Assembly: GCF_013346935.1 (NCBI RefSeq)
Contig: NZ_JAAEEB010000002.1
Coordinates: 1 to 64,000 of the forward strand
Origin: Lactobacillus melliventris
Lineage (GTDB): Bacteria; Bacillota; Bacilli; Lactobacillales; Lactobacillaceae
Direction: 5' to 3'
DNA length: 64,000 nt
Shown: piece after piece, positions 1 to 64,000 of the stretch
How the letters are laid out: every line of letters starts with the position of its first letter
Position numbering within the stretch: the stretch's first letter is position 1
Position numbers and translations under genes: made by a program
Notes under the pieces: model-generated
Databases searched by the model: none
Seen by the model: only the letters and a program-made list of their open reading frames with translations
What the model was told of the DNA's origin: nothing

Positions 1-415
1 CATCAGACTTGCGTCCATTGTGGAAGATTCCCTACTGCTGCCTCCCGTAGGAGTTTGGGCCGTGTCTCAGTCCCAATGTGGCCGGTCAGTCTCTCAACTC
101 GGCTATGCATCATCGCCTTGGTAGGCCCTTACCTTACCAACTAGCTAATGCACCGCGGGCCCATCCTTTAGTGACAGCTCGAAAGCCGCCTTTCTCAGCT
201 TGAGCATGCGCTCTTGCTGCTTATTTGGTATTAGCACCTGTTTCCAAGTGGTATCCCAAGCTAAAGGGCAGGTTGCCCACGTGTTACTCACCCATCCGCC
301 GCTCGCGCTTCTGACTTCCTACCGAAGTATTCCGTCAAAATTGCTCGCTCGACTTGCATGTATTAGGCACGCCGCCAGCGTTCGTCCTGAGCCAGGATCA
401 AACTCTCATTTTTTA
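1..415 (-). rRNA. 16S ribosomal RNA, 5' part (gene continues off the left edge)
   Basis: Read on the minus strand, this is the start of a bacterial 16S rRNA: the universal 27F site (GAGTTTGATCCTGGCTCAG) lies at about 390-408 and the 338-type site (ACTCCTACGGGAGGCAGCA) near 35-53. Only about the first 400 nt are present; the rest of the rrn operon lies to the left of the window. The 5' end is approximate because maturation sites cannot be read from sequence. Sequence and spacing fit Lactobacillus. Short ORFs drawn across this region are not genes. Confidence 0.97.
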
Positions 416-583
416 AATGTTTGTTTGAATGTTTGCTCATTCGTTCCAAGATTCGCATCTCGGATTTATTTGCTTGCGAAATTGACTTCGCTCTTTTGTT
501 TTGGGTTCTTTAAACCCGCACATTTTTGCGAAAACATTGTTCAGTTTTCAAGGTACTACCCGCTGCTTTAAAGCAGCTTGTTT
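416..583 (-). other. rrn leader (16S precursor 5' region)
   Basis: Transcribed spacer between the tandem promoters and the mature 16S end. On the minus strand it carries a boxA-like antitermination stretch (CTTTGAAAA-type, here CCTTGAAAACTGAAC near 540-556), as is usual in Bacilli rrn leaders. No protein gene is supported here despite open frames. The wider gene-free stretch 416-1054 holds this leader, the rrn promoters and then AT-rich sequence upstream of the 1055 gene. Confidence 0.7.
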
Positions 584-612
584 ATTTTGCCAGATTCTTT
601 TGCTTTTGTCAA
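584..612 (-). promoter_or_regulatory. rrn promoter, proximal
   Basis: Minus strand: -35 TTGACA (612-607), 17-bp spacer, -10 CAAAAT (589-584). Perfect -35 and consensus spacing, about 170 bp ahead of the 16S gene. Confidence 0.8.
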
Positions 613-660
613 GCACTTTTTTCCGACTTATTTTTGCCGTCTTACCGGACAGCGTTTATT

Positions 661-689
661 ATCTTACTAAAACAATTGACTTTTGTCAA
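661..689 (-). promoter_or_regulatory. rrn promoter, distal
   Basis: Minus strand: -35 TTGACA (689-684), 17-bp spacer, -10 TAAGAT (666-661). It forms a tandem pair with the promoter at 584-612, spaced 77 bp apart. A third, weaker match (TTGCAA, 17 bp, TAGTAT) lies at 791-763. Confidence 0.8.
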
Positions 690-1054
690 CTGCTTTTGCT
701 TGATTTTTTAACGCTGTCTTCGTGCTCTTGCCTTGCGGCTCATTGCCCGACGACAGTTATTAATACTAGCAAGTATTTTTCTTTTTTGCAAGTCTTTTTT
801 GCATTTTTTTGAAATAAAAATATTTCTTCATTATATTTGAATTATTTTTGCTCAATTAATTAGCCTAGCTTCGCCGTAATCTAGTTAGAATTGCCCCACA
901 ATTTCCTTGAAATATTTGTCTCATCTCTTCTTTATTTGTCACAATTTCGTATCTTAAAACTAGCAAACGTTATCTAAACTTAATCCTTTCGTATAACCTA
1001 ATTAATTTAAAAGTTTTATAATACAACTATCTTTTTAAGGAGATTAAAACTATT

Positions 1055-2179
1055 TTGAAACATAAAATCATTACACTAGTCACGTCCTTAACTATGGCCG
1101 CTACACCCCTAGCCGCTGTTTCTACTACACAAGTCAAAGCAGCACCAAGCAGCACGCAGACAGAAATGTATAATTTTGTCAGAAATACCTTGCAAAAACA
1201 TCATGTTCGCGGCATTGTCACCGTTGTTAAAAACGGTGTACCACAGACAATTAGCTATGGTTATGCTTGGTATGGTAAGCGTATCGGCAACGGCAATAGC
1301 CAAGTCGTCTATCCGACAGCTTCTTTGCAAAAAGTAATAACTGCGGCCATGGTAGTCCAGTTAATTAACGAAACCAAGGGCACTAATAATTCCTTCACCC
1401 AATATACCAAAATATCTCGCTGGTACCCTAACCTCAAAAATGCGGATAATATCACTGTAGGCAATCTGTTAACTCATACTTCCGGCATTATGGCGACTAA
1501 AACCGAAGTAGACAGGGACCGAAACTATTCGGAAGAAAAAGCAATTAACTGGGTAGTTAACAACATTAATTCTTCTCCATCCGACACAATAGGTAATTAT
1601 CATTACAATAATAGTAATTATATTTTACTTACAGGCATTATCAGGCAAATCACCGGTAGATCGTATGCGGATAATATCCAAAGTCGAATTATTGACAAGC
1701 TGAACTTGCAAAATACATATCTTTACCAAAACATTCCTAAAAGTAAAACAGACCCCATTTCATACTATTCAAATGGTGGTAAAAATTATCAAAAAGCCGC
1801 TTATCTTAAAAAGAGTTTAGTTTCACAGATTCCAGGTGCTGGTAATCTATTTACTACTACAGAAGAATATTACAAAATGCAAGTTGGTTTAACAGATGGC
1901 TCTATTCTTAATAAAAACGATTTTTATTATCTAACACACTTAAAAAGCAAAGTAGTTAATTATTCGGGCGGACTTTATTTATATAATAACGATAATATTA
2001 AAAACGCCTATGGGAGTTTTAAAGGGGTTCATTTTGGTACCTGGATGCAGCTCACTGCAGATAATCAAAACGGTATTGTGATGTTTTTAAATCAAACTGA
2101 TGATAATGAAAATGACCAAAAAGATGTAGGCTACGAAATATTGCAGCACATCAAGCCTAATACTTTCGTCGCGCGTTAG
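1055..2179 (+). CDS. Exported serine beta-lactamase-family protein (class C/PBP-like)
   Basis: 374 residues. The first ~30 residues form a Sec signal peptide (basic start, hydrophobic core, VKAA cleavage region). The mature part has the class C beta-lactamase/DD-peptidase signature: SxxK as TASLQK (Ser about residue 90), the LLTHTSGI block common in this family, a YxN-type motif in YNNSNY, and HFGTW near the end in place of KTG. The start is a TTG preceded by AAGGAG 12 bases upstream. Family members act outside the cell as low-molecular-weight penicillin-binding proteins, esterases or D-Ala peptidases; sequence alone does not say which, and calling it a resistance gene would go too far. It stands alone, ahead of a terminator shared with the convergent surface-protein gene. 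Confidence 0.85.
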   Translation: MKHKIITLVTSLTMAATPLAAVSTTQVKAAPSSTQTEMYNFVRNTLQKHHVRGIVTVVKNGVPQTISYGYAWYGKRIGNGNSQVVYPTASLQKVITAAMVVQLINETKGTNNSFTQYTKISRWYPNLKNADNITVGNLLTHTSGIMATKTEVDRDRNYSEEKAINWVVNNINSSPSDTIGNYHYNNSNYILLTGIIRQITGRSYADNIQSRIIDKLNLQNTYLYQNIPKSKTDPISYYSNGGKNYQKAAYLKKSLVSQIPGAGNLFTTTEEYYKMQVGLTDGSILNKNDFYYLTHLKSKVVNYSGGLYLYNNDNIKNAYGSFKGVHFGTWMQLTADNQNGIVMFLNQTDDNENDQKDVGYEILQHIKPNTFVAR

Positions 2180-2247
2180 TTTTAGTTATCAACTCTTTGA
2201 TTTAGCTTAACTTCTAAAATCATTTAATTACGATGAATTCGGTTTAA

Positions 2248-2288
2248 AACAAATAAGAGCCAGGAGAATTTCCTAACTCTTATTTGTT
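2248..2288. terminator. Bidirectional terminator hairpin
   Basis: Inverted repeat AACAAATAAGAG / CTCTTATTTGTT with an inner GGA/TCC extension, between the convergent genes ending at 2179 and 2303. The outer A/T-rich arms give U-rich tails on both strands. Confidence 0.75.
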
Positions 2289-2302
2289 ACTTGTAATATT
2301 TA

Positions 2303-5300
2303 TTAAAAGTTACTCTTTTTGACGTATTGGTTTTTCCCTACGATATAGTATAGCTTCCGGTGGATCTTAACAGCTGCGCCATAAGTTTTTATTCTTTGGC
2401 CCTTCTTTAATGCCTTTCGCTGCAACTTTTTAGCTGCTTTATTGTAAATATAGCTGTTGCGTCTTAGCTTGCGCTTAACGCCCGAAACATTAGTAGCCTT
2501 AACATAGTTATCCTGGCCTAAATCGTAATACTTCTTGCCCTGAATAACTTTAGTGCCATAGGTCCAAATAGTCTTGCCCATAAAGTATTCACCAGTTTTA
2601 CGGCTGCCATTTTGGTCGTACAGGTAGGAATTATGAAAAACTGTTCTCCTCACTGCAGCTTGCCCTGTGACATTTTGCGAGTAAATATAGGTGACACTTT
2701 GCGGATTGGCGGTATAAAAGCCAGTCGCATTAGCTGGTCTTTGGGTCAGCTTATAGCCAGCCAGAGCTACTTCTTGCGTAAGATAACCTTCACCGACATT
2801 ACCGGTTAAAATCTGATCAGGTGCAAGTTGCTTGCCGGTTTCATCTTGATAGTGGACCGTAACCGAGCCACCCACAATTGGTTGCCTGCCAGCAGCATCG
2901 CCAGGGTTAACCGGGGCATTTTTAGTGTAAACATAAGTGATTTCGGTTTCGGTACCAGAGAATTTGCCAGTTGGCTTTGTTTTCAAAGTATAACCTTTGA
3001 TATCTTTAACAGCACTGTCGGGATAGAGGTCACCAATAGCACCTGTTAGTTGTTCATCGGTTACACCAGCAATTGGCTTACCATCCTGGTCAACATAGTG
3101 CGCCAGCACCTTGACCTGGTTAGTGTAAACATAAGTGACTTCGGTTACTGTCGTTGAAAACTTGCCACTTGGCTTTGTTTGAATTACATAACCTTCAATC
3201 GTTTTATTAGGATAGTCATCGCCAATCTTGCCACTCAGTGTTTCATCAGGAACACTAGCAATCGGTTTACCGTCCTGGTCAACGTAATGGGCTAACACCT
3301 TGACTTGGTTTGTGTAAACATAAGTGACTTCGGTTTCGGTACCAGAGAATTTACCGCTCGGTTTGGACTTCAAAATATAACCTTTTATATCTTTAACAGC
3401 ACTGTCCGGATAAGGATCACCAATCTTGCCACTTAGTGTTTTATCATCGGCAATTGGTTTGCCGTCTTGGTCAACATAGTGGGCCAGCACCTTAACCTGG
3501 TTAGTGTAAACATAGGTGACTGCGGTTACTGACGCTGAAAACTTGCCAGTCGGTTTTGTTTGAATTACATAACCGGCAATTTCCTTTGCGGGATAATCAT
3601 CGCCAATCTTGCCAGCCAAAGTGTCATCATCGGCAATTGGCTTACCGTCCTGATCAACATAGTGGGCCAGTACCTTGACCTGGTTGGTGTAAACATAAGT
3701 GACTTCGGTTTCAGTACCAGAGAACTTACCACTTGGTTTTGTTTGAATTACATAACCTTCAATCGTTTTATCTGGATAATCATCACCAATCTTTCCATTT
3801 AAAGTGTCATCATCGGCAACAGGCTTGCCGTTCTGGTCAACATAGTGAGCCAGCACTTTGACTTGATTGGTGTAAACATAAGTGACTTCAGTTTCCGTGC
3901 CAGAGAATTTACCGCTCGGTTTGGACTTCAAAATATAACCTTTGATATCTTTAACAACATTATCTGGATAAGGCTGATCAATGATACCGCTTATCGTCTG
4001 GTCAGGCGCACCCGCAATTGGCTTGCCGTCCTGGTCAACGTAATGGACCAGCACTTTAACCTGATTAGTATAAACATAAGTGACTTCCTGGACTTTATCT
4101 GTATAAGTTCCTTTAGCATTTGCAGGAGTGGTTTTTACCACATAGCCAGCAATATTTTGGGGTTCGCTGCTATAAGAGTCACCGATTTTTCCACTTAAAA
4201 TTTGATCTGGAGCCAGTGTTGCACCAGTTTCATCACGGTAGTGGACTGTAACTGCACCGCCTAACCTGACATACGTATCTTGGTCTCTGCTCCCGGAATA
4301 GTTACTCATTAATTGACTAGAAGTCCAGCTCTTATTTCCCTGGGGTTTATCTACTGTACCATTGCCTACGTTCAACCAAACGCCGGATACATCAAGTCCA
4401 GTTCCCTGTAAATAATTCTTAGGACCCAAAACTAAAGTAGACAATTTAGGTATACTTTTTAACATTTCACTTTTACTAGTCACCTGAGCCATTTGGAAAC
4501 TACTAATATTTAAAGTTTTTAAGTTTGTGGAGAACCTAAACATACCCCTCATATCAGTAACTTTACCAGTATCAAAATTACTTAAGTCTAGACTGGTTAA
4601 ACTGTTAGTACTAGGAAACATATATGACATATCAGTAACTTTAGCAGTATTAAAATTACGCAAATCAAGACTGGTTAAACTTTGACAATTGGAAAACATA
4701 AAGCTCATAATAGTAACATTAGAGGTATCAAAACTGTGTAAGTCTACGTTAGATAACTTTTTACAACCGGCAAACATCATAGACATATTAGTTACTTTAT
4801 TGGTGTTAAAGCCACGCAAATCAAGATGCTCTAAATTCTCACATCCGTTAAACATATCATACATATCATTTACTTTAGAAGTATCGAAACTACTGACATT
4901 CAAATTAGTTAATTTTTTACAATTCCAAAAAATTTCTGCCATAGAGGTGGCTTTAGTAGTATTAAAATTGCTTAAATCTAAAGAACTTAAATTTTGACAG
5001 CCAAAAAACATAAAGCTCATATTAGTCACTTCGGAAGTATCAACTTGATTTAAGCCCCTAATTTCAGTTAGGTTTTCAAAAAAAGCGAACATATAACTAG
5101 CGGTACCAATAACTTTTAACGGTCCGGTGATCCTAATTTTCTTAAGAGATTTATAATCATAATAATATTTTTCAAAAATCAGAAAAATAGCCCTAGGATT
5201 AGTCACCGTACCACCTGGTATAGTTAATATACCAGTAGCAGTATCCAAAGTTACATTAATTCCGCTCCAGGAGATTGTCAAAATAGAACGCGGGGTAATT

Positions 5301-5644
5301 CCTTTAGCTTTTTCGCCCGCAGCTGGCAGTTCATTAGAGTCTTGAGTTCCACTGCTAGGAGATGTTGAGGGTTGCGCTACATTGCTAGCTGCAGCTTCAG
5401 AAGTAGTACTTGCTTGATTATTATTAGCAGCAGAACTATCAGCTGAAGCTGCTGTCTGATTATTATTGCTAGCCGGTAGGGAGCTGCTTTGAGTTTGTTG
5501 CTTTTTAGCAGCAGCAGAATCAACTAAAGTATCAGCTTTAGCCATATCAGGAGACATAATAATTAAGCCTAAAGTAGCAGCAGCTAAGCTAGTAAATATT
5601 AATTTACCCCGATGGTGGCAGTTGGATTTAGAGTTCATTGTCAA
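2303..5644 (-). CDS. Large surface adhesin: BspA-type LRR, eight MucBP repeats, C-terminal SLAP domains
   Basis: 1113 residues. Order: signal peptide (about 1-38); Ser/Ala/Gln-rich linker (to about 110); BspA/DUF285-type leucine-rich repeats (about 135-395) with units such as LSSLDLSNFNT and VTNMSFMF; then eight MucBP repeats (about 466-991), the first and last beginning VTVHY and the six between almost identical (VKVLAHYVDQDGKPIA, ending VTYVYT); then two basic SLAP-type repeats (about 1000-1113) with Tyr/Lys-rich KKYYDLG and KLYYIVG. There is no LPXTG motif, so attachment is probably non-covalent through SLAP to the wall or S-layer. MucBP domains bind mucus glycans in other lactobacilli. 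The start is uncertain: TTG at 5644 is 12 bases from GAAAGG, ATG at 5638 is 18 bases away. Long open frames on the opposite strand are shadows of the repeats. Confidence 0.9.
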   Translation of the reverse strand: MTMNSKSNCHHRGKLIFTSLAAATLGLIIMSPDMAKADTLVDSAAAKKQQTQSSSLPASNNNQTAASADSSAANNNQASTTSEAAASNVAQPSTSPSSGTQDSNELPAAGEKAKGITPRSILTISWSGINVTLDTATGILTIPGGTVTNPRAIFLIFEKYYYDYKSLKKIRITGPLKVIGTASYMFAFFENLTEIRGLNQVDTSEVTNMSFMFFGCQNLSSLDLSNFNTTKATSMAEIFWNCKKLTNLNVSSFDTSKVNDMYDMFNGCENLEHLDLRGFNTNKVTNMSMMFAGCKKLSNVDLHSFDTSNVTIMSFMFSNCQSLTSLDLRNFNTAKVTDMSYMFPSTNSLTSLDLSNFDTGKVTDMRGMFRFSTNLKTLNISSFQMAQVTSKSEMLKSIPKLSTLVLGPKNYLQGTGLDVSGVWLNVGNGTVDKPQGNKSWTSSQLMSNYSGSRDQDTYVRLGGAVTVHYRDETGATLAPDQILSGKIGDSYSSEPQNIAGYVVKTTPANAKGTYTDKVQEVTYVYTNQVKVLVHYVDQDGKPIAGAPDQTISGIIDQPYPDNVVKDIKGYILKSKPSGKFSGTETEVTYVYTNQVKVLAHYVDQNGKPVADDDTLNGKIGDDYPDKTIEGYVIQTKPSGKFSGTETEVTYVYTNQVKVLAHYVDQDGKPIADDDTLAGKIGDDYPAKEIAGYVIQTKPTGKFSASVTAVTYVYTNQVKVLAHYVDQDGKPIADDKTLSGKIGDPYPDSAVKDIKGYILKSKPSGKFSGTETEVTYVYTNQVKVLAHYVDQDGKPIASVPDETLSGKIGDDYPNKTIEGYVIQTKPSGKFSTTVTEVTYVYTNQVKVLAHYVDQDGKPIAGVTDEQLTGAIGDLYPDSAVKDIKGYTLKTKPTGKFSGTETEITYVYTKNAPVNPGDAAGRQPIVGGSVTVHYQDETGKQLAPDQILTGNVGEGYLTQEVALAGYKLTQRPANATGFYTANPQSVTYIYSQNVTGQAAVRRTVFHNSYLYDQNGSRKTGEYFMGKTIWTYGTKVIQGKKYYDLGQDNYVKATNVSGVKRKLRRNSYIYNKAAKKLQRKALKKGQRIKTYGAAVKIHRKLYYIVGKNQYVKKSNF
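2925..4080 (-). repeat. Tandem ~180-195 bp repeats encoding MucBP units
   Basis: Six near-identical in-frame DNA units sit head to tail inside the adhesin gene; the boundary string GGTTAGTGTAAACATA or a close variant (plus strand) recurs about every 180-195 bp from about 2925 to 4075. Longer and shorter variants (with GYILKSKPSGKF or GYVIQTKPSGKF) are mixed, which suggests duplication and gene conversion. This is a likely site of copy-number change and assembly error. Confidence 0.85.
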
Positions 5645-6104
5645 ACCATAATTAAACCTTTCACAAATTAAAGAAATAAAATAAAAAGATAAGGTAATAA
5701 TAACATTTTAAAAGTAAAAAACAGTATATTGCTAGAAATATTTTAAAAGTAACAACAGTTACGAGCCAATTTTTGTTATTCGAATAGGGTTCTCATACAC
5801 AGAACAAGAGTCTGGTAAGGTCTTTAGTATCAGATTTTATTCCACCATATCCAAATAATTTTGTACTTAAATATAACTATTTGGAATTCACATCAGACTA
5901 TGACTAGCTTATTTGATCCTTGAATAATAAGATAGCAGCTACATTTCACGTTATTAGTGCTTGTGTTAAAAAGATTTACTTATGCCGAAATAATTTAGGT
6001 ATAATAAAAACCCCGAAATTGTTTCAATTTCGGAGTTTGTAGTCACAAGGTAATTTATCAACTTTTTACTTTATGTTTAAGTTTTTAATATTTAAAAGTT
6101 AAAA
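5645..6104. other. Gene-free region between adhesin and small membrane protein genes
   Basis: 460 bp, very AT-rich. It contains the adhesin's ribosome-binding site (GAAAGG at 5657-5662, minus strand) and a terminator at 6008-6037. I see no coding frame, RNA gene or repeat in the remainder. Confidence 0.5.
6008..6037 (-). terminator. Rho-independent terminator
   Basis: Stem CCGAAATTG/CAATTTCGG; on the minus strand it is followed by GGGTTTTTATTAT, so it can end transcripts of the minus-strand gene at 6105-6356. Confidence 0.7.
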
Positions 6105-6356
6105 TTATTTTTCACGTTTCTTTTTGATTTTGTCATACAGATACATCGTATCAGAGATAGCGAAATAGACAAGTGTAATAAAAAATGCAACTGTAGCAAT
6201 TTTAAGAGCCAAACTAAAATTAGTTAATGCTGTCCACATTAAAAAGACTACATATAGAGCCGCAATTGGTAAAACAACTCGATTAATTCGATGTTCTTGA
6301 CGCATAGCATGAATTGCTTTATTTTGATCTGCATCTTTAAGGTTACGTTCTGCCAT
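6105..6356 (-). CDS. Small two-helix membrane protein of unknown function
   Basis: 83 residues with a strong RBS (AAAGGAGGTAACAAA then ATG). The first ~25 residues are charged and hydrophilic; two hydrophobic helices follow (about 27-46 and 50-70), and the C-terminus is very basic (DKIKKKREK). The likely topology is both ends in the cytoplasm. I recognise no family. It appears to be a single-gene unit with its own terminator, between the adhesin and a helicase gene. Confidence 0.7.
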   Translation of the reverse strand: MAERNLKDADQNKAIHAMRQEHRINRVVLPIAALYVVFLMWTALTNFSLALKIATVAFFITLVYFAISDTMYLYDKIKKKREK

Positions 6357-6552
6357 TTTGTTACCTCCTTTTTATGGCCTACTTATTTAAATTTTATAGT
6401 ATTTTAACATAATATTGGTAAAATAGATAATTTTATTAATATTTATTTAATATTTTTTATCTGTGTTATCAAGTAAAAATTCTAGAATGGTGACTCTTGA
6501 AACGTTACAGCTAACACAAAAAATCTAAGAAAATTAATTCTTAGACTTTTTC

Positions 6553-9393
6553 TTATTCATCAAATAATAACTCATACATTTTGGTACTCAATGGCTTTTC
6601 TAATAATAAATTCATCCCTACCGCTGCTTTTTTCTTCGGCCCTAGCAATTCTTCTTTGACCGTATCTTTTTGAATATCTACCTGTCCTAAATAGTAAAAC
6701 TGCTTGCCAATCGCATCACTCTTCTTAACAAAAAGCAGCAACTTCATTTGCGGCGTATTAAGCAATCTCTGCACCTCATCTGATTCTAGATGACGTGGCG
6801 ATCGCGTATACCAGCGCAAACAGCGGCCGTCTTCTAGCGTATTATGGTATAAAGCATTGCGCTTTTTCTTTGAATCTTTTTGATAAGTGATAAAAATAGG
6901 AGTTTCATGCTCGTCCACACGGTAGCCATACATTGGTGCAGAAACATCTAAAGGCCAATTGAGCAACCGACAAGCATCTTTACGATCGTATTGCTCGTAA
7001 AGAGTAAATTGCTTTTGGTTATCATATTTTTGATTCATTGCCAAACCGGTTTTAATCACATCAACAAACAATTTTTTAAAAGTATTATTTTGCAAAAGAG
7101 ACTGCGTCAATTGCGGTGCTAATGCATAATCCAGTAAATCAGCTTTAACCACAAGCGGCTGGCCGCCATATTGTTCTTTCTTGGTTGTCTTGCCCTGCTT
7201 AATGTCAAAAAAGCTTAATGAAAGAATGTCTTCTACTGATGTCAGCACTTTCTCATTAACATAAGCACCATAATCATGCAGCTTTTTCTCAAATTCTTCC
7301 TGACTAACCTGCTCTTTTTCTAAAAGTAGTTGCAAAAGTAACAGTTCATGTGGCCTTTTGCCATTCAATAATTCTTTAGTAACAAAAGATAAAACCGCAC
7401 TCTCATAACCATTCAATTTTACAGGCTCACCCATCTTGGCTAGAAACTCGCCATAGTGCCCAAGACTATGATTATTGGCAAAGACCATTGGTGAAGTTGA
7501 ACCGTAACGATAAAAATCAAATAGCAAGGGCGGACGCCCTATCTTTTCAGCTAATTCTTGGTAAGACTGCCGCAATTCTTTAATGCTGTCTAATTTAATC
7601 TTATCTAGCGAAGCCAAAATTTTGGCAGAAGCAATTTGGCTAAAGTTAATCGTTGAAACATCAATAAAGCTCGGGAGCACACTTTCTTCACGTGCCTTAT
7701 CCTGCGAACGACTGTCATCCTGATTCAAAGCGATCGGAATTAAATAGTTATTTTTATAGTTACCGATAAAGTCGATGACCGTAACATAATCTTTACCGGG
7801 ATATTTACGTAAGCCCCGACCTAGCTGCTGGATAAAAACAATACTGGACTGCGTATTCCGCAACATAATTATCTGATTTAAAGCCGGAATATCAATGCCC
7901 TCATTAAAGAGATCAACGGTAATGATGTAATCAATTTTACCTTGTTCCAGCTGCCTGACCACTTGCAGTCTTCTTTTTTCACTGTCTTCATTAGTTAAGG
8001 CGATTGCCGGATGCTTGCGCTCTGAAAAAGCCTGTGCTAATTCGCGTGCTTCTTCTTGACGGCTGCAAAAGACCAGTCCTTTAGCTTGAGAGCCACAGTA
8101 GCCGTAATAATCCAGCTGCTTTAAGACATAGTCAACCCGCTCGGGCGCCAGTAATCTGCGTAAGTTGGCGGTCTCATCAATGCTTGCACCATCAACTTCA
8201 TAGTCTGCAACGCCCACATAATGAAAAGGAGCCAGCATTTTTTCTTCCAATGCTTCCCGCAAGCGGATTTCATAAGCTAGATTATAATCAAAGAGGCGGT
8301 AAACATCTTGATCGTCCATTCTTTCTGGCGTGGCAGTCATCCCCAACCAAAATTGCGGCTTAAACTTAGCAAAAATGCGCTGGTAACTTGGTGCAGCTGC
8401 TCTGTGGGCCTCATCAATCAAAATGTAATCAAAAGTTGTTGCGCTTAAGCTGGCAAGTACTTCCGGCTGACTTAAAGTCTGCACGGTGGCAAAAACATAT
8501 TTGCGCTCAAGCTGGTGCTTATGTCCGGTTAACAAGCCATAATCGGCTAACTTCCCGCCAATTACCTGGTAAAAACTTTTTAAAGCTTTTTTGGCAATTT
8601 GTTCACGATGGACTACATAAAGAAACTTGCGCGGTTTAAAATCTTTAACCGCAAAAGCCCCCAAATACGTTTTCCCAGTTCCAGTCGCTGAAACTACCAG
8701 GCCGCGTTTTTGCCCACCATCAACTAGTCCCTTTAGTTCATGCAGTGCTTCCTGCTGCATCTTATTTGGTACAATTTTAGCTGCTTCATTAACATGAACC
8801 TGGGAATGCGGTTGTGGCTTTACCCAATTTTGTTCATATTCTCTTATCCAGCTTGCGGATAATGGCATGCTCGTCTTTTTTAATTCATGCAGCTGTTTAG
8901 CAATTTGTTTTGTCAGTGTCGCATTATTCTTCGAACTAATTTTCAAAGCCCACTCATAATTACTTAAAAGTGCCGCACGGGTAAAATTAGCACTGCCAAT
9001 AACCAAAGTTTGCCAGTCGTCATGGTCAAAGAGATAACCCTTAGCGTGAAAACCTGCTTGCGGCGTAATCTTTACCGTTAAGTTGCTAATCTTCATTAAT
9101 TCCCGAAAGACTTTGGGGTTGTTAAATCCTAGATAGTCGCCTGTAATTAACGTACCCGTAACGTTTCTTTTAGCCAAATCAGCCATGACTACTTTAAAGG
9201 GAACGAGCATATCCTGCGTCACAAAAGCCACTGCCCAGGTAAAAGTGTTGCAGCTGAGCAGCTCTTGGCGCAAAGTCAGCCAAATGTTCTCCTGCTTATT
9301 ATTTTGCAGGAGCTTTGGTCCTAATACTTCATGTCCCGGATAACGGGAATCATATAAACCGTTAAGAATGGCGTCTTGCAAGGGCTCATCCAT
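6553..9393 (-). CDS. Superfamily 2 helicase with N-terminal PLD nuclease-like domain and DUF3427-type C-terminus
   Basis: 946 residues from the chosen ATG at 9393, placed 5 bases after AGGTGA; ATG 9399 and GTG 9402 overlap that RBS. The N-terminus holds a phospholipase-D-like motif (HAKGYLFD with GSANFT, about residues 116-135). The helicase core follows: Walker A ATGTGKT (about 238), DEAH box IDEAHRAA (about 327), motif III GMTATPER, and motif VI QQLGRGLRKY (about 526). The last ~300 residues match the DUF3427-type tail common in this architecture. Such proteins are predicted ATP-dependent DNA translocases with a nuclease-like domain; roles in repair or defence have been proposed but the substrate is unknown. 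No restriction or defence partner lies beside it; the upstream gene is ExoIII on the same strand, with a terminator between. Confidence 0.9.
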   Translation of the reverse strand: MDEPLQDAILNGLYDSRYPGHEVLGPKLLQNNKQENIWLTLRQELLSCNTFTWAVAFVTQDMLVPFKVVMADLAKRNVTGTLITGDYLGFNNPKVFRELMKISNLTVKITPQAGFHAKGYLFDHDDWQTLVIGSANFTRAALLSNYEWALKISSKNNATLTKQIAKQLHELKKTSMPLSASWIREYEQNWVKPQPHSQVHVNEAAKIVPNKMQQEALHELKGLVDGGQKRGLVVSATGTGKTYLGAFAVKDFKPRKFLYVVHREQIAKKALKSFYQVIGGKLADYGLLTGHKHQLERKYVFATVQTLSQPEVLASLSATTFDYILIDEAHRAAAPSYQRIFAKFKPQFWLGMTATPERMDDQDVYRLFDYNLAYEIRLREALEEKMLAPFHYVGVADYEVDGASIDETANLRRLLAPERVDYVLKQLDYYGYCGSQAKGLVFCSRQEEARELAQAFSERKHPAIALTNEDSEKRRLQVVRQLEQGKIDYIITVDLFNEGIDIPALNQIIMLRNTQSSIVFIQQLGRGLRKYPGKDYVTVIDFIGNYKNNYLIPIALNQDDSRSQDKAREESVLPSFIDVSTINFSQIASAKILASLDKIKLDSIKELRQSYQELAEKIGRPPLLFDFYRYGSTSPMVFANNHSLGHYGEFLAKMGEPVKLNGYESAVLSFVTKELLNGKRPHELLLLQLLLEKEQVSQEEFEKKLHDYGAYVNEKVLTSVEDILSLSFFDIKQGKTTKKEQYGGQPLVVKADLLDYALAPQLTQSLLQNNTFKKLFVDVIKTGLAMNQKYDNQKQFTLYEQYDRKDACRLLNWPLDVSAPMYGYRVDEHETPIFITYQKDSKKKRNALYHNTLEDGRCLRWYTRSPRHLESDEVQRLLNTPQMKLLLFVKKSDAIGKQFYYLGQVDIQKDTVKEELLGPKKKAAVGMNLLLEKPLSTKMYELLFDE

Positions 9394-9441
9394 ACTCATC
9401 ACCTCAAAATTATTTTACACAAAAGAAAAAGAAACCCAACC

Positions 9442-9484
9442 TGATGTGACCCTTAATTTGTCCTAATTTTAGGGATCACATCAA
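9442..9484 (-). terminator. Terminator of exoA
   Basis: Stem TGATGTGACCCT / AGGGATCACATCA (one bulge), followed on the minus strand by a T-rich tract (GGGTTTCTTTTTCTTTTG). It lies between exoA and the helicase gene. Confidence 0.7.
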
Positions 9485-9510
9485 CCCTTTGGCTCTCTTT
9501 TGTTAGCTAT

Positions 9511-10338
9511 TTATAAGTCTATTTCTAATAAAATTGGGCAATGATCAGCGCGCGCTCCTGTGTCCATCATTTCAGAACGCTTGACCTTGTCAGCAACTCT
9601 ATTGCTTGTCAGCCAGTAATCAATTCTCCAGCCTGAGTTGTTTGCTTTGGCAGTTCTTACCCTTTGAGCCCACCAAGAATAGACCCCTTCAACGTTGCCG
9701 TGAAGTTTTCTAAAAGTATCCGTAAAACCGGCTTTAAGCATTTTGGTAAAATCTGCCCGTTCTTCATCAGTAAAGCCGGCAGAATGATGATTAGTATCAG
9801 GATGCTTCAGGTCGATTTCATGGTGCGCACAATTATAATCACCACTAGCCAAGACCGGTTTTTCTTGATCTAGTTGTTGCAAATATGCGATGTATTTTTC
9901 ATCCCACACTTGCCGGTCATCTAGGCGCTTAAGGCCATTACCAGAATTGGGGGTATATACTTGTGTGACAAAATACTCAGGAAACTCTAAAGTAATGATT
10001 CTGCCTTCGTGATCCATTGGCTCCGGTGCTCCAATAATAGGATAAGTTACTTTAGGCTTAAGTTCTTTTTTATATAAAAACATAGTCCCGGCGTAACCTT
10101 TACGAGCTGGTTCTTCTGATGAACGCCAGACTATATCATATTCAGGGAACTCTTTAGTTAATATTTCCAAATGTTTTTTAGTAGGACCTGTGGAGCGTAA
10201 TTTGGTTTCTTGAATGGCAACAATATCTGCATTTTGGGCATGTATTTTTTCTAAAACCTTACGTGTCTCCACTGCACGCGAGGAAGTTCCGGTTAAAGCA
10301 GCATTTAGTGAGTCGATATTCCACGAAATTAAGATCAT
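9511..10338 (-). CDS. exoA: Exodeoxyribonuclease III / AP endonuclease
   Basis: 275 residues. The start is set at ATG 10338 because AAGGAG lies six bases upstream and the protein then begins MILISWNIDS, the usual ExoIII start; a ten-residue extension to 10368 would swallow the RBS. Endonuclease/exonuclease/phosphatase fold: WNIDS, catalytic Glu in VAIQETKL, the DYNCAHHEID block, and the C-terminal ADHCPILLEI with the catalytic Asp-His. The family cuts at abasic sites and removes 3' nucleotides in base-excision repair in the cytosol. A terminator follows, so it is probably transcribed alone. Confidence 0.95.
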   Translation of the reverse strand: MILISWNIDSLNAALTGTSSRAVETRKVLEKIHAQNADIVAIQETKLRSTGPTKKHLEILTKEFPEYDIVWRSSEEPARKGYAGTMFLYKKELKPKVTYPIIGAPEPMDHEGRIITLEFPEYFVTQVYTPNSGNGLKRLDDRQVWDEKYIAYLQQLDQEKPVLASGDYNCAHHEIDLKHPDTNHHSAGFTDEERADFTKMLKAGFTDTFRKLHGNVEGVYSWWAQRVRTAKANNSGWRIDYWLTSNRVADKVKRSEMMDTGARADHCPILLEIDL

Positions 10339-11674
<1,336 letters not shown>

Positions 11675-11725
11675 TTTCTACACTTATTTCCCTTCTTAAA
11701 TACACTTTTAACATTTCAAATAATA

Positions 11726-11764
11726 CAAAAAGACACCAGATAAAATTATCTGATGTCTTTTTTA
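11726..11764. terminator. Bidirectional terminator between ldhD and proC
   Basis: AAAAAGACACCAGATA / TATCTGATGTCTTTTTT with one mismatch and a four-base loop. It serves the convergent genes ending at 11674 and 11773. Confidence 0.85.
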
Positions 11765-11772
11765 GGCTTAAT

Positions 11773-12540
11773 TTAATTAGCAGAAGCATTAACAGCTTGA
11801 ATTAATGCGTTTCTAAAGCCCATTTCTTCCAGTTTGGTGACGCCTCTAATAGTAGAGCCACCTGGCGTAGTGACCTCATCTTTTAATTCTTCAGGCAGCT
11901 TTTTACTAGCTAATGCTAATTTACTGGTACCCAAAAGCATTTGGTTAACTATTTCGTATGATTCTGCCCGCTTAACGCCATTTTGTACAGCGGCATCACT
12001 AAGAGCTGCAACCAGCAAATCAACGTAAGCAGGTGTGCACCCGGCTACCGTACCATAGATACCCAGTAAGTTTTCGGGTACGACATATACTGCTCCCATT
12101 TGAGTAAAAATCTTTTTCACAGCAGCAACTATTTCCGGCTTTTCATCTGGCAGAAAACTAATAACAGTAATTCCAGCACCAATTTGAACAGGTGTGTTGG
12201 GTACAACTTTGGCAAAGGTAGTGCCTTGCGGAAGATTTTCATTAATCTGCGTCAGGTCACCACCACCAGTTGACAAAATTATGCCATGATATTTTTGGCC
12301 TAAATTTTTGATGATGGTTGCAGTAATTGAGCCGCCCACTGCAACTACCACTGCTTGACAATCCTTAAAATCATCATAATTATTGATTAAGGTTAAGTGC
12401 AGCTTAGCTGCAAGTTTTTGCGCTGTATGGTGCTGTCCACCGTCAAAAACATAGATATCTTCACTGGGATTTTTAGCATTTAACAAGCCCTTAATAATTG
12501 CGGCGCCAATCTTACCAGCCCCAATAAAGCCAATTTTCAT
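11773..12540 (-). CDS. proC: Pyrroline-5-carboxylate reductase
   Basis: 255 residues from ATG 12540 (GTG at 12543 is possible; AAAGGTG lies upstream of both). N-terminal Rossmann motif GFIGAGKIG, then the P5CR C-terminal helical domain with CTPAYVDLLVAALSDAA, KLPEELKDEVTTPGGST and a GVTKLEEMGFR tail. It catalyses the NAD(P)H-dependent last step of proline synthesis. It is 11 bases downstream of the aldo/keto reductase gene on the same strand, so the two are probably cotranscribed, although no pathway link is evident. Confidence 0.92.
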   Translation of the reverse strand: MKIGFIGAGKIGAAIIKGLLNAKNPSEDIYVFDGGQHHTAQKLAAKLHLTLINNYDDFKDCQAVVVAVGGSITATIIKNLGQKYHGIILSTGGGDLTQINENLPQGTTFAKVVPNTPVQIGAGITVISFLPDEKPEIVAAVKKIFTQMGAVYVVPENLLGIYGTVAGCTPAYVDLLVAALSDAAVQNGVKRAESYEIVNQMLLGTSKLALASKKLPEELKDEVTTPGGSTIRGVTKLEEMGFRNALIQAVNASAN

Positions 12541-12554
12541 CACTTATTCACCTT

Positions 12555-13418
12555 TTAAAAATCCGTTTGATCTGGATCGTTTGCTAACTTACCTGCTCCA
12601 TGCAAACCATCAAGTTTAGCCATATCTTCTTCAGATATAGTAAAGTCAAAGACTTGTAAGTTGGATTCAAGACGCTCGCGGTGGACCGATTTTGGTAAGG
12701 GAACAAAGCCATGTTGCAACGACCAGCGTAACAGGACTTGTGCTGGACTTTTATCATAGTGTTGGGCTACAGAAACTACTGTTTCGTTGGCAAATAAATC
12801 TCCTCTGCCTAGTGGTGAGTAAGCTTCACTGAGAATACCCAGCTCTTTGTTATAAGCTGTTACGTCTTCCTCCATATCACTAGGATTCAAGTAAATTTGA
12901 TTGACGGCCGGACGAATTTTGGCAGTTTTCAGTAGTTCAGCCAAATGCTTGCGTCTAAAATTAGAGACTCCAATTGCACGAATTTTTCCTGCCTGTACTG
13001 CTTCTTCCATTGCTTGCCAGCTCTCCGCATTTAATTCAGCCCAGTGATCACGTACAGGAGCCGGATTAGGCCAATGGATTAGATACAAATCAAGATAATC
13101 CAAGTCTAACTTAGTCAAGCTTTCGTCAATGGCAGCTTTAGTTTTTTGATAGCCGTGGTGGTCATTCCACAACTTAGTGGTCACAAACAAATCATGTCTG
13201 TTCACTCCACTTACTTTGATTCCCCGGCCAATACTTTCTTCGTTACCATATGCGGCAGCAGTATCAATTAACCGGTAGCCCAGATCCAGTGCATTCTCAA
13301 CGGTTTTTTGAGCAACTTCACCGTCAGGAGTTTGCCAGGTTCCCAGTCCGATAACCGGTATTTTGACGCCATTATTTAGTTCATAAGTATCATTTAAAGA
13401 ATGAATTTTGCTAGTCAT
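12555..13418 (-). CDS. Aldo/keto reductase (diketogulonate-reductase type)
   Basis: 287 residues, the normal length. The catalytic tetrad is visible: Asp and Tyr in DTAAAYGNEE, Lys in VTTKLW, His in LIHWPNP; the cofactor-binding end PLPKSVHRERLESN is also present. NADPH-dependent reduction of small aldehydes or ketones is expected, with the physiological substrate unknown. It is likely the first gene of a two-gene unit with proC. Confidence 0.92.
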   Translation of the reverse strand: MTSKIHSLNDTYELNNGVKIPVIGLGTWQTPDGEVAQKTVENALDLGYRLIDTAAAYGNEESIGRGIKVSGVNRHDLFVTTKLWNDHHGYQKTKAAIDESLTKLDLDYLDLYLIHWPNPAPVRDHWAELNAESWQAMEEAVQAGKIRAIGVSNFRRKHLAELLKTAKIRPAVNQIYLNPSDMEEDVTAYNKELGILSEAYSPLGRGDLFANETVVSVAQHYDKSPAQVLLRWSLQHGFVPLPKSVHRERLESNLQVFDFTISEEDMAKLDGLHGAGKLANDPDQTDF

Positions 13419-13481
13419 AATTTTTCACCTCTCCCATCATTATACCGGATTGAACTATACTTCTACAGTAAAAGATAGCAA

Positions 13482-14192
13482 TTATTGCGGTTGTTTTTGG
13501 AAGTCGCTTTTAAGTAAAGCCACAAATTCAGGATAGGTAGTTACTTCGTATAACGGATGCAAGTTCATCGTATTTTTCCGTTTCCGGTGGTTATACCAAA
13601 TACTGTCAAAGCCATATTTTTCTGCACCCAATATGTCTGACTGCAAGCCATCACCAAAGAAAACAGTTTGCTCTGGGCCAATTTTAGTATGAGCAAAAAA
13701 GTAATCAAAGATACGGGCATCAGGTTTAGCAAATCCTGCTTCTTCTGACGTCACAATCAACGAAAAATAATTAGCGATTCCGGCTAATTGTAGCCGATGT
13801 CTTTGCATATATGCTTCGCCATTACTCAAAATAGTCAATGCATAATTTTGCTTTTTGGCATAGCGTAAAGTATCAACTACACCCGGCAGCAGTTTGTGAG
13901 CTTCACTAAAATAAGAGCGGTATTCGTTCATTACTGCTAAGCCGTCAATTTCAATCCCGAATTTAGCTTTAATAAAATTGGCAAAAGCTATTTTACTCAG
14001 CTGCTCATAGTCGATCTTGCCCTGCTCAAGCTCACGCCACAGGCCTTGATTATATGCATGATAGTCCCGCTGCAGCTCATCAGTTAACGGCCATTGATGC
14101 GCTTTAAAAAGACTCTGCAGAGCAAAACTCTCTGTAGCAGCAAAGTCAATTAAGGTATCATCAACATCAAAAATTATTTGTTTATAACGCAA
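13482..14192 (-). CDS. HAD-superfamily phosphatase, YjjG-type nucleotidase family
   Basis: 236 residues from a TTG start at 14192 (RBS GGAGAGGA upstream), giving MRYKQIIFDVDDTL as in relatives; the frame continues upstream to 14240 but that extension (including MNTCYIL) overlaps the RBS. HAD motifs: I FDVDDTLIDF, II ILSNGE, III Lys in GFAKPDARIF, IV FFGDGLQSD. YjjG-like proteins dephosphorylate (non-canonical) pyrimidine nucleotides. Single gene, divergent from the 14388 gene. Confidence 0.88.
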   Translation of the reverse strand: MRYKQIIFDVDDTLIDFAATESFALQSLFKAHQWPLTDELQRDYHAYNQGLWRELEQGKIDYEQLSKIAFANFIKAKFGIEIDGLAVMNEYRSYFSEAHKLLPGVVDTLRYAKKQNYALTILSNGEAYMQRHRLQLAGIANYFSLIVTSEEAGFAKPDARIFDYFFAHTKIGPEQTVFFGDGLQSDILGAEKYGFDSIWYNHRKRKNTMNLHPLYEVTTYPEFVALLKSDFQKQPQ

Positions 14193-14387
14193 GCATGTTC
14201 TTCCTCTCCAACTATTCCTCAGAATATAACACGTATTCACTAAAAATTAGTGTGGAGATTCATTATAACAATATTTCACAGCTAAAGAACATAATTAACT
14301 ATTTTTAAATTTTGGGTTGCATTGCTACTGCTATTTCACAAAATAAGCTATAATATCCTTTAATTTTAGCAAAAGGGGTGATTGGGC

Positions 14388-14573
14388 ATGTTTACACTAT
14401 TATTGGTTTTGTTTCTCATTTGGCTTTTTATCAAAATGGGTCTTGGCTTTTTTAAAATTCTATTTTTCCTTCTGACCTGTGCTCTGACCTTCTTTTTCTT
14501 TGTTCAATTACTGATTCCGGTAGCTGTTTTTCTGGGAGTCATTTTTCTCATATTTGCCCTAGTTAGACGCTAG
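14388..14573 (+). CDS. Very small hydrophobic membrane protein
   Basis: 61 residues from ATG 14388 (AAGGGGTGA seven bases upstream; TTG 14382 is less likely). Almost entirely hydrophobic with a run of Phe/Leu, two or three membrane segments, and the C-terminus VRR. A TATAAT box stands at 14349-14354 and a clean terminator follows, so it looks like a real transcription unit. Function unknown. Confidence 0.6.
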   Translation: MFTLLLVLFLIWLFIKMGLGFFKILFFLLTCALTFFFFVQLLIPVAVFLGVIFLIFALVRR

Positions 14574-14600
14574 TTTATCTCCAAAATTAAACATATATTC

Positions 14601-14641
14601 AAGCATAATAAGTATCACTTTTAACTTATTATGCTTTTTTA
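14601..14641 (+). terminator. Terminator after the 61-residue membrane protein gene
   Basis: Perfect stem AAGCATAATAAGT / ACTTATTATGCTT followed by TTTT. Confidence 0.85.
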
Positions 14642-14743
14642 TATTTGCGAATGCTATATGATTTTTATTAACCTCGATAACTTACTCGCACATCACGTTG
14701 TGACTTTTACTTGTGTTTGAGACTAAATTTTTCTCTATTAAAT

Positions 14744-14795
14744 ACAAGATATTGTGGTATAGTTCTATTGGACACCATAGATAATGTATCTGTGG
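14744..14795 (+). promoter_or_regulatory. nrdJ promoter/leader with two dyad-symmetric elements
   Basis: A near-palindrome ACAAGATATTGT lies at 14744-14755, an extended -10 (TGG then TATAGT) at 14755-14763, and a nine-pair hairpin with an ATG loop at 14775-14795 (arms CCATAGATA / TATCTGTGG, one G-U pair in RNA). The first dyad resembles NrdR boxes in its core but the spacing to the second (about 35 bp centre to centre) is unusual for paired NrdR sites. The leader is too short for a cobalamin riboswitch. This may be the switch controlling the whole B12 gene string. Confidence 0.5.
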
Positions 14796-14828
14796 AACAA
14801 TAATTAATTTTAAGGAGTGACTTTGAAT

Positions 14829-17063
14829 ATGAAAAATACGAGCATAACGTTGGATCAGGGCTACATTGATCAAGTGAAACAAAATGTCACCCCCCATTGG
14901 GGAGAACTTGGCTGGGTTACTTATAAACGAACCTATGCCAGATGGCTTCCGGAAAAAAATCGTTCCGAAAATTGGGACGAAACGGTTAAACGTGTAATTG
15001 AGGGCAACATTAACCTTGATCCTCGTCTCAAAGGCACTCCTTCAAAAGAAGTAGTCGCTGAACTAACAAACGAAGCCAAGGATTTATTTAAACTAGTGTA
15101 CGGTTTAGGAGCAACGCCTTCTGGACGTAATCTGTGGGTTTCCGGCACCGACTACCAAAAGCGCAATGGTGACTCGTTAAATAATTGCTGGTTTATTGCT
15201 ATTCGGCCGCAAAAATACGGTGATAGCCATATAGTTCCCGACTATTTAGGTCAAACGCAAGAAGCAGTTTCAATGCCTTTTTCATTTCTTTTTGACGAAT
15301 CAATGAAAGGTGGCGGCGTTGGCTTTTCTGTTGTCCAAGACAATATTAAAAAGATTCCTACAGTTGATAATAAAATCGATTTAACGGTTGTAATTGACAA
15401 AAAGAGCGCTTCATACGCTGATTCAGTTAAACTTGGTGCAACGGATAAAGATGAATGGGCCAAGCAAAGCAAGGACAAATCAGATTACGTTTATTACAAT
15501 TTGCCTGATACTCGCGAAGGTTGGGTTTTAGCTAATGCCCGTTTAATCGACATGCACTTCAATCAAACTAATCCCGAGAATAAGACCAAGCTGGTACTTG
15601 ACATCAGCAGAATTCGTCCTTACGGAGCTAAAATTCACGGCTTTGGCGGTACCGCTTCTGGTCCTATGCCCTTAGTGGAAATGTTTTTCGATATTAACAA
15701 CATTATTAACAACCGGGCTGACGGCAACTTAACTTCTGTTGATTGTACAGATATCTGCAACCTGATTGGTAAAACAGTCGTTGCTGGTAATGTAAGAAGG
15801 TCAGCGGAACTAGCTTTAGGTACAAGCACCGACCAAGACTTTATCACTATGAAACAAGATAAAGACAAACTTTACCACCACCGTTGGGCCTCAAACAACA
15901 GTGTAGCCATTGATTCTAACTTTGATGAATATGAACCGATCGCAAACGGTATTAGAGAAAATGGTGAACCGGGAATAGTTAACCTGGATTTATCTCGTAA
16001 TTATGGCCGGATCATTGACGGTTATCAAAAAGATATTGACGGTGATGTTGAAGGTACTAACCCTTGTGGAGAAATTTCCTTGGGTAATGGTGAACCATGC
16101 AACCTGTTTGAAGTATTCCCGTATATTGCCGAACAAGAAAACTGGGATTTAAAAGATGTTTTCAGATTGGCAACTCGCTTTGCTAAACGAGTAACCTTTA
16201 GTAGCTACGACTGGGAAATATCCCGCAATATCATTTCCAAGAACCGGAGAATTGGTGTTTCAATGTCAGGCATTCAGGACTGGCTCTTAAATGACCTGGG
16301 TCACCGCGTTGTTACCGGCTTTGAAGACAGCGTTGATGAAGAAACCGGTGAAAAGATTAAGAAGCCAATTTACGATCCTCAGGGAATTAAAATGGTCACT
16401 TCCGCTTACCAGGCAGTCATTGATGCTGATAAGGAATACAGCAAGACCTTAAATTGCAACGAGTCGATTAAACATACTACTGTTAAGCCTTCAGGTACTG
16501 TCGCCAAATTAGCTGGAGCTTCTGAAGGGATGCACTTCCACTATGCCGGTTACCTCATTCAACGGATTCGCTTCCAAGCTTCTGATCCACTGCTTAAAGC
16601 GCTCGATGCCTGCGGTTACTACTCAGAACCAGATATCTACTCACCAAACACAACTTGTGTCGAATTCCCATTGCGTGCAGCTCACGCCGACAGCAAGAAC
16701 TTTGCCTCAGCTGGCACGGTTTCAATTGAAGAACAGTTTGCAACACAAGCCTTTTTGCAAACTTACTGGTCAGATAACGCAGTCAGTTGTACGGTTACCT
16801 TCCAAAGCGATGAAGGGGACAAGATTACACCGCTGTTTAAACAATACCGGCATGTGATTAAGTCAACTTCTTTATTGCCATATTATGGTGGCTCACTGAA
16901 ACAAGCGCCAAAAGAACCTATTGACAAAGAAAAATATGAAGAAAGAAAAGCTGAGATCACCGGTGATGTTGCTCAAGTATTTGCCGAGCAAAACGATGAT
17001 CAAAAAGATTTGGAGTTAGTTGATCAAACCGACTGTGAATCTGGTGCATGTCCTGTTAAATAA
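14829..17063 (+). CDS. nrdJ: Adenosylcobalamin-dependent ribonucleoside-triphosphate reductase (class II)
   Basis: 744 residues from ATG 14829, after TAAGGAG; the L. leichmannii enzyme has 739. All five functional cysteines line up with that enzyme: Cys120 in NNCWFIA and Cys424 (the redox pair), Cys413 in NPCGE (thiyl radical), and Cys736/Cys741 in the C-terminal CESGACP shuttle. It reduces ribonucleoside triphosphates to deoxynucleotides using adenosylcobalamin as radical source, in the cytosol. First gene of a five-gene same-strand string that also encodes cobalamin capture, uptake and adenosylation. Regulation probably acts on the dyad elements at 14744-14795. Confidence 0.97.
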   Translation: MKNTSITLDQGYIDQVKQNVTPHWGELGWVTYKRTYARWLPEKNRSENWDETVKRVIEGNINLDPRLKGTPSKEVVAELTNEAKDLFKLVYGLGATPSGRNLWVSGTDYQKRNGDSLNNCWFIAIRPQKYGDSHIVPDYLGQTQEAVSMPFSFLFDESMKGGGVGFSVVQDNIKKIPTVDNKIDLTVVIDKKSASYADSVKLGATDKDEWAKQSKDKSDYVYYNLPDTREGWVLANARLIDMHFNQTNPENKTKLVLDISRIRPYGAKIHGFGGTASGPMPLVEMFFDINNIINNRADGNLTSVDCTDICNLIGKTVVAGNVRRSAELALGTSTDQDFITMKQDKDKLYHHRWASNNSVAIDSNFDEYEPIANGIRENGEPGIVNLDLSRNYGRIIDGYQKDIDGDVEGTNPCGEISLGNGEPCNLFEVFPYIAEQENWDLKDVFRLATRFAKRVTFSSYDWEISRNIISKNRRIGVSMSGIQDWLLNDLGHRVVTGFEDSVDEETGEKIKKPIYDPQGIKMVTSAYQAVIDADKEYSKTLNCNESIKHTTVKPSGTVAKLAGASEGMHFHYAGYLIQRIRFQASDPLLKALDACGYYSEPDIYSPNTTCVEFPLRAAHADSKNFASAGTVSIEEQFATQAFLQTYWSDNAVSCTVTFQSDEGDKITPLFKQYRHVIKSTSLLPYYGGSLKQAPKEPIDKEKYEERKAEITGDVAQVFAEQNDDQKDLELVDQTDCESGACPVK

Positions 17064-17086
17064 ATTAAGTAGGCGAAATCTTAGTC

Positions 17087-17470
17087 ATGAAAAAAAGTAA
17101 ATTACCAGTAATTGCCAGCGTCGCTGCTATTTTTGCCTTTAGCCTATCCGGCTGTGAGAACAACCAGACAAAGCCAAAACCCAAGACAAATAATATTTCT
17201 GTTAGCTATGTTTTAGCTGCTAAAAATGATACTGAAAAAAAGACAGTTAAAGTGCCGCAAAAATCTACTGTAATGACCGGTTTGAAAAAGGCGTGGAAAG
17301 TTGACAGTAATAAAGGCTTTATCACGGCAATTGACGGTAAAAAACAAAATGCTAAAAAGAAAATTTACTGGACTTACACTATCAATGGCAAATACGCTAC
17401 CAAGGGTGCTAACCAGCAAAAAGTCGCAAATAAAGACAAAGTTAAGTTTACTTTAGCCAAAATGAAGTAA
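17087..17470 (+). CDS. DUF4430 (transcobalamin-like C-terminal domain) lipoprotein
   Basis: 127 residues. Lipoprotein signal peptide with lipobox SLSGC (Cys at about residue 23), then a Lys/Pro-rich linker and a single DUF4430 domain: SVSYVL, a conserved KSTVMTGLKKAW, GFITAIDG, the IYWTYTINGK block and a C-terminal KDKVKFTLAK. This domain is also the C-terminal domain of animal transcobalamin and intrinsic factor. It lies 23 bases after nrdJ and ahead of an ECF S component and a cobalamin adenosyltransferase, which makes surface capture of cobalamin the best hypothesis. That function is inferred from fold and context, not shown. Confidence 0.85.
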   Translation: MKKSKLPVIASVAAIFAFSLSGCENNQTKPKPKTNNISVSYVLAAKNDTEKKTVKVPQKSTVMTGLKKAWKVDSNKGFITAIDGKKQNAKKKIYWTYTINGKYATKGANQQKVANKDKVKFTLAKMK

Positions 17471-17481
17471 AACTATTGGCC

Positions 17482-17520
17482 GTGCAAGTGACTAAGTACG
17501 AACTATTTTAGTGCTTGCAC
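17482..17520 (+). other. Intercistronic hairpin between the two DUF4430 genes
   Basis: Stem GTGCAAG / CTTGCAC with an inner ACTAA / TTAGT pair. It is followed by AAAAATATTAA rather than a U-run, so an mRNA-processing or partial attenuation element is more likely than a full terminator. Confidence 0.5.
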
Positions 17521-17549
17521 AAAAATATTAATAGATTGGGAGTTTATAT

Positions 17550-17936
17550 ATGAAAAGAAGCAAATTATCAGTTTTGACCGGAATAGCCACCATTTTTACC
17601 TTTGCAGGCTATGAAACAACTCAAAATGTCCAACAGGTTGATGCCAGCAGTAAGATCAAAGTTACTTACACTCTAAAAGTACATAATAAGACCTACAAGA
17701 AGAAGACTATTAAATTGCCAAAGCATTCAACTGTAATGCGTGGTTTAAGAAAATGCTGGAAAATAAAGAGTGACCATGGACTTATTACTTCAATAGCTGG
17801 TAAGAGCCAAAATCCAAGTAAAAAAATCTATTGGACTTACAAAATAAATGGTAAGTTCGCTCAAAAAGGTGCCGCAATCCAAAAATTGGCAAATAAAGAT
17901 AAGGTTAAGTTTACTTTAGCAAAAGTTAACTTCTAA
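17550..17936 (+). CDS. Second DUF4430 protein, lipobox cysteine lost
   Basis: 128 residues, clearly a paralogue of the preceding gene (shared KKIYWTY, INGK, LANKDKVKFTLAK). The signal sequence is kept but the lipobox Cys is Tyr (TFAGYETT against SLSGCENN), a change that needs only TGT to TAT. Instead, a VDASS stretch about 20 residues later could be a signal peptidase I site, so the protein may be released or stay tethered by its uncleaved helix. It also gains a Cys in RKCWKI where the paralogue has Ala. RBS GGGAG upstream. Role presumed to be cobalamin binding, as for its neighbour. Confidence 0.8.
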   Translation: MKRSKLSVLTGIATIFTFAGYETTQNVQQVDASSKIKVTYTLKVHNKTYKKKTIKLPKHSTVMRGLRKCWKIKSDHGLITSIAGKSQNPSKKIYWTYKINGKFAQKGAAIQKLANKDKVKFTLAKVNF

Positions 17937-17942
17937 ATTACT

Positions 17943-18461
17943 ATGGCACGTAATTCAACTAAGAAATTAGCATTACTAGCAATTTTAACAGCCATGTGCG
18001 TAGCGCTAAGAATTTTTAAAATAATTCCTGTGCCTAATGTCCAGCCGGTAACCGATATTTTAATGATTGTAACGTTGAATATCGGCTTCGGCTTTGGCTT
18101 TGCCTTAGCTCTTTTAACCATGGTCGTCTCCAATATTTACTTAGGTTTTGGCATTTGGACTGTGGCACAAGTTTTAGCCTTTGGCGGCTGCGTTTTAACC
18201 GTTGCTTTGCTGGATAAATTCACGCCATTGAAAAAGCATTTTACTCTGCAACTAATTCTTGCCGTTTTTCTCGGCTGGGAATATGGCTGCTTTGTCGACT
18301 TTGGTATGTCTATCTTCGGCGGCTTTAACGCGTTCCTAGCTTACTGGGCTGGAAGTTTAGTCTTTGATACCTACCATGCTGTTGGTAATTTGGTATTCTA
18401 TCCTATTCTCTACAAGCCACTGAATATTGCACTTGATCATTACAAACGGAGGCTTTTATGA
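17943..18461 (+). CDS. cbrT: ECF transporter S component, CbrT-like (cobalamin)
   Basis: 172 residues, about six membrane helices. The N-terminal AxxxAxxxxA-like helix (LALLAILTAMCVALR) followed by IIPVPNVQPVTDIL is typical of CbrT-type S components; lactobacillar CbrT is a vitamin B12 transporter that works with the shared EcfA/A'/T module encoded elsewhere. It starts seven bases after the DUF4430 gene without an evident Shine-Dalgarno, so translation is probably coupled, and overlaps the adenosyltransferase start by four bases (ATGA). Substrate assignment rests on family resemblance and neighbours. Confidence 0.85.
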   Translation: MARNSTKKLALLAILTAMCVALRIFKIIPVPNVQPVTDILMIVTLNIGFGFGFALALLTMVVSNIYLGFGIWTVAQVLAFGGCVLTVALLDKFTPLKKHFTLQLILAVFLGWEYGCFVDFGMSIFGGFNAFLAYWAGSLVFDTYHAVGNLVFYPILYKPLNIALDHYKRRLL

Positions 18462-19000
18462 CGATTAAAATTTATACTAAAGTAGGCGATCAAGGCTTTA
18501 CCAAACAGGTTACCGGTAAAATGGTTCCTAAATATGACCTGCAAATTGTTGCTGTCGGCGATATTGATGAGCTTGATTCTTACTTAGGTGTCGTAATTGC
18601 CAATTTGTCTGCTAAATGCCAAGAGCTACATGACCCTATTCAAAACTTGCAGCGGGACTTATATGAACTCGAAAGCGATATTGTTGTCAAAAGGCACGAA
18701 GAGATTACACCTGAAACCGTAACCAAGCTGGAAATGGAAATCGACGAACTTAATAAGAAAATACCCCAAACAACCCATTTCATTTTGCCTGGCGGTTCCA
18801 TTACAGCAACTCACTTACATTATGCTCGGACAGTTGCCAGACGGGCTGAGCGTTCACTGGTTAAGTTGAATGCTGAAGAGCAAGAGTTAGCTCCTGCCTG
18901 TTTAAAGTATCTCAACCGTTTATCAGATTACCTTTTCATTCTAGCGCGCTATGCCAACGTACTGGATGGCGTTCCTGAAGTCAAAAGTAAAATCAAATAA
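18458..19000 (+). CDS. pduO: PduO-type ATP:cob(I)alamin adenosyltransferase
   Basis: 180 residues, the usual length for the single-domain enzyme. N-terminal IYTKVGDQGFT (ATP-binding loop), GDIDELDSYLG with the conserved Asp, and the C-terminal helix RTVARRAERSL with the arginines that bind ATP and form the intersubunit salt bridge. It transfers the adenosyl group from ATP to cob(I)alamin, making the cofactor used by NrdJ. Last gene of the string, translationally coupled to cbrT by an ATGA overlap, followed by a terminator. Confidence 0.93.
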   Translation: MTIKIYTKVGDQGFTKQVTGKMVPKYDLQIVAVGDIDELDSYLGVVIANLSAKCQELHDPIQNLQRDLYELESDIVVKRHEEITPETVTKLEMEIDELNKKIPQTTHFILPGGSITATHLHYARTVARRAERSLVKLNAEEQELAPACLKYLNRLSDYLFILARYANVLDGVPEVKSKIK

Positions 19001-19013
19001 GTTTATTAGCATT

Positions 19014-19059
19014 TAAAAAAGTGAAGTAGTTCCAACCAAGATTACTCCACTTTTTCTTT
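19014..19059. terminator. Terminator at the end of the cobalamin cassette (bidirectional)
   Basis: AAAAAAGTGAAGTAGT / ATTACTCCACTTTTTCTTT with G-U pairs, between the convergent genes ending at 19000 and 19076. Confidence 0.8.
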
Positions 19060-19075
19060 ATCTTAAATTAGTATT

Positions 19076-19939
19076 TTACTGCCACCAGAGTTTAATTAAA
19101 CCTTGTGTGCCCAAATCACCTAAGTGCTTTTCATCAACAAGTATCTCATATAACTTCTTAGCTTCTGCAGTAGCCGGCAAGTCAATTTTCATTTCTTTCG
19201 CAGTCTCTAAAGCAATGCGCAAGTCTTTCAAAAAATGCTTACTGAAAAAGCCTGGAGTATAGTCACCCTTTAAGACGCGCGGACCGTAGTTACTTAAACT
19301 CCAGTTAGCAGCACTACCAGCACCAACAGTTTTAAGGACGGCTTCAAGATCAAGACCGGCTTTTTTGGCATAAACCAGCATTTCTGTCATGCCAGTCATG
19401 GTGCCTGCAATCATGATCTGGTTAGCCATTTTAGTATTCTGTCCCGCACCAGCTGGTCCAAAATAATGAACTTGCTTTCCGAAATCCTTAAAAACAGGTT
19501 CCAAGTTTTGGTATGCGGACTCATCACCACCAACCATAATTGTCAGTGTACCGTTCTTTGCGCCCAGGTCACCGCCTGAAACGGGAGCATCGAGGACTTT
19601 TGCTCCTTGTTTTTCACCCGCGGCGAAAATCTTTTGCGCTAAAGCCGGCTTGGAAGTTGTCATGTCTACCAAATTTTTACCCTTAACTTCGGCCTGTAAA
19701 ATACCGTTATCGCCGAAATAAACTTGCTCAACATCAGTTGGAAAACCAACAATCGTGAAAATGGTATCAGTTTGTTCAACTATAGCTTTAGGATTTTCAC
19801 ACCAAGTAGCACCTTTTGCAACCAGATTATCAGTCTTACTCTTTGTCCTGTTATAGACCCACAGCTCGTGGCCAGCTTTTAATAAGTTAAGGCAAATTGC
19901 GTTACCCATTACGCCAGTGCCAATAAAACCTATTTTCAT
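19076..19939 (-). CDS. 3-hydroxyisobutyrate dehydrogenase-family NAD(P)-dependent oxidoreductase
   Basis: 287 residues from ATG 19939 (AGGGAG nine bases upstream; ATG 19948 overlaps the RBS). Beta-hydroxyacid dehydrogenase signatures in order: GFIGTGVMGNAI nucleotide fold, substrate loop DAPVSGGDLGA, catalytic Lys in GQNTKMANQ, and the C-terminal FFSKHFLKDL and KDLRIALE block. Likely acts on a small 3-hydroxyacid or tartronate semialdehyde; the substrate cannot be named. Single gene. Confidence 0.9.
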   Translation of the reverse strand: MKIGFIGTGVMGNAICLNLLKAGHELWVYNRTKSKTDNLVAKGATWCENPKAIVEQTDTIFTIVGFPTDVEQVYFGDNGILQAEVKGKNLVDMTTSKPALAQKIFAAGEKQGAKVLDAPVSGGDLGAKNGTLTIMVGGDESAYQNLEPVFKDFGKQVHYFGPAGAGQNTKMANQIMIAGTMTGMTEMLVYAKKAGLDLEAVLKTVGAGSAANWSLSNYGPRVLKGDYTPGFFSKHFLKDLRIALETAKEMKIDLPATAEAKKLYEILVDEKHLGDLGTQGLIKLWWQ

Positions 19940-20407
19940 AATCAACATCTCCCTTATTAAAACGTTTTCTGGACAATTTAATCATACCACTAACTTATCT
20001 TTAATAAGCAGGTATTTAGATTTTGATTAACAAATAGCTCTGCCTGTCCACCATATTCCGGCATCTCTAATAAAGTACAATTCTTGATGGCCCACTTGCA
20101 CTTAGATATGCACTCTGATTTATGCACAAAATGATATTTGATTATATTTTCCAATTGTCATTTTGATCCCCTAATCAATTTCAAACGTACCTAGTAATTA
20201 TAGTTTAAACGATGCCATATCATTTTTAACTAAAAAATTAGGTTACTATTTGACTTAACCTTAACTTTAAGTACTACAATTTTGATAATTATAAAATTTA
20301 TCCTGCTGAACATAGCAATTGCTATAATTGTCAGCTCGCTACCACAATAAAGTATTTTATAATTATTAATAAAGATTGAATAAATTAGTGCAGGGAGGCA
20401 CTTGAAA
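19940..20407. other. Intergenic region with promoter and a possible gene remnant
   Basis: 468 bp. An extended -10 promoter (TGC then TATAAT, 20320-20328) faces the DXS-like gene, whose RBS is GGGAGG at 20393-20398. On the minus strand, 19990-20154 is an open 54-codon frame starting with TTG (contains WAIKNCTLLEMPEYGG) that has no RBS or recognisable family and may be a relic. Nothing else recognised. Confidence 0.4.
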
Positions 20408-22153
20408 ATGAACAAACATGAAGATTTCTTATTAAACCACATTGCTGGACCCCAGGATCTTAAAAAATTAAGCATCCCTGAAATGGAAAAATTAGCCCAG
20501 GAAATCAGAACATTAATCTTAGAAAAAGATGCGGCTGAAGGAGGTCACCTTGGTCCCGACTTGGGGATTGTGGAGGCTACAATTGCTTATCATTACGTCT
20601 TTAATGCACCCGAAGACAAAATTATTTGGGACGTTTCGCACCAAACATATCCCCATAAAATGTTAACCGGACGGGCACAGGCCTGGCTTGATCCCGACCA
20701 CTATGAAGATGTCACTCCGTATTCTAATCCGGACGAAAGTCCTTATGATTACTATTCAATCGGCCATACTTCAACCTCTATTGCGCTAGCAACAGGTATG
20801 GCTAAGGCCCGCGATTTAATGGGCAAGCATGAAAATATCATGGCTTTAATTGGTGATGGTTCGATGACTGGCGGACTGGCCTTTGAAGGCTTAAACAATG
20901 CTGCAATTGAAAAACATAACTTGGTAGTTGTAGTTAATGATAATCAATGGTCAATTGATGAAAATGTTGGCGGCTTAGTGACAGCTCTAAAGAAATTACG
21001 TGATTCAAACGGTCAGACTGCCGAAAATCCGTTTACAGCTATGGGCTTTGATTACCGCTATGTCGCAGACGGTAATAACCTGACTGATATGATTGCCGCT
21101 TTTAAAGCAGTTAAAGATGTTGATCATCCCATTTTATTACACATTAATACGCTTAAGGGCAAGGGCTATGAGCCCGCAGTTTCTGATGAAGAGGCTCATC
21201 ACTGGGTATCACCCTTTAATTTACAAAATGATCAACCACTTGCTCCAGAAAGTCAGGAGCCTACCCCTAATTCAGTGGCGCTTGACGTGATTAAAGATGA
21301 GATTAAAGCAGGAAAAAGCGTCATGGCGATAGATGCAGCCATTCCGGGTGTCTTTGACCTGGAAGAGTTCAAAAAAGAATTTCCCGATCATTACACGGAC
21401 GTGGGCATTGCTGAACAAGAGTCTGTTGCTTTTGCCACGGGGTTTGCCAAAGAAGGTGGGATTCCAGTTCTAATGGAAAATTCTACTTTCTTACAGCGTG
21501 CTTTTGACCAACTGTCTCACGATACGGCTGCCAACGACCTGCCCGTTGTAATGCTAGTAGCTGGTGGCAGAATCTCTAATCAATCTAAGACGCACTTGGG
21601 AATCTTTGACCAAGTAATGATTTCTAACTTGCCTAACTGGATTTATCTGGCTCCTACTACACTAGAAGAAGAAAAAGCAATGATCAAGTGGGCTATTAGC
21701 CAAAGAAAACACCCCGTTGCTATTAAAATGCCGGCTAATGTGCCAGATTCAGACGAACAAACTGTAGCAACCAACTACTCAGAAATTAAATATCGGGTTA
21801 AACCAGGTAAAAATGTAGCAGTTTTGGCACTAGGAGATTTTTATCAATTAGGTAAAGACGTGGCAACTAAGTTAGGAGCTACCCTAGTTAATCCACTTTC
21901 TGCCAATATTTTAGATAAACGAGCCCTAGACCAGTTAGCAGCCAATCATCGAGTAATTGTTACTCTTGAAGATAACTCTATAGATGGTGGTTTTGGGCAA
22001 AAAGTGGCATCCTACCTTGGTAAAACCAAAGTTAAAGTACTTAATTACGGTCAAAAGCGCGTTTATACTGACCAAACTCCAGTTAAAGAAATTTACCAGC
22101 AAAATCATTTAACTACTGCTCAAATTGTGGCGGATGTACAGCAGCTTTTATAA
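20408..22153 (+). CDS. DXS-like thiamine-diphosphate enzyme (1-deoxy-D-xylulose-5-phosphate synthase family)
   Basis: 581 residues from ATG 20408 (GGGAGG nine bases upstream); bona fide DXS is about 620. Aligned by eye with DXS it keeps GHLGPDLGIVEATIA, the WDVSHQTYPHKMLTGR block, the ThDP/Mg motif GDGSMTGGLAFEGLN...NDN, and IAEQE for the catalytic Glu. It differs from the enterobacterial enzyme at some substrate residues: the ADGxTHxG stretch is ISNQSKTHLG, so the Asp is replaced. Lactobacilli of this group are known to make isoprenoids by the mevalonate route, so the product may serve thiamine or pyridoxal synthesis or be a different ketol. Single gene followed by an exported hydrolase 34 bases later. 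Confidence 0.82.
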   Translation: MNKHEDFLLNHIAGPQDLKKLSIPEMEKLAQEIRTLILEKDAAEGGHLGPDLGIVEATIAYHYVFNAPEDKIIWDVSHQTYPHKMLTGRAQAWLDPDHYEDVTPYSNPDESPYDYYSIGHTSTSIALATGMAKARDLMGKHENIMALIGDGSMTGGLAFEGLNNAAIEKHNLVVVVNDNQWSIDENVGGLVTALKKLRDSNGQTAENPFTAMGFDYRYVADGNNLTDMIAAFKAVKDVDHPILLHINTLKGKGYEPAVSDEEAHHWVSPFNLQNDQPLAPESQEPTPNSVALDVIKDEIKAGKSVMAIDAAIPGVFDLEEFKKEFPDHYTDVGIAEQESVAFATGFAKEGGIPVLMENSTFLQRAFDQLSHDTAANDLPVVMLVAGGRISNQSKTHLGIFDQVMISNLPNWIYLAPTTLEEEKAMIKWAISQRKHPVAIKMPANVPDSDEQTVATNYSEIKYRVKPGKNVAVLALGDFYQLGKDVATKLGATLVNPLSANILDKRALDQLAANHRVIVTLEDNSIDGGFGQKVASYLGKTKVKVLNYGQKRVYTDQTPVKEIYQQNHLTTAQIVADVQQLL

Positions 22154-22186
22154 TTGCAAACTATGGCTGCAAGGAGTTGATTAATA

Positions 22187-23053
22187 ATGACCAGAAAACG
22201 TAAGGCCATCCTTTTTAGTACATTAATAACAGTCATACTGCTATTAGGAATTTACTTTTTAAAAAATAATTACCAAAAAGAAAATGGTGCCAGCATTCGC
22301 ATCGATACGCCAACACTTTTTGTACATGGCTGGGGCAGCAGTTACCACGCCGAAGAAAGTATGGTGGCTTATGCCCAAAAACAGCATGCTACTAATTCTG
22401 TCATACGCGCCGATGTTAGTCCTGCCGGTAAAGTCACTTTACTAGGGACAATTAAAATACGGGCCAAGAACCCGATAGTTGAAGTTAATCTTCAAAATAA
22501 TAAGAGCATTTTTGCTGGAACGAATAATCAAATTGCTGCCATGAACAAAAGCAGCAATTATATTAAAGACGTAATTAATGCACTGCAAAAAAGGTATCGT
22601 TTTAATCGCATCAATTTAGTAGGACATTCAATGGGTAATTTACAAATTGCCTATTACTTGCGCAATAATGCCACTAATGCGCACATGCCTCAACTAAATA
22701 AACAGGTTTCGATTGCTGGTCATTATAATGGCTATGTTGGGGAACAAGGAGCACCAAATAAAACTGTCTTAAATCGCGCTGGCAAACCGCAAAAAATGAG
22801 TGCAGGCTACCGCGGACTTATAAGTTTGAGAAAAAAATTTCCTCAAAAAGCTGCAGTTTTAAATATCTATGGTGATATGGGGTCTGGCAGTGATGGTGAT
22901 GTCACCGTTAACTCTGCCCGTTCTTACCGTTACTTAGTCAGTAAACGCGCCCGTTCATATCAAGAAAAAGAAATCAGAGGTCCTCGCGCCCAACATAGTA
23001 AATTACATGAAAACACACAAGTTGACCGTTTGCTAGTTAACTTTCTCTGGTAA
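22187..23053 (+). CDS. Membrane-anchored/exported alpha/beta hydrolase (DUF915 type)
   Basis: 288 residues. The N-terminal RKRKAILFSTLITVILLLG segment is a signal anchor, so the enzyme faces outward. Oxyanion-side motif PTLFVHGWGSS, nucleophile elbow GHSMGN (Ser about residue 148), probable Asp in SDGDVTV and His in AQHSKLH. DUF915 proteins resemble lipases and cell-surface hydrolases; substrate unknown. It shares strand with the DXS-like gene and may be cotranscribed; it ends six bases from the convergent MerR gene. Confidence 0.85.
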   Translation: MTRKRKAILFSTLITVILLLGIYFLKNNYQKENGASIRIDTPTLFVHGWGSSYHAEESMVAYAQKQHATNSVIRADVSPAGKVTLLGTIKIRAKNPIVEVNLQNNKSIFAGTNNQIAAMNKSSNYIKDVINALQKRYRFNRINLVGHSMGNLQIAYYLRNNATNAHMPQLNKQVSIAGHYNGYVGEQGAPNKTVLNRAGKPQKMSAGYRGLISLRKKFPQKAAVLNIYGDMGSGSDGDVTVNSARSYRYLVSKRARSYQEKEIRGPRAQHSKLHENTQVDRLLVNFLW

Positions 23054-23058
23054 TTAGC

Positions 23059-23412
23059 TTACTGTATTTTACCTTGATCGTATAAACTTATTTTGTTTTT
23101 TAACCGCGCAATGGTAACTTGAATATTTTGGTCTTGCTTTTCTAGCCTATGCAATTCTTTGACTAAAATTTGCCGTCTGGGTTTCTTAGTATCACTACCC
23201 TGCTGCATCAATTTAGTATATTCCAACAAATCATTTACCGGAATTTTCACCTGACGCATGCACTTAATAAAACTAATCCAAGTAAGATCTTTTTCTTCGT
23301 AGTTTCTGACGCCATGTTCCTTCTTTATCACAGGTATTAAGCCCATCTTTTCATAGTATCTCAGAGTTACAGGAGTCAAATCTACTCTTTCAGCCACTTC
23401 CGATATTTTCAT
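23059..23412 (-). CDS. MerR-family transcriptional regulator
   Basis: 117 residues. Winged-helix N-terminus KISEVAERVDLTPVTLRYYEKMGLI, second helix pair, then a short coiled-coil dimerisation region; no Cys cluster for metals, so it resembles the AdhR-like aldehyde/redox-stress subgroup. RBS GAGGAA. A perfect 18-bp palindrome stands in its own promoter, which suggests autoregulation. No reductase gene, the usual target, is adjacent; the nearest aldo/keto reductase is at 12555. Confidence 0.88.
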   Translation of the reverse strand: MKISEVAERVDLTPVTLRYYEKMGLIPVIKKEHGVRNYEEKDLTWISFIKCMRQVKIPVNDLLEYTKLMQQGSDTKKPRRQILVKELHRLEKQDQNIQVTIARLKNKISLYDQGKIQ

Positions 23413-23437
23413 TATTGTTCCTCTTTCTGATAGACCT

Positions 23438-23455
23438 AAACTTAGATCTAAGTTT
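23438..23455. promoter_or_regulatory. Palindromic operator of the MerR gene
   Basis: Perfect 18-bp palindrome AAACTTAGATCTAAGTTT, 25 bp upstream of the MerR start codon. MerR regulators bind such dyads in the promoter spacer. Confidence 0.7.
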
Positions 23456-23529
23456 AAGCATTAGCTAAAAAAATATATTAAGTTAAACACAGCGATTGTT
23501 CTTGCTTGTTTTATCTAATATTGATTGAA

Positions 23530-23565
23530 AAGTAACCTATAGTTAATAGTTATAGGTGCTTTTTA
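23530..23565 (+). terminator. Terminator-like hairpin without an obvious gene
   Basis: AAGTAACCTATA / TATAGGTGCTTTTTA with a nine-base loop, followed on the plus strand by a T-run. No plus-strand gene starts between 23456 and this point, so it may be a relic, an attenuator ahead of the LysR gene, or end a small RNA. Confidence 0.45.
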
Positions 23566-23706
23566 TCTTTCGATTTTACCGATTAGTTAAAATTTTAGTC
23601 ATACTACTTTTTTATGTAAAATACTTTTTAAACATGATCTTGTATAACTTGTTTGCATTAAAGGGAATTTTTAGCGGCAAAAACAATTTAGCAAGGAGAA
23701 GATAAT

Positions 23707-24585
23707 ATGGAACTAAGAGTTTTAAATTACTTTGTAGCCGTGGCCCAAGAAGGCAATATGACCCGTGCTGCCAGAAAGCTGCTTATCTCCCAGCCAGCTT
23801 TATCAAGACAAATTGCTGAACTGGAAGCTGAACTTGGCGTTAAATTGTTTAGCCGTAAGTCGCGGCATTTAGCTTTAACTCCAGCAGGTCATTATTTACT
23901 TGAACAGGCACAAGAAATTTTAGATTTAACTGCTAAAACCAAAAGAAACTTGACAAAAGCTTCTTTTATTAGTGGTGATTTAACCATCGCTGCGGGAGAA
24001 AGCCTCGGGATGCAGCGGGTCATGAATGTGGTCAGCGCAATTATTAAAGAGCATCCTTCTGTTAAAATTCACTTATTAAGTGGGGACTACAGTTATGCCG
24101 AACGCAAGTTAGACAACGGGACGGTTGACTTTGCAGTCATTATCGGGAACGTTCCTTTAGCTAATTACGCCTCTTTAACTTTACCCGAAAGAGATACTTG
24201 GGGAATTTTAATGCCTGCTAATGATCCTTTAGCGCAAAAAGCAGTGATCAAACCAGGAGATTTACAAGGACGCTCTTTATTAAATTCACAGCAAGCGCAA
24301 AAAATGCACCTTTTTCAAAACTGGCTAGGAAATTATTACGATTCAGTCAATTTTATTGGCAGTTATAATTTAAATTTTAACGGTACTTTGATGGTTAAGA
24401 ATCATGCCGCATTAATGCTTACTCTAGATAAATTAGCTGATACTTCGAAAAATTCGGGCATTACGTTTAGAAAATTGCAGCCAGAGCTGCAGCAAGCTAT
24501 CAGGGTAGTTTGGAAACGTGAAGTTAATTTATCACCAGTCGCAGAATTATTTTTAAAATTATTGCAGGAATCAATTTTTGAGTAA
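23707..24585 (+). CDS. LysR-family transcriptional regulator
   Basis: 292 residues. HTH: ELRVLNYFVAVAQEG with RKLLISQPALSRQIAEL; effector domain with SGDLTIAAGESLGMQRV. RBS AAGGAGA. The effector is unknown. The usual divergent target gene is not adjacent (MerR, 295 bp away, has its own operator), so the target may be distant. A perfect terminator follows. Confidence 0.92.
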   Translation: MELRVLNYFVAVAQEGNMTRAARKLLISQPALSRQIAELEAELGVKLFSRKSRHLALTPAGHYLLEQAQEILDLTAKTKRNLTKASFISGDLTIAAGESLGMQRVMNVVSAIIKEHPSVKIHLLSGDYSYAERKLDNGTVDFAVIIGNVPLANYASLTLPERDTWGILMPANDPLAQKAVIKPGDLQGRSLLNSQQAQKMHLFQNWLGNYYDSVNFIGSYNLNFNGTLMVKNHAALMLTLDKLADTSKNSGITFRKLQPELQQAIRVVWKREVNLSPVAELFLKLLQESIFE

Positions 24586-24626
24586 TAGGATTTAATGCAA
24601 TAAAAGAAAAAGAGTTTAAGAGACTT

Positions 24627-24661
24627 AAAAAGCCCTGTAGCCATAAGCTACAGGGCTTTTT
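24627..24661. terminator. Strong bidirectional terminator
   Basis: AAAAAGCCCTGTAGC, loop CATAA, GCTACAGGGCTTTTT. Perfect 15-bp stem between convergent genes. Confidence 0.95.
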
Positions 24662-24665
24662 AGTG

Positions 24666-25442
24666 TTAACTGCCAGTACTTTGGTATTTTTGTAAAAATA
24701 CCCGCCATAACTGATAAATTAGGATAAAAAAGAATACACAGGCGCCAGGAATTAGTAAAAGCCAGACCCACTCGTGCTTAACTGCAATTTTTTCTTGTGG
24801 AATTGAAGCAACCCAGCCGATTGGCAAGATAAAGGTCATAATTAGCCTTAAAGCCGACGAATAGATCGCTAAGGGGTATTTACTCATGTCAAAAAAGTCA
24901 AATGTTGTTTCTGCCAAGTTGGCTAAACCATTAGAAAGTAGTGCAACGATATTACCTAATACAGCTAGTCCTAAGAAGATGAGCGAAGTAAAAAGCGAGA
25001 TAAAAATAAACATGACCGTGATATACCACGGATTATGTAACTGCATATCCACAATTATCAACAACAAAAGCGCAACAATTAAATCGCCCCATGCGTCCTC
25101 ATCCACACGTTCATTAACAAGCTGAAATAAAGGATTGACTGGTTTAATTAAGATTGTATCTAAGCGCCCGTCATGAATATAATCAGAAATGTTGAGTGCA
25201 TTGATAAAAAAGCAGCGAAAAATAGCAAAAGCTAAAGTTGCCAAGGCATAAGTTAAAAGCAGCTGTGCAAAACTATAGCCTTTAATGCGGGGCACAATAT
25301 TAAAAATAAATCTTAAAGCGAGGATATTAAGCAAGTTTTGAATGATCATCCCTGCTAGTGCAAAATAAAAGTCCAAGTCATAAACAGCAAGTGATTTTAA
25401 ATTTACTTTTAAATAAGTGGCTAACAATTTTAAATATCTCAT
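24666..25442 (-). CDS. ABC-2 family transporter permease (second of a pair)
   Basis: 258 residues, about six membrane helices, with the DGRLDTILIKPVNPLFQ motif typical of the ABC-2 permeases that pair with a distinct partner permease and one ATPase. Separated by two bases from the partner at 25445. Together with 25445 and 26212 it forms an export complex in the cytoplasmic membrane; substrates of this subfamily are not well known. Confidence 0.85.
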   Translation of the reverse strand: MRYLKLLATYLKVNLKSLAVYDLDFYFALAGMIIQNLLNILALRFIFNIVPRIKGYSFAQLLLTYALATLAFAIFRCFFINALNISDYIHDGRLDTILIKPVNPLFQLVNERVDEDAWGDLIVALLLLIIVDMQLHNPWYITVMFIFISLFTSLIFLGLAVLGNIVALLSNGLANLAETTFDFFDMSKYPLAIYSSALRLIMTFILPIGWVASIPQEKIAVKHEWVWLLLIPGACVFFFILIYQLWRVFLQKYQSTGS

Positions 25443-25444
25443 TA

Positions 25445-26215
25445 TTACCCTCCTTGAATCACAGTTGAAACAACGGAGCGCTTAAACAAGAATTTAAAAA
25501 GCACGTTGAACAGGATAATGTAGAAAAGCTGGATCAAAACTACTTGAATAAATAAACTCCACGATGGCTTTTGCGCCAGCATTCCTACTGCACCAAATGA
25601 ATATTGAAATGGCAAATAAGCGGCCAACTTTTTGATCACTGCCGGATAAAAATTGGCCGGAAAAATATTGCCAGCTAATACCAATAGTATTGCTTCTTTA
25701 AAAGTGGAGATGCCCCAAATACTATAAGTGTAAAAAGAAAATGTCCCTAAAAGCAGTTCCAGCTCAAAATACAATAAATACGCCAAAGTGGTTGCTACTA
25801 AGACCATTAAAATTGTGCTCACTGCAATTTGAAAATTCAGAATCCATAAACAAACTAATAAATCCACTGTACCAATCACTGCAAATTTGACAACTGAATA
25901 GCCAATGCTTTCCCACAGTAGCTGCGTTGCAAATGCTACTGGTTTTAACAGGTCAAGTGCAATATCACCAGAACGAACTTTATCATTCACATCGTAGCTG
26001 GTTTTAGGAAAAAGCACGGTCAAAAGCTGCATTAATACCAAATAACTAATTGTTTGTTTAAATTCACCGTTTGGCTTGCCAGTTAGAACAGCTTGCCACA
26101 AAAAATACTGTACGGTAAGCGAAATTAAAGATGAAAACAGCCAGAAAATCAAAGCATATTTTGAGGCTAGACCTTTTTTTACTCCTATTTTAATGAGCAT
26201 TAGCCTATATTTCAT
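25445..26215 (-). CDS. ABC-2 family transporter permease (first of a pair)
   Basis: 256 residues, about six membrane helices; carries the VRSGDIALDLLKPV signature that parallels GRLDTILIKPV of the partner permease. Overlaps the ATPase gene by four bases (ATGA), so it is translationally coupled. Confidence 0.85.
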   Translation of the reverse strand: MKYRLMLIKIGVKKGLASKYALIFWLFSSLISLTVQYFLWQAVLTGKPNGEFKQTISYLVLMQLLTVLFPKTSYDVNDKVRSGDIALDLLKPVAFATQLLWESIGYSVVKFAVIGTVDLLVCLWILNFQIAVSTILMVLVATTLAYLLYFELELLLGTFSFYTYSIWGISTFKEAILLVLAGNIFPANFYPAVIKKLAAYLPFQYSFGAVGMLAQKPSWSLFIQVVLIQLFYIILFNVLFKFLFKRSVVSTVIQGG

Positions 26216-27159
26216 TGCTGCACCTCCTGCTGTTTGAGGTGCGCCAATAAATATGCCAATTTATTGCTCTTAACTTCAATATTGGCAACTGGGATGCGGG
26301 CAGTAATTGTACTTAACACTTCTTTCAGATTTTCTTGCTTAATGCCTGCAATCTGATATGAACCGTTTTCAAGCTGCACCATGTTGGGCCACTGCTTTAT
26401 TAAATCAGCGCTCAATTTATCCGCACTAGTAAAAGTGACTGTTGTGGGCACATCTAATTCTGCTAGTTGTAGACTACTTTGATCTAATACCAACTGACCT
26501 TTATTCAAAATTAAAATGCGTGAGCATACTTTGGCTACTTCATCGAGATCGTGCGAAGTGAAAATGATCGTTTTATCAGTTAATTGTTGTAAAAATTGCG
26601 TGATACTATTTTTTGTCAGAACGTCAAGTCCAATTGTGGGTTCATCTAAAATAAGCAGTTCAGGATCGTGAATAAGAGCTGCAATGAATTCAGCCTTCAT
26701 TCGTTGACCCAAACTAAGGGTGCGCACCGGTTGCGTTAAAAACTCGGTAGCCTGCAACATCCGCGCTAACTTTGTTACCCGTTTGGTAAAAATATCCTCC
26801 GGTACTTGATATATTTCACGGTTGAGTTTGAAGGTGTCTATTGCGGGCAAATCCCAGCGTAATTGGCTTCTTTGCCCGAATACTACTCCTATTTTAGCCG
26901 CATTTTTTTGTCTGTTATTAAGCGGATCTCTACCAAAAGTCTTGATACTGCCGCCATCAGGCTGCAAAATACCTAAAATCATTTTGATCAAGGTTGACTT
27001 GCCGGAACCATTTAACCCCACTAAGCCAACATGATCTCCTTGATGAATCTCTAGAGAAACATTTTTTACTGCGTCAAAAATGCGATATTCTTTGTGAAAC
27101 AGCTTAGCTGCTTTCACCTTACGATACCGTTTCGCCAGGTTCTTGGTTTCAATTATCAT
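26212..27159 (-). CDS. ABC transporter ATP-binding protein
   Basis: 315 residues. Walker A VGLNGSGKST, Q-loop region with VVFGQRSQLRWD, signature LSLGQRMKAE, Walker B ELLILDEPTIGLD, switch His in FTSHDLDEV. The ~80-residue C-terminal extension is typical of this ABC-2 ATPase group. First gene of a three-gene operon (ATPase, permease, permease) ending at the strong terminator at 24627. Confidence 0.92.
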   Translation of the reverse strand: MIIETKNLAKRYRKVKAAKLFHKEYRIFDAVKNVSLEIHQGDHVGLVGLNGSGKSTLIKMILGILQPDGGSIKTFGRDPLNNRQKNAAKIGVVFGQRSQLRWDLPAIDTFKLNREIYQVPEDIFTKRVTKLARMLQATEFLTQPVRTLSLGQRMKAEFIAALIHDPELLILDEPTIGLDVLTKNSITQFLQQLTDKTIIFTSHDLDEVAKVCSRILILNKGQLVLDQSSLQLAELDVPTTVTFTSADKLSADLIKQWPNMVQLENGSYQIAGIKQENLKEVLSTITARIPVANIEVKSNKLAYLLAHLKQQEVQQ

Positions 27160-27293
27160 TAATTATTCCCCAATACTTAATTCAGAGTGCAGATTTCTTC
27201 CCCAATATAGAAACCAACACTCACCTTGAACCGGCGTTTCCAAATCATAGCGCCATTATAGCGCTTAATTCTTATTTTTCCAAACTCTTGCAG

Positions 27294-28187
27294 TTACTTT
27301 GAAAATAAAGCTAAGATAAAAATAGCCACAATTACCAAGATATCTGCAAATTTCATCTTCTCTTTGAGGAAAATATCGCCAAAGATGACGCTGTATAAAG
27401 AGGTCATGTTTAAAAAGATCCAGGCAATGCTTGAGTTGGGTGAAGACGTTGCCAAAGTATAAGTTACTTGCGCTAAAAGAGTCAAAACCGCCCGGGAGCC
27501 ATAAATCAGGTAAACCTTACCTTTAAGATTTTCAGCGCTGATTTTAAGAGTTCTGTTTTTATAAATAAAAGTAATTAAGGTAATTAAACAGCGCACATAA
27601 ATTGTCATGATAGTAAAAAAGACCAGATCAATCGGTTTGATTAGGCCTTTAGTTAATACCGGTGAAAGTGCAGCTTGAATAATCAATAAGGGCGCAATCA
27701 CAGCGAAGGTGGTCAATAAAGTTTTTAAATTTAAATTATTGTGGCGCTGCTCGAAAACAATATAAATAACCACGATTACAGTGGAAATAATAGAAACTAA
27801 ATATGAAGATTTGCTAAAGTAACCCATTGTCAGCAAGATGGCCCAAGGAATAAAAAGATCGGTCACCTTGCTCAAAAGCACAGACTGCATAATTGAAACT
27901 TTTTTGAACACATAGCTGTAACCATAGGCAACTATCTGCGCCAAAAAAGCATATAAAAGGACTTTAATAAGATAGTTGTTGGTTATTCTGGGACTAGGAA
28001 AATTGTGCAAGACGTAAATTAGAAAGAAAGTTACTAAAACCGAACTACAAATATTATTTAAAAAGTTCACATCAATTGAACTTTGCTTCCGATACCCCAT
28101 TTGGTAACGGTCAATAACTGATATTATTCCTCTAGAAAATGAAGAAATAGTGGCAAAAATAATCAACCAAATATTACTGATAATCAT
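27294..28187 (-). CDS. Ten-helix membrane transporter, EamA/DMT-like
   Basis: 297 residues from ATG 28187 (GGAGGAACC directly upstream; the longer frame to 28205 includes the RBS). About ten hydrophobic helices in two halves, with a LNMTSLYSVIFGDIFLKEKM segment near the end resembling the conserved ninth helix of EamA/DMT permeases. A metabolite exporter or importer is expected; the substrate is unknown. Transcribed alone. Confidence 0.75.
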   Translation of the reverse strand: MIISNIWLIIFATISSFSRGIISVIDRYQMGYRKQSSIDVNFLNNICSSVLVTFFLIYVLHNFPSPRITNNYLIKVLLYAFLAQIVAYGYSYVFKKVSIMQSVLLSKVTDLFIPWAILLTMGYFSKSSYLVSIISTVIVVIYIVFEQRHNNLNLKTLLTTFAVIAPLLIIQAALSPVLTKGLIKPIDLVFFTIMTIYVRCLITLITFIYKNRTLKISAENLKGKVYLIYGSRAVLTLLAQVTYTLATSSPNSSIAWIFLNMTSLYSVIFGDIFLKEKMKFADILVIVAIFILALFSK

Positions 28188-28575
28188 GGTTCCTCCATAT
28201 AACAAACATAGTCTAAAACTATTACTAATATTTTGGTCTTTGCAGCCACAATAAAAAAGTCAGAGAAATAGTTATTACCAGTAACTATGAGTAATTCCGT
28301 TACTAAAATCCAGCCATTGGACATACAAAGTTTAAATGTATTCAAATGATATCCACTAAGGATTAATCATAAAAATACAGTATTTGTCTTAAATAGTATT
28401 TTATTATACATCAAGTTTAAATTTCAAAAAAGACTATAAAAAAGCTTTTTTATTGACAAAATTTCAGTACAGAGCTAGATTATAAAGTGTAAGCGGATAC
28501 TTTTTTATTCTTTTTTAAAGATATAAATAATCATTATTATGAATTAGTTTAAAAAATATTGAAAGGAGGTGTAAT
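28188..28575 (+). promoter_or_regulatory. Promoter region of a 50-residue peptide gene
   Basis: 388 bp gap. A promoter with TTGACA (28453-28458), a 17-bp spacer and TAGATT (28476-28481) faces right. TGTAAGCGGATACT at 28488-28501 matches the cre consensus at 12 of 14 positions just downstream. A TATAAA at 28481 would need a 22-bp spacer. The rest is AT-rich with nothing recognised. Confidence 0.55.
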
Positions 28576-28728
28576 ATGAACCATAAAAAGATAAAACACG
28601 CAAAAAAAGAGTTAACAATAAAGTTAACTCTCAGTATTATGATAATACCGTTTTTAGTACTATACTCTGATCAAAGAACAATTAGTACTAATAATTATCA
28701 TATATCTGTTAACATTACTTTACAGTAA
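28576..28728 (+). CDS. Small peptide with N-terminal basic/hydrophobic segment (unknown)
   Basis: 50 codons with a near-perfect Shine-Dalgarno (AAAGGAGGTG, five bases before ATG). The start is very basic (MNHKKIKHAKKEL), followed by a hydrophobic run (LTLSIMIIPFLVLY) and a polar 20-residue tail ending NITLQ. It could be a signal-like precursor, a single-pass membrane peptide, or the surviving N-terminus of a decayed gene. It has a consensus-like promoter and a downstream terminator at 28862. I recognise no family. Confidence 0.55.
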   Translation: MNHKKIKHAKKELTIKLTLSIMIIPFLVLYSDQRTISTNNYHISVNITLQ

Positions 28729-28861
28729 TTCAACTATTATTGCAAGAATTAGATAAATATAGAAGCTTACCTAAGTTTCTTGCGTTATCATTATTGTTTT
28801 AGATGATTGTTAGATCAATAATTATTTATCTAATTTGTATGATAAATTATTTAATCATAGC

Positions 28862-28905
28862 TCAGGACTAACTTCCGATATTTGATCGGAGTTAGTCCTT
28901 TGTTT
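28862..28905 (+). terminator. Terminator hairpin (family shared with 44411)
   Basis: GGACTAACTTCCGAT / ATCGGAGTTAGTCC followed by TTTGTTTA. Its stem and left flank (AGCTCAG) closely resemble the hairpin at 44411-44455. It sits exactly at the point where a truncated TetR reading frame begins. Confidence 0.8.
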
Positions 28906-29298
28906 ATTGAATTACAGCAAGACTTTATCGGTAGTCTTTCCCAATATCAAGCTTTGGATGCATTGGTCACTTTTATTGTCAAAGACCAACTTAAGTTTAT
29001 TAAAGCCAACTTTGACTTTATCAAGCTGCTTTTACAAGAAATACTGACTGACCCCAAATTACTGCAATATTTTAAAGACTTAATCAGTAAAGAAACTGAT
29101 TTTATTAATGTGTTCAATGGTTGGAAACAAAAATTTTCTGAAATTGATCCGAAATTGATACCAATTACAATAATTAGAGCAATTATTGGACCCATTGGTG
29201 CCTTTGCCTTGCAAACGGATTTCTTTAACTATCAAGGAGACACTATTAGCGATTATAGTTTGATTAAAAAACAAATTATAGCTGGACTAACCAATTAA
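28900..29298 (+). pseudogene. TetR-family regulator, C-terminal remnant only
   Basis: About 130 residues resembling the ligand-binding half of a TetR/AcrR regulator (KFIKANFDFIKLLLQEIL, PITIIRAIIGPIGAFA). The N-terminal HTH is missing: the frame runs straight out of the terminator hairpin at 28862-28905, and its only upstream start is a TTG inside that hairpin with no RBS. It is therefore almost certainly a decapitated gene rather than a short protein. Confidence 0.75.
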
Positions 29299-29745
29299 GA
29301 GCAATTTAGTTTTACATAAAAAGACTAGGACTTTTTGTACTGAGCCCTAACACTTTAAGAAAATAGCAAAAAAATAAACTGGTGTTTAACCTCATTACTT
29401 TAATGTTTATTGTAATCACCGGTTTATATACCGACCACATATTGGTGCAATAACAGGAGTTTTAATGCTCTGTTTCCTTAATTTAATAACTGATATCAAA
29501 TCCTTGTCTGTTAACGCCATGAAATGTGATTAAAGCATTAAATAATTTTGTTATGTTAATTATTTATATTTTCTTGGTTAAAGTATGTTGGTTTTTCGCC
29601 ATTCTATGAGCAATTGCAGTTTTTCTAAATCAAGATTCCTTTTAGTTACACTGCATATCTCAAATAGAAAAGCACCACTAAAAAAGCTCCAACGTTTGCT
29701 TAACATTGAAGCTCAATATTACATCAGTTTGCCAAAAATTAGCTA
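29299..29745. other. Degenerate region, possible membrane-protein remnant
   Basis: 447 bp between the TetR remnant and the PTS operon. Short hydrophobic plus-strand stretches broken by stops (for example VMLIIYIFLVKVCWFF near 29550-29605) hint at a decayed membrane protein that may once have been the TetR target. An open plus-strand frame at 29585-30070 is antisense to the IID gene for most of its length and is not a gene. No clean feature. Confidence 0.35.
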
Positions 29746-30603
29746 TTACAAAAATTTAATTAGTACACCCACCGTAGCTACTAGAGTCAATATTAGAATT
29801 ACTTTGTTAGCGCTCATCCTTTTAGATGAAATCAGCCAAAAAGTAAATAAAACTGCAACTAGAGGTAATAGTCCCGGGAAGAATCCATCAATAATTGTTT
29901 CAAGTGGCTTGGTTTGTGAACCAAAAGGAATCTTGACAGTTGTTTTTAAAGCAATTGTCGAAGCGGCAAGACCACCGATAACAATTGTACCTAAAACTGT
30001 AAACATGTTCGTCAGACGCTTAGCACTTTCACCAACAATTTTGTCTACAGCAGACACACCTAACTTATAACCACCTTTAAAGCAAACTACTTCTACAATA
30101 GTAATAATCACCGCATAAGTTACGATGTAAAATAGCGGACCTAAGGGACTGCCACCTTTAGATAGACCCATGGCAATTGATAAGAGCGTGGGAATTAGAA
30201 TACCCTGCATCAGTGAGTCACCAATACCAGCTAAGGGTCCCATCAATGAAGCCTTAACATCGACCGGCATCTCTTCGCTGACGTTAGTGTTGCCCATACC
30301 AATTTGTTCTTCTAGTGAGGCTACAATACCATTAACCAGCTGTCCGGTTTGTGGTTCCGTATTATAAAAAGGCGAATGCCGCTTAAGCAACCGCTGATAG
30401 GCTTTATCATTATTTTTATAATATTTATTGCCTAAAGGCATATATGAAACCGCCCACGCAGCGCCGTGCATTTTTTCATAACTCATAGCAGATTCAGGCA
30501 AGAACATATATCTTAAAAAAATTGACCGTAATTCTTTTTTAGTTAAGCGCTCAGGTTTAGCTGGTTGGACTACCGACGTTTGTTTATCATCTTGATTAGC
30601 CAT
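29746..30603 (-). CDS. PTS system mannose-family IID component
   Basis: 285 residues. Starts with a charged segment then KKELRSIFLRYMFLPESAMSYEKMHGAAW, the IID N-terminal block, and carries GPLAGIGDSLMQG; membrane helices near the C-terminus. RBS AAGGAGG. With IIC it forms the membrane channel of a mannose-type PTS. Last gene of a five-gene operon (GntR, IIA, IIB, IIC, IID). Sugar unknown; the DeoC-type aldolase upstream is the only metabolic clue. Confidence 0.93.
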   Translation of the reverse strand: MANQDDKQTSVVQPAKPERLTKKELRSIFLRYMFLPESAMSYEKMHGAAWAVSYMPLGNKYYKNNDKAYQRLLKRHSPFYNTEPQTGQLVNGIVASLEEQIGMGNTNVSEEMPVDVKASLMGPLAGIGDSLMQGILIPTLLSIAMGLSKGGSPLGPLFYIVTYAVIITIVEVVCFKGGYKLGVSAVDKIVGESAKRLTNMFTVLGTIVIGGLAASTIALKTTVKIPFGSQTKPLETIIDGFFPGLLPLVAVLFTFWLISSKRMSANKVILILTLVATVGVLIKFL

Positions 30604-30615
30604 TATTTTGCCTCC

Positions 30616-31461
30616 TTAGAATAAATCTGCATCCTCGTATTCATCTTCTGTTTGGATAGCTTTTTCTGCATCAGATGAATTACTACTATTATTACTGCTA
30701 GTTCTACCAGATATCTGGTAAACAAGATAGGCAATTAAAACAGCAATAAATACTAAGCCAATAGTACTCATTTTGGCAAAAGCAATCATTGCAAAACCAA
30801 ATAGAAAGTAGATTAATTGCAGCTTATTTTTAATTAGCATATTCATTAGCATTGCAATACCAAGAGCAGGCAGTAATCCGCCCAGTACTGTGATAATACT
30901 GGTTATTTGCGTTGGAATTACCTTGAGTAAAGCTTCAACTGCTCCTCTGCCAAAGTATATTGCAGCCCATATTGGCACTGCACGTACCAAGAAAGTAATA
31001 ATTTGTGGCCAAACAACTTGGTCCATAATAAGAGCATGTTTATTAAAACGGTCAATGTCACGATCGGCTCTATGATTAAAATAGGAAAAGCCTGCCATTC
31101 TTAAGTTATAAAAAATCAGACCAAACGTTTGACCAATAAAAATAGCGAGGGTAACTGCAATTGCAGGATCTTTAGTTGTAGCCATTGCTAATCCAATTCC
31201 GCCATAAGAAGCATAAGTGATTTCCGTACTTGAAGTTCCACCAGTATGCATTGTCGCAATGAAAACCGCTTGTACGGCTAACCCACAAAGTATACCTGCT
31301 TTAACATCTCCAAAAATCAAACCACACAAGAAGCCTGCAATTAAGGGTCTGCCTAAAATATAGAATCCGTAGGCAACGCCACCCATAACGATACTATCAA
31401 CTGCTCCCAAGTACCCGAGAATACCAACTAAAGCAGCTTGCCAAAAAAGAGCCATATTCAT
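30616..31461 (-). CDS. PTS system mannose-family IIC component
   Basis: 281 residues, multi-helix. Typical IIC features: AVDSIVMGGVAYGFYILGRPL and GDVKAGILCGLAVQ. The C-terminal ~30 residues form an acidic Ser/Asn-rich tail, longer than in many IICs. RBS AAGGAGGGA. Twelve bases before IID and two after IIB. Confidence 0.93.
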   Translation of the reverse strand: MNMALFWQAALVGILGYLGAVDSIVMGGVAYGFYILGRPLIAGFLCGLIFGDVKAGILCGLAVQAVFIATMHTGGTSSTEITYASYGGIGLAMATTKDPAIAVTLAIFIGQTFGLIFYNLRMAGFSYFNHRADRDIDRFNKHALIMDQVVWPQIITFLVRAVPIWAAIYFGRGAVEALLKVIPTQITSIITVLGGLLPALGIAMLMNMLIKNKLQLIYFLFGFAMIAFAKMSTIGLVFIAVLIAYLVYQISGRTSSNNSSNSSDAEKAIQTEDEYEDADLF

Positions 31462-31463
31462 TT

Positions 31464-31970
31464 TTATCCCTCCTTGGCTTTCAACTCATCATAGTGCTTT
31501 TTAACCTCAGGCCACGTCTTTTTCTTTTCATCTGGAATCAGTTGGAAAGAAATATTTATGCCATGGTTATACATGTAGTCAAATGCTTCATAATCTTTAT
31601 CATCAAGGGCTAAAGTTCTTTCAACGACTATTGCCCCCTCACGCGTATTCATTGGTCCTACATTCAGTTCATTACCCCAATCAGCTCCATTTTGCAAAAG
31701 TTTAGCGAAAGTTTGAGGTGAATTTGATATTAAGAAAAAGTTTTTGTTTGACTGTACCCCCTTTTTAATTATTTCTGGACCTTTATCATCGCTAAATATA
31801 CCTACTTTTAGGTTTCCAGCTGCTGCTTTTAAAACTTTTGTTCTGAGTTTATCGTGAATGATCTTATCACCCACTACTAAGAAACCATCTATGGGTCTTT
31901 CCTTCGACCATCTTGTCGTGGTTTGACCATGTATCACACGGTCATCCACTCTAGCTAATGTTATTGCCAT
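31464..31970 (-). CDS. PTS system mannose-family IIB component
   Basis: 168 residues, soluble. Phosphorylated His14 in the motif RVDDRVIHGQTTTRW; C-terminal SFQLIPDEKKKTW block. Receives phosphate from IIA and passes it to the sugar. Gap to IIC is two bases. Confidence 0.93.
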   Translation of the reverse strand: MAITLARVDDRVIHGQTTTRWSKERPIDGFLVVGDKIIHDKLRTKVLKAAAGNLKVGIFSDDKGPEIIKKGVQSNKNFFLISNSPQTFAKLLQNGADWGNELNVGPMNTREGAIVVERTLALDDKDYEAFDYMYNHGINISFQLIPDEKKKTWPEVKKHYDELKAKEG

Positions 31971-31990
31971 AGAGAAACACCTTCCTCTAG

Positions 31991-32404
31991 CTAAAATTCA
32001 ATATCTTGATTTGTGTCAGCTGTTTCTTTAGCTACACAAACTCCTTCCTTACCGAATTTTTCAGCTAAATCTGTGATTTCATCTAAACTCGGCTTGCTAG
32101 TTAGTGACAGGCCGACTTCCAAAAGCATAGGCAAATTAAGACCCGCTACAACTCTAATCTTTTGCGGGTTTTGAAGATATTTTGCAAAGCACTCGTTATA
32201 TGGCGAGCCACCCTTAATATCGCAAAGGATTAATAAATCATCTGTTTCTTGATCTATTATGTGAGCAAGTTCTTTTTTAAATTGACCAGTATCATCAGAA
32301 CTTAGTCCTAAATACTTAATCTGATTAGTTGAACCTGCAAGCATTTGATAACTGTTATAAATACCTTTTGCCATATTCCCGTGTGTTGTAATTAAGATCT
32401 TCAT
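31991..32404 (-). CDS. PTS system mannose-family IIA component
   Basis: 137 residues. Active-site His8 in ILITTHGNMAKGIYNS; DIKGGSPYNEC block. Phosphorylated by HPr. It is the only IIA-Man in the window, and the second mannose-type PTS (59251-61400) has none, so it could serve both. Confidence 0.93.
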   Translation of the reverse strand: MKILITTHGNMAKGIYNSYQMLAGSTNQIKYLGLSSDDTGQFKKELAHIIDQETDDLLILCDIKGGSPYNECFAKYLQNPQKIRVVAGLNLPMLLEVGLSLTSKPSLDEITDLAEKFGKEGVCVAKETADTNQDIEF

Positions 32405-32414
32405 TATTTGTACC

Positions 32415-33155
32415 TTACCTATATAAAATAGAAGTGACTTTATATTGATCAGTTCTAAGCAAAGCGTCAGAGCATTCTATCGGCTCATCATCCGCTGCAA
32501 AAGTAACTTGATTTAATTCTAAAGCAGCATCATTTGGTGCCAATTCCATTATTTTTGCCTGTTTTTTGTTTAGATTACGTGCTGAAAAATTCCTAATACC
32601 ATATTTAATTTTTATTCCTGCATCTTTTTCTATTGCAGCAAATAAAGCAACATTATTAAAATCTACTTTTGCTATTTTCGGACACTTATCCAGAGAAATC
32701 CAGTTAAAAGTAAGTATAGCCGGAGTGTCTTCAACACTTCTGAGACGCACCAAATATAATACTTCCTGTTCTTTACCTATTTTTAACTTTTTCTGGATTT
32801 CCTTCGTAGGTTTGACAATCTTCTTTTCTATTACTTGCGTGGAAAAATTAATATTTTTTGCTTTCATAGTTTCGGCATACGAGACTAATTCTTGCGCAAA
32901 AGGATAAGAAATCTGCGGTTTTGTCACAAAAGTTCCCTTACCTTGGACTTTTTCCAAAGTACCTTCTTTGACTAGCAAAGAGATTGCTTTTCTAACAGTC
33001 CCTCGTGCTACTCCGAGATTGTCAACAAACCATTTTTCAGACGGGATTTTGTCGCCCGGTGTTAATATTTTTTTATTAATGTCTGTCTTTATTTGGTTTG
33101 CAATTTGCTGATAAATGGATATTGGAGAATTATTATCTATTGATATATTACTCAT
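32415..33155 (-). CDS. GntR-family regulator with UTRA domain
   Basis: 246 residues. Winged-helix N-terminus (YQQIANQIKTDINK, PSEKWFVDNLGVARGTVRKAI) followed by a UTRA effector domain, the HutC/TreR subgroup, which usually senses the phosphorylated sugar. First gene of the PTS operon, ten bases before IIA, so it is very likely the local repressor and autoregulated through the dyad at 33217-33227. Confidence 0.93.
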   Translation of the reverse strand: MSNISIDNNSPISIYQQIANQIKTDINKKILTPGDKIPSEKWFVDNLGVARGTVRKAISLLVKEGTLEKVQGKGTFVTKPQISYPFAQELVSYAETMKAKNINFSTQVIEKKIVKPTKEIQKKLKIGKEQEVLYLVRLRSVEDTPAILTFNWISLDKCPKIAKVDFNNVALFAAIEKDAGIKIKYGIRNFSARNLNKKQAKIMELAPNDAALELNQVTFAADDEPIECSDALLRTDQYKVTSILYR

Positions 33156-33190
33156 AGGGATTCATTCCTTCTTTAAAAGTTATTTATTTA

Positions 33191-33228
33191 TAGTATAATC
33201 TTTGTTTTTATTATAAAGTATTATACTA
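33191..33228. promoter_or_regulatory. GntR operator(s) in the PTS operon promoter
   Basis: AGTATTATACT at 33217-33227 is a perfect dyad around a central T. A degenerate copy (AGTATAATCTT) starts at 33192, so arms TAGTATAAT and ATTATACTA face each other 20 bp apart. The position just upstream of the first gene suits a HutC-type repressor. Confidence 0.55.
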
Positions 33229-33259
33229 TTCACCCTAAAAGCAATATAGCTAAATAAAA

Positions 33260-33952
33260 TTAATCAGCTATAGAATCATTCTTTTCCTTTATCCCAGTGA
33301 TAATTTGGGGACCTGCGCTCGTACCCAGTAATGATGCTCCTGCTTCAAGCAAAGATAGAGCCTGCTGTCTGGTTCTAATACCGCCGGAAGCTTTTACTTC
33401 ACATTTATCTTGAGCAATTCTCTTTAATAATTGAATGTCATCAATGGTTGCGTGACCACCTTTACCCCAACCACTAGAGTTTTTTAGATAAGTAGCACCA
33501 GCATCCCTGGCAAGTTCAGCTGCCTTAATCTTTTCTGGACGTGTCAACATACCAAATTCGAGCATAATTTTAACAATCTTGCCATTTGCCGCCTTAACTA
33601 CTGCAGCAATTTCATTTTGGTATTCATCGTACATACCAGCTTTTAAAAAACCAACATTAGGCATCCAGTCAAGTTGATCCGCACCATCTGCAAAGCATTG
33701 TTGAGCCTCAAACACCTTAACTTCTGTCTTTTGTGCTCCCATTGGAAAACTCATACATGTAGCAACTTGAATGTTGGTTCCTTTTAGTTCTTTCTTTGCA
33801 AGAGTGACCCATTGCGGCTGAATCATTACACCATTAAAACCAAAGTGCTTACAATCATCACACAAACCTCTTATATCATCCGGTGTTAATTCCGGATTAA
33901 CATTAGTATGTTGAATCTTAGACGCCAATTCTTTATCCGACAAATTTAACAT
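33260..33952 (-). CDS. deoC: Deoxyribose-phosphate aldolase (DeoC/FbaB-type class I aldolase)
   Basis: 230 residues. TIM-barrel class I aldolase: Schiff-base Lys in TYLKNSSGWG, second Lys in VKASGGIRT, phosphate-binding C-terminal GTSAG. The Asp block reads ADQLDWMPNVG, not the ADEVDVV form of enterobacterial DeoC, so it belongs to a divergent DeoC branch. Expected reaction: 2-deoxyribose 5-phosphate to glyceraldehyde 3-phosphate and acetaldehyde, but another substrate is possible. A perfect cre site lies 44 bp upstream and a PTS operon starts about 100 bp downstream on the same strand. Confidence 0.82.
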   Translation of the reverse strand: MLNLSDKELASKIQHTNVNPELTPDDIRGLCDDCKHFGFNGVMIQPQWVTLAKKELKGTNIQVATCMSFPMGAQKTEVKVFEAQQCFADGADQLDWMPNVGFLKAGMYDEYQNEIAAVVKAANGKIVKIMLEFGMLTRPEKIKAAELARDAGATYLKNSSGWGKGGHATIDDIQLLKRIAQDKCEVKASGGIRTRQQALSLLEAGASLLGTSAGPQIITGIKEKNDSIAD

Positions 33953-33996
33953 AATAAACCACCTTTCATATTGATTAGATTATTTTGAGCAATTGC

Positions 33997-34010
33997 TGTA
34001 ATCGCTTACA
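33997..34010. promoter_or_regulatory. cre site (CcpA) upstream of deoC
   Basis: TGTAATCGCTTACA matches TGWNANCGNTNWCA at every position. Located downstream of the deoC promoter, a repressing position. Confidence 0.85.
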
Positions 34011-34014
34011 GTTA

Positions 34015-34044
34015 TATATAAACATTTATAGACGTCTATGTCAA
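34015..34044 (-). promoter_or_regulatory. deoC promoter with a palindrome in its spacer
   Basis: Minus strand -35 TTGACA (34044-34039), 18-bp spacer and a TATATA-like -10 (34020-34015). A perfect 12-bp palindrome ATAGACGTCTAT (34028-34039) lies in the spacer, suggesting a second, operon-specific regulator in addition to CcpA. Confidence 0.6.
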
Positions 34045-34212
34045 GAGAAAATTAAGATTAATTTTTTTAGTAAGACAACTTCCTACCTAAGTCCCTTTAC
34101 TACCAATGCTCTTCACCTATTTACTTAGTATTTTTTTGTTTAATTAGCTTAAACTGTTTTTAAATTACTCAATACCGAATCACTTCAAATATGACTGTTT
34201 CAAAAAGTAAAT

Positions 34213-34243
34213 AAAAATAGCTATCACACTGATAGCTATTTTT
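34213..34243. terminator. Terminator after the NatB-like permease gene
   Basis: AAAAATAGCTATC, loop ACACT, GATAGCTATTTTT. Perfect 13-bp stem. Confidence 0.92.
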
Positions 34244-34250
34244 ACATTAT

Positions 34251-35474
34251 TTATGCTTTACTATATGCCAGCCCTCGTTTTAATCTCTGCCAAAAGCTGG
34301 TATCTTCAGTTTGCAAAATTACGCCTTGATAGATTTTACTAATGTATACTGTCATGCCAGTAATACTTACTATTAAAATTACCAGAGACAAAATAACTTC
34401 CATATTACCCACATGACCATTAATTATCCGAATTGGCATCATGAATGAAGAAAAGAATGGCACATAGGATAATACTTGTGGCAAAATTTGTTCGGGGTTA
34501 GAAATAAAGGCAAGCGACAGGAAAAAGGCAATAAGGGAAATCATCGTAGTGCCTTGAGCAGCTTTTGAAGAATCTTCTGGCTTGGCTACTAAAGCTCCTG
34601 AAAAAGCTGCCAATATCGTATAAATAATTACACCAAGAATCAGGAAAATGAGATTGACATTTACCAAATTACCCAGAATTTTATTTATTACTACCTGGTT
34701 GTCATGCATAAATGAAGCCGTAATTTTTGCATGTAAAGCCCAGCGGTAAGTGGCCCAGCCGCCAACAATATAGATTAAAAGTTGCGTAATAATTACACCA
34801 AAAATGCCCAGAATTTTGCCTAAGAAATATTTTGCCGCAGTTGTACTGGAGAAAATGATTTCCATAATCTTCGTACCCTTTTCAGAAGCTATTTCTTGAG
34901 CTGTAATGCTACTGTAGGAAAGCAAAACCATGTAAACGACCATAATCACTATAATTAATGACACCATTTTAGCCAGTTTATCGCCCAGCTGCTTTTTCTG
35001 AAGTACTTCGCGATATCTTGGCTGCTGCTGTAAGGCTTTAATTTGACGTGGCGCCAATTGCGCTTGCTGCAAATTAAGCTGACTCTGCAAGACTTGTAAA
35101 TAACTTTTTACTTTAGGCTTCAATTCATCATCAATGGGTGACGCTCCGTGATAAATGGCCTTAACCTGCTTTTTTTGCGTCTCAAATACCAGGTAACCAT
35201 CAATCTTTTCTTTTTTGACAGCCTTTTTAGCAGATTTAGCGGTTTTAATTTTAGCATCAACATATTTATCATTGTTTTTAATAAAGTTTTGGCGAACTTG
35301 CTCATTGGAACTGATAACTGCAATCTGGCTGTCTGGATCAGAACTAGCACCGATAGCTCCTCCTAAAGCACTACATCCAATTATGAAAAATGGTCCTAAA
35401 ATTAAAAGCAGAAAAGACCAAGACTTAACTTGATGCCAATAAGTTTGCAGTGTTACGGTCCATAACTTATTCAT
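34251..35474 (-). CDS. ABC-2 transporter permease, NatB/YhaP-like
   Basis: 407 residues from ATG 35474, which overlaps the ATPase stop by eight bases; the longer frame to 35552 runs inside the ATPase gene and is rejected. One N-terminal helix (SFLLLILGPFFIIGC), an extracytoplasmic domain of ~130 residues rich in Lys/Gln, then five or six helices. NatAB-type exporters expel sodium or toxic compounds; the substrate here is unknown. Confidence 0.9.
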   Translation of the reverse strand: MNKLWTVTLQTYWHQVKSWSFLLLILGPFFIIGCSALGGAIGASSDPDSQIAVISSNEQVRQNFIKNNDKYVDAKIKTAKSAKKAVKKEKIDGYLVFETQKKQVKAIYHGASPIDDELKPKVKSYLQVLQSQLNLQQAQLAPRQIKALQQQPRYREVLQKKQLGDKLAKMVSLIIVIMVVYMVLLSYSSITAQEIASEKGTKIMEIIFSSTTAAKYFLGKILGIFGVIITQLLIYIVGGWATYRWALHAKITASFMHDNQVVINKILGNLVNVNLIFLILGVIIYTILAAFSGALVAKPEDSSKAAQGTTMISLIAFFLSLAFISNPEQILPQVLSYVPFFSSFMMPIRIINGHVGNMEVILSLVILIVSITGMTVYISKIYQGVILQTEDTSFWQRLKRGLAYSKA

Positions 35475-36363
35475 GTTGTTCACCAGCTTCCATTCTGAAT
35501 ATTTCGTCAAGTGTTGGTGGTTGCTGCCGGAACTCTTCAACATATTCGCCATTTGTCAATGCGTCAAAGACTTCCGAACCACTATTTTCATTGTCAATTC
35601 GCAAAAGATATTGGCCATGCGCTTTCTTTTCCACTTTTTTAACGTGAGGGAGCTGCTGCAATTCTGCAAGCGACTTAGTAGTTTTGCAGTAAATTTCTGT
35701 TTTACCAAATGAGTCACGAACAGCGTCAACTGTACCACTTAAAACAACTTGTCCCTTTTTCAACATGATCAAACTATCGCAGATTTCTTCAACGTTTGAC
35801 ATATCGTGACTGGAAAAGATAATTGCTGCATTATTCTTTTTAGCATCTAAAACTGCGTTTTTAAGCAAATCTGCATTTACCGGATCCAAACCACTAAAGG
35901 GCTCATCCAAAATAATTAATTGGGGCTGATGAATTAAGGTACAAATTAATTGCACCTTCTGCTGATTACCCTTCGAAAGTGTTTTTATTTTGTCACTTTT
36001 CTTACCCTGCACATCAAAGCGTTTCAGCCAGTCATCAATTTGCGGTTTTATTTCTTTTGCTGGGCGGCTTTTTAACTGCGCCAAATAAATAATTTGCTGT
36101 TCAATAGTCATTTTGGGCAGTAAACTACGTTCTTCTGGTAAGTAGCCGATAGTATCAAAAGTTTTTTCAGTAATGGGCTGATCTTCCCAAGTAATTTTTC
36201 CTTCATAGTGCAGAAAGTTTAAAATACTATGGAAAGTCGTAGTTTTCCCTGCGCCATTTTGACCAATCAAACCCATGATTTCACCAGGCTGAATGGTAAA
36301 GTTAACGTCTTTAAGAGCCTGAAAATCACCAAAACGCTTACTTAAATGTTCTACTTTTAGCAT
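35467..36363 (-). CDS. ABC transporter ATP-binding protein, NatA-like
   Basis: 298 residues from ATG 36363 (GGAGGGAG upstream). Walker A GLIGQNGAGKTT, signature LSKGNQQKVQ, Walker B LIILDEPFSGLD, switch SSHDMSNVEEI, and the C-terminal extension seen in NatA/YhaQ relatives. First gene of a two-gene operon with the permease. Confidence 0.93.
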   Translation of the reverse strand: MLKVEHLSKRFGDFQALKDVNFTIQPGEIMGLIGQNGAGKTTTFHSILNFLHYEGKITWEDQPITEKTFDTIGYLPEERSLLPKMTIEQQIIYLAQLKSRPAKEIKPQIDDWLKRFDVQGKKSDKIKTLSKGNQQKVQLICTLIHQPQLIILDEPFSGLDPVNADLLKNAVLDAKKNNAAIIFSSHDMSNVEEICDSLIMLKKGQVVLSGTVDAVRDSFGKTEIYCKTTKSLAELQQLPHVKKVEKKAHGQYLLRIDNENSGSEVFDALTNGEYVEEFRQQPPTLDEIFRMEAGEQHE

Positions 36364-36583
36364 AGCTCCCTCCTTTATTCTAATAACAATATAAGCAGAT
36401 TTTACCATATGCACTAATATAAGCGAAATAGTTTTTTAATTTAAGCAGACTTAAAGCAACAATATTTGCAATACTACTTTCATTCATTTTTTACTGCGTT
36501 TTAGGCCAAAATAAAAGGCTAAGAAATCATGTTAGCAAAGCATTAATTTATTAGCCTATTAAAATTTTATGATCAAAATATTT

Positions 36584-37261
36584 TTAGTGTAAGTTTGTAA
36601 TTGCCTGTGCAATAGGTACTGTGCCATTAGCAATATCAAATTCCTTTTGGTGTAATTTTCCCGTTAAAATAATGTCAGCAATCGTTTGGGCCACATCTTG
36701 ACGAGTAATTGTCATATCTGCAATAGAATCAGTAAAATGATCTGCCACTTTGATCTTTCCCGTTCCCTTTTGATTAGTCAGTGCCACTGGCCGCAAAATT
36801 GTATAGTCGAGTGAACTGTGCAATAACCACTGATCAGCATAATATTTTGCCGCATAGTAATAATTTTGCGGTCCTGCTGCTGGTGTATTATCCGACCAAA
36901 AGCTGCGATCGTCAGATTTAATTGCACTAATCATGATAAAACGGTGAATGTTAGTTTCTTTTGCCGCATTAATTGCTTTGACTGCTCCATCAAGGTCAAT
37001 CATCATCGTTGCATCAGCACCGGTTTTACCACCTGATCCGGCCGCAAACACTACTACATCAACCGTCTGCATGGCTTTTGCCAATTGCCCTTGCGGTCCT
37101 GCTAGATCAATAAATGCGGTAGTAATTCCCTTTTCTTGATAGGCTTTTTCCTGCTCATGGGAGCGCAAACCGGCAATGACTTGGCAAGTCGTACTTTCTT
37201 GTAAAATTTTTACCAATAATTGCCCAATTTGTCCGTGAGCACCAATTATCAGAACTTTCAT
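36584..37261 (-). CDS. NAD(P)-binding SDR-like protein (atypical short-chain dehydrogenase)
   Basis: 225 residues from ATG 37261 (GGAGTGA upstream). Rossmann motif LIIGAHGQIGQLL, FAAGSGGKTG, and YYYAAKYYADQ with the Tyr-Lys pair. Resembles YwnB/YtfG-like proteins, which act as quinone reductases or redox sensors. Single gene. Confidence 0.88.
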   Translation of the reverse strand: MKVLIIGAHGQIGQLLVKILQESTTCQVIAGLRSHEQEKAYQEKGITTAFIDLAGPQGQLAKAMQTVDVVVFAAGSGGKTGADATMMIDLDGAVKAINAAKETNIHRFIMISAIKSDDRSFWSDNTPAAGPQNYYYAAKYYADQWLLHSSLDYTILRPVALTNQKGTGKIKVADHFTDSIADMTITRQDVAQTIADIILTGKLHQKEFDIANGTVPIAQAITNLH

Positions 37262-37330
37262 TTTGTAATCACTCCATCCACAATAGTTCATTTTATTATA
37301 GTTTAACCACGTATTTCAAAAATGCATTAT

Positions 37331-37373
37331 AAAAGGGCTCTTGACTAATCACTATTAGTTTTAGAACCCTTTT
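37331..37373 (-). terminator. Terminator of treB
   Basis: AAAAGGGCTCT ... AGAACCCTTTT with inner ACTAA/TTAGT, just downstream of treB on the minus strand. Confidence 0.8.
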
Positions 37374-37408
37374 AGATAATTCAAATGTTTTATTAATTAA
37401 TCATATCA

Positions 37409-39389
37409 TTATATATTAGCTAAATTCTTTTTCTTGGGTGCATCCTTAGGACTATCAGCGTCGTTTTCCTTATAACCAAAGAAGTAGGTCAAAGCAAATG
37501 CAGCAACAATAGTCACAATGGAAGCGATCCAGAAGTTCAACAAGTTGTTTGGATTGCCTTGTCCGGCCTTAGGAACAAAGGATGGAAAGCCAATCAGGCT
37601 GCCAGTAAAGCCATACATATCAACTTTAAGCAGACCGTTGACCAGACCACCAATGGCAGCACCGAGGCTGGAAGTCATAAATACACGACCATACTTTAAG
37701 TTAACACCGTACATTGCCGGTTCAGTAATACCAACAGCCGCGGAAATAGCAGCACTTAAAGATAAGCCCTTTAGGTCAGGATTGTGCTTAGTCTTAAACC
37801 AGACGGCAAGTGCGCCGGCACCTTGGGCAATCATCGTTACTGAAACGATACCGTTTAAGATACTATGTCCCGTAGCAGCAATATCATTCGCAATAATTGG
37901 CACTACTGCCCAGTGCAGTCCGAAGATAACCAGTATCTGGTAAAGACCACCGATGATTAAACCAGAAAGTGCAGTGTTGACTGTCAGTAACCATTGCAAT
38001 ACTTTGGCAATTCCCGTAGAAATAAATGAAATTACAGGACCCACAATAATTAAGACCGTCATCCCTACTAAGAAAATCTCAACTAAAGGAGTAAAAATTT
38101 GTCTTAATGTGACTGGCATCCACTTCTTAATCCACGGTTCAATCTTAGCAGCCATCCAAGCCGCAAAAATCATTGGGAAAATCGAATAAGTATATTGCGG
38201 AATATGAATTGGAATACCGAAGAAGTTGGCGTTAATACCAACGCCAGCTAAGTAGTAACTAAATTTACCGCTGGCATAAATTTTTACTAAATCAGGATAA
38301 ATCAGAAAGCCGCCGATAATAGAGACAACTACCGGGTTAGAACCTAATCTTTGAGCAGCAGTAAAGCCAACGATTAAAGGCAGGAAGTAAAACGACGCAT
38401 CCCCCATCGCATTGATAATAGTGTAAGTTGGAGAAGCCGTAGACATGTGGCAAAAGTTAGTTAAAATGTTAAGAATACCTTTTAACATACCACTGGCAGC
38501 CAGCAAACCAATCACAGGCATCATAGAGCCGGTAATTACGCCTATTAACTGGAAGAAGCCATTTTTAATCTTGCCACCAAGAGATTGGTTAGCCTCTGGA
38601 GCCGGAGTTGCAGGTGCAGGCTCACCTTGTCCAGCATATTCAGGCCCAAGTAGTTTAATTAGCTCGTCGTAAACATCTTCTACAGTTTGCCCAATTACTA
38701 TCTGATATTGGTTATTAGCACGAGTGACATCTATTACTCCTTTAATGTTGTTAACTTCATCATCATTCGGAATGCTATCATCGTTTAAAGTAAACCGCAA
38801 ACGAGTAAAACAGTGCATAACGTTTTTAACATTATCGGCGCCGCCAACAGCCTGAACAATTTCACGCGCTGTAGTTTGATATTTATTTTCATTTTTATTA
38901 GCTGCAGCTGGTACTGCTTTAGCCTGTTTTAATGTAATAGTAGCAGCTGATTCGCCAGCAGCTTTAGTGCCAAGGGAAAGGTCAATACCAGCTAGAACAT
39001 CTTGAGTATTAGTAATTGCCAAGATGACGGTATTATCTTTTTGAGCATCTTTAATTGCTTGCAGATCCATTGTCCCCAATTGCTGTCCTGCTTTTACCTC
39101 AGAGTTTGCTGCTACTTGCAAATCAAATGGTTTGCCGTCAAGTTCGACAGTATCTATGCCCAAGTGAAGCATAACTTCCACACCGTCTGCAGTCTGCAGG
39201 CCAAGTGCGTGCTTAGTTTTAGCCACCATTATCACTTTACCTGTTACAGGCGAGACAATCTTCCCAGAGCTAGGTTTAACGGCAAAACCTTCACCTAGCT
39301 TCTTCTGAGAAAAAAACCGGATCATTAACATCCTCGAGGTTAATGACCTCACCGGCAACAGGTGCCAGTATTTTTATCGTATTACTCAT
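37409..39389 (-). CDS. treB: Trehalose PTS enzyme IIA-IIB-IIC, frameshifted near the N-terminus
   Basis: Intended start ATG 39389 (GGAGGCG RBS five bases upstream), giving MSNTIKILAPVAGEV...NDPV; the frame breaks at a run of seven T (minus strand; 39310-39316) and hits a stop after 32 codons. Dropping one T restores DPVFSQKKLGEGF, the expected IIA sequence, so this is a one-base insertion. The remaining frame is intact to 37409: IIA (active His in VMLHLGIDTVEL, TKHALGLQ), IIB (Cys in KNVMHCFTRLRF), then a ten-helix IIC. Divergent treR-treC identify trehalose as substrate. It may be a pseudogene, a sequencing error, phase-variable slippage, or translated from an internal start. Confidence 0.85.
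39310..39316 (-). other. Homopolymer frameshift site in treB
   Basis: Seven A on the plus strand (seven T in the gene). Six would keep the IIA frame. Strand slippage or a base-calling error here decides whether treB is intact. Confidence 0.85.
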
Positions 39390-39435
39390 AATTACGCCTC
39401 CATGAAACAACCATATAGCAGGTCGTCATATATAT

Positions 39436-39449
39436 TGATAACGCTTTCC
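39436..39449. promoter_or_regulatory. cre-like site at treB
   Basis: TGATAACGCTTTCC, 13 of 14 positions of the cre consensus, just downstream of the treB -10. Confidence 0.7.
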
Positions 39450-39454
39450 TTAAG

Positions 39455-39483
39455 ATTATAGTTCTTGTATAGACAGGTGTCAA
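39455..39483 (-). promoter_or_regulatory. treB promoter with TreR operator in the spacer
   Basis: Consensus promoter on the minus strand: TTGACA (39483-39478), 17 bp, TATAAT (39460-39455). The spacer contains CTTGTATAGACAGG (plus strand, 39464-39477), a dyad resembling TreR operators. The half-site TAGACAGG recurs at 39536-39543 in CCAGACTAGACAGG, ahead of treR. Confidence 0.8.
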
Positions 39484-39529
39484 CAAATTGCTTATTATAT
39501 TGTTGTAATAAATAATTTTGTATTATTTT

Positions 39530-39570
39530 CCAGACTAGACAGGTTAAAAATTAACATAAGGTGGTATGAT
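39530..39570 (+). promoter_or_regulatory. treR-treC promoter and second TreR-type operator
   Basis: CCAGACTAGACAGG at 39530-39543 matches the treB operator in one half, followed by an extended -10 (TGG then TATGAT, 39562-39570). Confidence 0.6.
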
Positions 39571-39596
39571 TAGTGTTAAAAGGTGGATAACAAATA

Positions 39597-40328
39597 ATGA
39601 GAGCTAAATATTTACAAATTGCGGCAGATTTAACGAATAAAATTAGGCATGAGCAGTATGTTGCCGGTGATTTCTTGCCAAGTGAACCAGCACTATCAGA
39701 GCTATATAATGTTTCACGTGAAACCATCAGAAAATCTTTAAATGAACTCTTAGATGCTGGCCTAATTCAAAAAATAAAAGGTAAAGGTTCAGTAGTTATT
39801 AATGCCGCGCGCATTGCCTTCCCAATTTCTAATATTGAATCCTTTGATGAACTTAATAAACAAAAGCAAATGCATGCTACGACCAAAATATTGGAATTAA
39901 AAGACACGCAGGTGCCTTTGACTATTATTAAGCATTTATCTTTAACAGAAACTGCTGCAACTTATGTGTCCCGTTTACGATTAATCAATGATGAACCAAT
40001 TGTGGTTGATGAAGATTATATTTTAAAAAAATATGTACCTAAAATTTCCGCTAAGCAAGCTCAAAGTTCGTTATATCAGTATTTTGAAGATGATTTAGGA
40101 CTTGAAATTGATTATGCCACTAAAACTATTACCGTAGAACCAGCCAGTCAAAACGTAATGAAGCAGTTGCAGCTTACCGATACCAACTTGGTTGTAGTAG
40201 TGCGCAGTTTAACCTATTTAAAAGATACATCTTTTTTTCAATATACTATTTCCCAACACCGGCCCGACAAATTTAAATTTGTAGACTTTGCACATAGAAA
40301 AGCACAAAATGGAGGACTTATATTATGA
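39597..40328 (+). CDS. treR: Trehalose operon repressor, GntR family
   Basis: 243 residues. N-terminal winged helix (YLQIAADLTNKIRHEQY, LPSEPALSELYNVSRETIRKSL) and UTRA domain ending ISQHRPDKFKFVDFAHRK, a TreR hallmark. It senses trehalose 6-phosphate in relatives. Overlaps treC by four bases, so the two are translationally coupled; divergent from treB with shared operators. Confidence 0.93.
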   Translation: MRAKYLQIAADLTNKIRHEQYVAGDFLPSEPALSELYNVSRETIRKSLNELLDAGLIQKIKGKGSVVINAARIAFPISNIESFDELNKQKQMHATTKILELKDTQVPLTIIKHLSLTETAATYVSRLRLINDEPIVVDEDYILKKYVPKISAKQAQSSLYQYFEDDLGLEIDYATKTITVEPASQNVMKQLQLTDTNLVVVVRSLTYLKDTSFFQYTISQHRPDKFKFVDFAHRKAQNGGLIL

Positions 40329-41977
40329 GTTTAGCTGACAAAGTGATTTACCAAATATATCCCAAATCATTTTATGACAGCAATGGTGACGGGATCGGTG
40401 ACTTAAGGGGGATTATCCAAAAAATTCCTTACTTAAAGAAATTAAATATTGACATGATTTGGTTTAATCCTTTTTTTGTATCTCCTCAGAATGATAATGG
40501 CTATGATATTGCCGATTATTATAGTATTGATCCACTATTTGGTACAATGGCTGACTTTGAAGAACTAGTCACAAAGCTTGGGCAAAATCATATTGGTGTG
40601 ATGCTCGATATGGTGTTAAATCACTGCTCCACTGATCATATTTGGTTTAAAAAAGCCTTAGCCGGAGACGAATATTATCAGAAGTTTTTCTACATTAGAA
40701 ATCCTAAAGCAGATGGCAGTATGCCCAACAATTGGACATCTAAATTTGGTGGCTCAGCCTGGGCACCTTTTGGTAATAGTGGTAAATATTATCTTCATTT
40801 ATACGACAAAACTCAAGCTGATTTGGACTGGCACAATCCTGCAGTTAGAAAAGAACTGTTTAAGGTAGTTAACTTTTGGCGCGACAAAGGGGTTAAAGGC
40901 TTTCGCTTTGATGTAATTAATGTTATTGGCAAAGATGAAAAACTTACTGACGCGCCCCAGAACACCGCCAGTAAGTTAATGTATACTGATCAACCTATAG
41001 TCCATCAATATCTAAAAGAATTAAATCAAAAAACTTTTGGTCAGCAGCCAGATGCAATTACTGTCGGGGAAATGTCATCGACGACTATTGCTAATTCTGT
41101 TGCTTACACTAGAAAAGATAATCATGAACTGTCAATGGTTTTCACTTTTCATCATCTAAAAGTTGATTACAAAGATGGCCAGAAATGGACCAGGATACCT
41201 TTTGACTTTTCCGCTTTAAAAAATGCTCTTAACGAGTGGCAGATTGGCATGAGTCAAGGTGGCGGCTGGAATGCTCTCTTTTGGAACAATCATGATCAGC
41301 CTTGGGCGCTGAGCCGTTTTGGTGATCCTATTAATTTTCGTGAAAAATCTGCAGAAATGCTGGCTACCGTAATGCATTTATTACGTGGAACACCTTATAT
41401 TTATCAAGGCGAAGAAATTGGCATGATCAATCCTAATTACCAGACAATCACTGACTATGTGGATGTAGAAACGCTTAACGCTTATGACGAGCTTAAACAA
41501 GAAGGCTTAAGTGACGCCCAAGCTCTGGCAATTATTCAGGCTAAGTCGCGCGATAACAGCAGAACCCCAATGCACTGGGATAACACTGTTAATGCCGGTT
41601 TTACCACAGGAACTCCTTGGCTTAGGCCTAAAGATCAAGATAAAATTAATGTTGCAGCTGAATTGGACCATGGTGAGATTTTCCCTTATTATCAAAAACT
41701 GATTTACTTGAGAAAACATTATCCCATTATCGCCAAGGGAAGTTATGAACCGATTGACTTGGATCACCCACAAGTTTTTGCTTATTGCAGACTTTATCAC
41801 GGGCAAACCTTACTGGTAATTAATAACTTTTATGGTAAAAAAATTACTTATAGCTTGCCTAACGCTTATCAAGAACGACAAGCACAAACATTGATTAGCA
41901 ATTATCATAAAAATTTACAGAAGGTACCAAAAACTTTAGCTTTGCATCCCTATGAATCACTAGCTTTGTTAATATAG
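40325..41977 (+). CDS. treC: Trehalose-6-phosphate hydrolase (GH13)
   Basis: 550 residues. GH13 motifs in order: VIYQIYPKSF, DMVLNHCSTDHIWF, nucleophile Asp in GFRFDVINVIG, acid/base Glu in ITVGEMSS, and NNHDQPWALSRFGD. Splits trehalose 6-phosphate from the PTS into glucose and glucose 6-phosphate. RBS GGAGGA. Confidence 0.95.
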   Translation: MSLADKVIYQIYPKSFYDSNGDGIGDLRGIIQKIPYLKKLNIDMIWFNPFFVSPQNDNGYDIADYYSIDPLFGTMADFEELVTKLGQNHIGVMLDMVLNHCSTDHIWFKKALAGDEYYQKFFYIRNPKADGSMPNNWTSKFGGSAWAPFGNSGKYYLHLYDKTQADLDWHNPAVRKELFKVVNFWRDKGVKGFRFDVINVIGKDEKLTDAPQNTASKLMYTDQPIVHQYLKELNQKTFGQQPDAITVGEMSSTTIANSVAYTRKDNHELSMVFTFHHLKVDYKDGQKWTRIPFDFSALKNALNEWQIGMSQGGGWNALFWNNHDQPWALSRFGDPINFREKSAEMLATVMHLLRGTPYIYQGEEIGMINPNYQTITDYVDVETLNAYDELKQEGLSDAQALAIIQAKSRDNSRTPMHWDNTVNAGFTTGTPWLRPKDQDKINVAAELDHGEIFPYYQKLIYLRKHYPIIAKGSYEPIDLDHPQVFAYCRLYHGQTLLVINNFYGKKITYSLPNAYQERQAQTLISNYHKNLQKVPKTLALHPYESLALLI

Positions 41978-41988
41978 ATTAACGCAAA

Positions 41989-42024
41989 AATACCTCCAAA
42001 TTTGTCCTAAATTTGGAGGTATTA
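41989..42024. terminator. Bidirectional terminator between treC and the EIIA-Glc gene
   Basis: AATACCTCCAAATTT, five-base loop, AAATTTGGAGGTATT. The T-run is best on the minus strand (GGTATTTTTGCG). Confidence 0.88.
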
Positions 42025-42063
42025 TCTTTGAAAATCGAATCTATTTTTGTTTATCAAAAATAC

Positions 42064-42555
42064 CTAGCCGATAAGTAAATCATTAGCTTTAACTTCTGCA
42101 CCGTCGTCCTGGTTCAGTTTGATTTCTTTTTCATATCCACTAGTGAACACAACAATGACAGTAGGGTCTAATTTGTTATCAGTTACAACATTCTTATCAA
42201 ATACTTCTAATTTTTGACCTTGAGTTACCTCGTCATCTTGGTTTACCATCACTTCAAAGCCTTCTCCTTTTAAGTTCACAGTATCAATCCCAATATGAAT
42301 AAGAATTTCGACACCTTGTGCAGTTTTAATACCTACGGCATGCTTTGTCTTGGGAAGAGCCTCAATTTTACCTGCTACTGGTGCATAAACGGTTACTTTA
42401 TCCTCATCTGGAATAATGGCAAAACCATCTCCCAGCATTTTTTGTGCAAAAGCCGGGTCATTTACTTTTTCAATCTTTTCAAGTTTGCCACTAATTGGTG
42501 CAGTGACCGTAAAGTCTTCCTGCTTCTCTTGTTTCTTACCAAACCACTTAAACAT
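42064..42555 (-). CDS. Stand-alone glucose-type PTS IIA protein
   Basis: 163 residues, soluble. KVNDPAFAQKMLGDGFAI, partner His in KTKHAVGIKT and phospho-His in EILIHIGIDTVNL. Same fold as the IIA domain of treB and intact exactly where treB is broken, so it could supply phosphate to TreB. In other Firmicutes free EIIA-Glc proteins feed several IIBC permeases. Single gene, convergent with treC. Confidence 0.93.
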   Translation of the reverse strand: MFKWFGKKQEKQEDFTVTAPISGKLEKIEKVNDPAFAQKMLGDGFAIIPDEDKVTVYAPVAGKIEALPKTKHAVGIKTAQGVEILIHIGIDTVNLKGEGFEVMVNQDDEVTQGQKLEVFDKNVVTDNKLDPTVIVVFTSGYEKEIKLNQDDGAEVKANDLLIG

Positions 42556-42828
42556 TCTTCTGACCTTCTACTTTCATTAATCTTAAGTAATTAATTTCAT
42601 GTTTTATTACAATTTTAGCTTTCTAACTATTAACAAATATATACTTTTTAACAAGAAAAACTAGTAACGAAAAAACATTTTCTTGTTTTTTAAGAAAATC
42701 ACTCCAAAAGTGCTTTTTCCGTTAACTCTCGATATAGCAGCTCGTTCATATCTAACTCACAAAAAAATCCAATACGTAACAGTAAAAACACTTCTCTCTA
42801 ATCTCATCTTTAACAAGAGAATTCTGTA
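42556..42828. other. Intergenic region with terminator and possible ORF relic
   Basis: The minus-strand hairpin TTCTC...GAGAA at 42785-42822 with a following T-run ends the LysR gene. Immediately beyond, 42699-42791 on the minus strand is an open frame of 30 codons from GTG (contains MNELLYRELTEKALLE) with no RBS, perhaps a gene relic. Nothing else recognised. Confidence 0.4.
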
Positions 42829-43722
42829 CTATTCAAAATCAAAATTAAAATCTTGAATAAACTTGATAAATTGATAGACAATTCTTTTCGCATTATTTTT
42901 CTGTGTAATGGCTACTAAATCAACTTGCGGTTCCCAGTCAAGGGGAACATAGGCTAAGCTGCTGTCAAGTTCAGGATAAATACAGTAAAGACCTAATCCC
43001 AGACCTTGATTTGCCTTAAGCAAAACATTTAAAGAAGATATTTCAGCGGCATAAGTAATATTTAAATCTCTATTCAGATGAATAATCTTATTTTGTAAAT
43101 TAATGATATCTGTCGCTGCCCATCTGTTATCTAAAAACAGTAATTTTTCACTCTGAAAATCCGTCAATTTAATTATACTTTTTTTACTCAAAGGGTTATT
43201 TCGAGGAACAATTACTTTGAACAGCTCTGTTTCAATTGGATAGACCTTAATATTATTTAAATCTTCAGCTTCCAATCCAGTTGTCAGCATAACATCCAAA
43301 TTGTTAGACACCAATTGCTGCTTTAGCTCGTTACGATTCAAGTTTACCAGTACAAATTTCACTTGAGGAAACTTTTTTTGAAATTGACTTAGCCAAAGGG
43401 GAATATATTTATCATTAAAAGGATTATATGAATAGCCAAAATTTATTTGCAATCTTTCTTTTTTATCTTTTTCCTGAATCTCCTGTACTGCAGAATTATA
43501 GTTATTAATTAATGGCCTGATTTTTTGATAAAAAACTTCACCACTTTTCGTTACATTAACATAGCGCTTGTTACGATTAAACAACTTAACGCCAATTTCA
43601 TCCTCGATAGCATTAATATCATGTGTGACAGTTGGCTGGGTTACATGAATTGCCTTAGCAGTTTTGGTAAAATTTTTTGTTTCAACTAAATTAACAAAAG
43701 TAACAAGTTTTTTTATATCCAT
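42829..43722 (-). CDS. LysR-family transcriptional regulator
   Basis: 297 residues. HTH region LVTFVNLVETKNFTKTAKAIHVTQPTVTHDINAIE, then the periplasmic-binding-like effector domain. Divergent from the PAS-domain gene 117 bp away, the classic LysR arrangement, so that gene is the likely target. Confidence 0.92.
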   Translation of the reverse strand: MDIKKLVTFVNLVETKNFTKTAKAIHVTQPTVTHDINAIEDEIGVKLFNRNKRYVNVTKSGEVFYQKIRPLINNYNSAVQEIQEKDKKERLQINFGYSYNPFNDKYIPLWLSQFQKKFPQVKFVLVNLNRNELKQQLVSNNLDVMLTTGLEAEDLNNIKVYPIETELFKVIVPRNNPLSKKSIIKLTDFQSEKLLFLDNRWAATDIINLQNKIIHLNRDLNITYAAEISSLNVLLKANQGLGLGLYCIYPELDSSLAYVPLDWEPQVDLVAITQKNNAKRIVYQFIKFIQDFNFDFE

Positions 43723-43774
43723 ATCTTTTTCCTTATAAGTTATTTCTATTATTAATAACTGATATTAATTTCAC

Positions 43775-43822
43775 TTATAATTATAAATAAAATATACTAT
43801 TTTTGTAAACGGTTTATATAAT
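43775..43822 (+). promoter_or_regulatory. PAS-gene promoter with dyad and cre-like site
   Basis: TATAAT at 43817-43822 without a good -35, as expected for an activator-dependent promoter. A 12-bp palindrome TTATAATTATAA (43775-43786) lies upstream, and TGTAAACGGTTTAT (43804-43817; 12 of 14 cre positions) overlaps the -10. Confidence 0.5.
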
Positions 43823-43838
43823 AAATAAGGAGATTAAA

Positions 43839-44381
43839 ATGGTTAAACATACAGAAGAGGCTACTAGTACATGGATTACCGAGACAGCTAAAAAAGTTAA
43901 TGCTGCTAAGGGCTCAGATTATGTAGAATTAGATCAAGGACTATTAACAGTTGACCAAATCGACGCATTGCTCAACTGTCTGCCACTCGAGTTAATTACT
44001 ATTGATAAAGACGATCGTTATGTCTATTGCAATAATGAAATTCCTAAGAAAATGTTACTTTCACCTCGGTGGCCTGAAAAACTTGGCCAAACTTTATCTG
44101 AAGTTCACAAAAAGACTTCAATGCCTCATGTTCAAGAAATAATGGATTACGCCAAAACTGGCAAAACCTATAAACTTATTAAACCAAGTGATAACGAATA
44201 TATGGTTGCCTCCTTTAAGAACATGACTGACAAGAATGACCAATATGCTGGAGTCACAGAATGGATTGTTGATTTATTGCCAATCATTAACTGGTACCTA
44301 AAACAAACGGGGCAGAAACTGGTTCCTGACGAAACTAAAAAGGCAACCGATGTAGATTCCGGTGCCTCAATGCAGTCATAA
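43839..44381 (+). CDS. Stand-alone PAS-domain protein
   Basis: 180 residues with one PAS domain (about 45-155): LELITIDKDDRYVYCNNEIP, a SEVHKKTSMPHVQEIMDYAKTG stretch and final strands YMVASFKNM and EWIVDLLPI. There is no kinase, GGDEF or HTH output domain, so it is probably a ligand- or redox-sensing partner. RBS AAGGAG. The conserved His-rich SEVHKKTSMPHV resembles DUF438-linked PAS proteins, in which haem or FMN binding has been suggested; the cofactor here is unknown. Confidence 0.8.
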   Translation: MVKHTEEATSTWITETAKKVNAAKGSDYVELDQGLLTVDQIDALLNCLPLELITIDKDDRYVYCNNEIPKKMLLSPRWPEKLGQTLSEVHKKTSMPHVQEIMDYAKTGKTYKLIKPSDNEYMVASFKNMTDKNDQYAGVTEWIVDLLPIINWYLKQTGQKLVPDETKKATDVDSGASMQS

Positions 44382-44410
44382 ATAAAATTAGTATGTTTAT
44401 TAAATTCTAG

Positions 44411-44455
44411 CTGAGAACTAACTTCCGATATTCTATCAGAGTTAGTCCTTTTTAG
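44411..44455 (+). terminator. Terminator of the PAS gene (same hairpin family as 28862)
   Basis: AACTAACTTCCGATA / TATCAGAGTTAGT followed by CCTTTTTAG. Stem and left flank closely match the hairpin at 28862-28905. Confidence 0.85.
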
Positions 44456-44542
44456 TTTGACCCTAGTTTTTTCATTGTAGTAGTCAAAGTATTACGATTC
44501 ACTTAGATTCTTAAGCCATAAAAGTTAATGCTTTTTCTCTGT

Positions 44543-44548
44543 TATAAT
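44543..44548 (+). promoter_or_regulatory. Toxin mRNA -10 box
   Basis: TATAAT, start expected near 44555. Leader then has CCTATC/GATAGG stem (44566-44584) immediately before the RBS GGAGGTGA, as in Fst-type toxin mRNAs where a 5' stem-loop limits translation. Confidence 0.6.
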
Positions 44549-44587
44549 AAAGCTGGAGGCAACAGCCTATCTGATATGGATAGGAGG

Positions 44588-44629
44588 TGATTCCAATGGA
44601 AATAGCAAAATTATTTATACAATTTTTTC
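44588..44629 (+). repeat. Direct repeat, toxin copy (par-type DR)
   Basis: Pairs with 44768-44810 in the same orientation: both contain TGAYTCCARTGGAA and CTATTTATAC / TTATTTATAC at matching spacing. This copy spans the toxin RBS end, start codon and first codons; the other lies in the antitoxin RNA gene, so the two RNAs are complementary in trans. Confidence 0.8.
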
Positions 44630-44703
44630 TTGATTTGCTTAGAGAACTAACAGTTTTCTTAGTTAAAAAACGCTGGCTAAACGACAAGAAGAAAAAGAAG
44701 TAG
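44596..44703 (+). CDS. Fst/Ldr-like type I toxin peptide
   Basis: 35 residues, too short for usual ORF calling. RBS GGAGGTGA, five bases from ATG. Single hydrophobic helix (LFIQFFLDLL...LTVFLV) followed by KKRWLNDKKKKK; the WLN plus charged tail matches the Fst/Ldr toxin pattern. Such peptides insert in the membrane and stop growth unless an antisense RNA blocks translation. Leader stem, direct repeats and a convergent RNA gene with shared terminator reproduce the par module layout. Confidence 0.75.
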   Translation: MEIAKLFIQFFLDLLRELTVFLVKKRWLNDKKKKK

Positions 44704-44732
44704 GTTGCCTTCCTTCTTTTATAATTAGCACG

Positions 44733-44800
44733 CAAAAAAGCTCTATTGTTGGGATAGAGCTTTTTGTGTGACTCCAGTGGAATCGCTAAACTATTTATAC
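44733..44800 (-). ncRNA. Type I antitoxin RNA (RNA II-like)
   Basis: Predicted ~68-nt transcript from an extended -10 on the minus strand (TGC then TAGAAT, 44815-44807) to the shared hairpin at 44734-44765. It includes the complement of the direct repeat at 44768-44800, so it can pair with the toxin mRNA start region. Length and layout match pAD1 par RNA II. Confidence 0.65.
44734..44765. terminator. Shared bidirectional terminator of toxin mRNA and antitoxin RNA
   Basis: AAAAAAGCTCTAT, loop TGTTGGG, ATAGAGCTTTTT. Symmetric A/T tails allow termination on both strands. Confidence 0.9.
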
Positions 44801-44810
44801 ACTTATATTC
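44768..44810 (+). repeat. Direct repeat, antitoxin copy
   Basis: Second copy of the repeat at 44588-44629 (TGACTCCAGTGGAA, CTATTTATAC), downstream of the shared terminator. Confidence 0.8.
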
Positions 44811-44815
44811 TAGCA

Positions 44816-45065
44816 TAAAATTATTGCAAAAAGAAAACAAAAGTAACGAAAAGCTAACAAAAGTGCCTAAAAAGAGAATTACCAAATTTTAAAGTAATGG
44901 TTCTTAATCAGCAACTTTATTAAGATATTTTTGGCTTTATTTAGCTAAAAGCATAAGAGCAGCTTCACGGCTAGACATATTATTAAATTCGCATGATGCC
45001 TGACAGCATCATCATTTTATGCCGTAATCATTTCCTCATTTCTGCGAGGATAATTAGCAGATAAA
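44816..45065. other. Non-coding stretch between the toxin-antitoxin locus and the NMO gene
   Basis: A small hairpin ATGATGC / GCATCAT with loop CTGACA at 44993-45012 may end the NMO transcript, although the T-run is weak. No gene seen. The open minus-strand frame at 44511-44885 is antisense to the toxin module and is not a gene. Confidence 0.4.
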
Positions 45066-46031
45066 TTATAATTCTACATTTTGCAATGATTGCAGAACGT
45101 TTTCAGTATCTTGTAACACATCCGCAATAATCTGTTTAACAGACTTTGTTTCTTTAATTAGGCTCAAATCTTGACCAACCATAATTGCGCCATTTTGCGT
45201 ATCACCTTGATACATGCCCATTTTAATAGTTTTAGCATCAAGACCAGCTTCTTTTTGAGCTGCTTCAGCCTTCAGATGAGTAGCTTCTAAGTCTTTGATC
45301 TGATCAGAAAGGTTATTGGCAATCATTCTAAAAGGCGCGTCATTAGCATAAGAAACTTCGGTAGTAGCCATATCTCCTGCAGCAATAATTGCTTGTTTTG
45401 CTTTATCACTAATCGGTAACTCATCTGCTATTAAAAAAGCAGTGCCCATTTCTATCCCTTCGGCTCCCAAAGCAAATGCTGCAGCACCACTGTGGCCATC
45501 TACAATACCACCAGCAGCTACTACAGGAATATTAATTGCCGCTGCCACTTGTGGCACTAAAGCCATTGTGGACTCAAAAGAGACATGACCGCCTCCTTCC
45601 CAGCCTTTGACGACTACCAAATCAGCTCCCGCTTTTTCTGCAGTGACCGCATCGGCCAAATAACTGGCCTTGACAATTATTTTCATGCCCAGTTTATGCC
45701 AGCGGGGAAAATATTTTTGGCACAAAGCACCATTAAGCCGCATAGCATCGGCGTAAACTACTGGTGGCTTAGTTGCTGTCAATACTTCATCTGCTTGCTG
45801 AACAATTCCCTCTTGCATGATTGCGTTAACGGCAAACGGTTTTTCAGTCAATTTTTTAGTCTGGTTAATTTCTGCAATGCTGGCGTCTTTAGGCATATAA
45901 CCTAAGCCCAATACGCCCAAACCACCAGCATTTGAGACCGCAGACACTAAAGGAGAAAGTGAAGTAAACGCCATTGCACCCTGAATTACTGGCTTTTCAA
46001 TTCCTAATACTTCTTTTACTCTATTCACCAT
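45066..46031 (-). CDS. Nitronate monooxygenase / FabK-like FMN oxidoreductase
   Basis: 321 residues. FMN-barrel motifs: PVIQGAMAFTSLSPLVSAVSNAGGLGVLG, VVKGWEGGGHVSFEST with the active-site His, PVVAAGGIVDG and GTAFLIADE. The family oxidises alkyl nitronates; close relatives (FabK) are enoyl-ACP reductases, and the two are hard to tell apart by sequence. No fatty-acid genes are adjacent, so a detoxification role is favoured. RBS GGAGG. Divergent from a TetR gene, which is probably its repressor. Confidence 0.88.
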   Translation of the reverse strand: MVNRVKEVLGIEKPVIQGAMAFTSLSPLVSAVSNAGGLGVLGLGYMPKDASIAEINQTKKLTEKPFAVNAIMQEGIVQQADEVLTATKPPVVYADAMRLNGALCQKYFPRWHKLGMKIIVKASYLADAVTAEKAGADLVVVKGWEGGGHVSFESTMALVPQVAAAINIPVVAAGGIVDGHSGAAAFALGAEGIEMGTAFLIADELPISDKAKQAIIAAGDMATTEVSYANDAPFRMIANNLSDQIKDLEATHLKAEAAQKEAGLDAKTIKMGMYQGDTQNGAIMVGQDLSLIKETKSVKQIIADVLQDTENVLQSLQNVEL

Positions 46032-46060
46032 TTAGTTTTTACCTCCATCATTTATAAATT

Positions 46061-46074
46061 TGCTAAAATTAGCA
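46061..46074. promoter_or_regulatory. Putative TetR operator between NMO and tetR
   Basis: TGCTAA-AA-TTAGCA, a perfect inverted repeat about 30 bp upstream of the NMO start. A second dyad GACAAA / TTTGTC with a nine-base spacer lies at 46101-46121, ahead of the regulator gene. Confidence 0.55.
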
Positions 46075-46144
46075 TAACGATTCCTTGGTTAAGGTGTAAT
46101 GACAAATATTTAAATTTTGTCGAGTCAGAAGAAGGCATTACTTA

Positions 46145-46699
46145 ATGGAAAAACAAAATCCCAGTTTAGAGTTACGCCTAAGTAACGCGCTATTTAGCTT
46201 GTTGAATGATAAAGATTATGAACAAATCACAATCACAGATATCACCAAAAAAACTAAAGTGGCCAGAACAACTTTTTACATTTGTTTCGACAATAAAGAT
46301 GAATTGCTGCGTTTTTCTATTAACCGGTATATGATTCCGTTTGTAGCCGGTTTGCGCAACTCACTTGAACTTAAACCTAAAGATAACATGACTAGAACTA
46401 TCGCGGCACTGAGCGACATAGCACCACAAATTAAATTTCTGCCGTTTTTGCTTAGCATCAAAACTGCAACATTTAATCCCAGTCGCGAAATCGAAAATAA
46501 TGTTAAAAAAGAAATCAGGCAGATATTACAAAAGGAAAAAATTGCTCCCGCTATTTTGGAATACTTTGCTAGTCTCTATTTTGTCAGTTTATTAGAAACA
46601 CAAAAATGGTGGGCCAAACATCCCAAGGTTGCTCCCGCTAAAGTCGCTCAACTAATTCACCAAAGCTGCTATCACGGACTTATTTCACTTCTTAATTAA
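46145..46699 (+). CDS. TetR-family transcriptional regulator
   Basis: 184 residues. HTH: YEQITITDITKKTKVARTTFYICFDNKDELL. The C-terminal domain is generic. Divergent from the NMO gene with two dyads between, so local control of NMO and of itself is likely. No clear Shine-Dalgarno; GAAGGCA lies 10 bases upstream. Confidence 0.92.
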   Translation: MEKQNPSLELRLSNALFSLLNDKDYEQITITDITKKTKVARTTFYICFDNKDELLRFSINRYMIPFVAGLRNSLELKPKDNMTRTIAALSDIAPQIKFLPFLLSIKTATFNPSREIENNVKKEIRQILQKEKIAPAILEYFASLYFVSLLETQKWWAKHPKVAPAKVAQLIHQSCYHGLISLLN

Positions 46700-46702
46700 C
46701 AA

Positions 46703-46742
46703 AAAAAGAACCAAGCAGTTTATTAGCTTCTTAGTTCTATTT
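46703..46742 (+). terminator. Terminator after tetR
   Basis: AAGAACCAAG ... CTTCTTAGTTCT followed by ATTTG; imperfect stem. Confidence 0.55.
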
Positions 46743-46842
46743 GTTAATATATAGTAATGCATTGTTGATTAATACACCTTGCAACCAAAATAGTCTGTTC
46801 AGCTTAATCAGTTTTATTACCTCTTATAAATCAAAAGGATAG

Positions 46843-47547
46843 TTACTCTTGATTTAACAAGATATTGCCTGATCGCATTTTCTTAAATGCAATATCAATA
46901 TCATCTGTATCTGCAATGTGTAACATTTCACTGTAGGTACCTTGAAAAACACATTTTTTGTTGCCAACGAATACAATATGCGCCTGTATAGAATCTAATT
47001 TATCCAGCTGGTGTAAAGTCATAATAACTTTTTTCTTTTTCTCAACAACTAAAGATACAATTAAGTCTAGAATTAAATTTTCAATATAACTGTCAATTCC
47101 ACTAAGAGGTTCATCGAATAAATATAATTCTCGCTCCATTATGCTAGTACAATAAACCATAACAGATTGGTATTCCCCACCAGATAAAGACCTTAGTTTA
47201 GTATTTACCAGGCCTTTTATAATCTCATTATAAAAACGAGTTTGCGCATTAGTAATTGTAACAGTATGATCATTCATTGATTTAAAAAAATTTATTACTT
47301 GTTTTACCGTTAGTTCATCAAAGAAAGACATATTTTGAAATTTATAAATAATATTAGGCATAGAAGGAAAAGCTATCATAGCTGTAGCAGGACGATCAAT
47401 AAAGCCGTAAATTAGATTAAGTAAAGTCGTTTTACCAGCACCATTACCGCCAATTATTACATTTAACTGATCGGCAATAAATTTTGCGTTAAAATCGGCA
47501 AAGATTTCTTTATTTTTATAAGAAAAGTTCAAATGCTTAATTTCCAT
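46843..47547 (-). CDS. ABC transporter ATP-binding protein (peptide-linked ABC-2 pair)
   Basis: 234 residues. Walker A IIGGNGAGKTT, signature LSGGEYQSVM, Walker B ELYLFDEPLSGID, switch MTLHQLDKLD. Compact ABC-2 type ATPase without C-terminal extension. Fifteen bases after the permease gene; last gene of a unit that begins with a 39-codon peptide ORF. The substrate is unknown; a peptide is one possibility. Confidence 0.9.
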   Translation of the reverse strand: MEIKHLNFSYKNKEIFADFNAKFIADQLNVIIGGNGAGKTTLLNLIYGFIDRPATAMIAFPSMPNIIYKFQNMSFFDELTVKQVINFFKSMNDHTVTITNAQTRFYNEIIKGLVNTKLRSLSGGEYQSVMVYCTSIMERELYLFDEPLSGIDSYIENLILDLIVSLVVEKKKKVIMTLHQLDKLDSIQAHIVFVGNKKCVFQGTYSEMLHIADTDDIDIAFKKMRSGNILLNQE

Positions 47548-47562
47548 ATTGTCTCCTTACAA

Positions 47563-48321
47563 CTATTTTTCAAAAACTGTAGAAATATTTTGTTTCGCAA
47601 TAAAAATCATCCCAAATACGACATAAATTAGAATAACGATCAACAAATTAACAAGAGTAGCCCAATTTACTCTAGAAAACATCATTTGCATTATTACTTC
47701 ATACCCCTTCATTAGGTATTTAACAGGTGTACATAGCAATAACAAATTTAATATTTTGTTTTTTGCTTCAACAGCTGACACCATGAATGAGGCTAAAATA
47801 ATCAATGTAATAACAATATTGTAAGTTTGCAACTTTAATTTTGTTGTTAACAAAAAATACAAGCCCATAGTTAAAGGCAAAACTAACACAGTCGCAGCTA
47901 TGATAGTAGTTAACAGTAAATAACCCAGATAAGCAAAAGACTTAAACATTAGTGCGGTAATTAAGTTAAATAGAAATAATTCTATTATTAAAAACGTCCA
48001 TTGCGATAAAAATTGACTAATCAATACTAGATATTTTGAATTGGTTACCATGTAAATAACTTTATAATAGCCATAGTCACGATACTCAACCATTGCCAGA
48101 ATCACTGAGTTTAGAACAGTTGTTAAAGCAATATAGGCAAAATAGTATGCACTGCCGCTAATTAATTTACTCTTACTGACAGTATAGTTATTAATCAAGA
48201 CCGGAGCGTTAGATATAGCAAAATATATAACTGGGAAGACAATGTTAAACATTAGTGCAATTTTGTTGCTAAAAGCATTAATAAGGAAAATCTTGTAGAG
48301 CGCATAAAACTTTTTTTTCAT
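47563..48321 (-). CDS. ABC-2 type permease
   Basis: 252 residues from ATG 48321 (GGAGATTTCTAT upstream; the longer frame to 48351 overlaps the RBS). Six membrane helices, Lys-rich N-terminus, no large loop. Partner of the ATPase at 46843. Relatives include bacteriocin-immunity and drug-efflux permeases, but none can be named. Confidence 0.85.
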   Translation of the reverse strand: MKKKFYALYKIFLINAFSNKIALMFNIVFPVIYFAISNAPVLINNYTVSKSKLISGSAYYFAYIALTTVLNSVILAMVEYRDYGYYKVIYMVTNSKYLVLISQFLSQWTFLIIELFLFNLITALMFKSFAYLGYLLLTTIIAATVLVLPLTMGLYFLLTTKLKLQTYNIVITLIILASFMVSAVEAKNKILNLLLLCTPVKYLMKGYEVIMQMMFSRVNWATLVNLLIVILIYVVFGMIFIAKQNISTVFEK

Positions 48322-48344
48322 ATAGAAATCTCCGTGAATATTAC

Positions 48345-48464
48345 CTAACATTTTTGAAATAGTCTAAACTTATCGCCTAAAAGATGTAATCCAAATTCAG
48401 CTAGTTTCAATTTCAAATAGATTCTCAGCTTAGCAGCAACAGTCAGTTTACTAATAGTCTTCAT
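48345..48464 (-). CDS. Candidate 39-residue cationic peptide upstream of the ABC-2 pair
   Basis: Forty codons, ATG 48464 to TAG 48345, ending 23 bases before the permease start. Sequence begins MKTISKLTVAAKLRIYLK and ends RLFQKC; nine Lys/Arg against two acidic residues, no long hydrophobic signal core, one Cys at the very end. A consensus promoter (48483-48511) would start transcription only ~12 nt before the ATG, and there is no clear Shine-Dalgarno, so it would be nearly leaderless. It may be a leaderless bacteriocin-like or signalling peptide, a leader peptide for the transporter, or chance. It is hidden from standard gene calling by its size. Confidence 0.4.
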   Translation of the reverse strand: MKTISKLTVAAKLRIYLKLKLAEFGLHLLGDKFRLFQKC

Positions 48465-48482
48465 TGTACGATAATTATGAAA

Positions 48483-48511
48483 ATTATATGTTATTTTTAT
48501 ATGCCAGTCAA
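48483..48511 (-). promoter_or_regulatory. Promoter of the peptide/ABC-2 unit
   Basis: Minus strand TTGACT (48511-48506), 17-bp spacer, TATAAT (48488-48483). Start site expected near 48476. Confidence 0.75.
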
Positions 48512-48650
48512 TTAAATTTCATAATTTTATTACTTGAAGTTATAAACATACTCCTTTTAGTCTTCCTAGATTATTTGATATTGCAGTTGCTATTACACAA
48601 ATTAAATTTTACTACAAAGGCTGCTAAATTAACTTGTAGCTTTTCGCCAA

Positions 48651-48689
48651 AACAAAAAGAACAAGCGGTTAATGCGCCACTTGTCCTTA
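48651..48689 (-). terminator. Terminator after the DUF2087 gene
   Basis: Minus strand GGACAAGTGG / CCGCTTGTTC followed by TTTTTGTTTTGG. Confidence 0.85.
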
Positions 48690-48707
48690 ATTATATTAAA
48701 TTAAATC

Positions 48708-48986
48708 CTAATCCTTTACCCCAATTTCTTCATTCAACCAGTAAGTTCTACCATCATCCGTTCTGTTTAAAAGATGATTTTCAATTAGGTCTCGTCTTCT
48801 AGTAACATAGTCTGACACAAAGTGCATTAAAATCAGGTTCACTTCCTGCTCAGAATATTTTTTAGCTGGTTCAAATTTAGTTGCCAAATATTGTAAAATC
48901 AACAGCCGATTTTTAGCCTTACCAGGCCATACTTTAACAACTCCATCATCATCAATATAGCGCATTAATACTTCTTTATTCTTCAT
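48708..48986 (-). CDS. DUF2087-domain protein
   Basis: 92 residues from ATG 48986 (GGAGAAA upstream), or 95 from 48995; start unresolved. RYIDDDGVVKVWPGKAKNRLLILQYLATKF, YSEQEVNLILMHF, RRDLIENHLLNRTDDGRTYW are the DUF2087 hallmarks, a wHTH-like domain often fused to or near ArsR-type regulators. It overlaps the end of the ABC exporter gene by a few bases, so the two are translationally coupled. Function unknown, possibly regulatory. Confidence 0.82.
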   Translation of the reverse strand: MKNKEVLMRYIDDDGVVKVWPGKAKNRLLILQYLATKFEPAKKYSEQEVNLILMHFVSDYVTRRRDLIENHLLNRTDDGRTYWLNEEIGVKD

Positions 48987-50574
48987 TTTCTCCATTTAAA
49001 TTAATTATTCGATCAAACAATGATTTTTCAGTAGCAGAAATTTTATGAGCCACTTCAATTACTGCCAAATTAGGCTTTTTTAATAACGTTTTATGAATTG
49101 CAAGTGACAGTTCCGGATCAAGGGCACTAGTAGCCTCATCTGCCAGCAATACTGGCCGTTCAGAGAGAAAAGCACGTGCAATTTCAATTCTTTGGATTTG
49201 TCCTCCGGATAAATTTGCCCCCTTTTCACCAACTTGATAGTCCCAGCCTTTTTCATCTATGAGCTCTGTTAGTCCCGCCGCTTCGACTGCTTTAGCCAAA
49301 CTTGCTGGGGAAACCTTTCGACCTAATAAAATATTAAATTTGATTGTATCATCAAAGATAAATGGCTTTTGGTTGACGTAACTAAAATTATCGTGAGCTT
49401 CAGCCCAATTACCGGTAACATCTTTATCATCAATAAAGACATGCCCCTCGCTTGGCTTAATTTTACCCAACATTAAGTTTAACAGTGTAGTTTTACCCCA
49501 GCCACTAGGTGCCATGAGTAAAATTTTTTCGTTAGGTGCTACCGTCAAGTTAAGATGAGCAAAAATCTTTCTTCCACCTTGACTATAAGTGGCATCTTCA
49601 ACTTTCAAGCCAGTAAATTGACCAGTTTTCGCACTTTTAATACTGTCAGCTGAAAAAGACAGAGCCTGCTCTACTTTATTCCACATTGGTTTAGTAGACT
49701 TAATAGCATTTAATTGTTCAAAAATATTAACTATCGGGTTAATAAATTCATTAGATAGTTGCACTATCATAATTAAAGTACCAACACCAATTTGACCTTG
49801 CAACATTAAGATAGCACCTACTAAAAATGGTAGTATAAAGCTGAAAATATCTGCGAAAGCCACAATGACTTCTCCCGCTGCAGCTTGTGTGAAGTTTAAG
49901 TTCTTCAATGCCTCTTCCATTCTTTTGGCACTGTTAACGACTTTACTAATAGTCGAACTTTGAGCATCATACAATCCAACAGTTTGCGCTCCGTTTAGCC
50001 CGTCATTCACACTCTGGGTATACGAAACATTATTTGTCTCCCAGACTTTTGCTTTGGCTTGAATAGTTTTGGTAAATGCCCTTTGCACTAGTCCGGGAAT
50101 TAAAGTAGTTACCATAAAAATTAATGTTAAAATCCAAGAATTGATTAAACCAACCACAACTGACAGTAGAAAAGAAGCTAATTCTGCAATGATCATTAGT
50201 TCATTTGTAGTCTTAGACGTTTCAATTTGTTTCAGATCGTTGGTCATCAGGCTTAAGCCGTCCTTTTGTGAATCACTGCGTTGTTCAATCAGATAGCTCA
50301 TCGTTTTCTCTTTAAGATAAACATTGACATCTTGAATAATAGAACACTTGATATAGCGGTATACAAAATTAGACAACATAATAATTAAGATTGTTGCAGC
50401 ACCAATGCCGGCAATTTTAATTAAATTACTACTGTCGCCTTGACGATATTGCGCTGCATTTAACATGATCTTGGTGACATAAGCAATCACAACATTGCCA
50501 AACGCACTGACTATTGCTAAAAGTGTGTATGCACCTAATTTCCATTTAGGCGCAAATTTTAATGAAGATTGCAT
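48976..50574 (-). CDS. ABC exporter with fused transmembrane and ATPase domains
   Basis: 532 residues. Six-helix exporter domain (1-300), then ATPase: Walker A MAPSGWGKTT, Q-loop NQKPFIFDD, signature LSGGQIQRIEIAR, Walker B PVLLADEATSALD, His in VAHKIS. No peptidase domain, so it is not a classic double-glycine bacteriocin exporter. RBS AAAGGAG. Divergent from the rgg gene with an operator between, hence probably under Rgg control. Could export the Rgg-cognate signal or another peptide. Confidence 0.92.
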   Translation of the reverse strand: MQSSLKFAPKWKLGAYTLLAIVSAFGNVVIAYVTKIMLNAAQYRQGDSSNLIKIAGIGAATILIIMLSNFVYRYIKCSIIQDVNVYLKEKTMSYLIEQRSDSQKDGLSLMTNDLKQIETSKTTNELMIIAELASFLLSVVVGLINSWILTLIFMVTTLIPGLVQRAFTKTIQAKAKVWETNNVSYTQSVNDGLNGAQTVGLYDAQSSTISKVVNSAKRMEEALKNLNFTQAAAGEVIVAFADIFSFILPFLVGAILMLQGQIGVGTLIMIVQLSNEFINPIVNIFEQLNAIKSTKPMWNKVEQALSFSADSIKSAKTGQFTGLKVEDATYSQGGRKIFAHLNLTVAPNEKILLMAPSGWGKTTLLNLMLGKIKPSEGHVFIDDKDVTGNWAEAHDNFSYVNQKPFIFDDTIKFNILLGRKVSPASLAKAVEAAGLTELIDEKGWDYQVGEKGANLSGGQIQRIEIARAFLSERPVLLADEATSALDPELSLAIHKTLLKKPNLAVIEVAHKISATEKSLFDRIINLNGENEE

Positions 50575-50662
50575 TTTGCTACTCCTTTTTCATTATTAAA
50601 AACGATTGTAATGTTTTAAATTAAGCATATTAAAGCATGAATTATTTTTGAGATTTTTTTAC

Positions 50663-50678
50663 TTCTCATATATGAGAA
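50663..50678. promoter_or_regulatory. Palindromic operator between the exporter and rgg
   Basis: Perfect 16-bp palindrome TTCTCATATATGAGAA. It covers the -35 position for an extended -10 (TGC then CATAAT, 50684-50692) that serves rgg, and may also govern the divergent exporter. Confidence 0.65.
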
Positions 50679-50715
50679 AAAAGTGCCATAATATCTTAAA
50701 AAGGACAAAAACATC

Positions 50716-51561
50716 ATGCAATCTGGAAATGAATTTAAACAATTAAGAAGAAAACAGCATATTACGCTTAAAGAAGCAGCTAAAGGTATTTGTTCCATTC
50801 AAATGCTTTCTCGCTGGGAAAATAATCAAGGCCATATGGACTTTAACCGGGTATTAAAACTATGCGAAAGAATCAGTTTATCAGCAACTGAATATATTGC
50901 GCTTGCCAAACTAGACCCGCAGGATCATATTGCACTTATTTTAGAAGAATCTTGGAGCAACCACGATAAAGACTATTTGGAAAAACTGGCTCAAGCGGCA
51001 TTAAATAAATACAAGTTAAGCCAAGATCCTTTTGATCTCGATTATGCAGCAATTGCCTGCAGTTTGTATTACAAAACTTCACAGCACAATATTTTTCCTA
51101 TAGCCCAGCAAAATGAATTAAACCAGCAATTAAGTAAAATAACTGTTTGGGGTCATGAATTTCTCTCACTGTTTGCCAATGTTATCCCTATTATTAGTCC
51201 CAGAATCATTTACCAAATTTCTGTTCAGGTTATCAATAATATTTCTTTTATTAGAAAAGCAGGAGAAGGTACATTTCATTTTGGTATAGCAGCACTATTT
51301 GAAGGTGTAATCGGCTTAATTACAAATAATCAGTTTAAATTTGCAGATAAACTGCTCACACAAATAAATCAGATTGACTTACCAGATAACGAAATGTTGC
51401 TAATTGTTGGACGCAAATTTTTAAATGCAATTCTCACCTTTCACAATACTGCCAATGATGATCTAGCTGTTTCAATTATTCATTTTTTAACCAGTATGAA
51501 CATGCAAACTACGGCTACTTACTTTTTACAAATATTAAATCGGGTTAAAGCTCTAAACTAA
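50716..51561 (+). CDS. Rgg/MutR-family transcriptional regulator
   Basis: 281 residues. N-terminal HTH (FKQLRRKQHITLKEAAKGI, SIQMLSRWENNQGHMDF) with the Rgg-typical SxxxLSRWE-like helix, then a helical repeat domain that binds peptide pheromones in streptococci. No short-hydrophobic-peptide gene is obvious next to it; the candidate 39-residue ORF at 48345 is 2.2 kb away. Its stop overlaps the convergent ATPase stop by four bases. Confidence 0.88.
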   Translation: MQSGNEFKQLRRKQHITLKEAAKGICSIQMLSRWENNQGHMDFNRVLKLCERISLSATEYIALAKLDPQDHIALILEESWSNHDKDYLEKLAQAALNKYKLSQDPFDLDYAAIACSLYYKTSQHNIFPIAQQNELNQQLSKITVWGHEFLSLFANVIPIISPRIIYQISVQVINNISFIRKAGEGTFHFGIAALFEGVIGLITNNQFKFADKLLTQINQIDLPDNEMLLIVGRKFLNAILTFHNTANDDLAVSIIHFLTSMNMQTTATYFLQILNRVKALN

Positions 51562-52427
51562 TTATAAAATTTGTTAAATAAGTCTTCGATATCAATTCTT
51601 TCAACCGAGTACTGAATATCGGCTTGCACTAGGTTTGCTAGCAGCTGAGTCAGCTTATCTGGGGTAATTTCTGCCAAAGGAACCAGTAGCAGATTATTGG
51701 GCAGAGTCTCATAATGATAATCAGATAGCAGCTTAGTAGCTTCAGGACTAGACTGCATTTTTAAATAACGCTTTTTTTGCTTTTTATTGTCTAAATCTTC
51801 AATGATATGTCCCTTACCCATAAATAAGACTCTATCAGCATACTGCTGCAAGTTGGACAAAAGGTGTGAGGCCATAATGATCAGCTTCTTTTCTTCTTTT
51901 AATTTAAGAAGTATTTGTGAAATTAAAGCCACATTCTGAGGGTCGAGTCCATTCATTACCTCATCTAAAAGCATTACTGGAGAATCAGCTGCTACTACCA
52001 TGGCAAAGCAAAGTCTCTGTTTCATTCCCAAAGAATATGTCTGCACTTTCCGATCAACATAACTTTTCATTTGCAAGTCAGCGATAATTTGATCAACAGG
52101 TTTAGCAGAATTGTGCCAAAGATCAGCATATAAATTAAGATGATCCCGCCCCGTCATGAAAGGAAATAAATCGCTTTGCTCGGGAAAAGAGCAGATTTGC
52201 TGGTGCAATTTTATCGTATCTTTTTGACTTTGATAACGTGTACCTTCATACTCAACAAACCCTTTTTGCGGTGTTAAATTATGCAAAATAACATTAATCA
52301 GAGTTGACTTACCTGTTCCATTAGGAGCAACCAAGCCAACTATTTCACCTTGTTTAAATTTGAGGTTAATGTCATCTAAAACAACATTTTTCCCAAAAGC
52401 CAATCTGACATCTTTTAGTTCTAACAT
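51558..52427 (-). CDS. ABC transporter ATP-binding protein
   Basis: 289 residues from ATG 52427 (GGGGTGA six bases upstream). Walker A GLVAPNGTGKST, signature YSLGMKQRLCF, Walker B VMLLDEVMNGLD (Glu-Val rather than Glu-Pro), switch MASHLLSNL. The C-terminal extension carries a short KKQKKRYLKM stretch. Starts one base after the upstream permease stop. Last gene of a three-gene export operon. Confidence 0.9.
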   Translation of the reverse strand: MLELKDVRLAFGKNVVLDDINLKFKQGEIVGLVAPNGTGKSTLINVILHNLTPQKGFVEYEGTRYQSQKDTIKLHQQICSFPEQSDLFPFMTGRDHLNLYADLWHNSAKPVDQIIADLQMKSYVDRKVQTYSLGMKQRLCFAMVVAADSPVMLLDEVMNGLDPQNVALISQILLKLKEEKKLIIMASHLLSNLQQYADRVLFMGKGHIIEDLDNKKQKKRYLKMQSSPEATKLLSDYHYETLPNNLLLVPLAEITPDKLTQLLANLVQADIQYSVERIDIEDLFNKFYN

Positions 52428-52428
52428 T

Positions 52429-53691
52429 TTAATCACCCCGCCTAACTAAAGGAATACTTTTAATTTGGGTAAACAGAAACAGTAATATTTCAATGGCAAG
52501 CATAGCTATAAGTAGTGGCCCTAGTCCTGAGTTAAAGCCCCAACCAGGAGTATCCATTAAATAAGCTAAATTGCCTGTAGTGCTGTCACCAATTGAAAAA
52601 TAAGTCATGGGCAGCTTCTCCAACACCGGATGAACAAAGCCCATTCCGAATGAGAAGTACAGTACTTTGGCACTGATGGCAAACAGACTACTGAGCATCC
52701 CTGCCACATATTCATTACGTAGAGTCAAAGACAGCAAAATTGTGAGCCTGATAAAAATAAAGGAAACAATGATTGCAAAAATAATGAATTGCAAATAATA
52801 CATACCCAGCGTTTCCGTTTTAAAGATAAGTTTGAAGTCAATCCGCCCTAAATAGGCGACTGTATTCAATTTTAATGACCCCATACCATATTTAGGTGCG
52901 ATACAGAGAAGAGCTATTACACTAGCTACAATAAAATCTAGTAGCACTCCTACTTCGACAACCCCTGTTTTAAGCCAGAGAATGGTTCGTTTACTTAAGG
53001 GAATATTTTCCAGTACCGTATAATATTTCCGGTCATTAGTCACAATATCAGCTGTAAAGAAGCAAACTATTACTACTAATATTAGAACTGTCCAGCCAGA
53101 AAGCGAATTTTGCATTACCTGCAAAGCCGTGCGCTCTTCTAGAATATTTTTATTCAGCGGCGTTTGCCTGTTCTTTTTACCAGCTAAAAGTGCATTGTAT
53201 AAATGACGCGTGCGTTGATAACCAAAATGCCCATCCTGCTGGTAATTATTACTTTTATTATAAGCAGCTGGATACAAGAAATTTTGGTTTCCTTCTATAT
53301 GAATCAGATTATCAATATATTGATAACGTTTGCTAGCATACTTAGTATATGTTTGCAAATCATTTTTCTTTAAAGCCCTTAAAAGCTGTTTATCGTATGC
53401 TAAAACTTTGGGATATGTACCAACTGCATCTATCGCACCCTTACTGGGAAAATAAAAATAACCCGGTTTATTGGAATAAGCTATCTCTTGCCGTGCTACT
53501 TTGAGAAAAGCTGTGTCCTCAATATATTCTTTTTGAATTGGTTTAGCATCGACTTGCTCAATTACTTCATGATTGGGCACACTGACCAAACCAAAATAAA
53601 GAGACATAATAATGGTAGCAATAAATAGACCAATATTTTTAGGATTGAGCAAAAATGCCTTTAATTGGAAAAGAAAATAGCGCCATCTCAT
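52429..53691 (-). CDS. ABC-2 type permease with large extracytoplasmic loop
   Basis: 420 residues. One N-terminal helix (about 18-36), then an extracytoplasmic region of ~150 residues, then five further helices. Overlaps the preceding permease gene by four bases. Paired with 53688 as a heterodimeric membrane part. Such loops are seen in exporters handling peptides or antibiotics; none identified here. Confidence 0.85.
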   Translation of the reverse strand: MRWRYFLFQLKAFLLNPKNIGLFIATIIMSLYFGLVSVPNHEVIEQVDAKPIQKEYIEDTAFLKVARQEIAYSNKPGYFYFPSKGAIDAVGTYPKVLAYDKQLLRALKKNDLQTYTKYASKRYQYIDNLIHIEGNQNFLYPAAYNKSNNYQQDGHFGYQRTRHLYNALLAGKKNRQTPLNKNILEERTALQVMQNSLSGWTVLILVVIVCFFTADIVTNDRKYYTVLENIPLSKRTILWLKTGVVEVGVLLDFIVASVIALLCIAPKYGMGSLKLNTVAYLGRIDFKLIFKTETLGMYYLQFIIFAIIVSFIFIRLTILLSLTLRNEYVAGMLSSLFAISAKVLYFSFGMGFVHPVLEKLPMTYFSIGDSTTGNLAYLMDTPGWGFNSGLGPLLIAMLAIEILLFLFTQIKSIPLVRRGD

Positions 53692-54806
53692 CGTGCAGCC
53701 CCCTTTTTATTAACCAAATACCTAAACCAAACTACACAGACAAGTGACCAAATTAGCAATATTACTGCTGCGGTGGCAAAATTTAGTCCTGAAAATCCAG
53801 TTTTACTTGCCACAGTGCCGTTAAGCACATCATTAACGTTTAAGTATACAGACGGTAGCCAAGTAATGGCTTTAAGCAACTTGCTCGGTAAATAAGATAA
53901 AACATAAAGAGCAATGCCAATAAAGGTACTTAAATAAACATTTTTGGTTAGTTGGTTAAGAAGCAGGGTCAGACTGGTCACAAAGACCACTAAGACCGCT
54001 GTATAGAACAAAAAAATTAAGCAATCCAGCCATATAGGAATTGCCCTAATTTTATTAAAATAAAAAACATTAGGATAATTCAAACTGCGAAAGCCGTTAA
54101 GAAGGCCGGCAAACAGATATGCGCCAATTAAACCAATAATTAATGGTATTAAAGTTAAAACCAGATTAATCATTGTTTTACCTTTTACTTCATCTTCTAC
54201 GCGATACGGAATGTTACGTAAAACCGTTTCATGATCTAATTTAACCATCCACACATCATTAGCAATAAGCAAGATATAAAAGAAGATCAGGACAGCTATG
54301 AAGTTCACAATATAAATTAAATAAGTTACGGATACTTTTGAGCTCATTGCAGGTGGTATATGATGCCGGTAAAGATATTTATATGTAACCAGTCTCTGAT
54401 GCAGTTGGTATTTAGGGGGGACATTTAAGGTGCTGGCACCTAAATAATTATTTTGATAACCATCAAGCATAGTTTGAAATAAGTTAAGTGAACTCTCTAA
54501 ATATGTTTGTGGTGACTCTAAAACTTCACCATTTTGCAGGCTGGCAATACAACCTTCCTGGGCGTTTAAATTGTCATAAGTTTGCTTATATTTTTGCTTA
54601 CGTAATAAGTTACCGTTAAAATAGCTGATATTAATTTCCAGTGAGTCATAGTATGACTGCCACTGACGGTAATTGTCGCCCAGATTCTGATTTCCAACTA
54701 ATAAAACGAAGAAAACCATGAACACAATTAAGGCTCCCATTAGCAGAATGTTTTTCTTGGATTTGCGTGCGATATTGAAATTGGCTTTAAAATATGTGCT
54801 CTTCAT
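53688..54806 (-). CDS. ABC-2 type permease with large extracytoplasmic loop
   Basis: 372 residues; same plan as the next gene: helix near residues 18-40, ~115-residue outer loop, five more helices, basic C-terminus (NKKGAAR). First gene of the operon. Similarity to 52429 is mainly architectural. Confidence 0.85.
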   Translation of the reverse strand: MKSTYFKANFNIARKSKKNILLMGALIVFMVFFVLLVGNQNLGDNYRQWQSYYDSLEINISYFNGNLLRKQKYKQTYDNLNAQEGCIASLQNGEVLESPQTYLESSLNLFQTMLDGYQNNYLGASTLNVPPKYQLHQRLVTYKYLYRHHIPPAMSSKVSVTYLIYIVNFIAVLIFFYILLIANDVWMVKLDHETVLRNIPYRVEDEVKGKTMINLVLTLIPLIIGLIGAYLFAGLLNGFRSLNYPNVFYFNKIRAIPIWLDCLIFLFYTAVLVVFVTSLTLLLNQLTKNVYLSTFIGIALYVLSYLPSKLLKAITWLPSVYLNVNDVLNGTVASKTGFSGLNFATAAVILLIWSLVCVVWFRYLVNKKGAAR

Positions 54807-54960
54807 GAATAATAATACCTGACTTTATGAAACTCACTAGAAACCGGTAAAAGTAATTAATAATGATTTTATCATATTTTAATCAAATTTATTATGGCTT
54901 CTAAAGGATAGTGGCTAAATTAAAACAAAAACTAATCTCGTCTTTAATTTAAATCAAGTA

Positions 54961-55008
54961 AAAAAAGCCGCTGAACTAACGTTTTAAGACGTAATCCAGC
55001 AGCTTTTT
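54961..55008. terminator. Terminator after the exported DUF4874/DUF4832 gene
   Basis: AAAAAAGCCGCTG ... CAGCAGCTTTTT with inner ACGT pairing; A-rich and T-rich ends suit both strands. Confidence 0.75.
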
Positions 55009-55034
55009 AATGTTCAATTATAGTAATACGATAT

Positions 55035-56501
55035 TTAATTAAGTGTCAGCAAATAATTATAGCCATCTGCAAAATTAATATTATTGGCCAAGCGGTTTCC
55101 CTTATTACTGTAACCAGTAAACTTAAAGGCTAAATATTTTGCTTGGCTGACTAAGGCTTTATCTACTTGCCATTTGATTGGTAAAGTTTGCAAAGGCTGT
55201 AAATGAGCAATATCAGTTACATCCTTAGCAGCCACTACGTTTTTAGCTGCATCCAGTAATACTAGTTCTGCTTTATTAATTAAGACAGGAGCAGCCAGGC
55301 CATAATTAGTTAGATTAACTTGATAGTCGATATTCTGTTCGTCATTTTGATAGCTAATATCTTTAACAGCTAAACGGTAGCCCAGATAATCCCTGATATA
55401 TTCATACCAAGAACGACTTACTTCATTATCATTAGCGTCTTTAAACCATGATTTCTGATACGGTAATTTATATTGATCTAAAAGTGCAGGTGTTACTAGT
55501 TGCCGTTTCCAAGCACTCAAAGAATAGTCCTTGCCGTCTTCTTTGTAATTATGAGCTATACTCAATGAAGTAAAATGATGAGCTGCTAGACGTTGAGCAA
55601 TCAGTGGTGCAGAAATTAACTGACCGTTATTGTCTGATGCATTGGCAGAACCCCAAATCATTTCACCGTCAACCGGTACAGTCTGAGATTGTTCTGCCAT
55701 CGCCTGCCATTCAGCAGAATTAGGATCAGCACCGGCAGTATTCCAAACATGTGGACGACCAATCAAGTAATCATCATGGAATCCAACTCTTTGCCAATCA
55801 GAACTCTGCGGGGCAACATTCCGTGACTTGATATTGTAATATCTCACTTGAATAAATAAATCTTTAGGGGTATTAGCTAACATAGCCTGGAGAATTTCTT
55901 TTTCATTCATACGGCTGCGGGCACCGCTGTCCCACTCTCCCCAAGCTCCAATAAACCCTGCTTGTAAATTCGCTATTTGATCGCGATGCTGGGCAATCCA
56001 GGGTGCTAGCTGTTTAATATGTGCAACTACCTGCTCAGTCGTAGGTTCCTGAGACTTTGGATGAGCATCGTCCCAAATATAAGCAAAGCGCAATACAGCC
56101 TGCAAATGGTATTGCTTTAACTTTTGGAAATATTGATCCATATTATTAAAGGCAGTTTGATCTAATGGCTTGTTTTTATAATCTGTTAGATAAAAGTATA
56201 CTTGTGCAAGACGCGGGTTATCAGCAGAAAATGTAGCTACCGCATTTTGCATTTGCGCTATCCCGGTTTTATCTGCATTAGCCCATAAGCCCTTGCCGGT
56301 CTTAACATTTAAATTTAACTCTAAACGAAAGCCGCGATCAGTATTGTTAGCCATTTCTTGATTTTGTTGTTCGGTTAGGGGCTTTTCGTCATATCCAGTA
56401 ACGGTTGCTGCCTTTACTGAGGATAAACTTTGCTGACTTGATAAAAGAAATAGTCCTAAAAATGCAACTATTAAAGTTAGTTTCTCAAATATTTTTTTCA
56501 T
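55035..56501 (-). CDS. Exported DUF4874/DUF4832 protein, putative polysaccharide-active enzyme
   Basis: 488 residues from ATG 56501 (GAGGAATC upstream). Signal peptide of ~30 residues (KKIFEKLTLIVAFLGLFLL ... VKAA). N-terminal DUF4874 region (NTDRGFRLELNLNVKTGKG, VYFYLTDYKNKPLD) and C-terminal DUF4832 with a beta-rich tail. Two Glu are shared with its paralogue: FIGAWGEWDSG (about residue 190) and PVDGEMIWG (about 265); both sit in contexts resembling the acid/base and nucleophile positions of TIM-barrel glycosidases. Function not known; extracellular breakdown of a glycan is an inference from signal peptide, Glu pair and neighbouring PTS. Confidence 0.8.
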   Translation of the reverse strand: MKKIFEKLTLIVAFLGLFLLSSQQSLSSVKAATVTGYDEKPLTEQQNQEMANNTDRGFRLELNLNVKTGKGLWANADKTGIAQMQNAVATFSADNPRLAQVYFYLTDYKNKPLDQTAFNNMDQYFQKLKQYHLQAVLRFAYIWDDAHPKSQEPTTEQVVAHIKQLAPWIAQHRDQIANLQAGFIGAWGEWDSGARSRMNEKEILQAMLANTPKDLFIQVRYYNIKSRNVAPQSSDWQRVGFHDDYLIGRPHVWNTAGADPNSAEWQAMAEQSQTVPVDGEMIWGSANASDNNGQLISAPLIAQRLAAHHFTSLSIAHNYKEDGKDYSLSAWKRQLVTPALLDQYKLPYQKSWFKDANDNEVSRSWYEYIRDYLGYRLAVKDISYQNDEQNIDYQVNLTNYGLAAPVLINKAELVLLDAAKNVVAAKDVTDIAHLQPLQTLPIKWQVDKALVSQAKYLAFKFTGYSNKGNRLANNINFADGYNYLLTLN

Positions 56502-56514
56502 AATGATTCCTCGG

Positions 56515-57945
56515 TCATAATTTAAACCAATTGATGCCATCTGCCCACTGACACTGATTAGCCAGACGTGCCGTACTACCATTAGTAGCAAGCAGTTTGA
56601 CTCCGACTTTGTCAGGCTGATCAGATTTAGTCAATGGAATAACCGTAGTTATTTCATTATTAGTTTGTAAAGTGCTTTTTTCTACTAAAGCTTTACCAAT
56701 AACATCCTGCTGTTTATTCACAGCCAGCAATTCTATTTTTGCCAAAGCTAAAGGTGCAGCAAAACCTGTATTTTTCAGTGTAAGGTAAACTGCAGCATTT
56801 AAAGCAGAATTATAGCTAATTTGTGTAGTCTCTATGCGATAGCCTAAATAATCACGTAAATATTCAAAATAATTTCGTTTAATTGGCTGCTTTTTCTGAT
56901 CCCAAAACCATGAAGATTGATATGGCCAATGCTTTTCATCTAATAAACCCGGTGTAACAGGAACATGCTTCCAATATTCAAATGAACCTGTTTGAGGGAA
57001 TTTAAGCCCTTCTGGTTTGCCAGTTCTCTTTAATTCATTTTCTAGCGTCACGTTAAAATATGAATTAGTTTCTATTTCATGGTAATTATGCGCAATACTC
57101 AAAGTAGTGAAATGATTCTCAACCATTCTTTGCGTCATCAATTCAGGAGCGACATATTTTGTTTCTAAATACATAGGATTGGCAAATAACCAAATGCTTT
57201 CCCCATCAACAACTGTATTTTTTGATTCTCTTAATAGTTGCTGGTATTCATTAGATTCATGATTTTTACCAGCCGTATTCCATTCGTGGTCAATACCAAT
57301 TAGAAAATCATCATGAAAGCCAATTCGCTGTTCATTCCATTTTTCAGTAACATTTATATTACGGTTTTTAATATTTAAGTAGCGTACTTGAACCGTCAAA
57401 TCTTGGGGAGAATTTAACAACAAACTATGAAGAATAGTTGATTCATCAGTAGTATCACGAGCATGTTGCGACCACTCACCCCAAGGGCCAATGATTCCTG
57501 CTTGTAAAGCGTGAATCTGCCTGCGGTGTTCCTGCAGCCAACCTGATAACTGCTCCAAATGTTGCTGTACCCTGTGTACACTAGGAGCTTGTCTATAAGG
57601 CCTCTTATCTTCAGAAATATATGCAAAACGCAGCAGTGCCTTTAAGTTTAACTTAGCAAGTTCGTCAAAAAAGGCATTCATGTGGTTAAAAGCTTGTGCA
57701 TCCAGTGGTTTATGTTGATAACCTGTTAAGTAAAAATAAACCTGCACTATTCGCGGCTGATCATCGGTATACAGTGACGCTTCTCTTTTCAAAGCAGCGA
57801 TAGCATCTTGATCAGCATATTCATAAATGCTCTTACCTGTTTTTACATCTAAATAAACTTCAAAGCGAAAGCCACGATCAGGATTTATTAATAAAGTCTT
57901 AGTCTGATCTCCACTTAACTGCTTGGGATAATAATTTGACATCAT
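56515..57945 (-). CDS. Cytosolic DUF4874/DUF4832 paralogue
   Basis: 476 residues. Clearly homologous to the next gene (NPDRGFRFEVYLDVKTGKS, VQVYFYLTGY, IIGPWGEWSQH, VVDGESIW, HNYHE) but without any signal peptide, so it stays in the cytoplasm. It lies 13 bases after the LacI-type regulator gene on the same strand and 13 bases before the exported paralogue. It carries an insertion in the middle (KRTGKPEGLKFPQTGSFEYW). Probably processes the imported, perhaps phosphorylated, product; this is inference. Confidence 0.8.
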   Translation of the reverse strand: MMSNYYPKQLSGDQTKTLLINPDRGFRFEVYLDVKTGKSIYEYADQDAIAALKREASLYTDDQPRIVQVYFYLTGYQHKPLDAQAFNHMNAFFDELAKLNLKALLRFAYISEDKRPYRQAPSVHRVQQHLEQLSGWLQEHRRQIHALQAGIIGPWGEWSQHARDTTDESTILHSLLLNSPQDLTVQVRYLNIKNRNINVTEKWNEQRIGFHDDFLIGIDHEWNTAGKNHESNEYQQLLRESKNTVVDGESIWLFANPMYLETKYVAPELMTQRMVENHFTTLSIAHNYHEIETNSYFNVTLENELKRTGKPEGLKFPQTGSFEYWKHVPVTPGLLDEKHWPYQSSWFWDQKKQPIKRNYFEYLRDYLGYRIETTQISYNSALNAAVYLTLKNTGFAAPLALAKIELLAVNKQQDVIGKALVEKSTLQTNNEITTVIPLTKSDQPDKVGVKLLATNGSTARLANQCQWADGINWFKL

Positions 57946-57957
57946 TGGCCTCCAATA

Positions 57958-58968
57958 TTAATTGCCAGTACTTTCTCGCAAAATTAGTTTAACTTCTAAT
58001 AACGTTGTAGCGGCGCGCGTCTTTTTTTCTATTATGTCTTCTCTAATTAAATGGACAGCAGTTATACCCAGGTCTTTTTCCGGAACAGAAACTGATGACA
58101 ATCTGGGAATATAATATTGCGCCATTTGAATATTATCGAACCCAATAATATGGTAATCGGCAGGAGCATGAAAACCTTTTGTATGCAATTCCTGCATTAT
58201 TCCAATTGCCAATTGATCATTTCCAGCTAAAATTCCTTTGGGTAAAGTAGGTAATTGTGCAATTTCTTTACCCGCCTGGACGCCATCTTCAATGCTCCAA
58301 CCCGGAGTAAGAATTGAACACTCATCTTGATCATGCAGTTTCATCCACTCCCGATAGCAATTTAAACGAACCTCACCTTTTGCTTGAGTTTTTTCTCCTT
58401 GCAAATTAGTCATATAACGGGGACCACCAACATATACAATATTGGTTTGAGCAAATTTTTCTAGTTGTGTTAAAGCTTCTTTTACTCCAGCAGTTAAATT
58501 AGCATTAACCAGCTTGACGGAATTATTTTTATATCTTGCTTCAATAATGACGATATTAGAGTTTAATTTTTTTAGTTCGCTAATGGCTGATTCGGACAAG
58601 CCGCCGATAACAATCACGCCGTCCCAATAATACAGTCCATCCCAAAATGAACTATCCAAAGAGTTATTTAAATAATAGATAGAACTCAATGTCATTTTTT
58701 CTCTTTTGAGTTCTTCAATGATTCCCTGTTTTATTTGTTGGTAATACGTATATTCTGCTACTTGATCCAAGTCCATAGTTGTTAATACACCAACAACTGG
58801 ACATTTTTTACTTTTATTTTTGATATGATAATTTAATTTTTTTGTAGCCGCTAAAACTTTGGTCCGTGTTTGATCAGTAACACTTAAAGAAGTGTCATCA
58901 TTTAATATTCGTGAGACTGTACTTGCTGAAACACCTGCTAACTTAGCTACCTGTCTGATATTAGCCAT
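57958..58968 (-). CDS. LacI-family transcriptional regulator
   Basis: 336 residues. HTH NIRQVAKLAGVSASTVSRILND, hinge and sugar-binding domain. Cotranscribed with the two DUF4874/DUF4832 genes; the PTS operon ends 282 bp upstream on the same strand. It probably senses an intermediate of the same pathway. A 10-bp palindrome TGTTATAACA (58996-59005) lies in its own leader region. Confidence 0.93.
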   Translation of the reverse strand: MANIRQVAKLAGVSASTVSRILNDDTSLSVTDQTRTKVLAATKKLNYHIKNKSKKCPVVGVLTTMDLDQVAEYTYYQQIKQGIIEELKREKMTLSSIYYLNNSLDSSFWDGLYYWDGVIVIGGLSESAISELKKLNSNIVIIEARYKNNSVKLVNANLTAGVKEALTQLEKFAQTNIVYVGGPRYMTNLQGEKTQAKGEVRLNCYREWMKLHDQDECSILTPGWSIEDGVQAGKEIAQLPTLPKGILAGNDQLAIGIMQELHTKGFHAPADYHIIGFDNIQMAQYYIPRLSSVSVPEKDLGITAVHLIREDIIEKKTRAATTLLEVKLILRESTGN

Positions 58969-59122
58969 CTTATCTTCTCGTCTTTCATATTTGGGTGTTA
59001 TAACAGGTGCTATTAATATAAATTTCTTAAAAATATAAACTTTTAGAACCTGATATTCTACACATAATTGTTGCTATTACGGCATTTTTGCAATTATGAT
59101 AACAAATATTTTTTGCAGTTCA

Positions 59123-59170
59123 AAGAAAAGACGGTTGTATTATTATTGAAAAATACATCCGTTTTTTCTT
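59123..59170. terminator. Terminator after the PTS operon
   Basis: ACGGTTGTATT / AATACATCCGT flanked by AAAGAAAAG and TTTTTTCTT, in the 282-bp gap between IID and the LacI gene. The rest of that gap is AT-rich with no gene. Confidence 0.75.
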
Positions 59171-59250
59171 ACTTTACCTGCTTAAATTTAGTAATATGCT
59201 TTTTCTCAGCAGATAATCTGATTACTTATTAATTTCTATATTTCATGCTA

Positions 59251-60087
59251 TTAGGCAACAACTTTCAAGTTGAACAAAACAATAGCCAAGATTAGAACAA
59301 ACCAAGTTGCTCTAGTTGAGTTCATATGTTTGCGATCCAGTAGCCAATAAATAAAGGCAACTAGTAAAACTGGCATAAGCGATGGCATAATCTGATTAAA
59401 GATATCCTGCAATTTCATCGAAACTTTCCCAGCTCTAAAGATGAACGGAATCTTTAACGTAATAACAGTTGGAATTAAAGCTCCTACAACCGTTACCCCC
59501 AGCAAAGTTGCTGAGTCAGTCAGTGCATTAAGCTTAGAACTCATTGAAGTAACTAAGTTGACACCTTGCTTGTAGGCAAATGGCATCCAAGTATAAGCCC
59601 AAATGTAGAGAACGCCTAGTGCAACCATCCATAAAATAGCGCCAAACGGATTACCTTTAAGGGCCATGTATGATGCAATCGCACCAAAGATAGTTGATTG
59701 AACGGTACCTAATAAAGTATCACCTACGGCAGCAAATGGTCCCATAAGACCAGTTTTAATACCTCTTACACCGTCAACTGACTTAATACCCTCTTTTTCT
59801 TCAAGAGCAATATCGACACCTTGGATAATAGAACCCATATGCGGACTAGTGTTAAAGTATTCAGACTGCACCCGCATCATTTTCTTCATATCTTCAGGCT
59901 TGTCACCATACAACTTACGTAAGATTGGCATTTGTGAACCAACATAACCTGGAGCCATCATAGTTTCGTAGTTCCAGCTTAATGCAGAGGTAAAAATCCA
60001 GCGTAAGTTAGCGCTACGAATATCTTTTTTAGTTAACTTATGACTTTGCTCCGTCGTAGTCTTTTCTGTAGTATTATTCTTCATCAC
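59251..60087 (-). CDS. PTS system mannose-family IID component
   Basis: 278 residues. KKDIRSANLRWIFTSALSWNYETMMAPGYV start block, GPFAAVGDTLLGTVQS, C-terminal membrane helices. Overlaps the IIC gene by 14 bases. Last gene of a IIB-IIC-IID operon that lacks IIA. Confidence 0.93.
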   Translation of the reverse strand: MMKNNTTEKTTTEQSHKLTKKDIRSANLRWIFTSALSWNYETMMAPGYVGSQMPILRKLYGDKPEDMKKMMRVQSEYFNTSPHMGSIIQGVDIALEEKEGIKSVDGVRGIKTGLMGPFAAVGDTLLGTVQSTIFGAIASYMALKGNPFGAILWMVALGVLYIWAYTWMPFAYKQGVNLVTSMSSKLNALTDSATLLGVTVVGALIPTVITLKIPFIFRAGKVSMKLQDIFNQIMPSLMPVLLVAFIYWLLDRKHMNSTRATWFVLILAIVLFNLKVVA

Positions 60088-60907
60088 CGGTAATTACTCC
60101 TTTATCATCAATACCCATTTCAGCAGCTTTTTGTGTATCTAAGCCATTACTGTCGCCACCAGATTGGTTCTTATTATGAATGATAGAATTATAATGATTA
60201 ATGGCAAAGCCGACTCCGATCAGCGCTACACCAAGCATTGGCACATTTAAGTAAGCAGCAGCTACAAAGCCAAAAATCATGTACGCACCAAATTTCTTAA
60301 TAGGCAGATAATGCATTAAGATGGCAATACCAACAGCTGGTAACATAGTTCCGGCAGATTTTAATCCACCCATTAACCATTGTGGCATGTAATTCAGCAC
60401 ATTTTTGACAAATGCTTCACCAAAAATTAGCACCAATAATACGGGCACTGACCGTGAAAGCCCCCACGGAATAGCCCCATAAAGACTATTTCGTACAACA
60501 GCTTTATCATCGTTACGATCGATTGCCTTATCAATTCTGTGTGCAAAGTAGGTATTAGCAAAACGAGCCAAAATATCAAGTTGCACCATCAATAGGCCAA
60601 CAGGAATAGCAACACCAATACCGTAGTTAATTCCTTTTCCTGAAATATGTGCAATTGCAGTACCTATGATTGCTCCAGTAGCATAATCAGGAATCGAAGC
60701 ACCACCAAAAGTACCGACACCCAATATCATTAACTGTAATGTTGCCCCTACGGCCAAACCTAATTTCATATCACCGACAATCAGTCCTGCAATTAATCCA
60801 GCGTTAACTGGGTTACCAAAACCAATACCAACTGTGACAATTTCATTGATTTGGAAGAAAGCAAACAAAGACAGCAAAATTATTTGAACTACACTCAATG
60901 AATTCAT
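60074..60907 (-). CDS. PTS system mannose-family IIC component
   Basis: 277 residues, multi-helix; EIVTVGIGFGNPVNAGLIAGLIVGD and GASIPDYATGAIIGTAIA. Acidic C-terminal tail. Starts two bases after IIB. Sequence differs strongly from the 30616 IIC, so the substrate is probably different. Confidence 0.93.
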   Translation of the reverse strand: MNSLSVVQIILLSLFAFFQINEIVTVGIGFGNPVNAGLIAGLIVGDMKLGLAVGATLQLMILGVGTFGGASIPDYATGAIIGTAIAHISGKGINYGIGVAIPVGLLMVQLDILARFANTYFAHRIDKAIDRNDDKAVVRNSLYGAIPWGLSRSVPVLLVLIFGEAFVKNVLNYMPQWLMGGLKSAGTMLPAVGIAILMHYLPIKKFGAYMIFGFVAAAYLNVPMLGVALIGVGFAINHYNSIIHNKNQSGGDSNGLDTQKAAEMGIDDKGVITGDEE

Positions 60908-60908
60908 A

Positions 60909-61400
60909 TTATTTCTCCATCCGTTTATTTAATTCAGACATAAAGTCTTCTCTAGAATCGTTCGGGACCATCTGGTGGTAAAGCTTTACTCCCCGAGCAT
61001 CAAGTTCTTTAAAAGCCTTTATTTCTTCGTCATTTACTCCCACGCTCTTGAACAGTTGCAGTCTGCCTTCACCACTTGGCAAGTTACCAACGTTAACTTC
61101 TTTAATTGGTACTCCTGCATCAACCATCTGAACCAGAGCTTCCGGTTCACGTGTAATAATAAATATTTTTTGGTCGGCGTAACGGCCTTGAACAATATTG
61201 TTACTTGCACGATCCGGTGGCAAAATACTTAAAGCTGCCTGGGTAGGACGAGCTAACTTCAAAGCTGTTTTTTCCAAGTCATCTTTAGATACTTTATCGC
61301 CAACAACCATTAGTCGTTCTGCTCCTAATTGCCCAGTCCACACACGAGCTACTTGACCATGAATTAGACGGCTATCAACTCTGACATTTACTAACTGCAC
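60909..61400 (-). CDS. PTS system mannose-family IIB component
   Basis: 163 residues. Active His14 in RVDSRLIHGQVARVW; C-terminal YHQMVPNDSRED. First gene of the operon; RBS AAGGAGG. Phosphate must come from an IIA encoded elsewhere, such as the one at 31991. Confidence 0.93.
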   Translation of the reverse strand: MQLVNVRVDSRLIHGQVARVWTGQLGAERLMVVGDKVSKDDLEKTALKLARPTQAALSILPPDRASNNIVQGRYADQKIFIITREPEALVQMVDAGVPIKEVNVGNLPSGEGRLQLFKSVGVNDEEIKAFKELDARGVKLYHQMVPNDSREDFMSELNKRMEK

Positions 61401-61418
61401 AATTCATTACCTCCTTCT

Positions 61419-61432
61419 TGTTATCGCTTACA
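61419..61432. promoter_or_regulatory. cre site at the IIB-IIC-IID operon
   Basis: TGTTATCGCTTACA matches the cre consensus at every position, just upstream of the IIB RBS. Confidence 0.85.
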
Positions 61433-61447
61433 TCAACTTACACTAAA

Positions 61448-61490
61448 ATTATAGTTTATATATTTTGTTTTGTAAACATAATTTTTTTTA
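61448..61490 (-). promoter_or_regulatory. PTS operon promoter with GTTTAC-type operator repeats
   Basis: Minus strand TTTACA (61476-61471), 17 bp, TATAAT (61453-61448). TGTAAACA (61471-61478) and AGTAAACAA (61489-61497) are candidate sites for the LacI-type regulator. Confidence 0.6.
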
Positions 61491-61566
61491 GTAAACAACA
61501 TTGACATTGATTTGTTTTATTAATAAGCTAATCTTAAACAACTATTATTAAAGAAAGCGTGCCGGT

Positions 61567-61959
61567 ATGATTACAGTTCAACGATCAAAAAATAATATTT
61601 CAATGGGTAAACCTACAACTGTAATAGTCAATGGTTTAAGGGTAGGCAGTATCGCTGCAGGTTATGCTTTAAAACTAAACTTAAAAAAAGGAGACACACT
61701 GCAACTCACCCAAGGCGGATTAAATCGCTCGCCCAAAATGATTATTAATAAGACTGACGCTCATTATAAAGTTATTCCTAATCCCAAGTCCTCTGTCTTA
61801 ATAGCCGTCATGGTCGCAGCTTTATTATTAATCCCGCCTATGATTAAAAGCTATGTTCCCTTTTCACAAAATGTTTCAGCAATTATTATTTTTTTAATCT
61901 TTTTACTTATTGAATTAGTTTTCAATTTCCGCTGTGGTTTACTTATCGAAGAAATTTAA
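61567..61959 (+). CDS. Membrane protein of unknown function
   Basis: 130 residues: soluble N-terminal half with predicted beta-strands (TTVIVNGLRVGSIAAGYALKLNL, KGDTLQLTQGG) and two C-terminal helices (about 77-92 and 100-122). Divergent from the PTS operon. RBS weak. I do not recognise the family. Confidence 0.65.
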   Translation: MITVQRSKNNISMGKPTTVIVNGLRVGSIAAGYALKLNLKKGDTLQLTQGGLNRSPKMIINKTDAHYKVIPNPKSSVLIAVMVAALLLIPPMIKSYVPFSQNVSAIIIFLIFLLIELVFNFRCGLLIEEI

Positions 61960-61997
61960 TTAAGTGCAGCAAATGTTGCAGTTTTAACTTTTATATG

Positions 61998-62043
61998 CAA
62001 AAAAGCTGATAATTGTCGCTTTACCCGACATTTATCAGCTTTC
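61998..62043. terminator. Bidirectional terminator between 61567 gene and GH1 gene
   Basis: AAAAAAGCTGATAA / TTATCAGCTTTCTT with inner GTCG/CGAC. Confidence 0.85.
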
Positions 62044-62109
62044 TTACATTAGTATTGGTAAACAAAACAATTAAGAGCTAACACAAAACTAATTTTCCTG
62101 AATTAAATT

Positions 62110-63621
<1,512 letters not shown>

Positions 63622-63661
63622 TTAAATAAAGTATCATTTTTATAGTAACACTTTTTGAAAG

Positions 63662-64000
63662 CTAAATTTTTAGCTTAGTTATTTGATACATCTTTGCTAA
63701 AAACTTATTTTGTAAGTCAATATTATCAACTCTAGCGTCATAATTAGTTTCTTTTAAATGATAAAAGTACTTGCCTGAAACCGCATTATTATCTAATGTT
63801 GCCAAATATACTTGCGTTGAATAACCCTGAATTAAGCTGTCCGTTGCTTGTGATCCTCCCATTCTTGTTGGTACCCAACCCGGATCTACAGTAGTCACAA
63901 TAGTATTTTTATAAAGCCTTGCTATGCTTTTAGCTAGCAAAAGTACCTGCAGCTTAGAAGAAGAGTAGTCCGTATCCTTCTCTATTTGATCAATTTCCAA
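63662..64000 (-). CDS. Short-chain dehydrogenase, C-terminal part (runs off the right edge)
   Basis: At least 112 residues. DYSSSKLQVLLLAKSIAR carries the YxxxK catalytic pair and VDPGWVPTRMGG the SDR loop after it. The N-terminal Rossmann half lies outside the window. Resembles SDRs that act on carbonyls; specificity unknown. Confidence 0.85.
   Translation of the reverse strand: MEIDQIEKDTDYSSSKLQVLLLAKSIARLYKNTIVTTVDPGWVPTRMGGSQATDSLIQGYSTQVYLATLDNNAVSGKYFYHLKETNYDARVDNIDLQNKFLAKMYQITKLKI

Follow-up and report, generated by a model that had tools for sequence, protein, structure and literature searches.

This study was concerned with two adjacent genes for DUF4874/DUF4832 proteins that lie beside a mannose-class phosphotransferase system (PTS) in a 64,000-nt stretch of DNA (the window) from Lactobacillus melliventris, a Lactobacillus of the bee-gut type. 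The question raised by this locus is what two such proteins, one predicted to be exported and the other cytosolic, would do in company with an importer. The reading we consider probable, with room left for doubt, is a two-compartment operon for the utilisation of glycan disaccharides, comprising an exported enzyme, a PTS and a cytosolic enzyme.

Organization of the locus

Six genes run on the minus strand from 61400 down to 55035, and the original prediction had rightly placed both DUF genes beside a LacI regulator and a mannose-class PTS. Profile matches identified PTS components IIB (60909-61400), IIC (60074-60907; also placed in an IIC tree) and IID (59251-60087), and a LacI-family regulator of 336 aa (57958-58968). 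Pfam matches mark a putative enzyme of 476 aa, cytosolic in that it is without a signal peptide (56515-57945), and a putative enzyme of 488 aa (55035-56501) with a signal peptide at about residues 1-32 by inspection, so that the proposed division into one exported and one cytosolic copy holds. The exported gene most likely begins at the ATG at 56501, the caller's TTG start at 56591 being an ORF-caller extension. The operon contains no ORF for IIA, and the ORF list and profile scan revealed no GH29, GH35, AgaS or NagA gene within it; AgaS-family and NagA genes were detected by profile search elsewhere in the same genome.

The LacI gene is separated from the cytosolic DUF gene by 12 nt, and the latter from the exported DUF gene by 13 nt, and because these gaps are so short the three genes are likely to share one transcript. 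Between IID and LacI, on the other hand, there is a gap of 282 nt in which inspection by eye, though not the hairpin scan, shows a terminator-like hairpin, so the PTS genes and the LacI-DUF-DUF genes may be two transcription units here. The suggestion that the pair is cotranscribed with LacI downstream of the PTS was thus borne out for the regulator, while the PTS is perhaps a unit of its own.

Upstream of the PTS, the promoter scan found a promoter-like TTTACA-17-TATAAT sequence (11/12; 61448-61476, minus strand). Its -35 is overlapped by a predicted LacI operator, TGTTTACAAAACA (61466-61478, minus strand), with 5-bp inverted arms and a 3-nt centre, and just downstream of the -10 is a cre (61419-61433, minus strand), a perfect match to the consensus of a CcpA site. 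The perfect cre noted earlier beside the PTS is therefore present, and the GTTTAC repeats correspond to this operator, the second operator-like copy (61485-61497, minus strand; motif match) being degenerate and weaker. Perfect cre matches numbered two in the window against 0.39 expected, with at least two in 6 of 100 shuffles, and the operator motif with two mismatches was no rarer in the window than in shuffles. The same 13 bases as TGTTTACAAAACA precede the PTS of Lacticaseibacillus chiayiensis, and the positions of operator and cre are conserved between the two genera. These putative binding sites suggest an operon controlled by LacI and CcpA, in which the LacI protein would repress the PTS promoter by occupying the operator over the -35, and CcpA would repress via the cre.

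The two proteins and their predicted fold

Both proteins consist of DUF4874 (PF16173) followed by DUF4832 (PF16116), each above the Pfam gathering score (E values of 2e-41/5e-30 and 3e-34/4e-22 for the two proteins). No other Pfam family, including GH14 and GH-A families such as GH35 and GH5, and no NCBIfam family matched either protein up to E 0.1. Searches for solved relatives by sequence gave none, the best hits being unrelated proteins (phmmer E 1.3, profile E 0.22), and among the papers searched none assigning an activity to a protein with DUF4874 was found. The WGEW and VDGE motifs were found in both, the key residues being E189 (WGEW), D244 and E280 (VDGE) in the exported copy and E157, D213 and E249 in the cytosolic one. 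The two had been thought to differ mainly in the signal peptide, which is not the case: they are 40% identical, fall into different tree clades, and the cytosolic copy has an insertion of 25 residues after strand 8. Insertions of 24-32 residues occurred in 6/6 cytosolic Lactobacillales homologues aligned and in 0/3 exported ones. By sequence comparison, then, the two copies are diverged paralogues rather than the same enzyme with a signal peptide added or removed.

AlphaFold models of both proteins consist of a TIM barrel and a beta-sandwich (pLDDT 93.4 and 92.1). Strand 4 is followed by the WGEW Glu and strand 7 ends in the VDGE Glu, strand numbers being counted by hand from DSSP lines, and this is the arrangement of clan GH-A and beta-amylase, which have a (beta/alpha)8 barrel with one Glu after strand 4 and another at strand 7. 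E189, D244, E280, R138 and R220 were invariant in 59/59 aligned rows, 57 from loci and 2 from the window, drawn from a 104-ORF cluster some of whose members are fragments, near-copies or second copies; the same five residues were retained in 5/5 distant DUF4832 homologues. The structure prediction proposed as a check of the original idea thus returned a glycosidase-like barrel with both Glu present and invariant, and the models point to a TIM-barrel glycoside hydrolase with two carboxylates, in which the Glu after strand 4 would be the general acid and that ending strand 7 the nucleophile or base.

Whether such an enzyme would be retaining, as had been proposed, is another matter. GH5 enzymes are retaining and GH14 beta-amylase is inverting, the two Glu being about 5.5 A apart in retaining and about 10 A apart in inverting enzymes. 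In VIA-align, GH5 and GH14 beta-amylase tied at the top among the matches listed (Z about 13-14), and because of this tie at about 14 the two mechanisms are not separable and a retaining family is not supported. Foldseek had GH35, GH39 and GH140 among the matches listed. The window pair resembles GH-A (GH5, GH35, GH39, GH140) and GH14 in barrel and Glu positions, but differs in lacking a Pfam match to them and in showing no kinship by hhalign to single sequences of GH14 (E 0.14), GH35 (two, E 0.03 and 0.38) or GH1; GH14 was represented by one sequence, there being one strong match (554 bits) in 249 genomes and four others barely over the cut-off. The alpha-galactosaminidases of GH114, GH135, GH166 and GH191 are also barrels and act on galactosamine polymers, but had no Pfam match to the window pair and were absent from the fold matches listed (50 of 1,770 Foldseek and 50 of 1,000 VIA chains). 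GH191 and GH114 use an aspartate nucleophile and a glutamate acid/base, according to excerpts of PMC12054363, where the window pair has two Glu.

Relatives in pel operons

The family had been described as not yet assigned biochemically, a statement overtaken by work on SIR_1591, a DUF4832 protein of the Streptococcus intermedius pel operon, which as a recombinant protein disperses Pel aggregates and, like the window pair, has a barrel and a DUF4832 beta-sandwich according to its authors (excerpted text of PMC12345266). Of five distant DUF4832 proteins, at least two adjoin pelG, and the two of the five that were compared by hhalign aligned with the window family at E 1.1e-13 and 1.7e-13, against 0.03-0.7 for 14 controls. 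Judged from these alignments, the pel-linked proteins are homologues of the window family with the same Glu pair, and those compared (SIR_1591's own sequence not among them) keep R138, E189, D244 and E280. They differ from the window pair in their very low identity, in their location within pel operons, in the lack of a DUF4874 match (four proteins tested) and in not retaining R56, Y141, H317, N318 and E321. The window pair, for its part, is coupled with a PTS, and a profile search found PelG in 0/5 genomes with the non-pel form, that of the window included. Because the pel-linked proteins are so distant, a Pel substrate need not carry over to the window pair.

Distribution and gene context

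DUF4874/DUF4832 proteins were found in Bacillota, Bacteroidota, Planctomycetota, Actinomycetota and others. The related loci were the best 80 of 441, and the 85 loci analysed count some genomes twice (L008/L017, L009/L025 and L010/L027 are on the same contigs); L112 and L114 (a fragment; a borderline 920-aa match) were left out. A weak DUF4874 match in genome G133 (E 3e-4, below the cut-off) was rejected, as locus L011 shows no such locus. Matches occurred in 5 of 72,556 plasmid records; phage records gave none, and viral contigs one weak match.

The order [divergent gene]-IIB-IIC-IID-(IIA)-LacI-cytosolic-exported is shared by Lactobacillus and L. chiayiensis; in the latter, the reading frames called for IIA, LacI and the DUF proteins run into one another by between a few and 20 nt. 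The LacI proteins of the two operons are 49% identical, and the divergent gene, of 130 aa and unknown family (61567-61959, plus strand), occupies the same place in L. chiayiensis with 43% identity. No mannose-class PTS was seen around Schleiferilactobacillus homologues in the stretches examined. A literature search found no paper on this kind of locus.

In a tree of 34 of the 58 IIC proteins from six genomes (the other 24 had no locus), the window IIC grouped with PTSs adjoining alpha-fucosidase and AgaS genes, with support of 85/83 for a 7-row clade and 97/91 for nine rows. The alf-like and gnb-like PTSs of L. chiayiensis sit in this clade, labels that follow GH29 and AgaS/NagA/GH35 neighbours and the review PMC6109692 and not tested orthology; the AgaS-linked PTS of S. 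harbinensis falls elsewhere. In Lacticaseibacillus casei, according to excerpts of that review (PMC6109692), the alf and gnb PTSs import disaccharides, probably freed by other organisms, that are then cut by cytosolic glycosidases. Since the window PTS groups with kinds that import disaccharides, the proposal of cutting outside, importing the fragment and finishing inside is credible by analogy; the PTS clade and the conservation of the operon favour it.

The alf (alfB-alfR-alfEFG) and gnb systems are similar to the window operon in having a mannose-class PTS, a cytosolic glycosidase (putative here) and a local regulator, but they use GH29 or GH35 in place of DUF4874/DUF4832 and, unlike the window operon, do not encode an exported homologue. 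This kind of locus is already known, and what is new is a variant built on an obscure enzyme family. In such a pathway, the exported DUF4874/DUF4832 glycosidase would cut a glycan outside the cell down to short pieces, in the simplest case disaccharides. The PTS, relying on a IIA borrowed from elsewhere in the genome, would import these either 6-phosphorylated or unmodified, and the diverged cytosolic glycosidase would cleave the imported fragment.

Possible substrates

An amino-sugar glycan is the favoured substrate, a preference held tentatively and at rather less than even confidence; the sugar would be GalNAc/GalN or GlcNAc, and Pel is one option. More specifically, the substrate might be an alpha-1,4 polymer of GalN/GalNAc that resembles Pel or galactosaminogalactan and is supplied by neighbours in the gut or by fungi of bee bread, a view that is unlikely as it stands. 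Under it, the exported enzyme would free disaccharide repeats in the manner of beta-amylase, one of the tied top fold matches listed, for use as food by the PTS and cytosolic enzyme, and it draws on the activity of SIR_1591, on the homology and shared Glu of the pel-linked proteins, and on descriptions of Pel as a GalN/GalNAc dimer repeat (excerpts of PMC12345266 and the title of PMC9135694). Against it are the distance of the pel-linked clade, with several window-family residues absent there, and the lack of PelG, so that other organisms would have to make the polymer; a literature search for Pel in honey-bee work found nothing usable. In its favour, AgaS-family matches of at least 200 bits occurred in 4/4 DUF-positive Lactobacillaceae, two of them congeners and so not four independent cases, against 19/101 sampled (3/19 DUF-positive). 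None exceeded the curated cut-off of 529 bits, and the other, weaker ones fell for the most part in reading frames of 600-odd aa, probably GlmS, making AgaS a weak marker. A mucin-type or other N-acetylhexosamine glycan, from which the pair would free and then split a galacto-N-biose- or GlcNAc-alpha-type disaccharide, is also rather unlikely taken singly. An Enterococcus alishanensis cytosolic homologue lies in a gnb-like setting among AgaS-family, LacD, GH35 and PTS genes, but GH35 and AgaS are absent from the window operon. A GH89 alpha-N-acetylglucosaminidase cluster (one member Pfam-scanned) was present in 8/85 loci and GH89 within 10 kb in 4/13 genomes, which carry 24 GH89 matches in all (14 loci chosen, L031 left out), but 6/8 of these loci share one tree clade, so the linkage reflects few events. 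GH123 and GH109 were each found in 1/60 neighbours scanned, and GH109 also in locus L029; the scan covered 60 of 167 selected proteins, about one per cluster, with 25 of 71 families listed.

Among the families listed, Bacteroidota neighbours include GH3, GH16, GH31 and GH125, which suit other glycans and speak against the proposed pathway. A pollen plant glycan (beta-glucan, arabinogalactan or a glycoside) would fit the bee-gut habitat, and pollen increases the expression of PTS genes in Firm5 lactobacilli (excerpts of PMC8456714); a PUL on a Bacteroides finegoldii plasmid holds a GH3-DUF4874-DUF4832 fusion next to GH16, DUF2264 lies near the S. perolens homologue, and a GH1 6-phospho-beta-glucosidase-like gene adjoins the operon just upstream in the window. 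The GH1 gene is outside the conserved unit, however, because in L. chiayiensis a different gene lies upstream of the divergent one, and both the clade of the PTS and the setting in E. alishanensis indicate amino sugars, leaving pollen an unlikely source. Finally, the exported enzyme might remodel the cell's own envelope or exopolysaccharide, the PTS merely adjoining, as its pel-linked relatives reside among genes with which a cell makes a polymer of its own; the linkage to PTS and LacI genes, operator and cre that two genera share, and the lack of PelG in the window genome, make this very unlikely.

Implications

The sole activity that we found reported for DUF4874/DUF4832 proteins is that of one distant member, SIR_1591. 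In the most far-reaching version of the favoured amino-sugar reading, which we regard as quite unlikely, the pathway would feed on a cationic alpha-1,4 galactosaminoglycan (Pel of bacteria or galactosaminogalactan of fungi): the exported enzyme, acting like a beta-amylase, would peel off GalN-GalNAc disaccharides, a dedicated PTS would import them, and the cytosolic sister, with its extra loop near the active site, would split the phosphorylated form. If true, bee-gut lactobacilli would consume the biofilm matrix of other microbes. More generally, an operon with an exported enzyme, an importer, an inside enzyme and a regulator means that the substrate can be tested for in bacteria that grow in culture, and a compound that both induces the operon and is cleaved by the two enzymes would name the activity.

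Operon content and conservation

The operon of the minus strand (61400-55035) comprises mannose-class PTS genes for IIB, IIC and IID, a LacI-family regulator and two DUF4874/DUF4832 genes. Each of the two DUF proteins passed both Pfam cut-offs, and one was judged by inspection to carry a signal peptide and the other to have none. Among the best 80 of 441 related loci, the nearest named relatives of the exported protein were in L. kullabergensis and L. laiwuensis (92% identity), which indicates that the organism, with its genome of 2.0 Mb, is a Lactobacillus of the honey-bee-gut type, an ecology described in PMC8456714.

DUF4874 exceeded its cut-off in four of 301 Lactobacillaceae genomes, the present one included. 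In L. chiayiensis the gene order is that of the window (identities: IIC 83%, IID 77%, IIB 67%, LacI 49%), with the addition of a IIA gene and, 3' of the exported enzyme, a further exported protein that has binding-like repeats. L. kullabergensis and L. laiwuensis likewise carry both DUF genes together with LacI and PTS genes, as does the MAG L016 of an uncultured Lactobacillus, in which several of these genes are in pieces; in L. apis (L037) there is a fragment. The broken DUF and PTS genes of the MAG (8572-11477 and 5220-6444) reflect either decay or assembly error. Proteins of the binding-repeat family directly follow the exported DUF enzyme in Clostridia as well as L. chiayiensis (L018 11420-13036, L017 11471-13093, L019, L020, L021 and L028), one of them with a dockerin-like end. 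A divergent 130-aa gene (61567-61959) that matches no Pfam family is retained in L. chiayiensis at 43% identity. Upstream of the PTS and outside the conserved unit lies a GH1 gene (62110-63597), its product near 6-phospho-beta-glucosidases at 579 bits, below the cut-off of 639.

Predicted regulation

Of the 31 promoter-like sites of all qualities that a scan of the region gave (26.8 expected), the best is TTTACA-17-TATAAT at 61476-61448 (11/12). Its -35 is overlain by TGTTTACAAAACA, a predicted operator with 5-bp inverted arms, at which LacI would repress, and the identical 13 bases precede the L. chiayiensis PTS. With one mismatch allowed, the 14-base TTGTTTACAAAACA occurs three times in the window's genome (operon site at one mismatch) and four times in L. 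chiayiensis (operon site perfect); the reversed control gave zero and two sites, respectively. When two mismatches are allowed, the 13-base motif is no rarer in the window than by chance (5 sites against 7.2 expected), so that the argument for an operator rests on the exact copy conserved in position. The perfect cre of the original prediction was confirmed as a consensus match without mismatch immediately downstream of the -10, where CcpA may repress, and a cre-like sequence was read by eye at the equivalent position in L. chiayiensis.

Fold and divergence of the two enzymes

Confident AlphaFold models (pLDDT 93.4 and 92.1) gave both DUF proteins a (beta/alpha)8 barrel followed by a C-terminal beta-sandwich. 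E189 of the exported protein lies after strand 4 (176-180) and its D244 in strand 6 (239-246), near the end of that strand, and E280 ends strand 7 (277-281); the cytosolic equivalents are E157, D213 and E249. These three residues, together with R138 and R220, were invariant in 59/59 aligned rows from several phyla. The proposal of a barrel with two catalytic Glu thus holds, in kind, at the level of the predicted structure. Among the fold matches listed, GH5 (Z 14.4) and GH14 beta-amylase (Z 14.3) were tied.

The copies had been thought to differ mainly in the signal peptide, a view that the comparison contradicts: they share 40% identity over 477 aligned columns. In a 64-row tree one clade (100, starred) united the exported proteins from the window, from L. 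kullabergensis and from L. chiayiensis, and the cytosolic copies of the same three grouped separately with Schleiferilactobacillus and Enterococcus alishanensis homologues (98, starred). An extra loop of 24-32 residues after strand 8, with a common NEL motif, was found in all six cytosolic Lactobacillales proteins aligned and in none of the three exported ones. Identity, clades and loop together mark the two as old, specialised paralogues rather than one enzyme at two addresses.

Nor is the family wholly unassigned, as had been supposed. Of four papers that a full-text search found to mention DUF4832 or DUF4874, one (PMC12345266) shows that Pel aggregates are dispersed by recombinant SIR_1591, a DUF4832 protein encoded in the pel operon of S. 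intermedius. DUF4832 was found in 10/395 genomes of the order. Three cases are PTS-linked (the window, L. chiayiensis and E. alishanensis), and five further intact proteins adjoin pelF/pelG-like genes. These neighbours were recognised in L109 and L113 by a Pfam match to PelG, and in the other three loci by the look of their first residues; the remaining DUF4832 matches were a fragment and one that just reached the cut-off, within a protein of 920 aa. The neighbours in L109 include DUF3492 plus glycosyltransferase (PelF-like), CotH, VTC and DUF4956. None of five genomes with the non-pel form had a PelG match. By hhalign, the two pel-linked proteins compared matched the window family at E 1.1e-13 and 1.7e-13, versus 0.03-0.7 for 14 control sequences. 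All five pel-linked proteins retain E189, D244, E280, R138 and R220, and R56, Y141, H317, N318 and E321 are not retained in them. The catalytic pair is therefore common to the window family and to pel-linked relatives of the proven hydrolase SIR_1591, while its surroundings differ.

Transport and candidate substrates

In a tree built from 34 of the 58 IIC proteins of six genomes, the IIC of the window paired with that of L. chiayiensis (100/100), and the pair joined, weakly (82/76), two PTSs adjoining GH29 alpha-fucosidases. Three AgaS-linked PTSs joined this group (85/83; next larger set 97/91), and one more, from S. harbinensis, was placed elsewhere. In L. casei, according to the review PMC6109692, the mannose-class PTSs of the alf and gnb loci import disaccharides for cytosolic glycosidases: galacto-N-biose is phosphorylated on import, fucosyl-GlcNAc is not. 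These loci are the nearest functional counterparts of the window operon. The window's genome has 16 mannose-class IIC matches. One belongs to a second complete PTS (IIA, IIB, IIC, IID; 29746-33952) with a GntR-UTRA regulator and a DeoC/LacD-like aldolase, its IIC 31% identical to that of the DUF operon.

In E. alishanensis the cytosolic homologue has IIA on one side and, on the other, a GntR gene plus IIC-IID-IIB; the locus also contains GH35, LacD (above cut-off) and a member of the AgaS family that, at 433 bits, falls short of the 529-bit cut-off. AgaS-family matches of at least 200 bits occurred in all four DUF-positive Lactobacillaceae and in 19/101 sampled Lactobacillaceae, the 19 including three of those four; none of the matches exceeded the curated cut-off. 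The window's own genome also has an AgaS-family locus (L130, 5059-14959), which encodes PTS components in the order IIB-IIC-IID-IIA, a GntR-like protein, a GH31 protein, a LacD-like aldolase and a protein of 689 aa without a Pfam family.

Across all phyla analysed, a GH89 cluster adjoined the DUF homologue in 8/85 loci (some genomes counted twice), seven titled Bacteroidota and one (L071) an actinobacterial MAG; six fell in one clade of the tree. GH89 lay within 10 kb of the homologue in four of 13 genomes holding 24 GH89 matches altogether. Other neighbours were GH16, GH31, GH35, GH123, GH125, GH109 and a GH3 fusion, the last (GH3-DUF4874-DUF4832; L012, 11872-15969) coming from a plasmid PUL of Bacteroides finegoldii, where it adjoins GH16. 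Proteins of about 800 aa without a Pfam family, not of one cluster, lie beside DUF4832 genes in Enterococcus and Bacteroides loci (L024 5158-7560; L034 11508-13904).

Overall, amino-sugar glycans are the favoured candidate substrate, although several glycans fit. The enzyme family on which the operon draws has a single, distant member of known activity, SIR_1591. The conserved organisation of the operon fits a pathway in which the exported enzyme would cut outside, the PTS would import the product and the cytosolic enzyme would cut inside.
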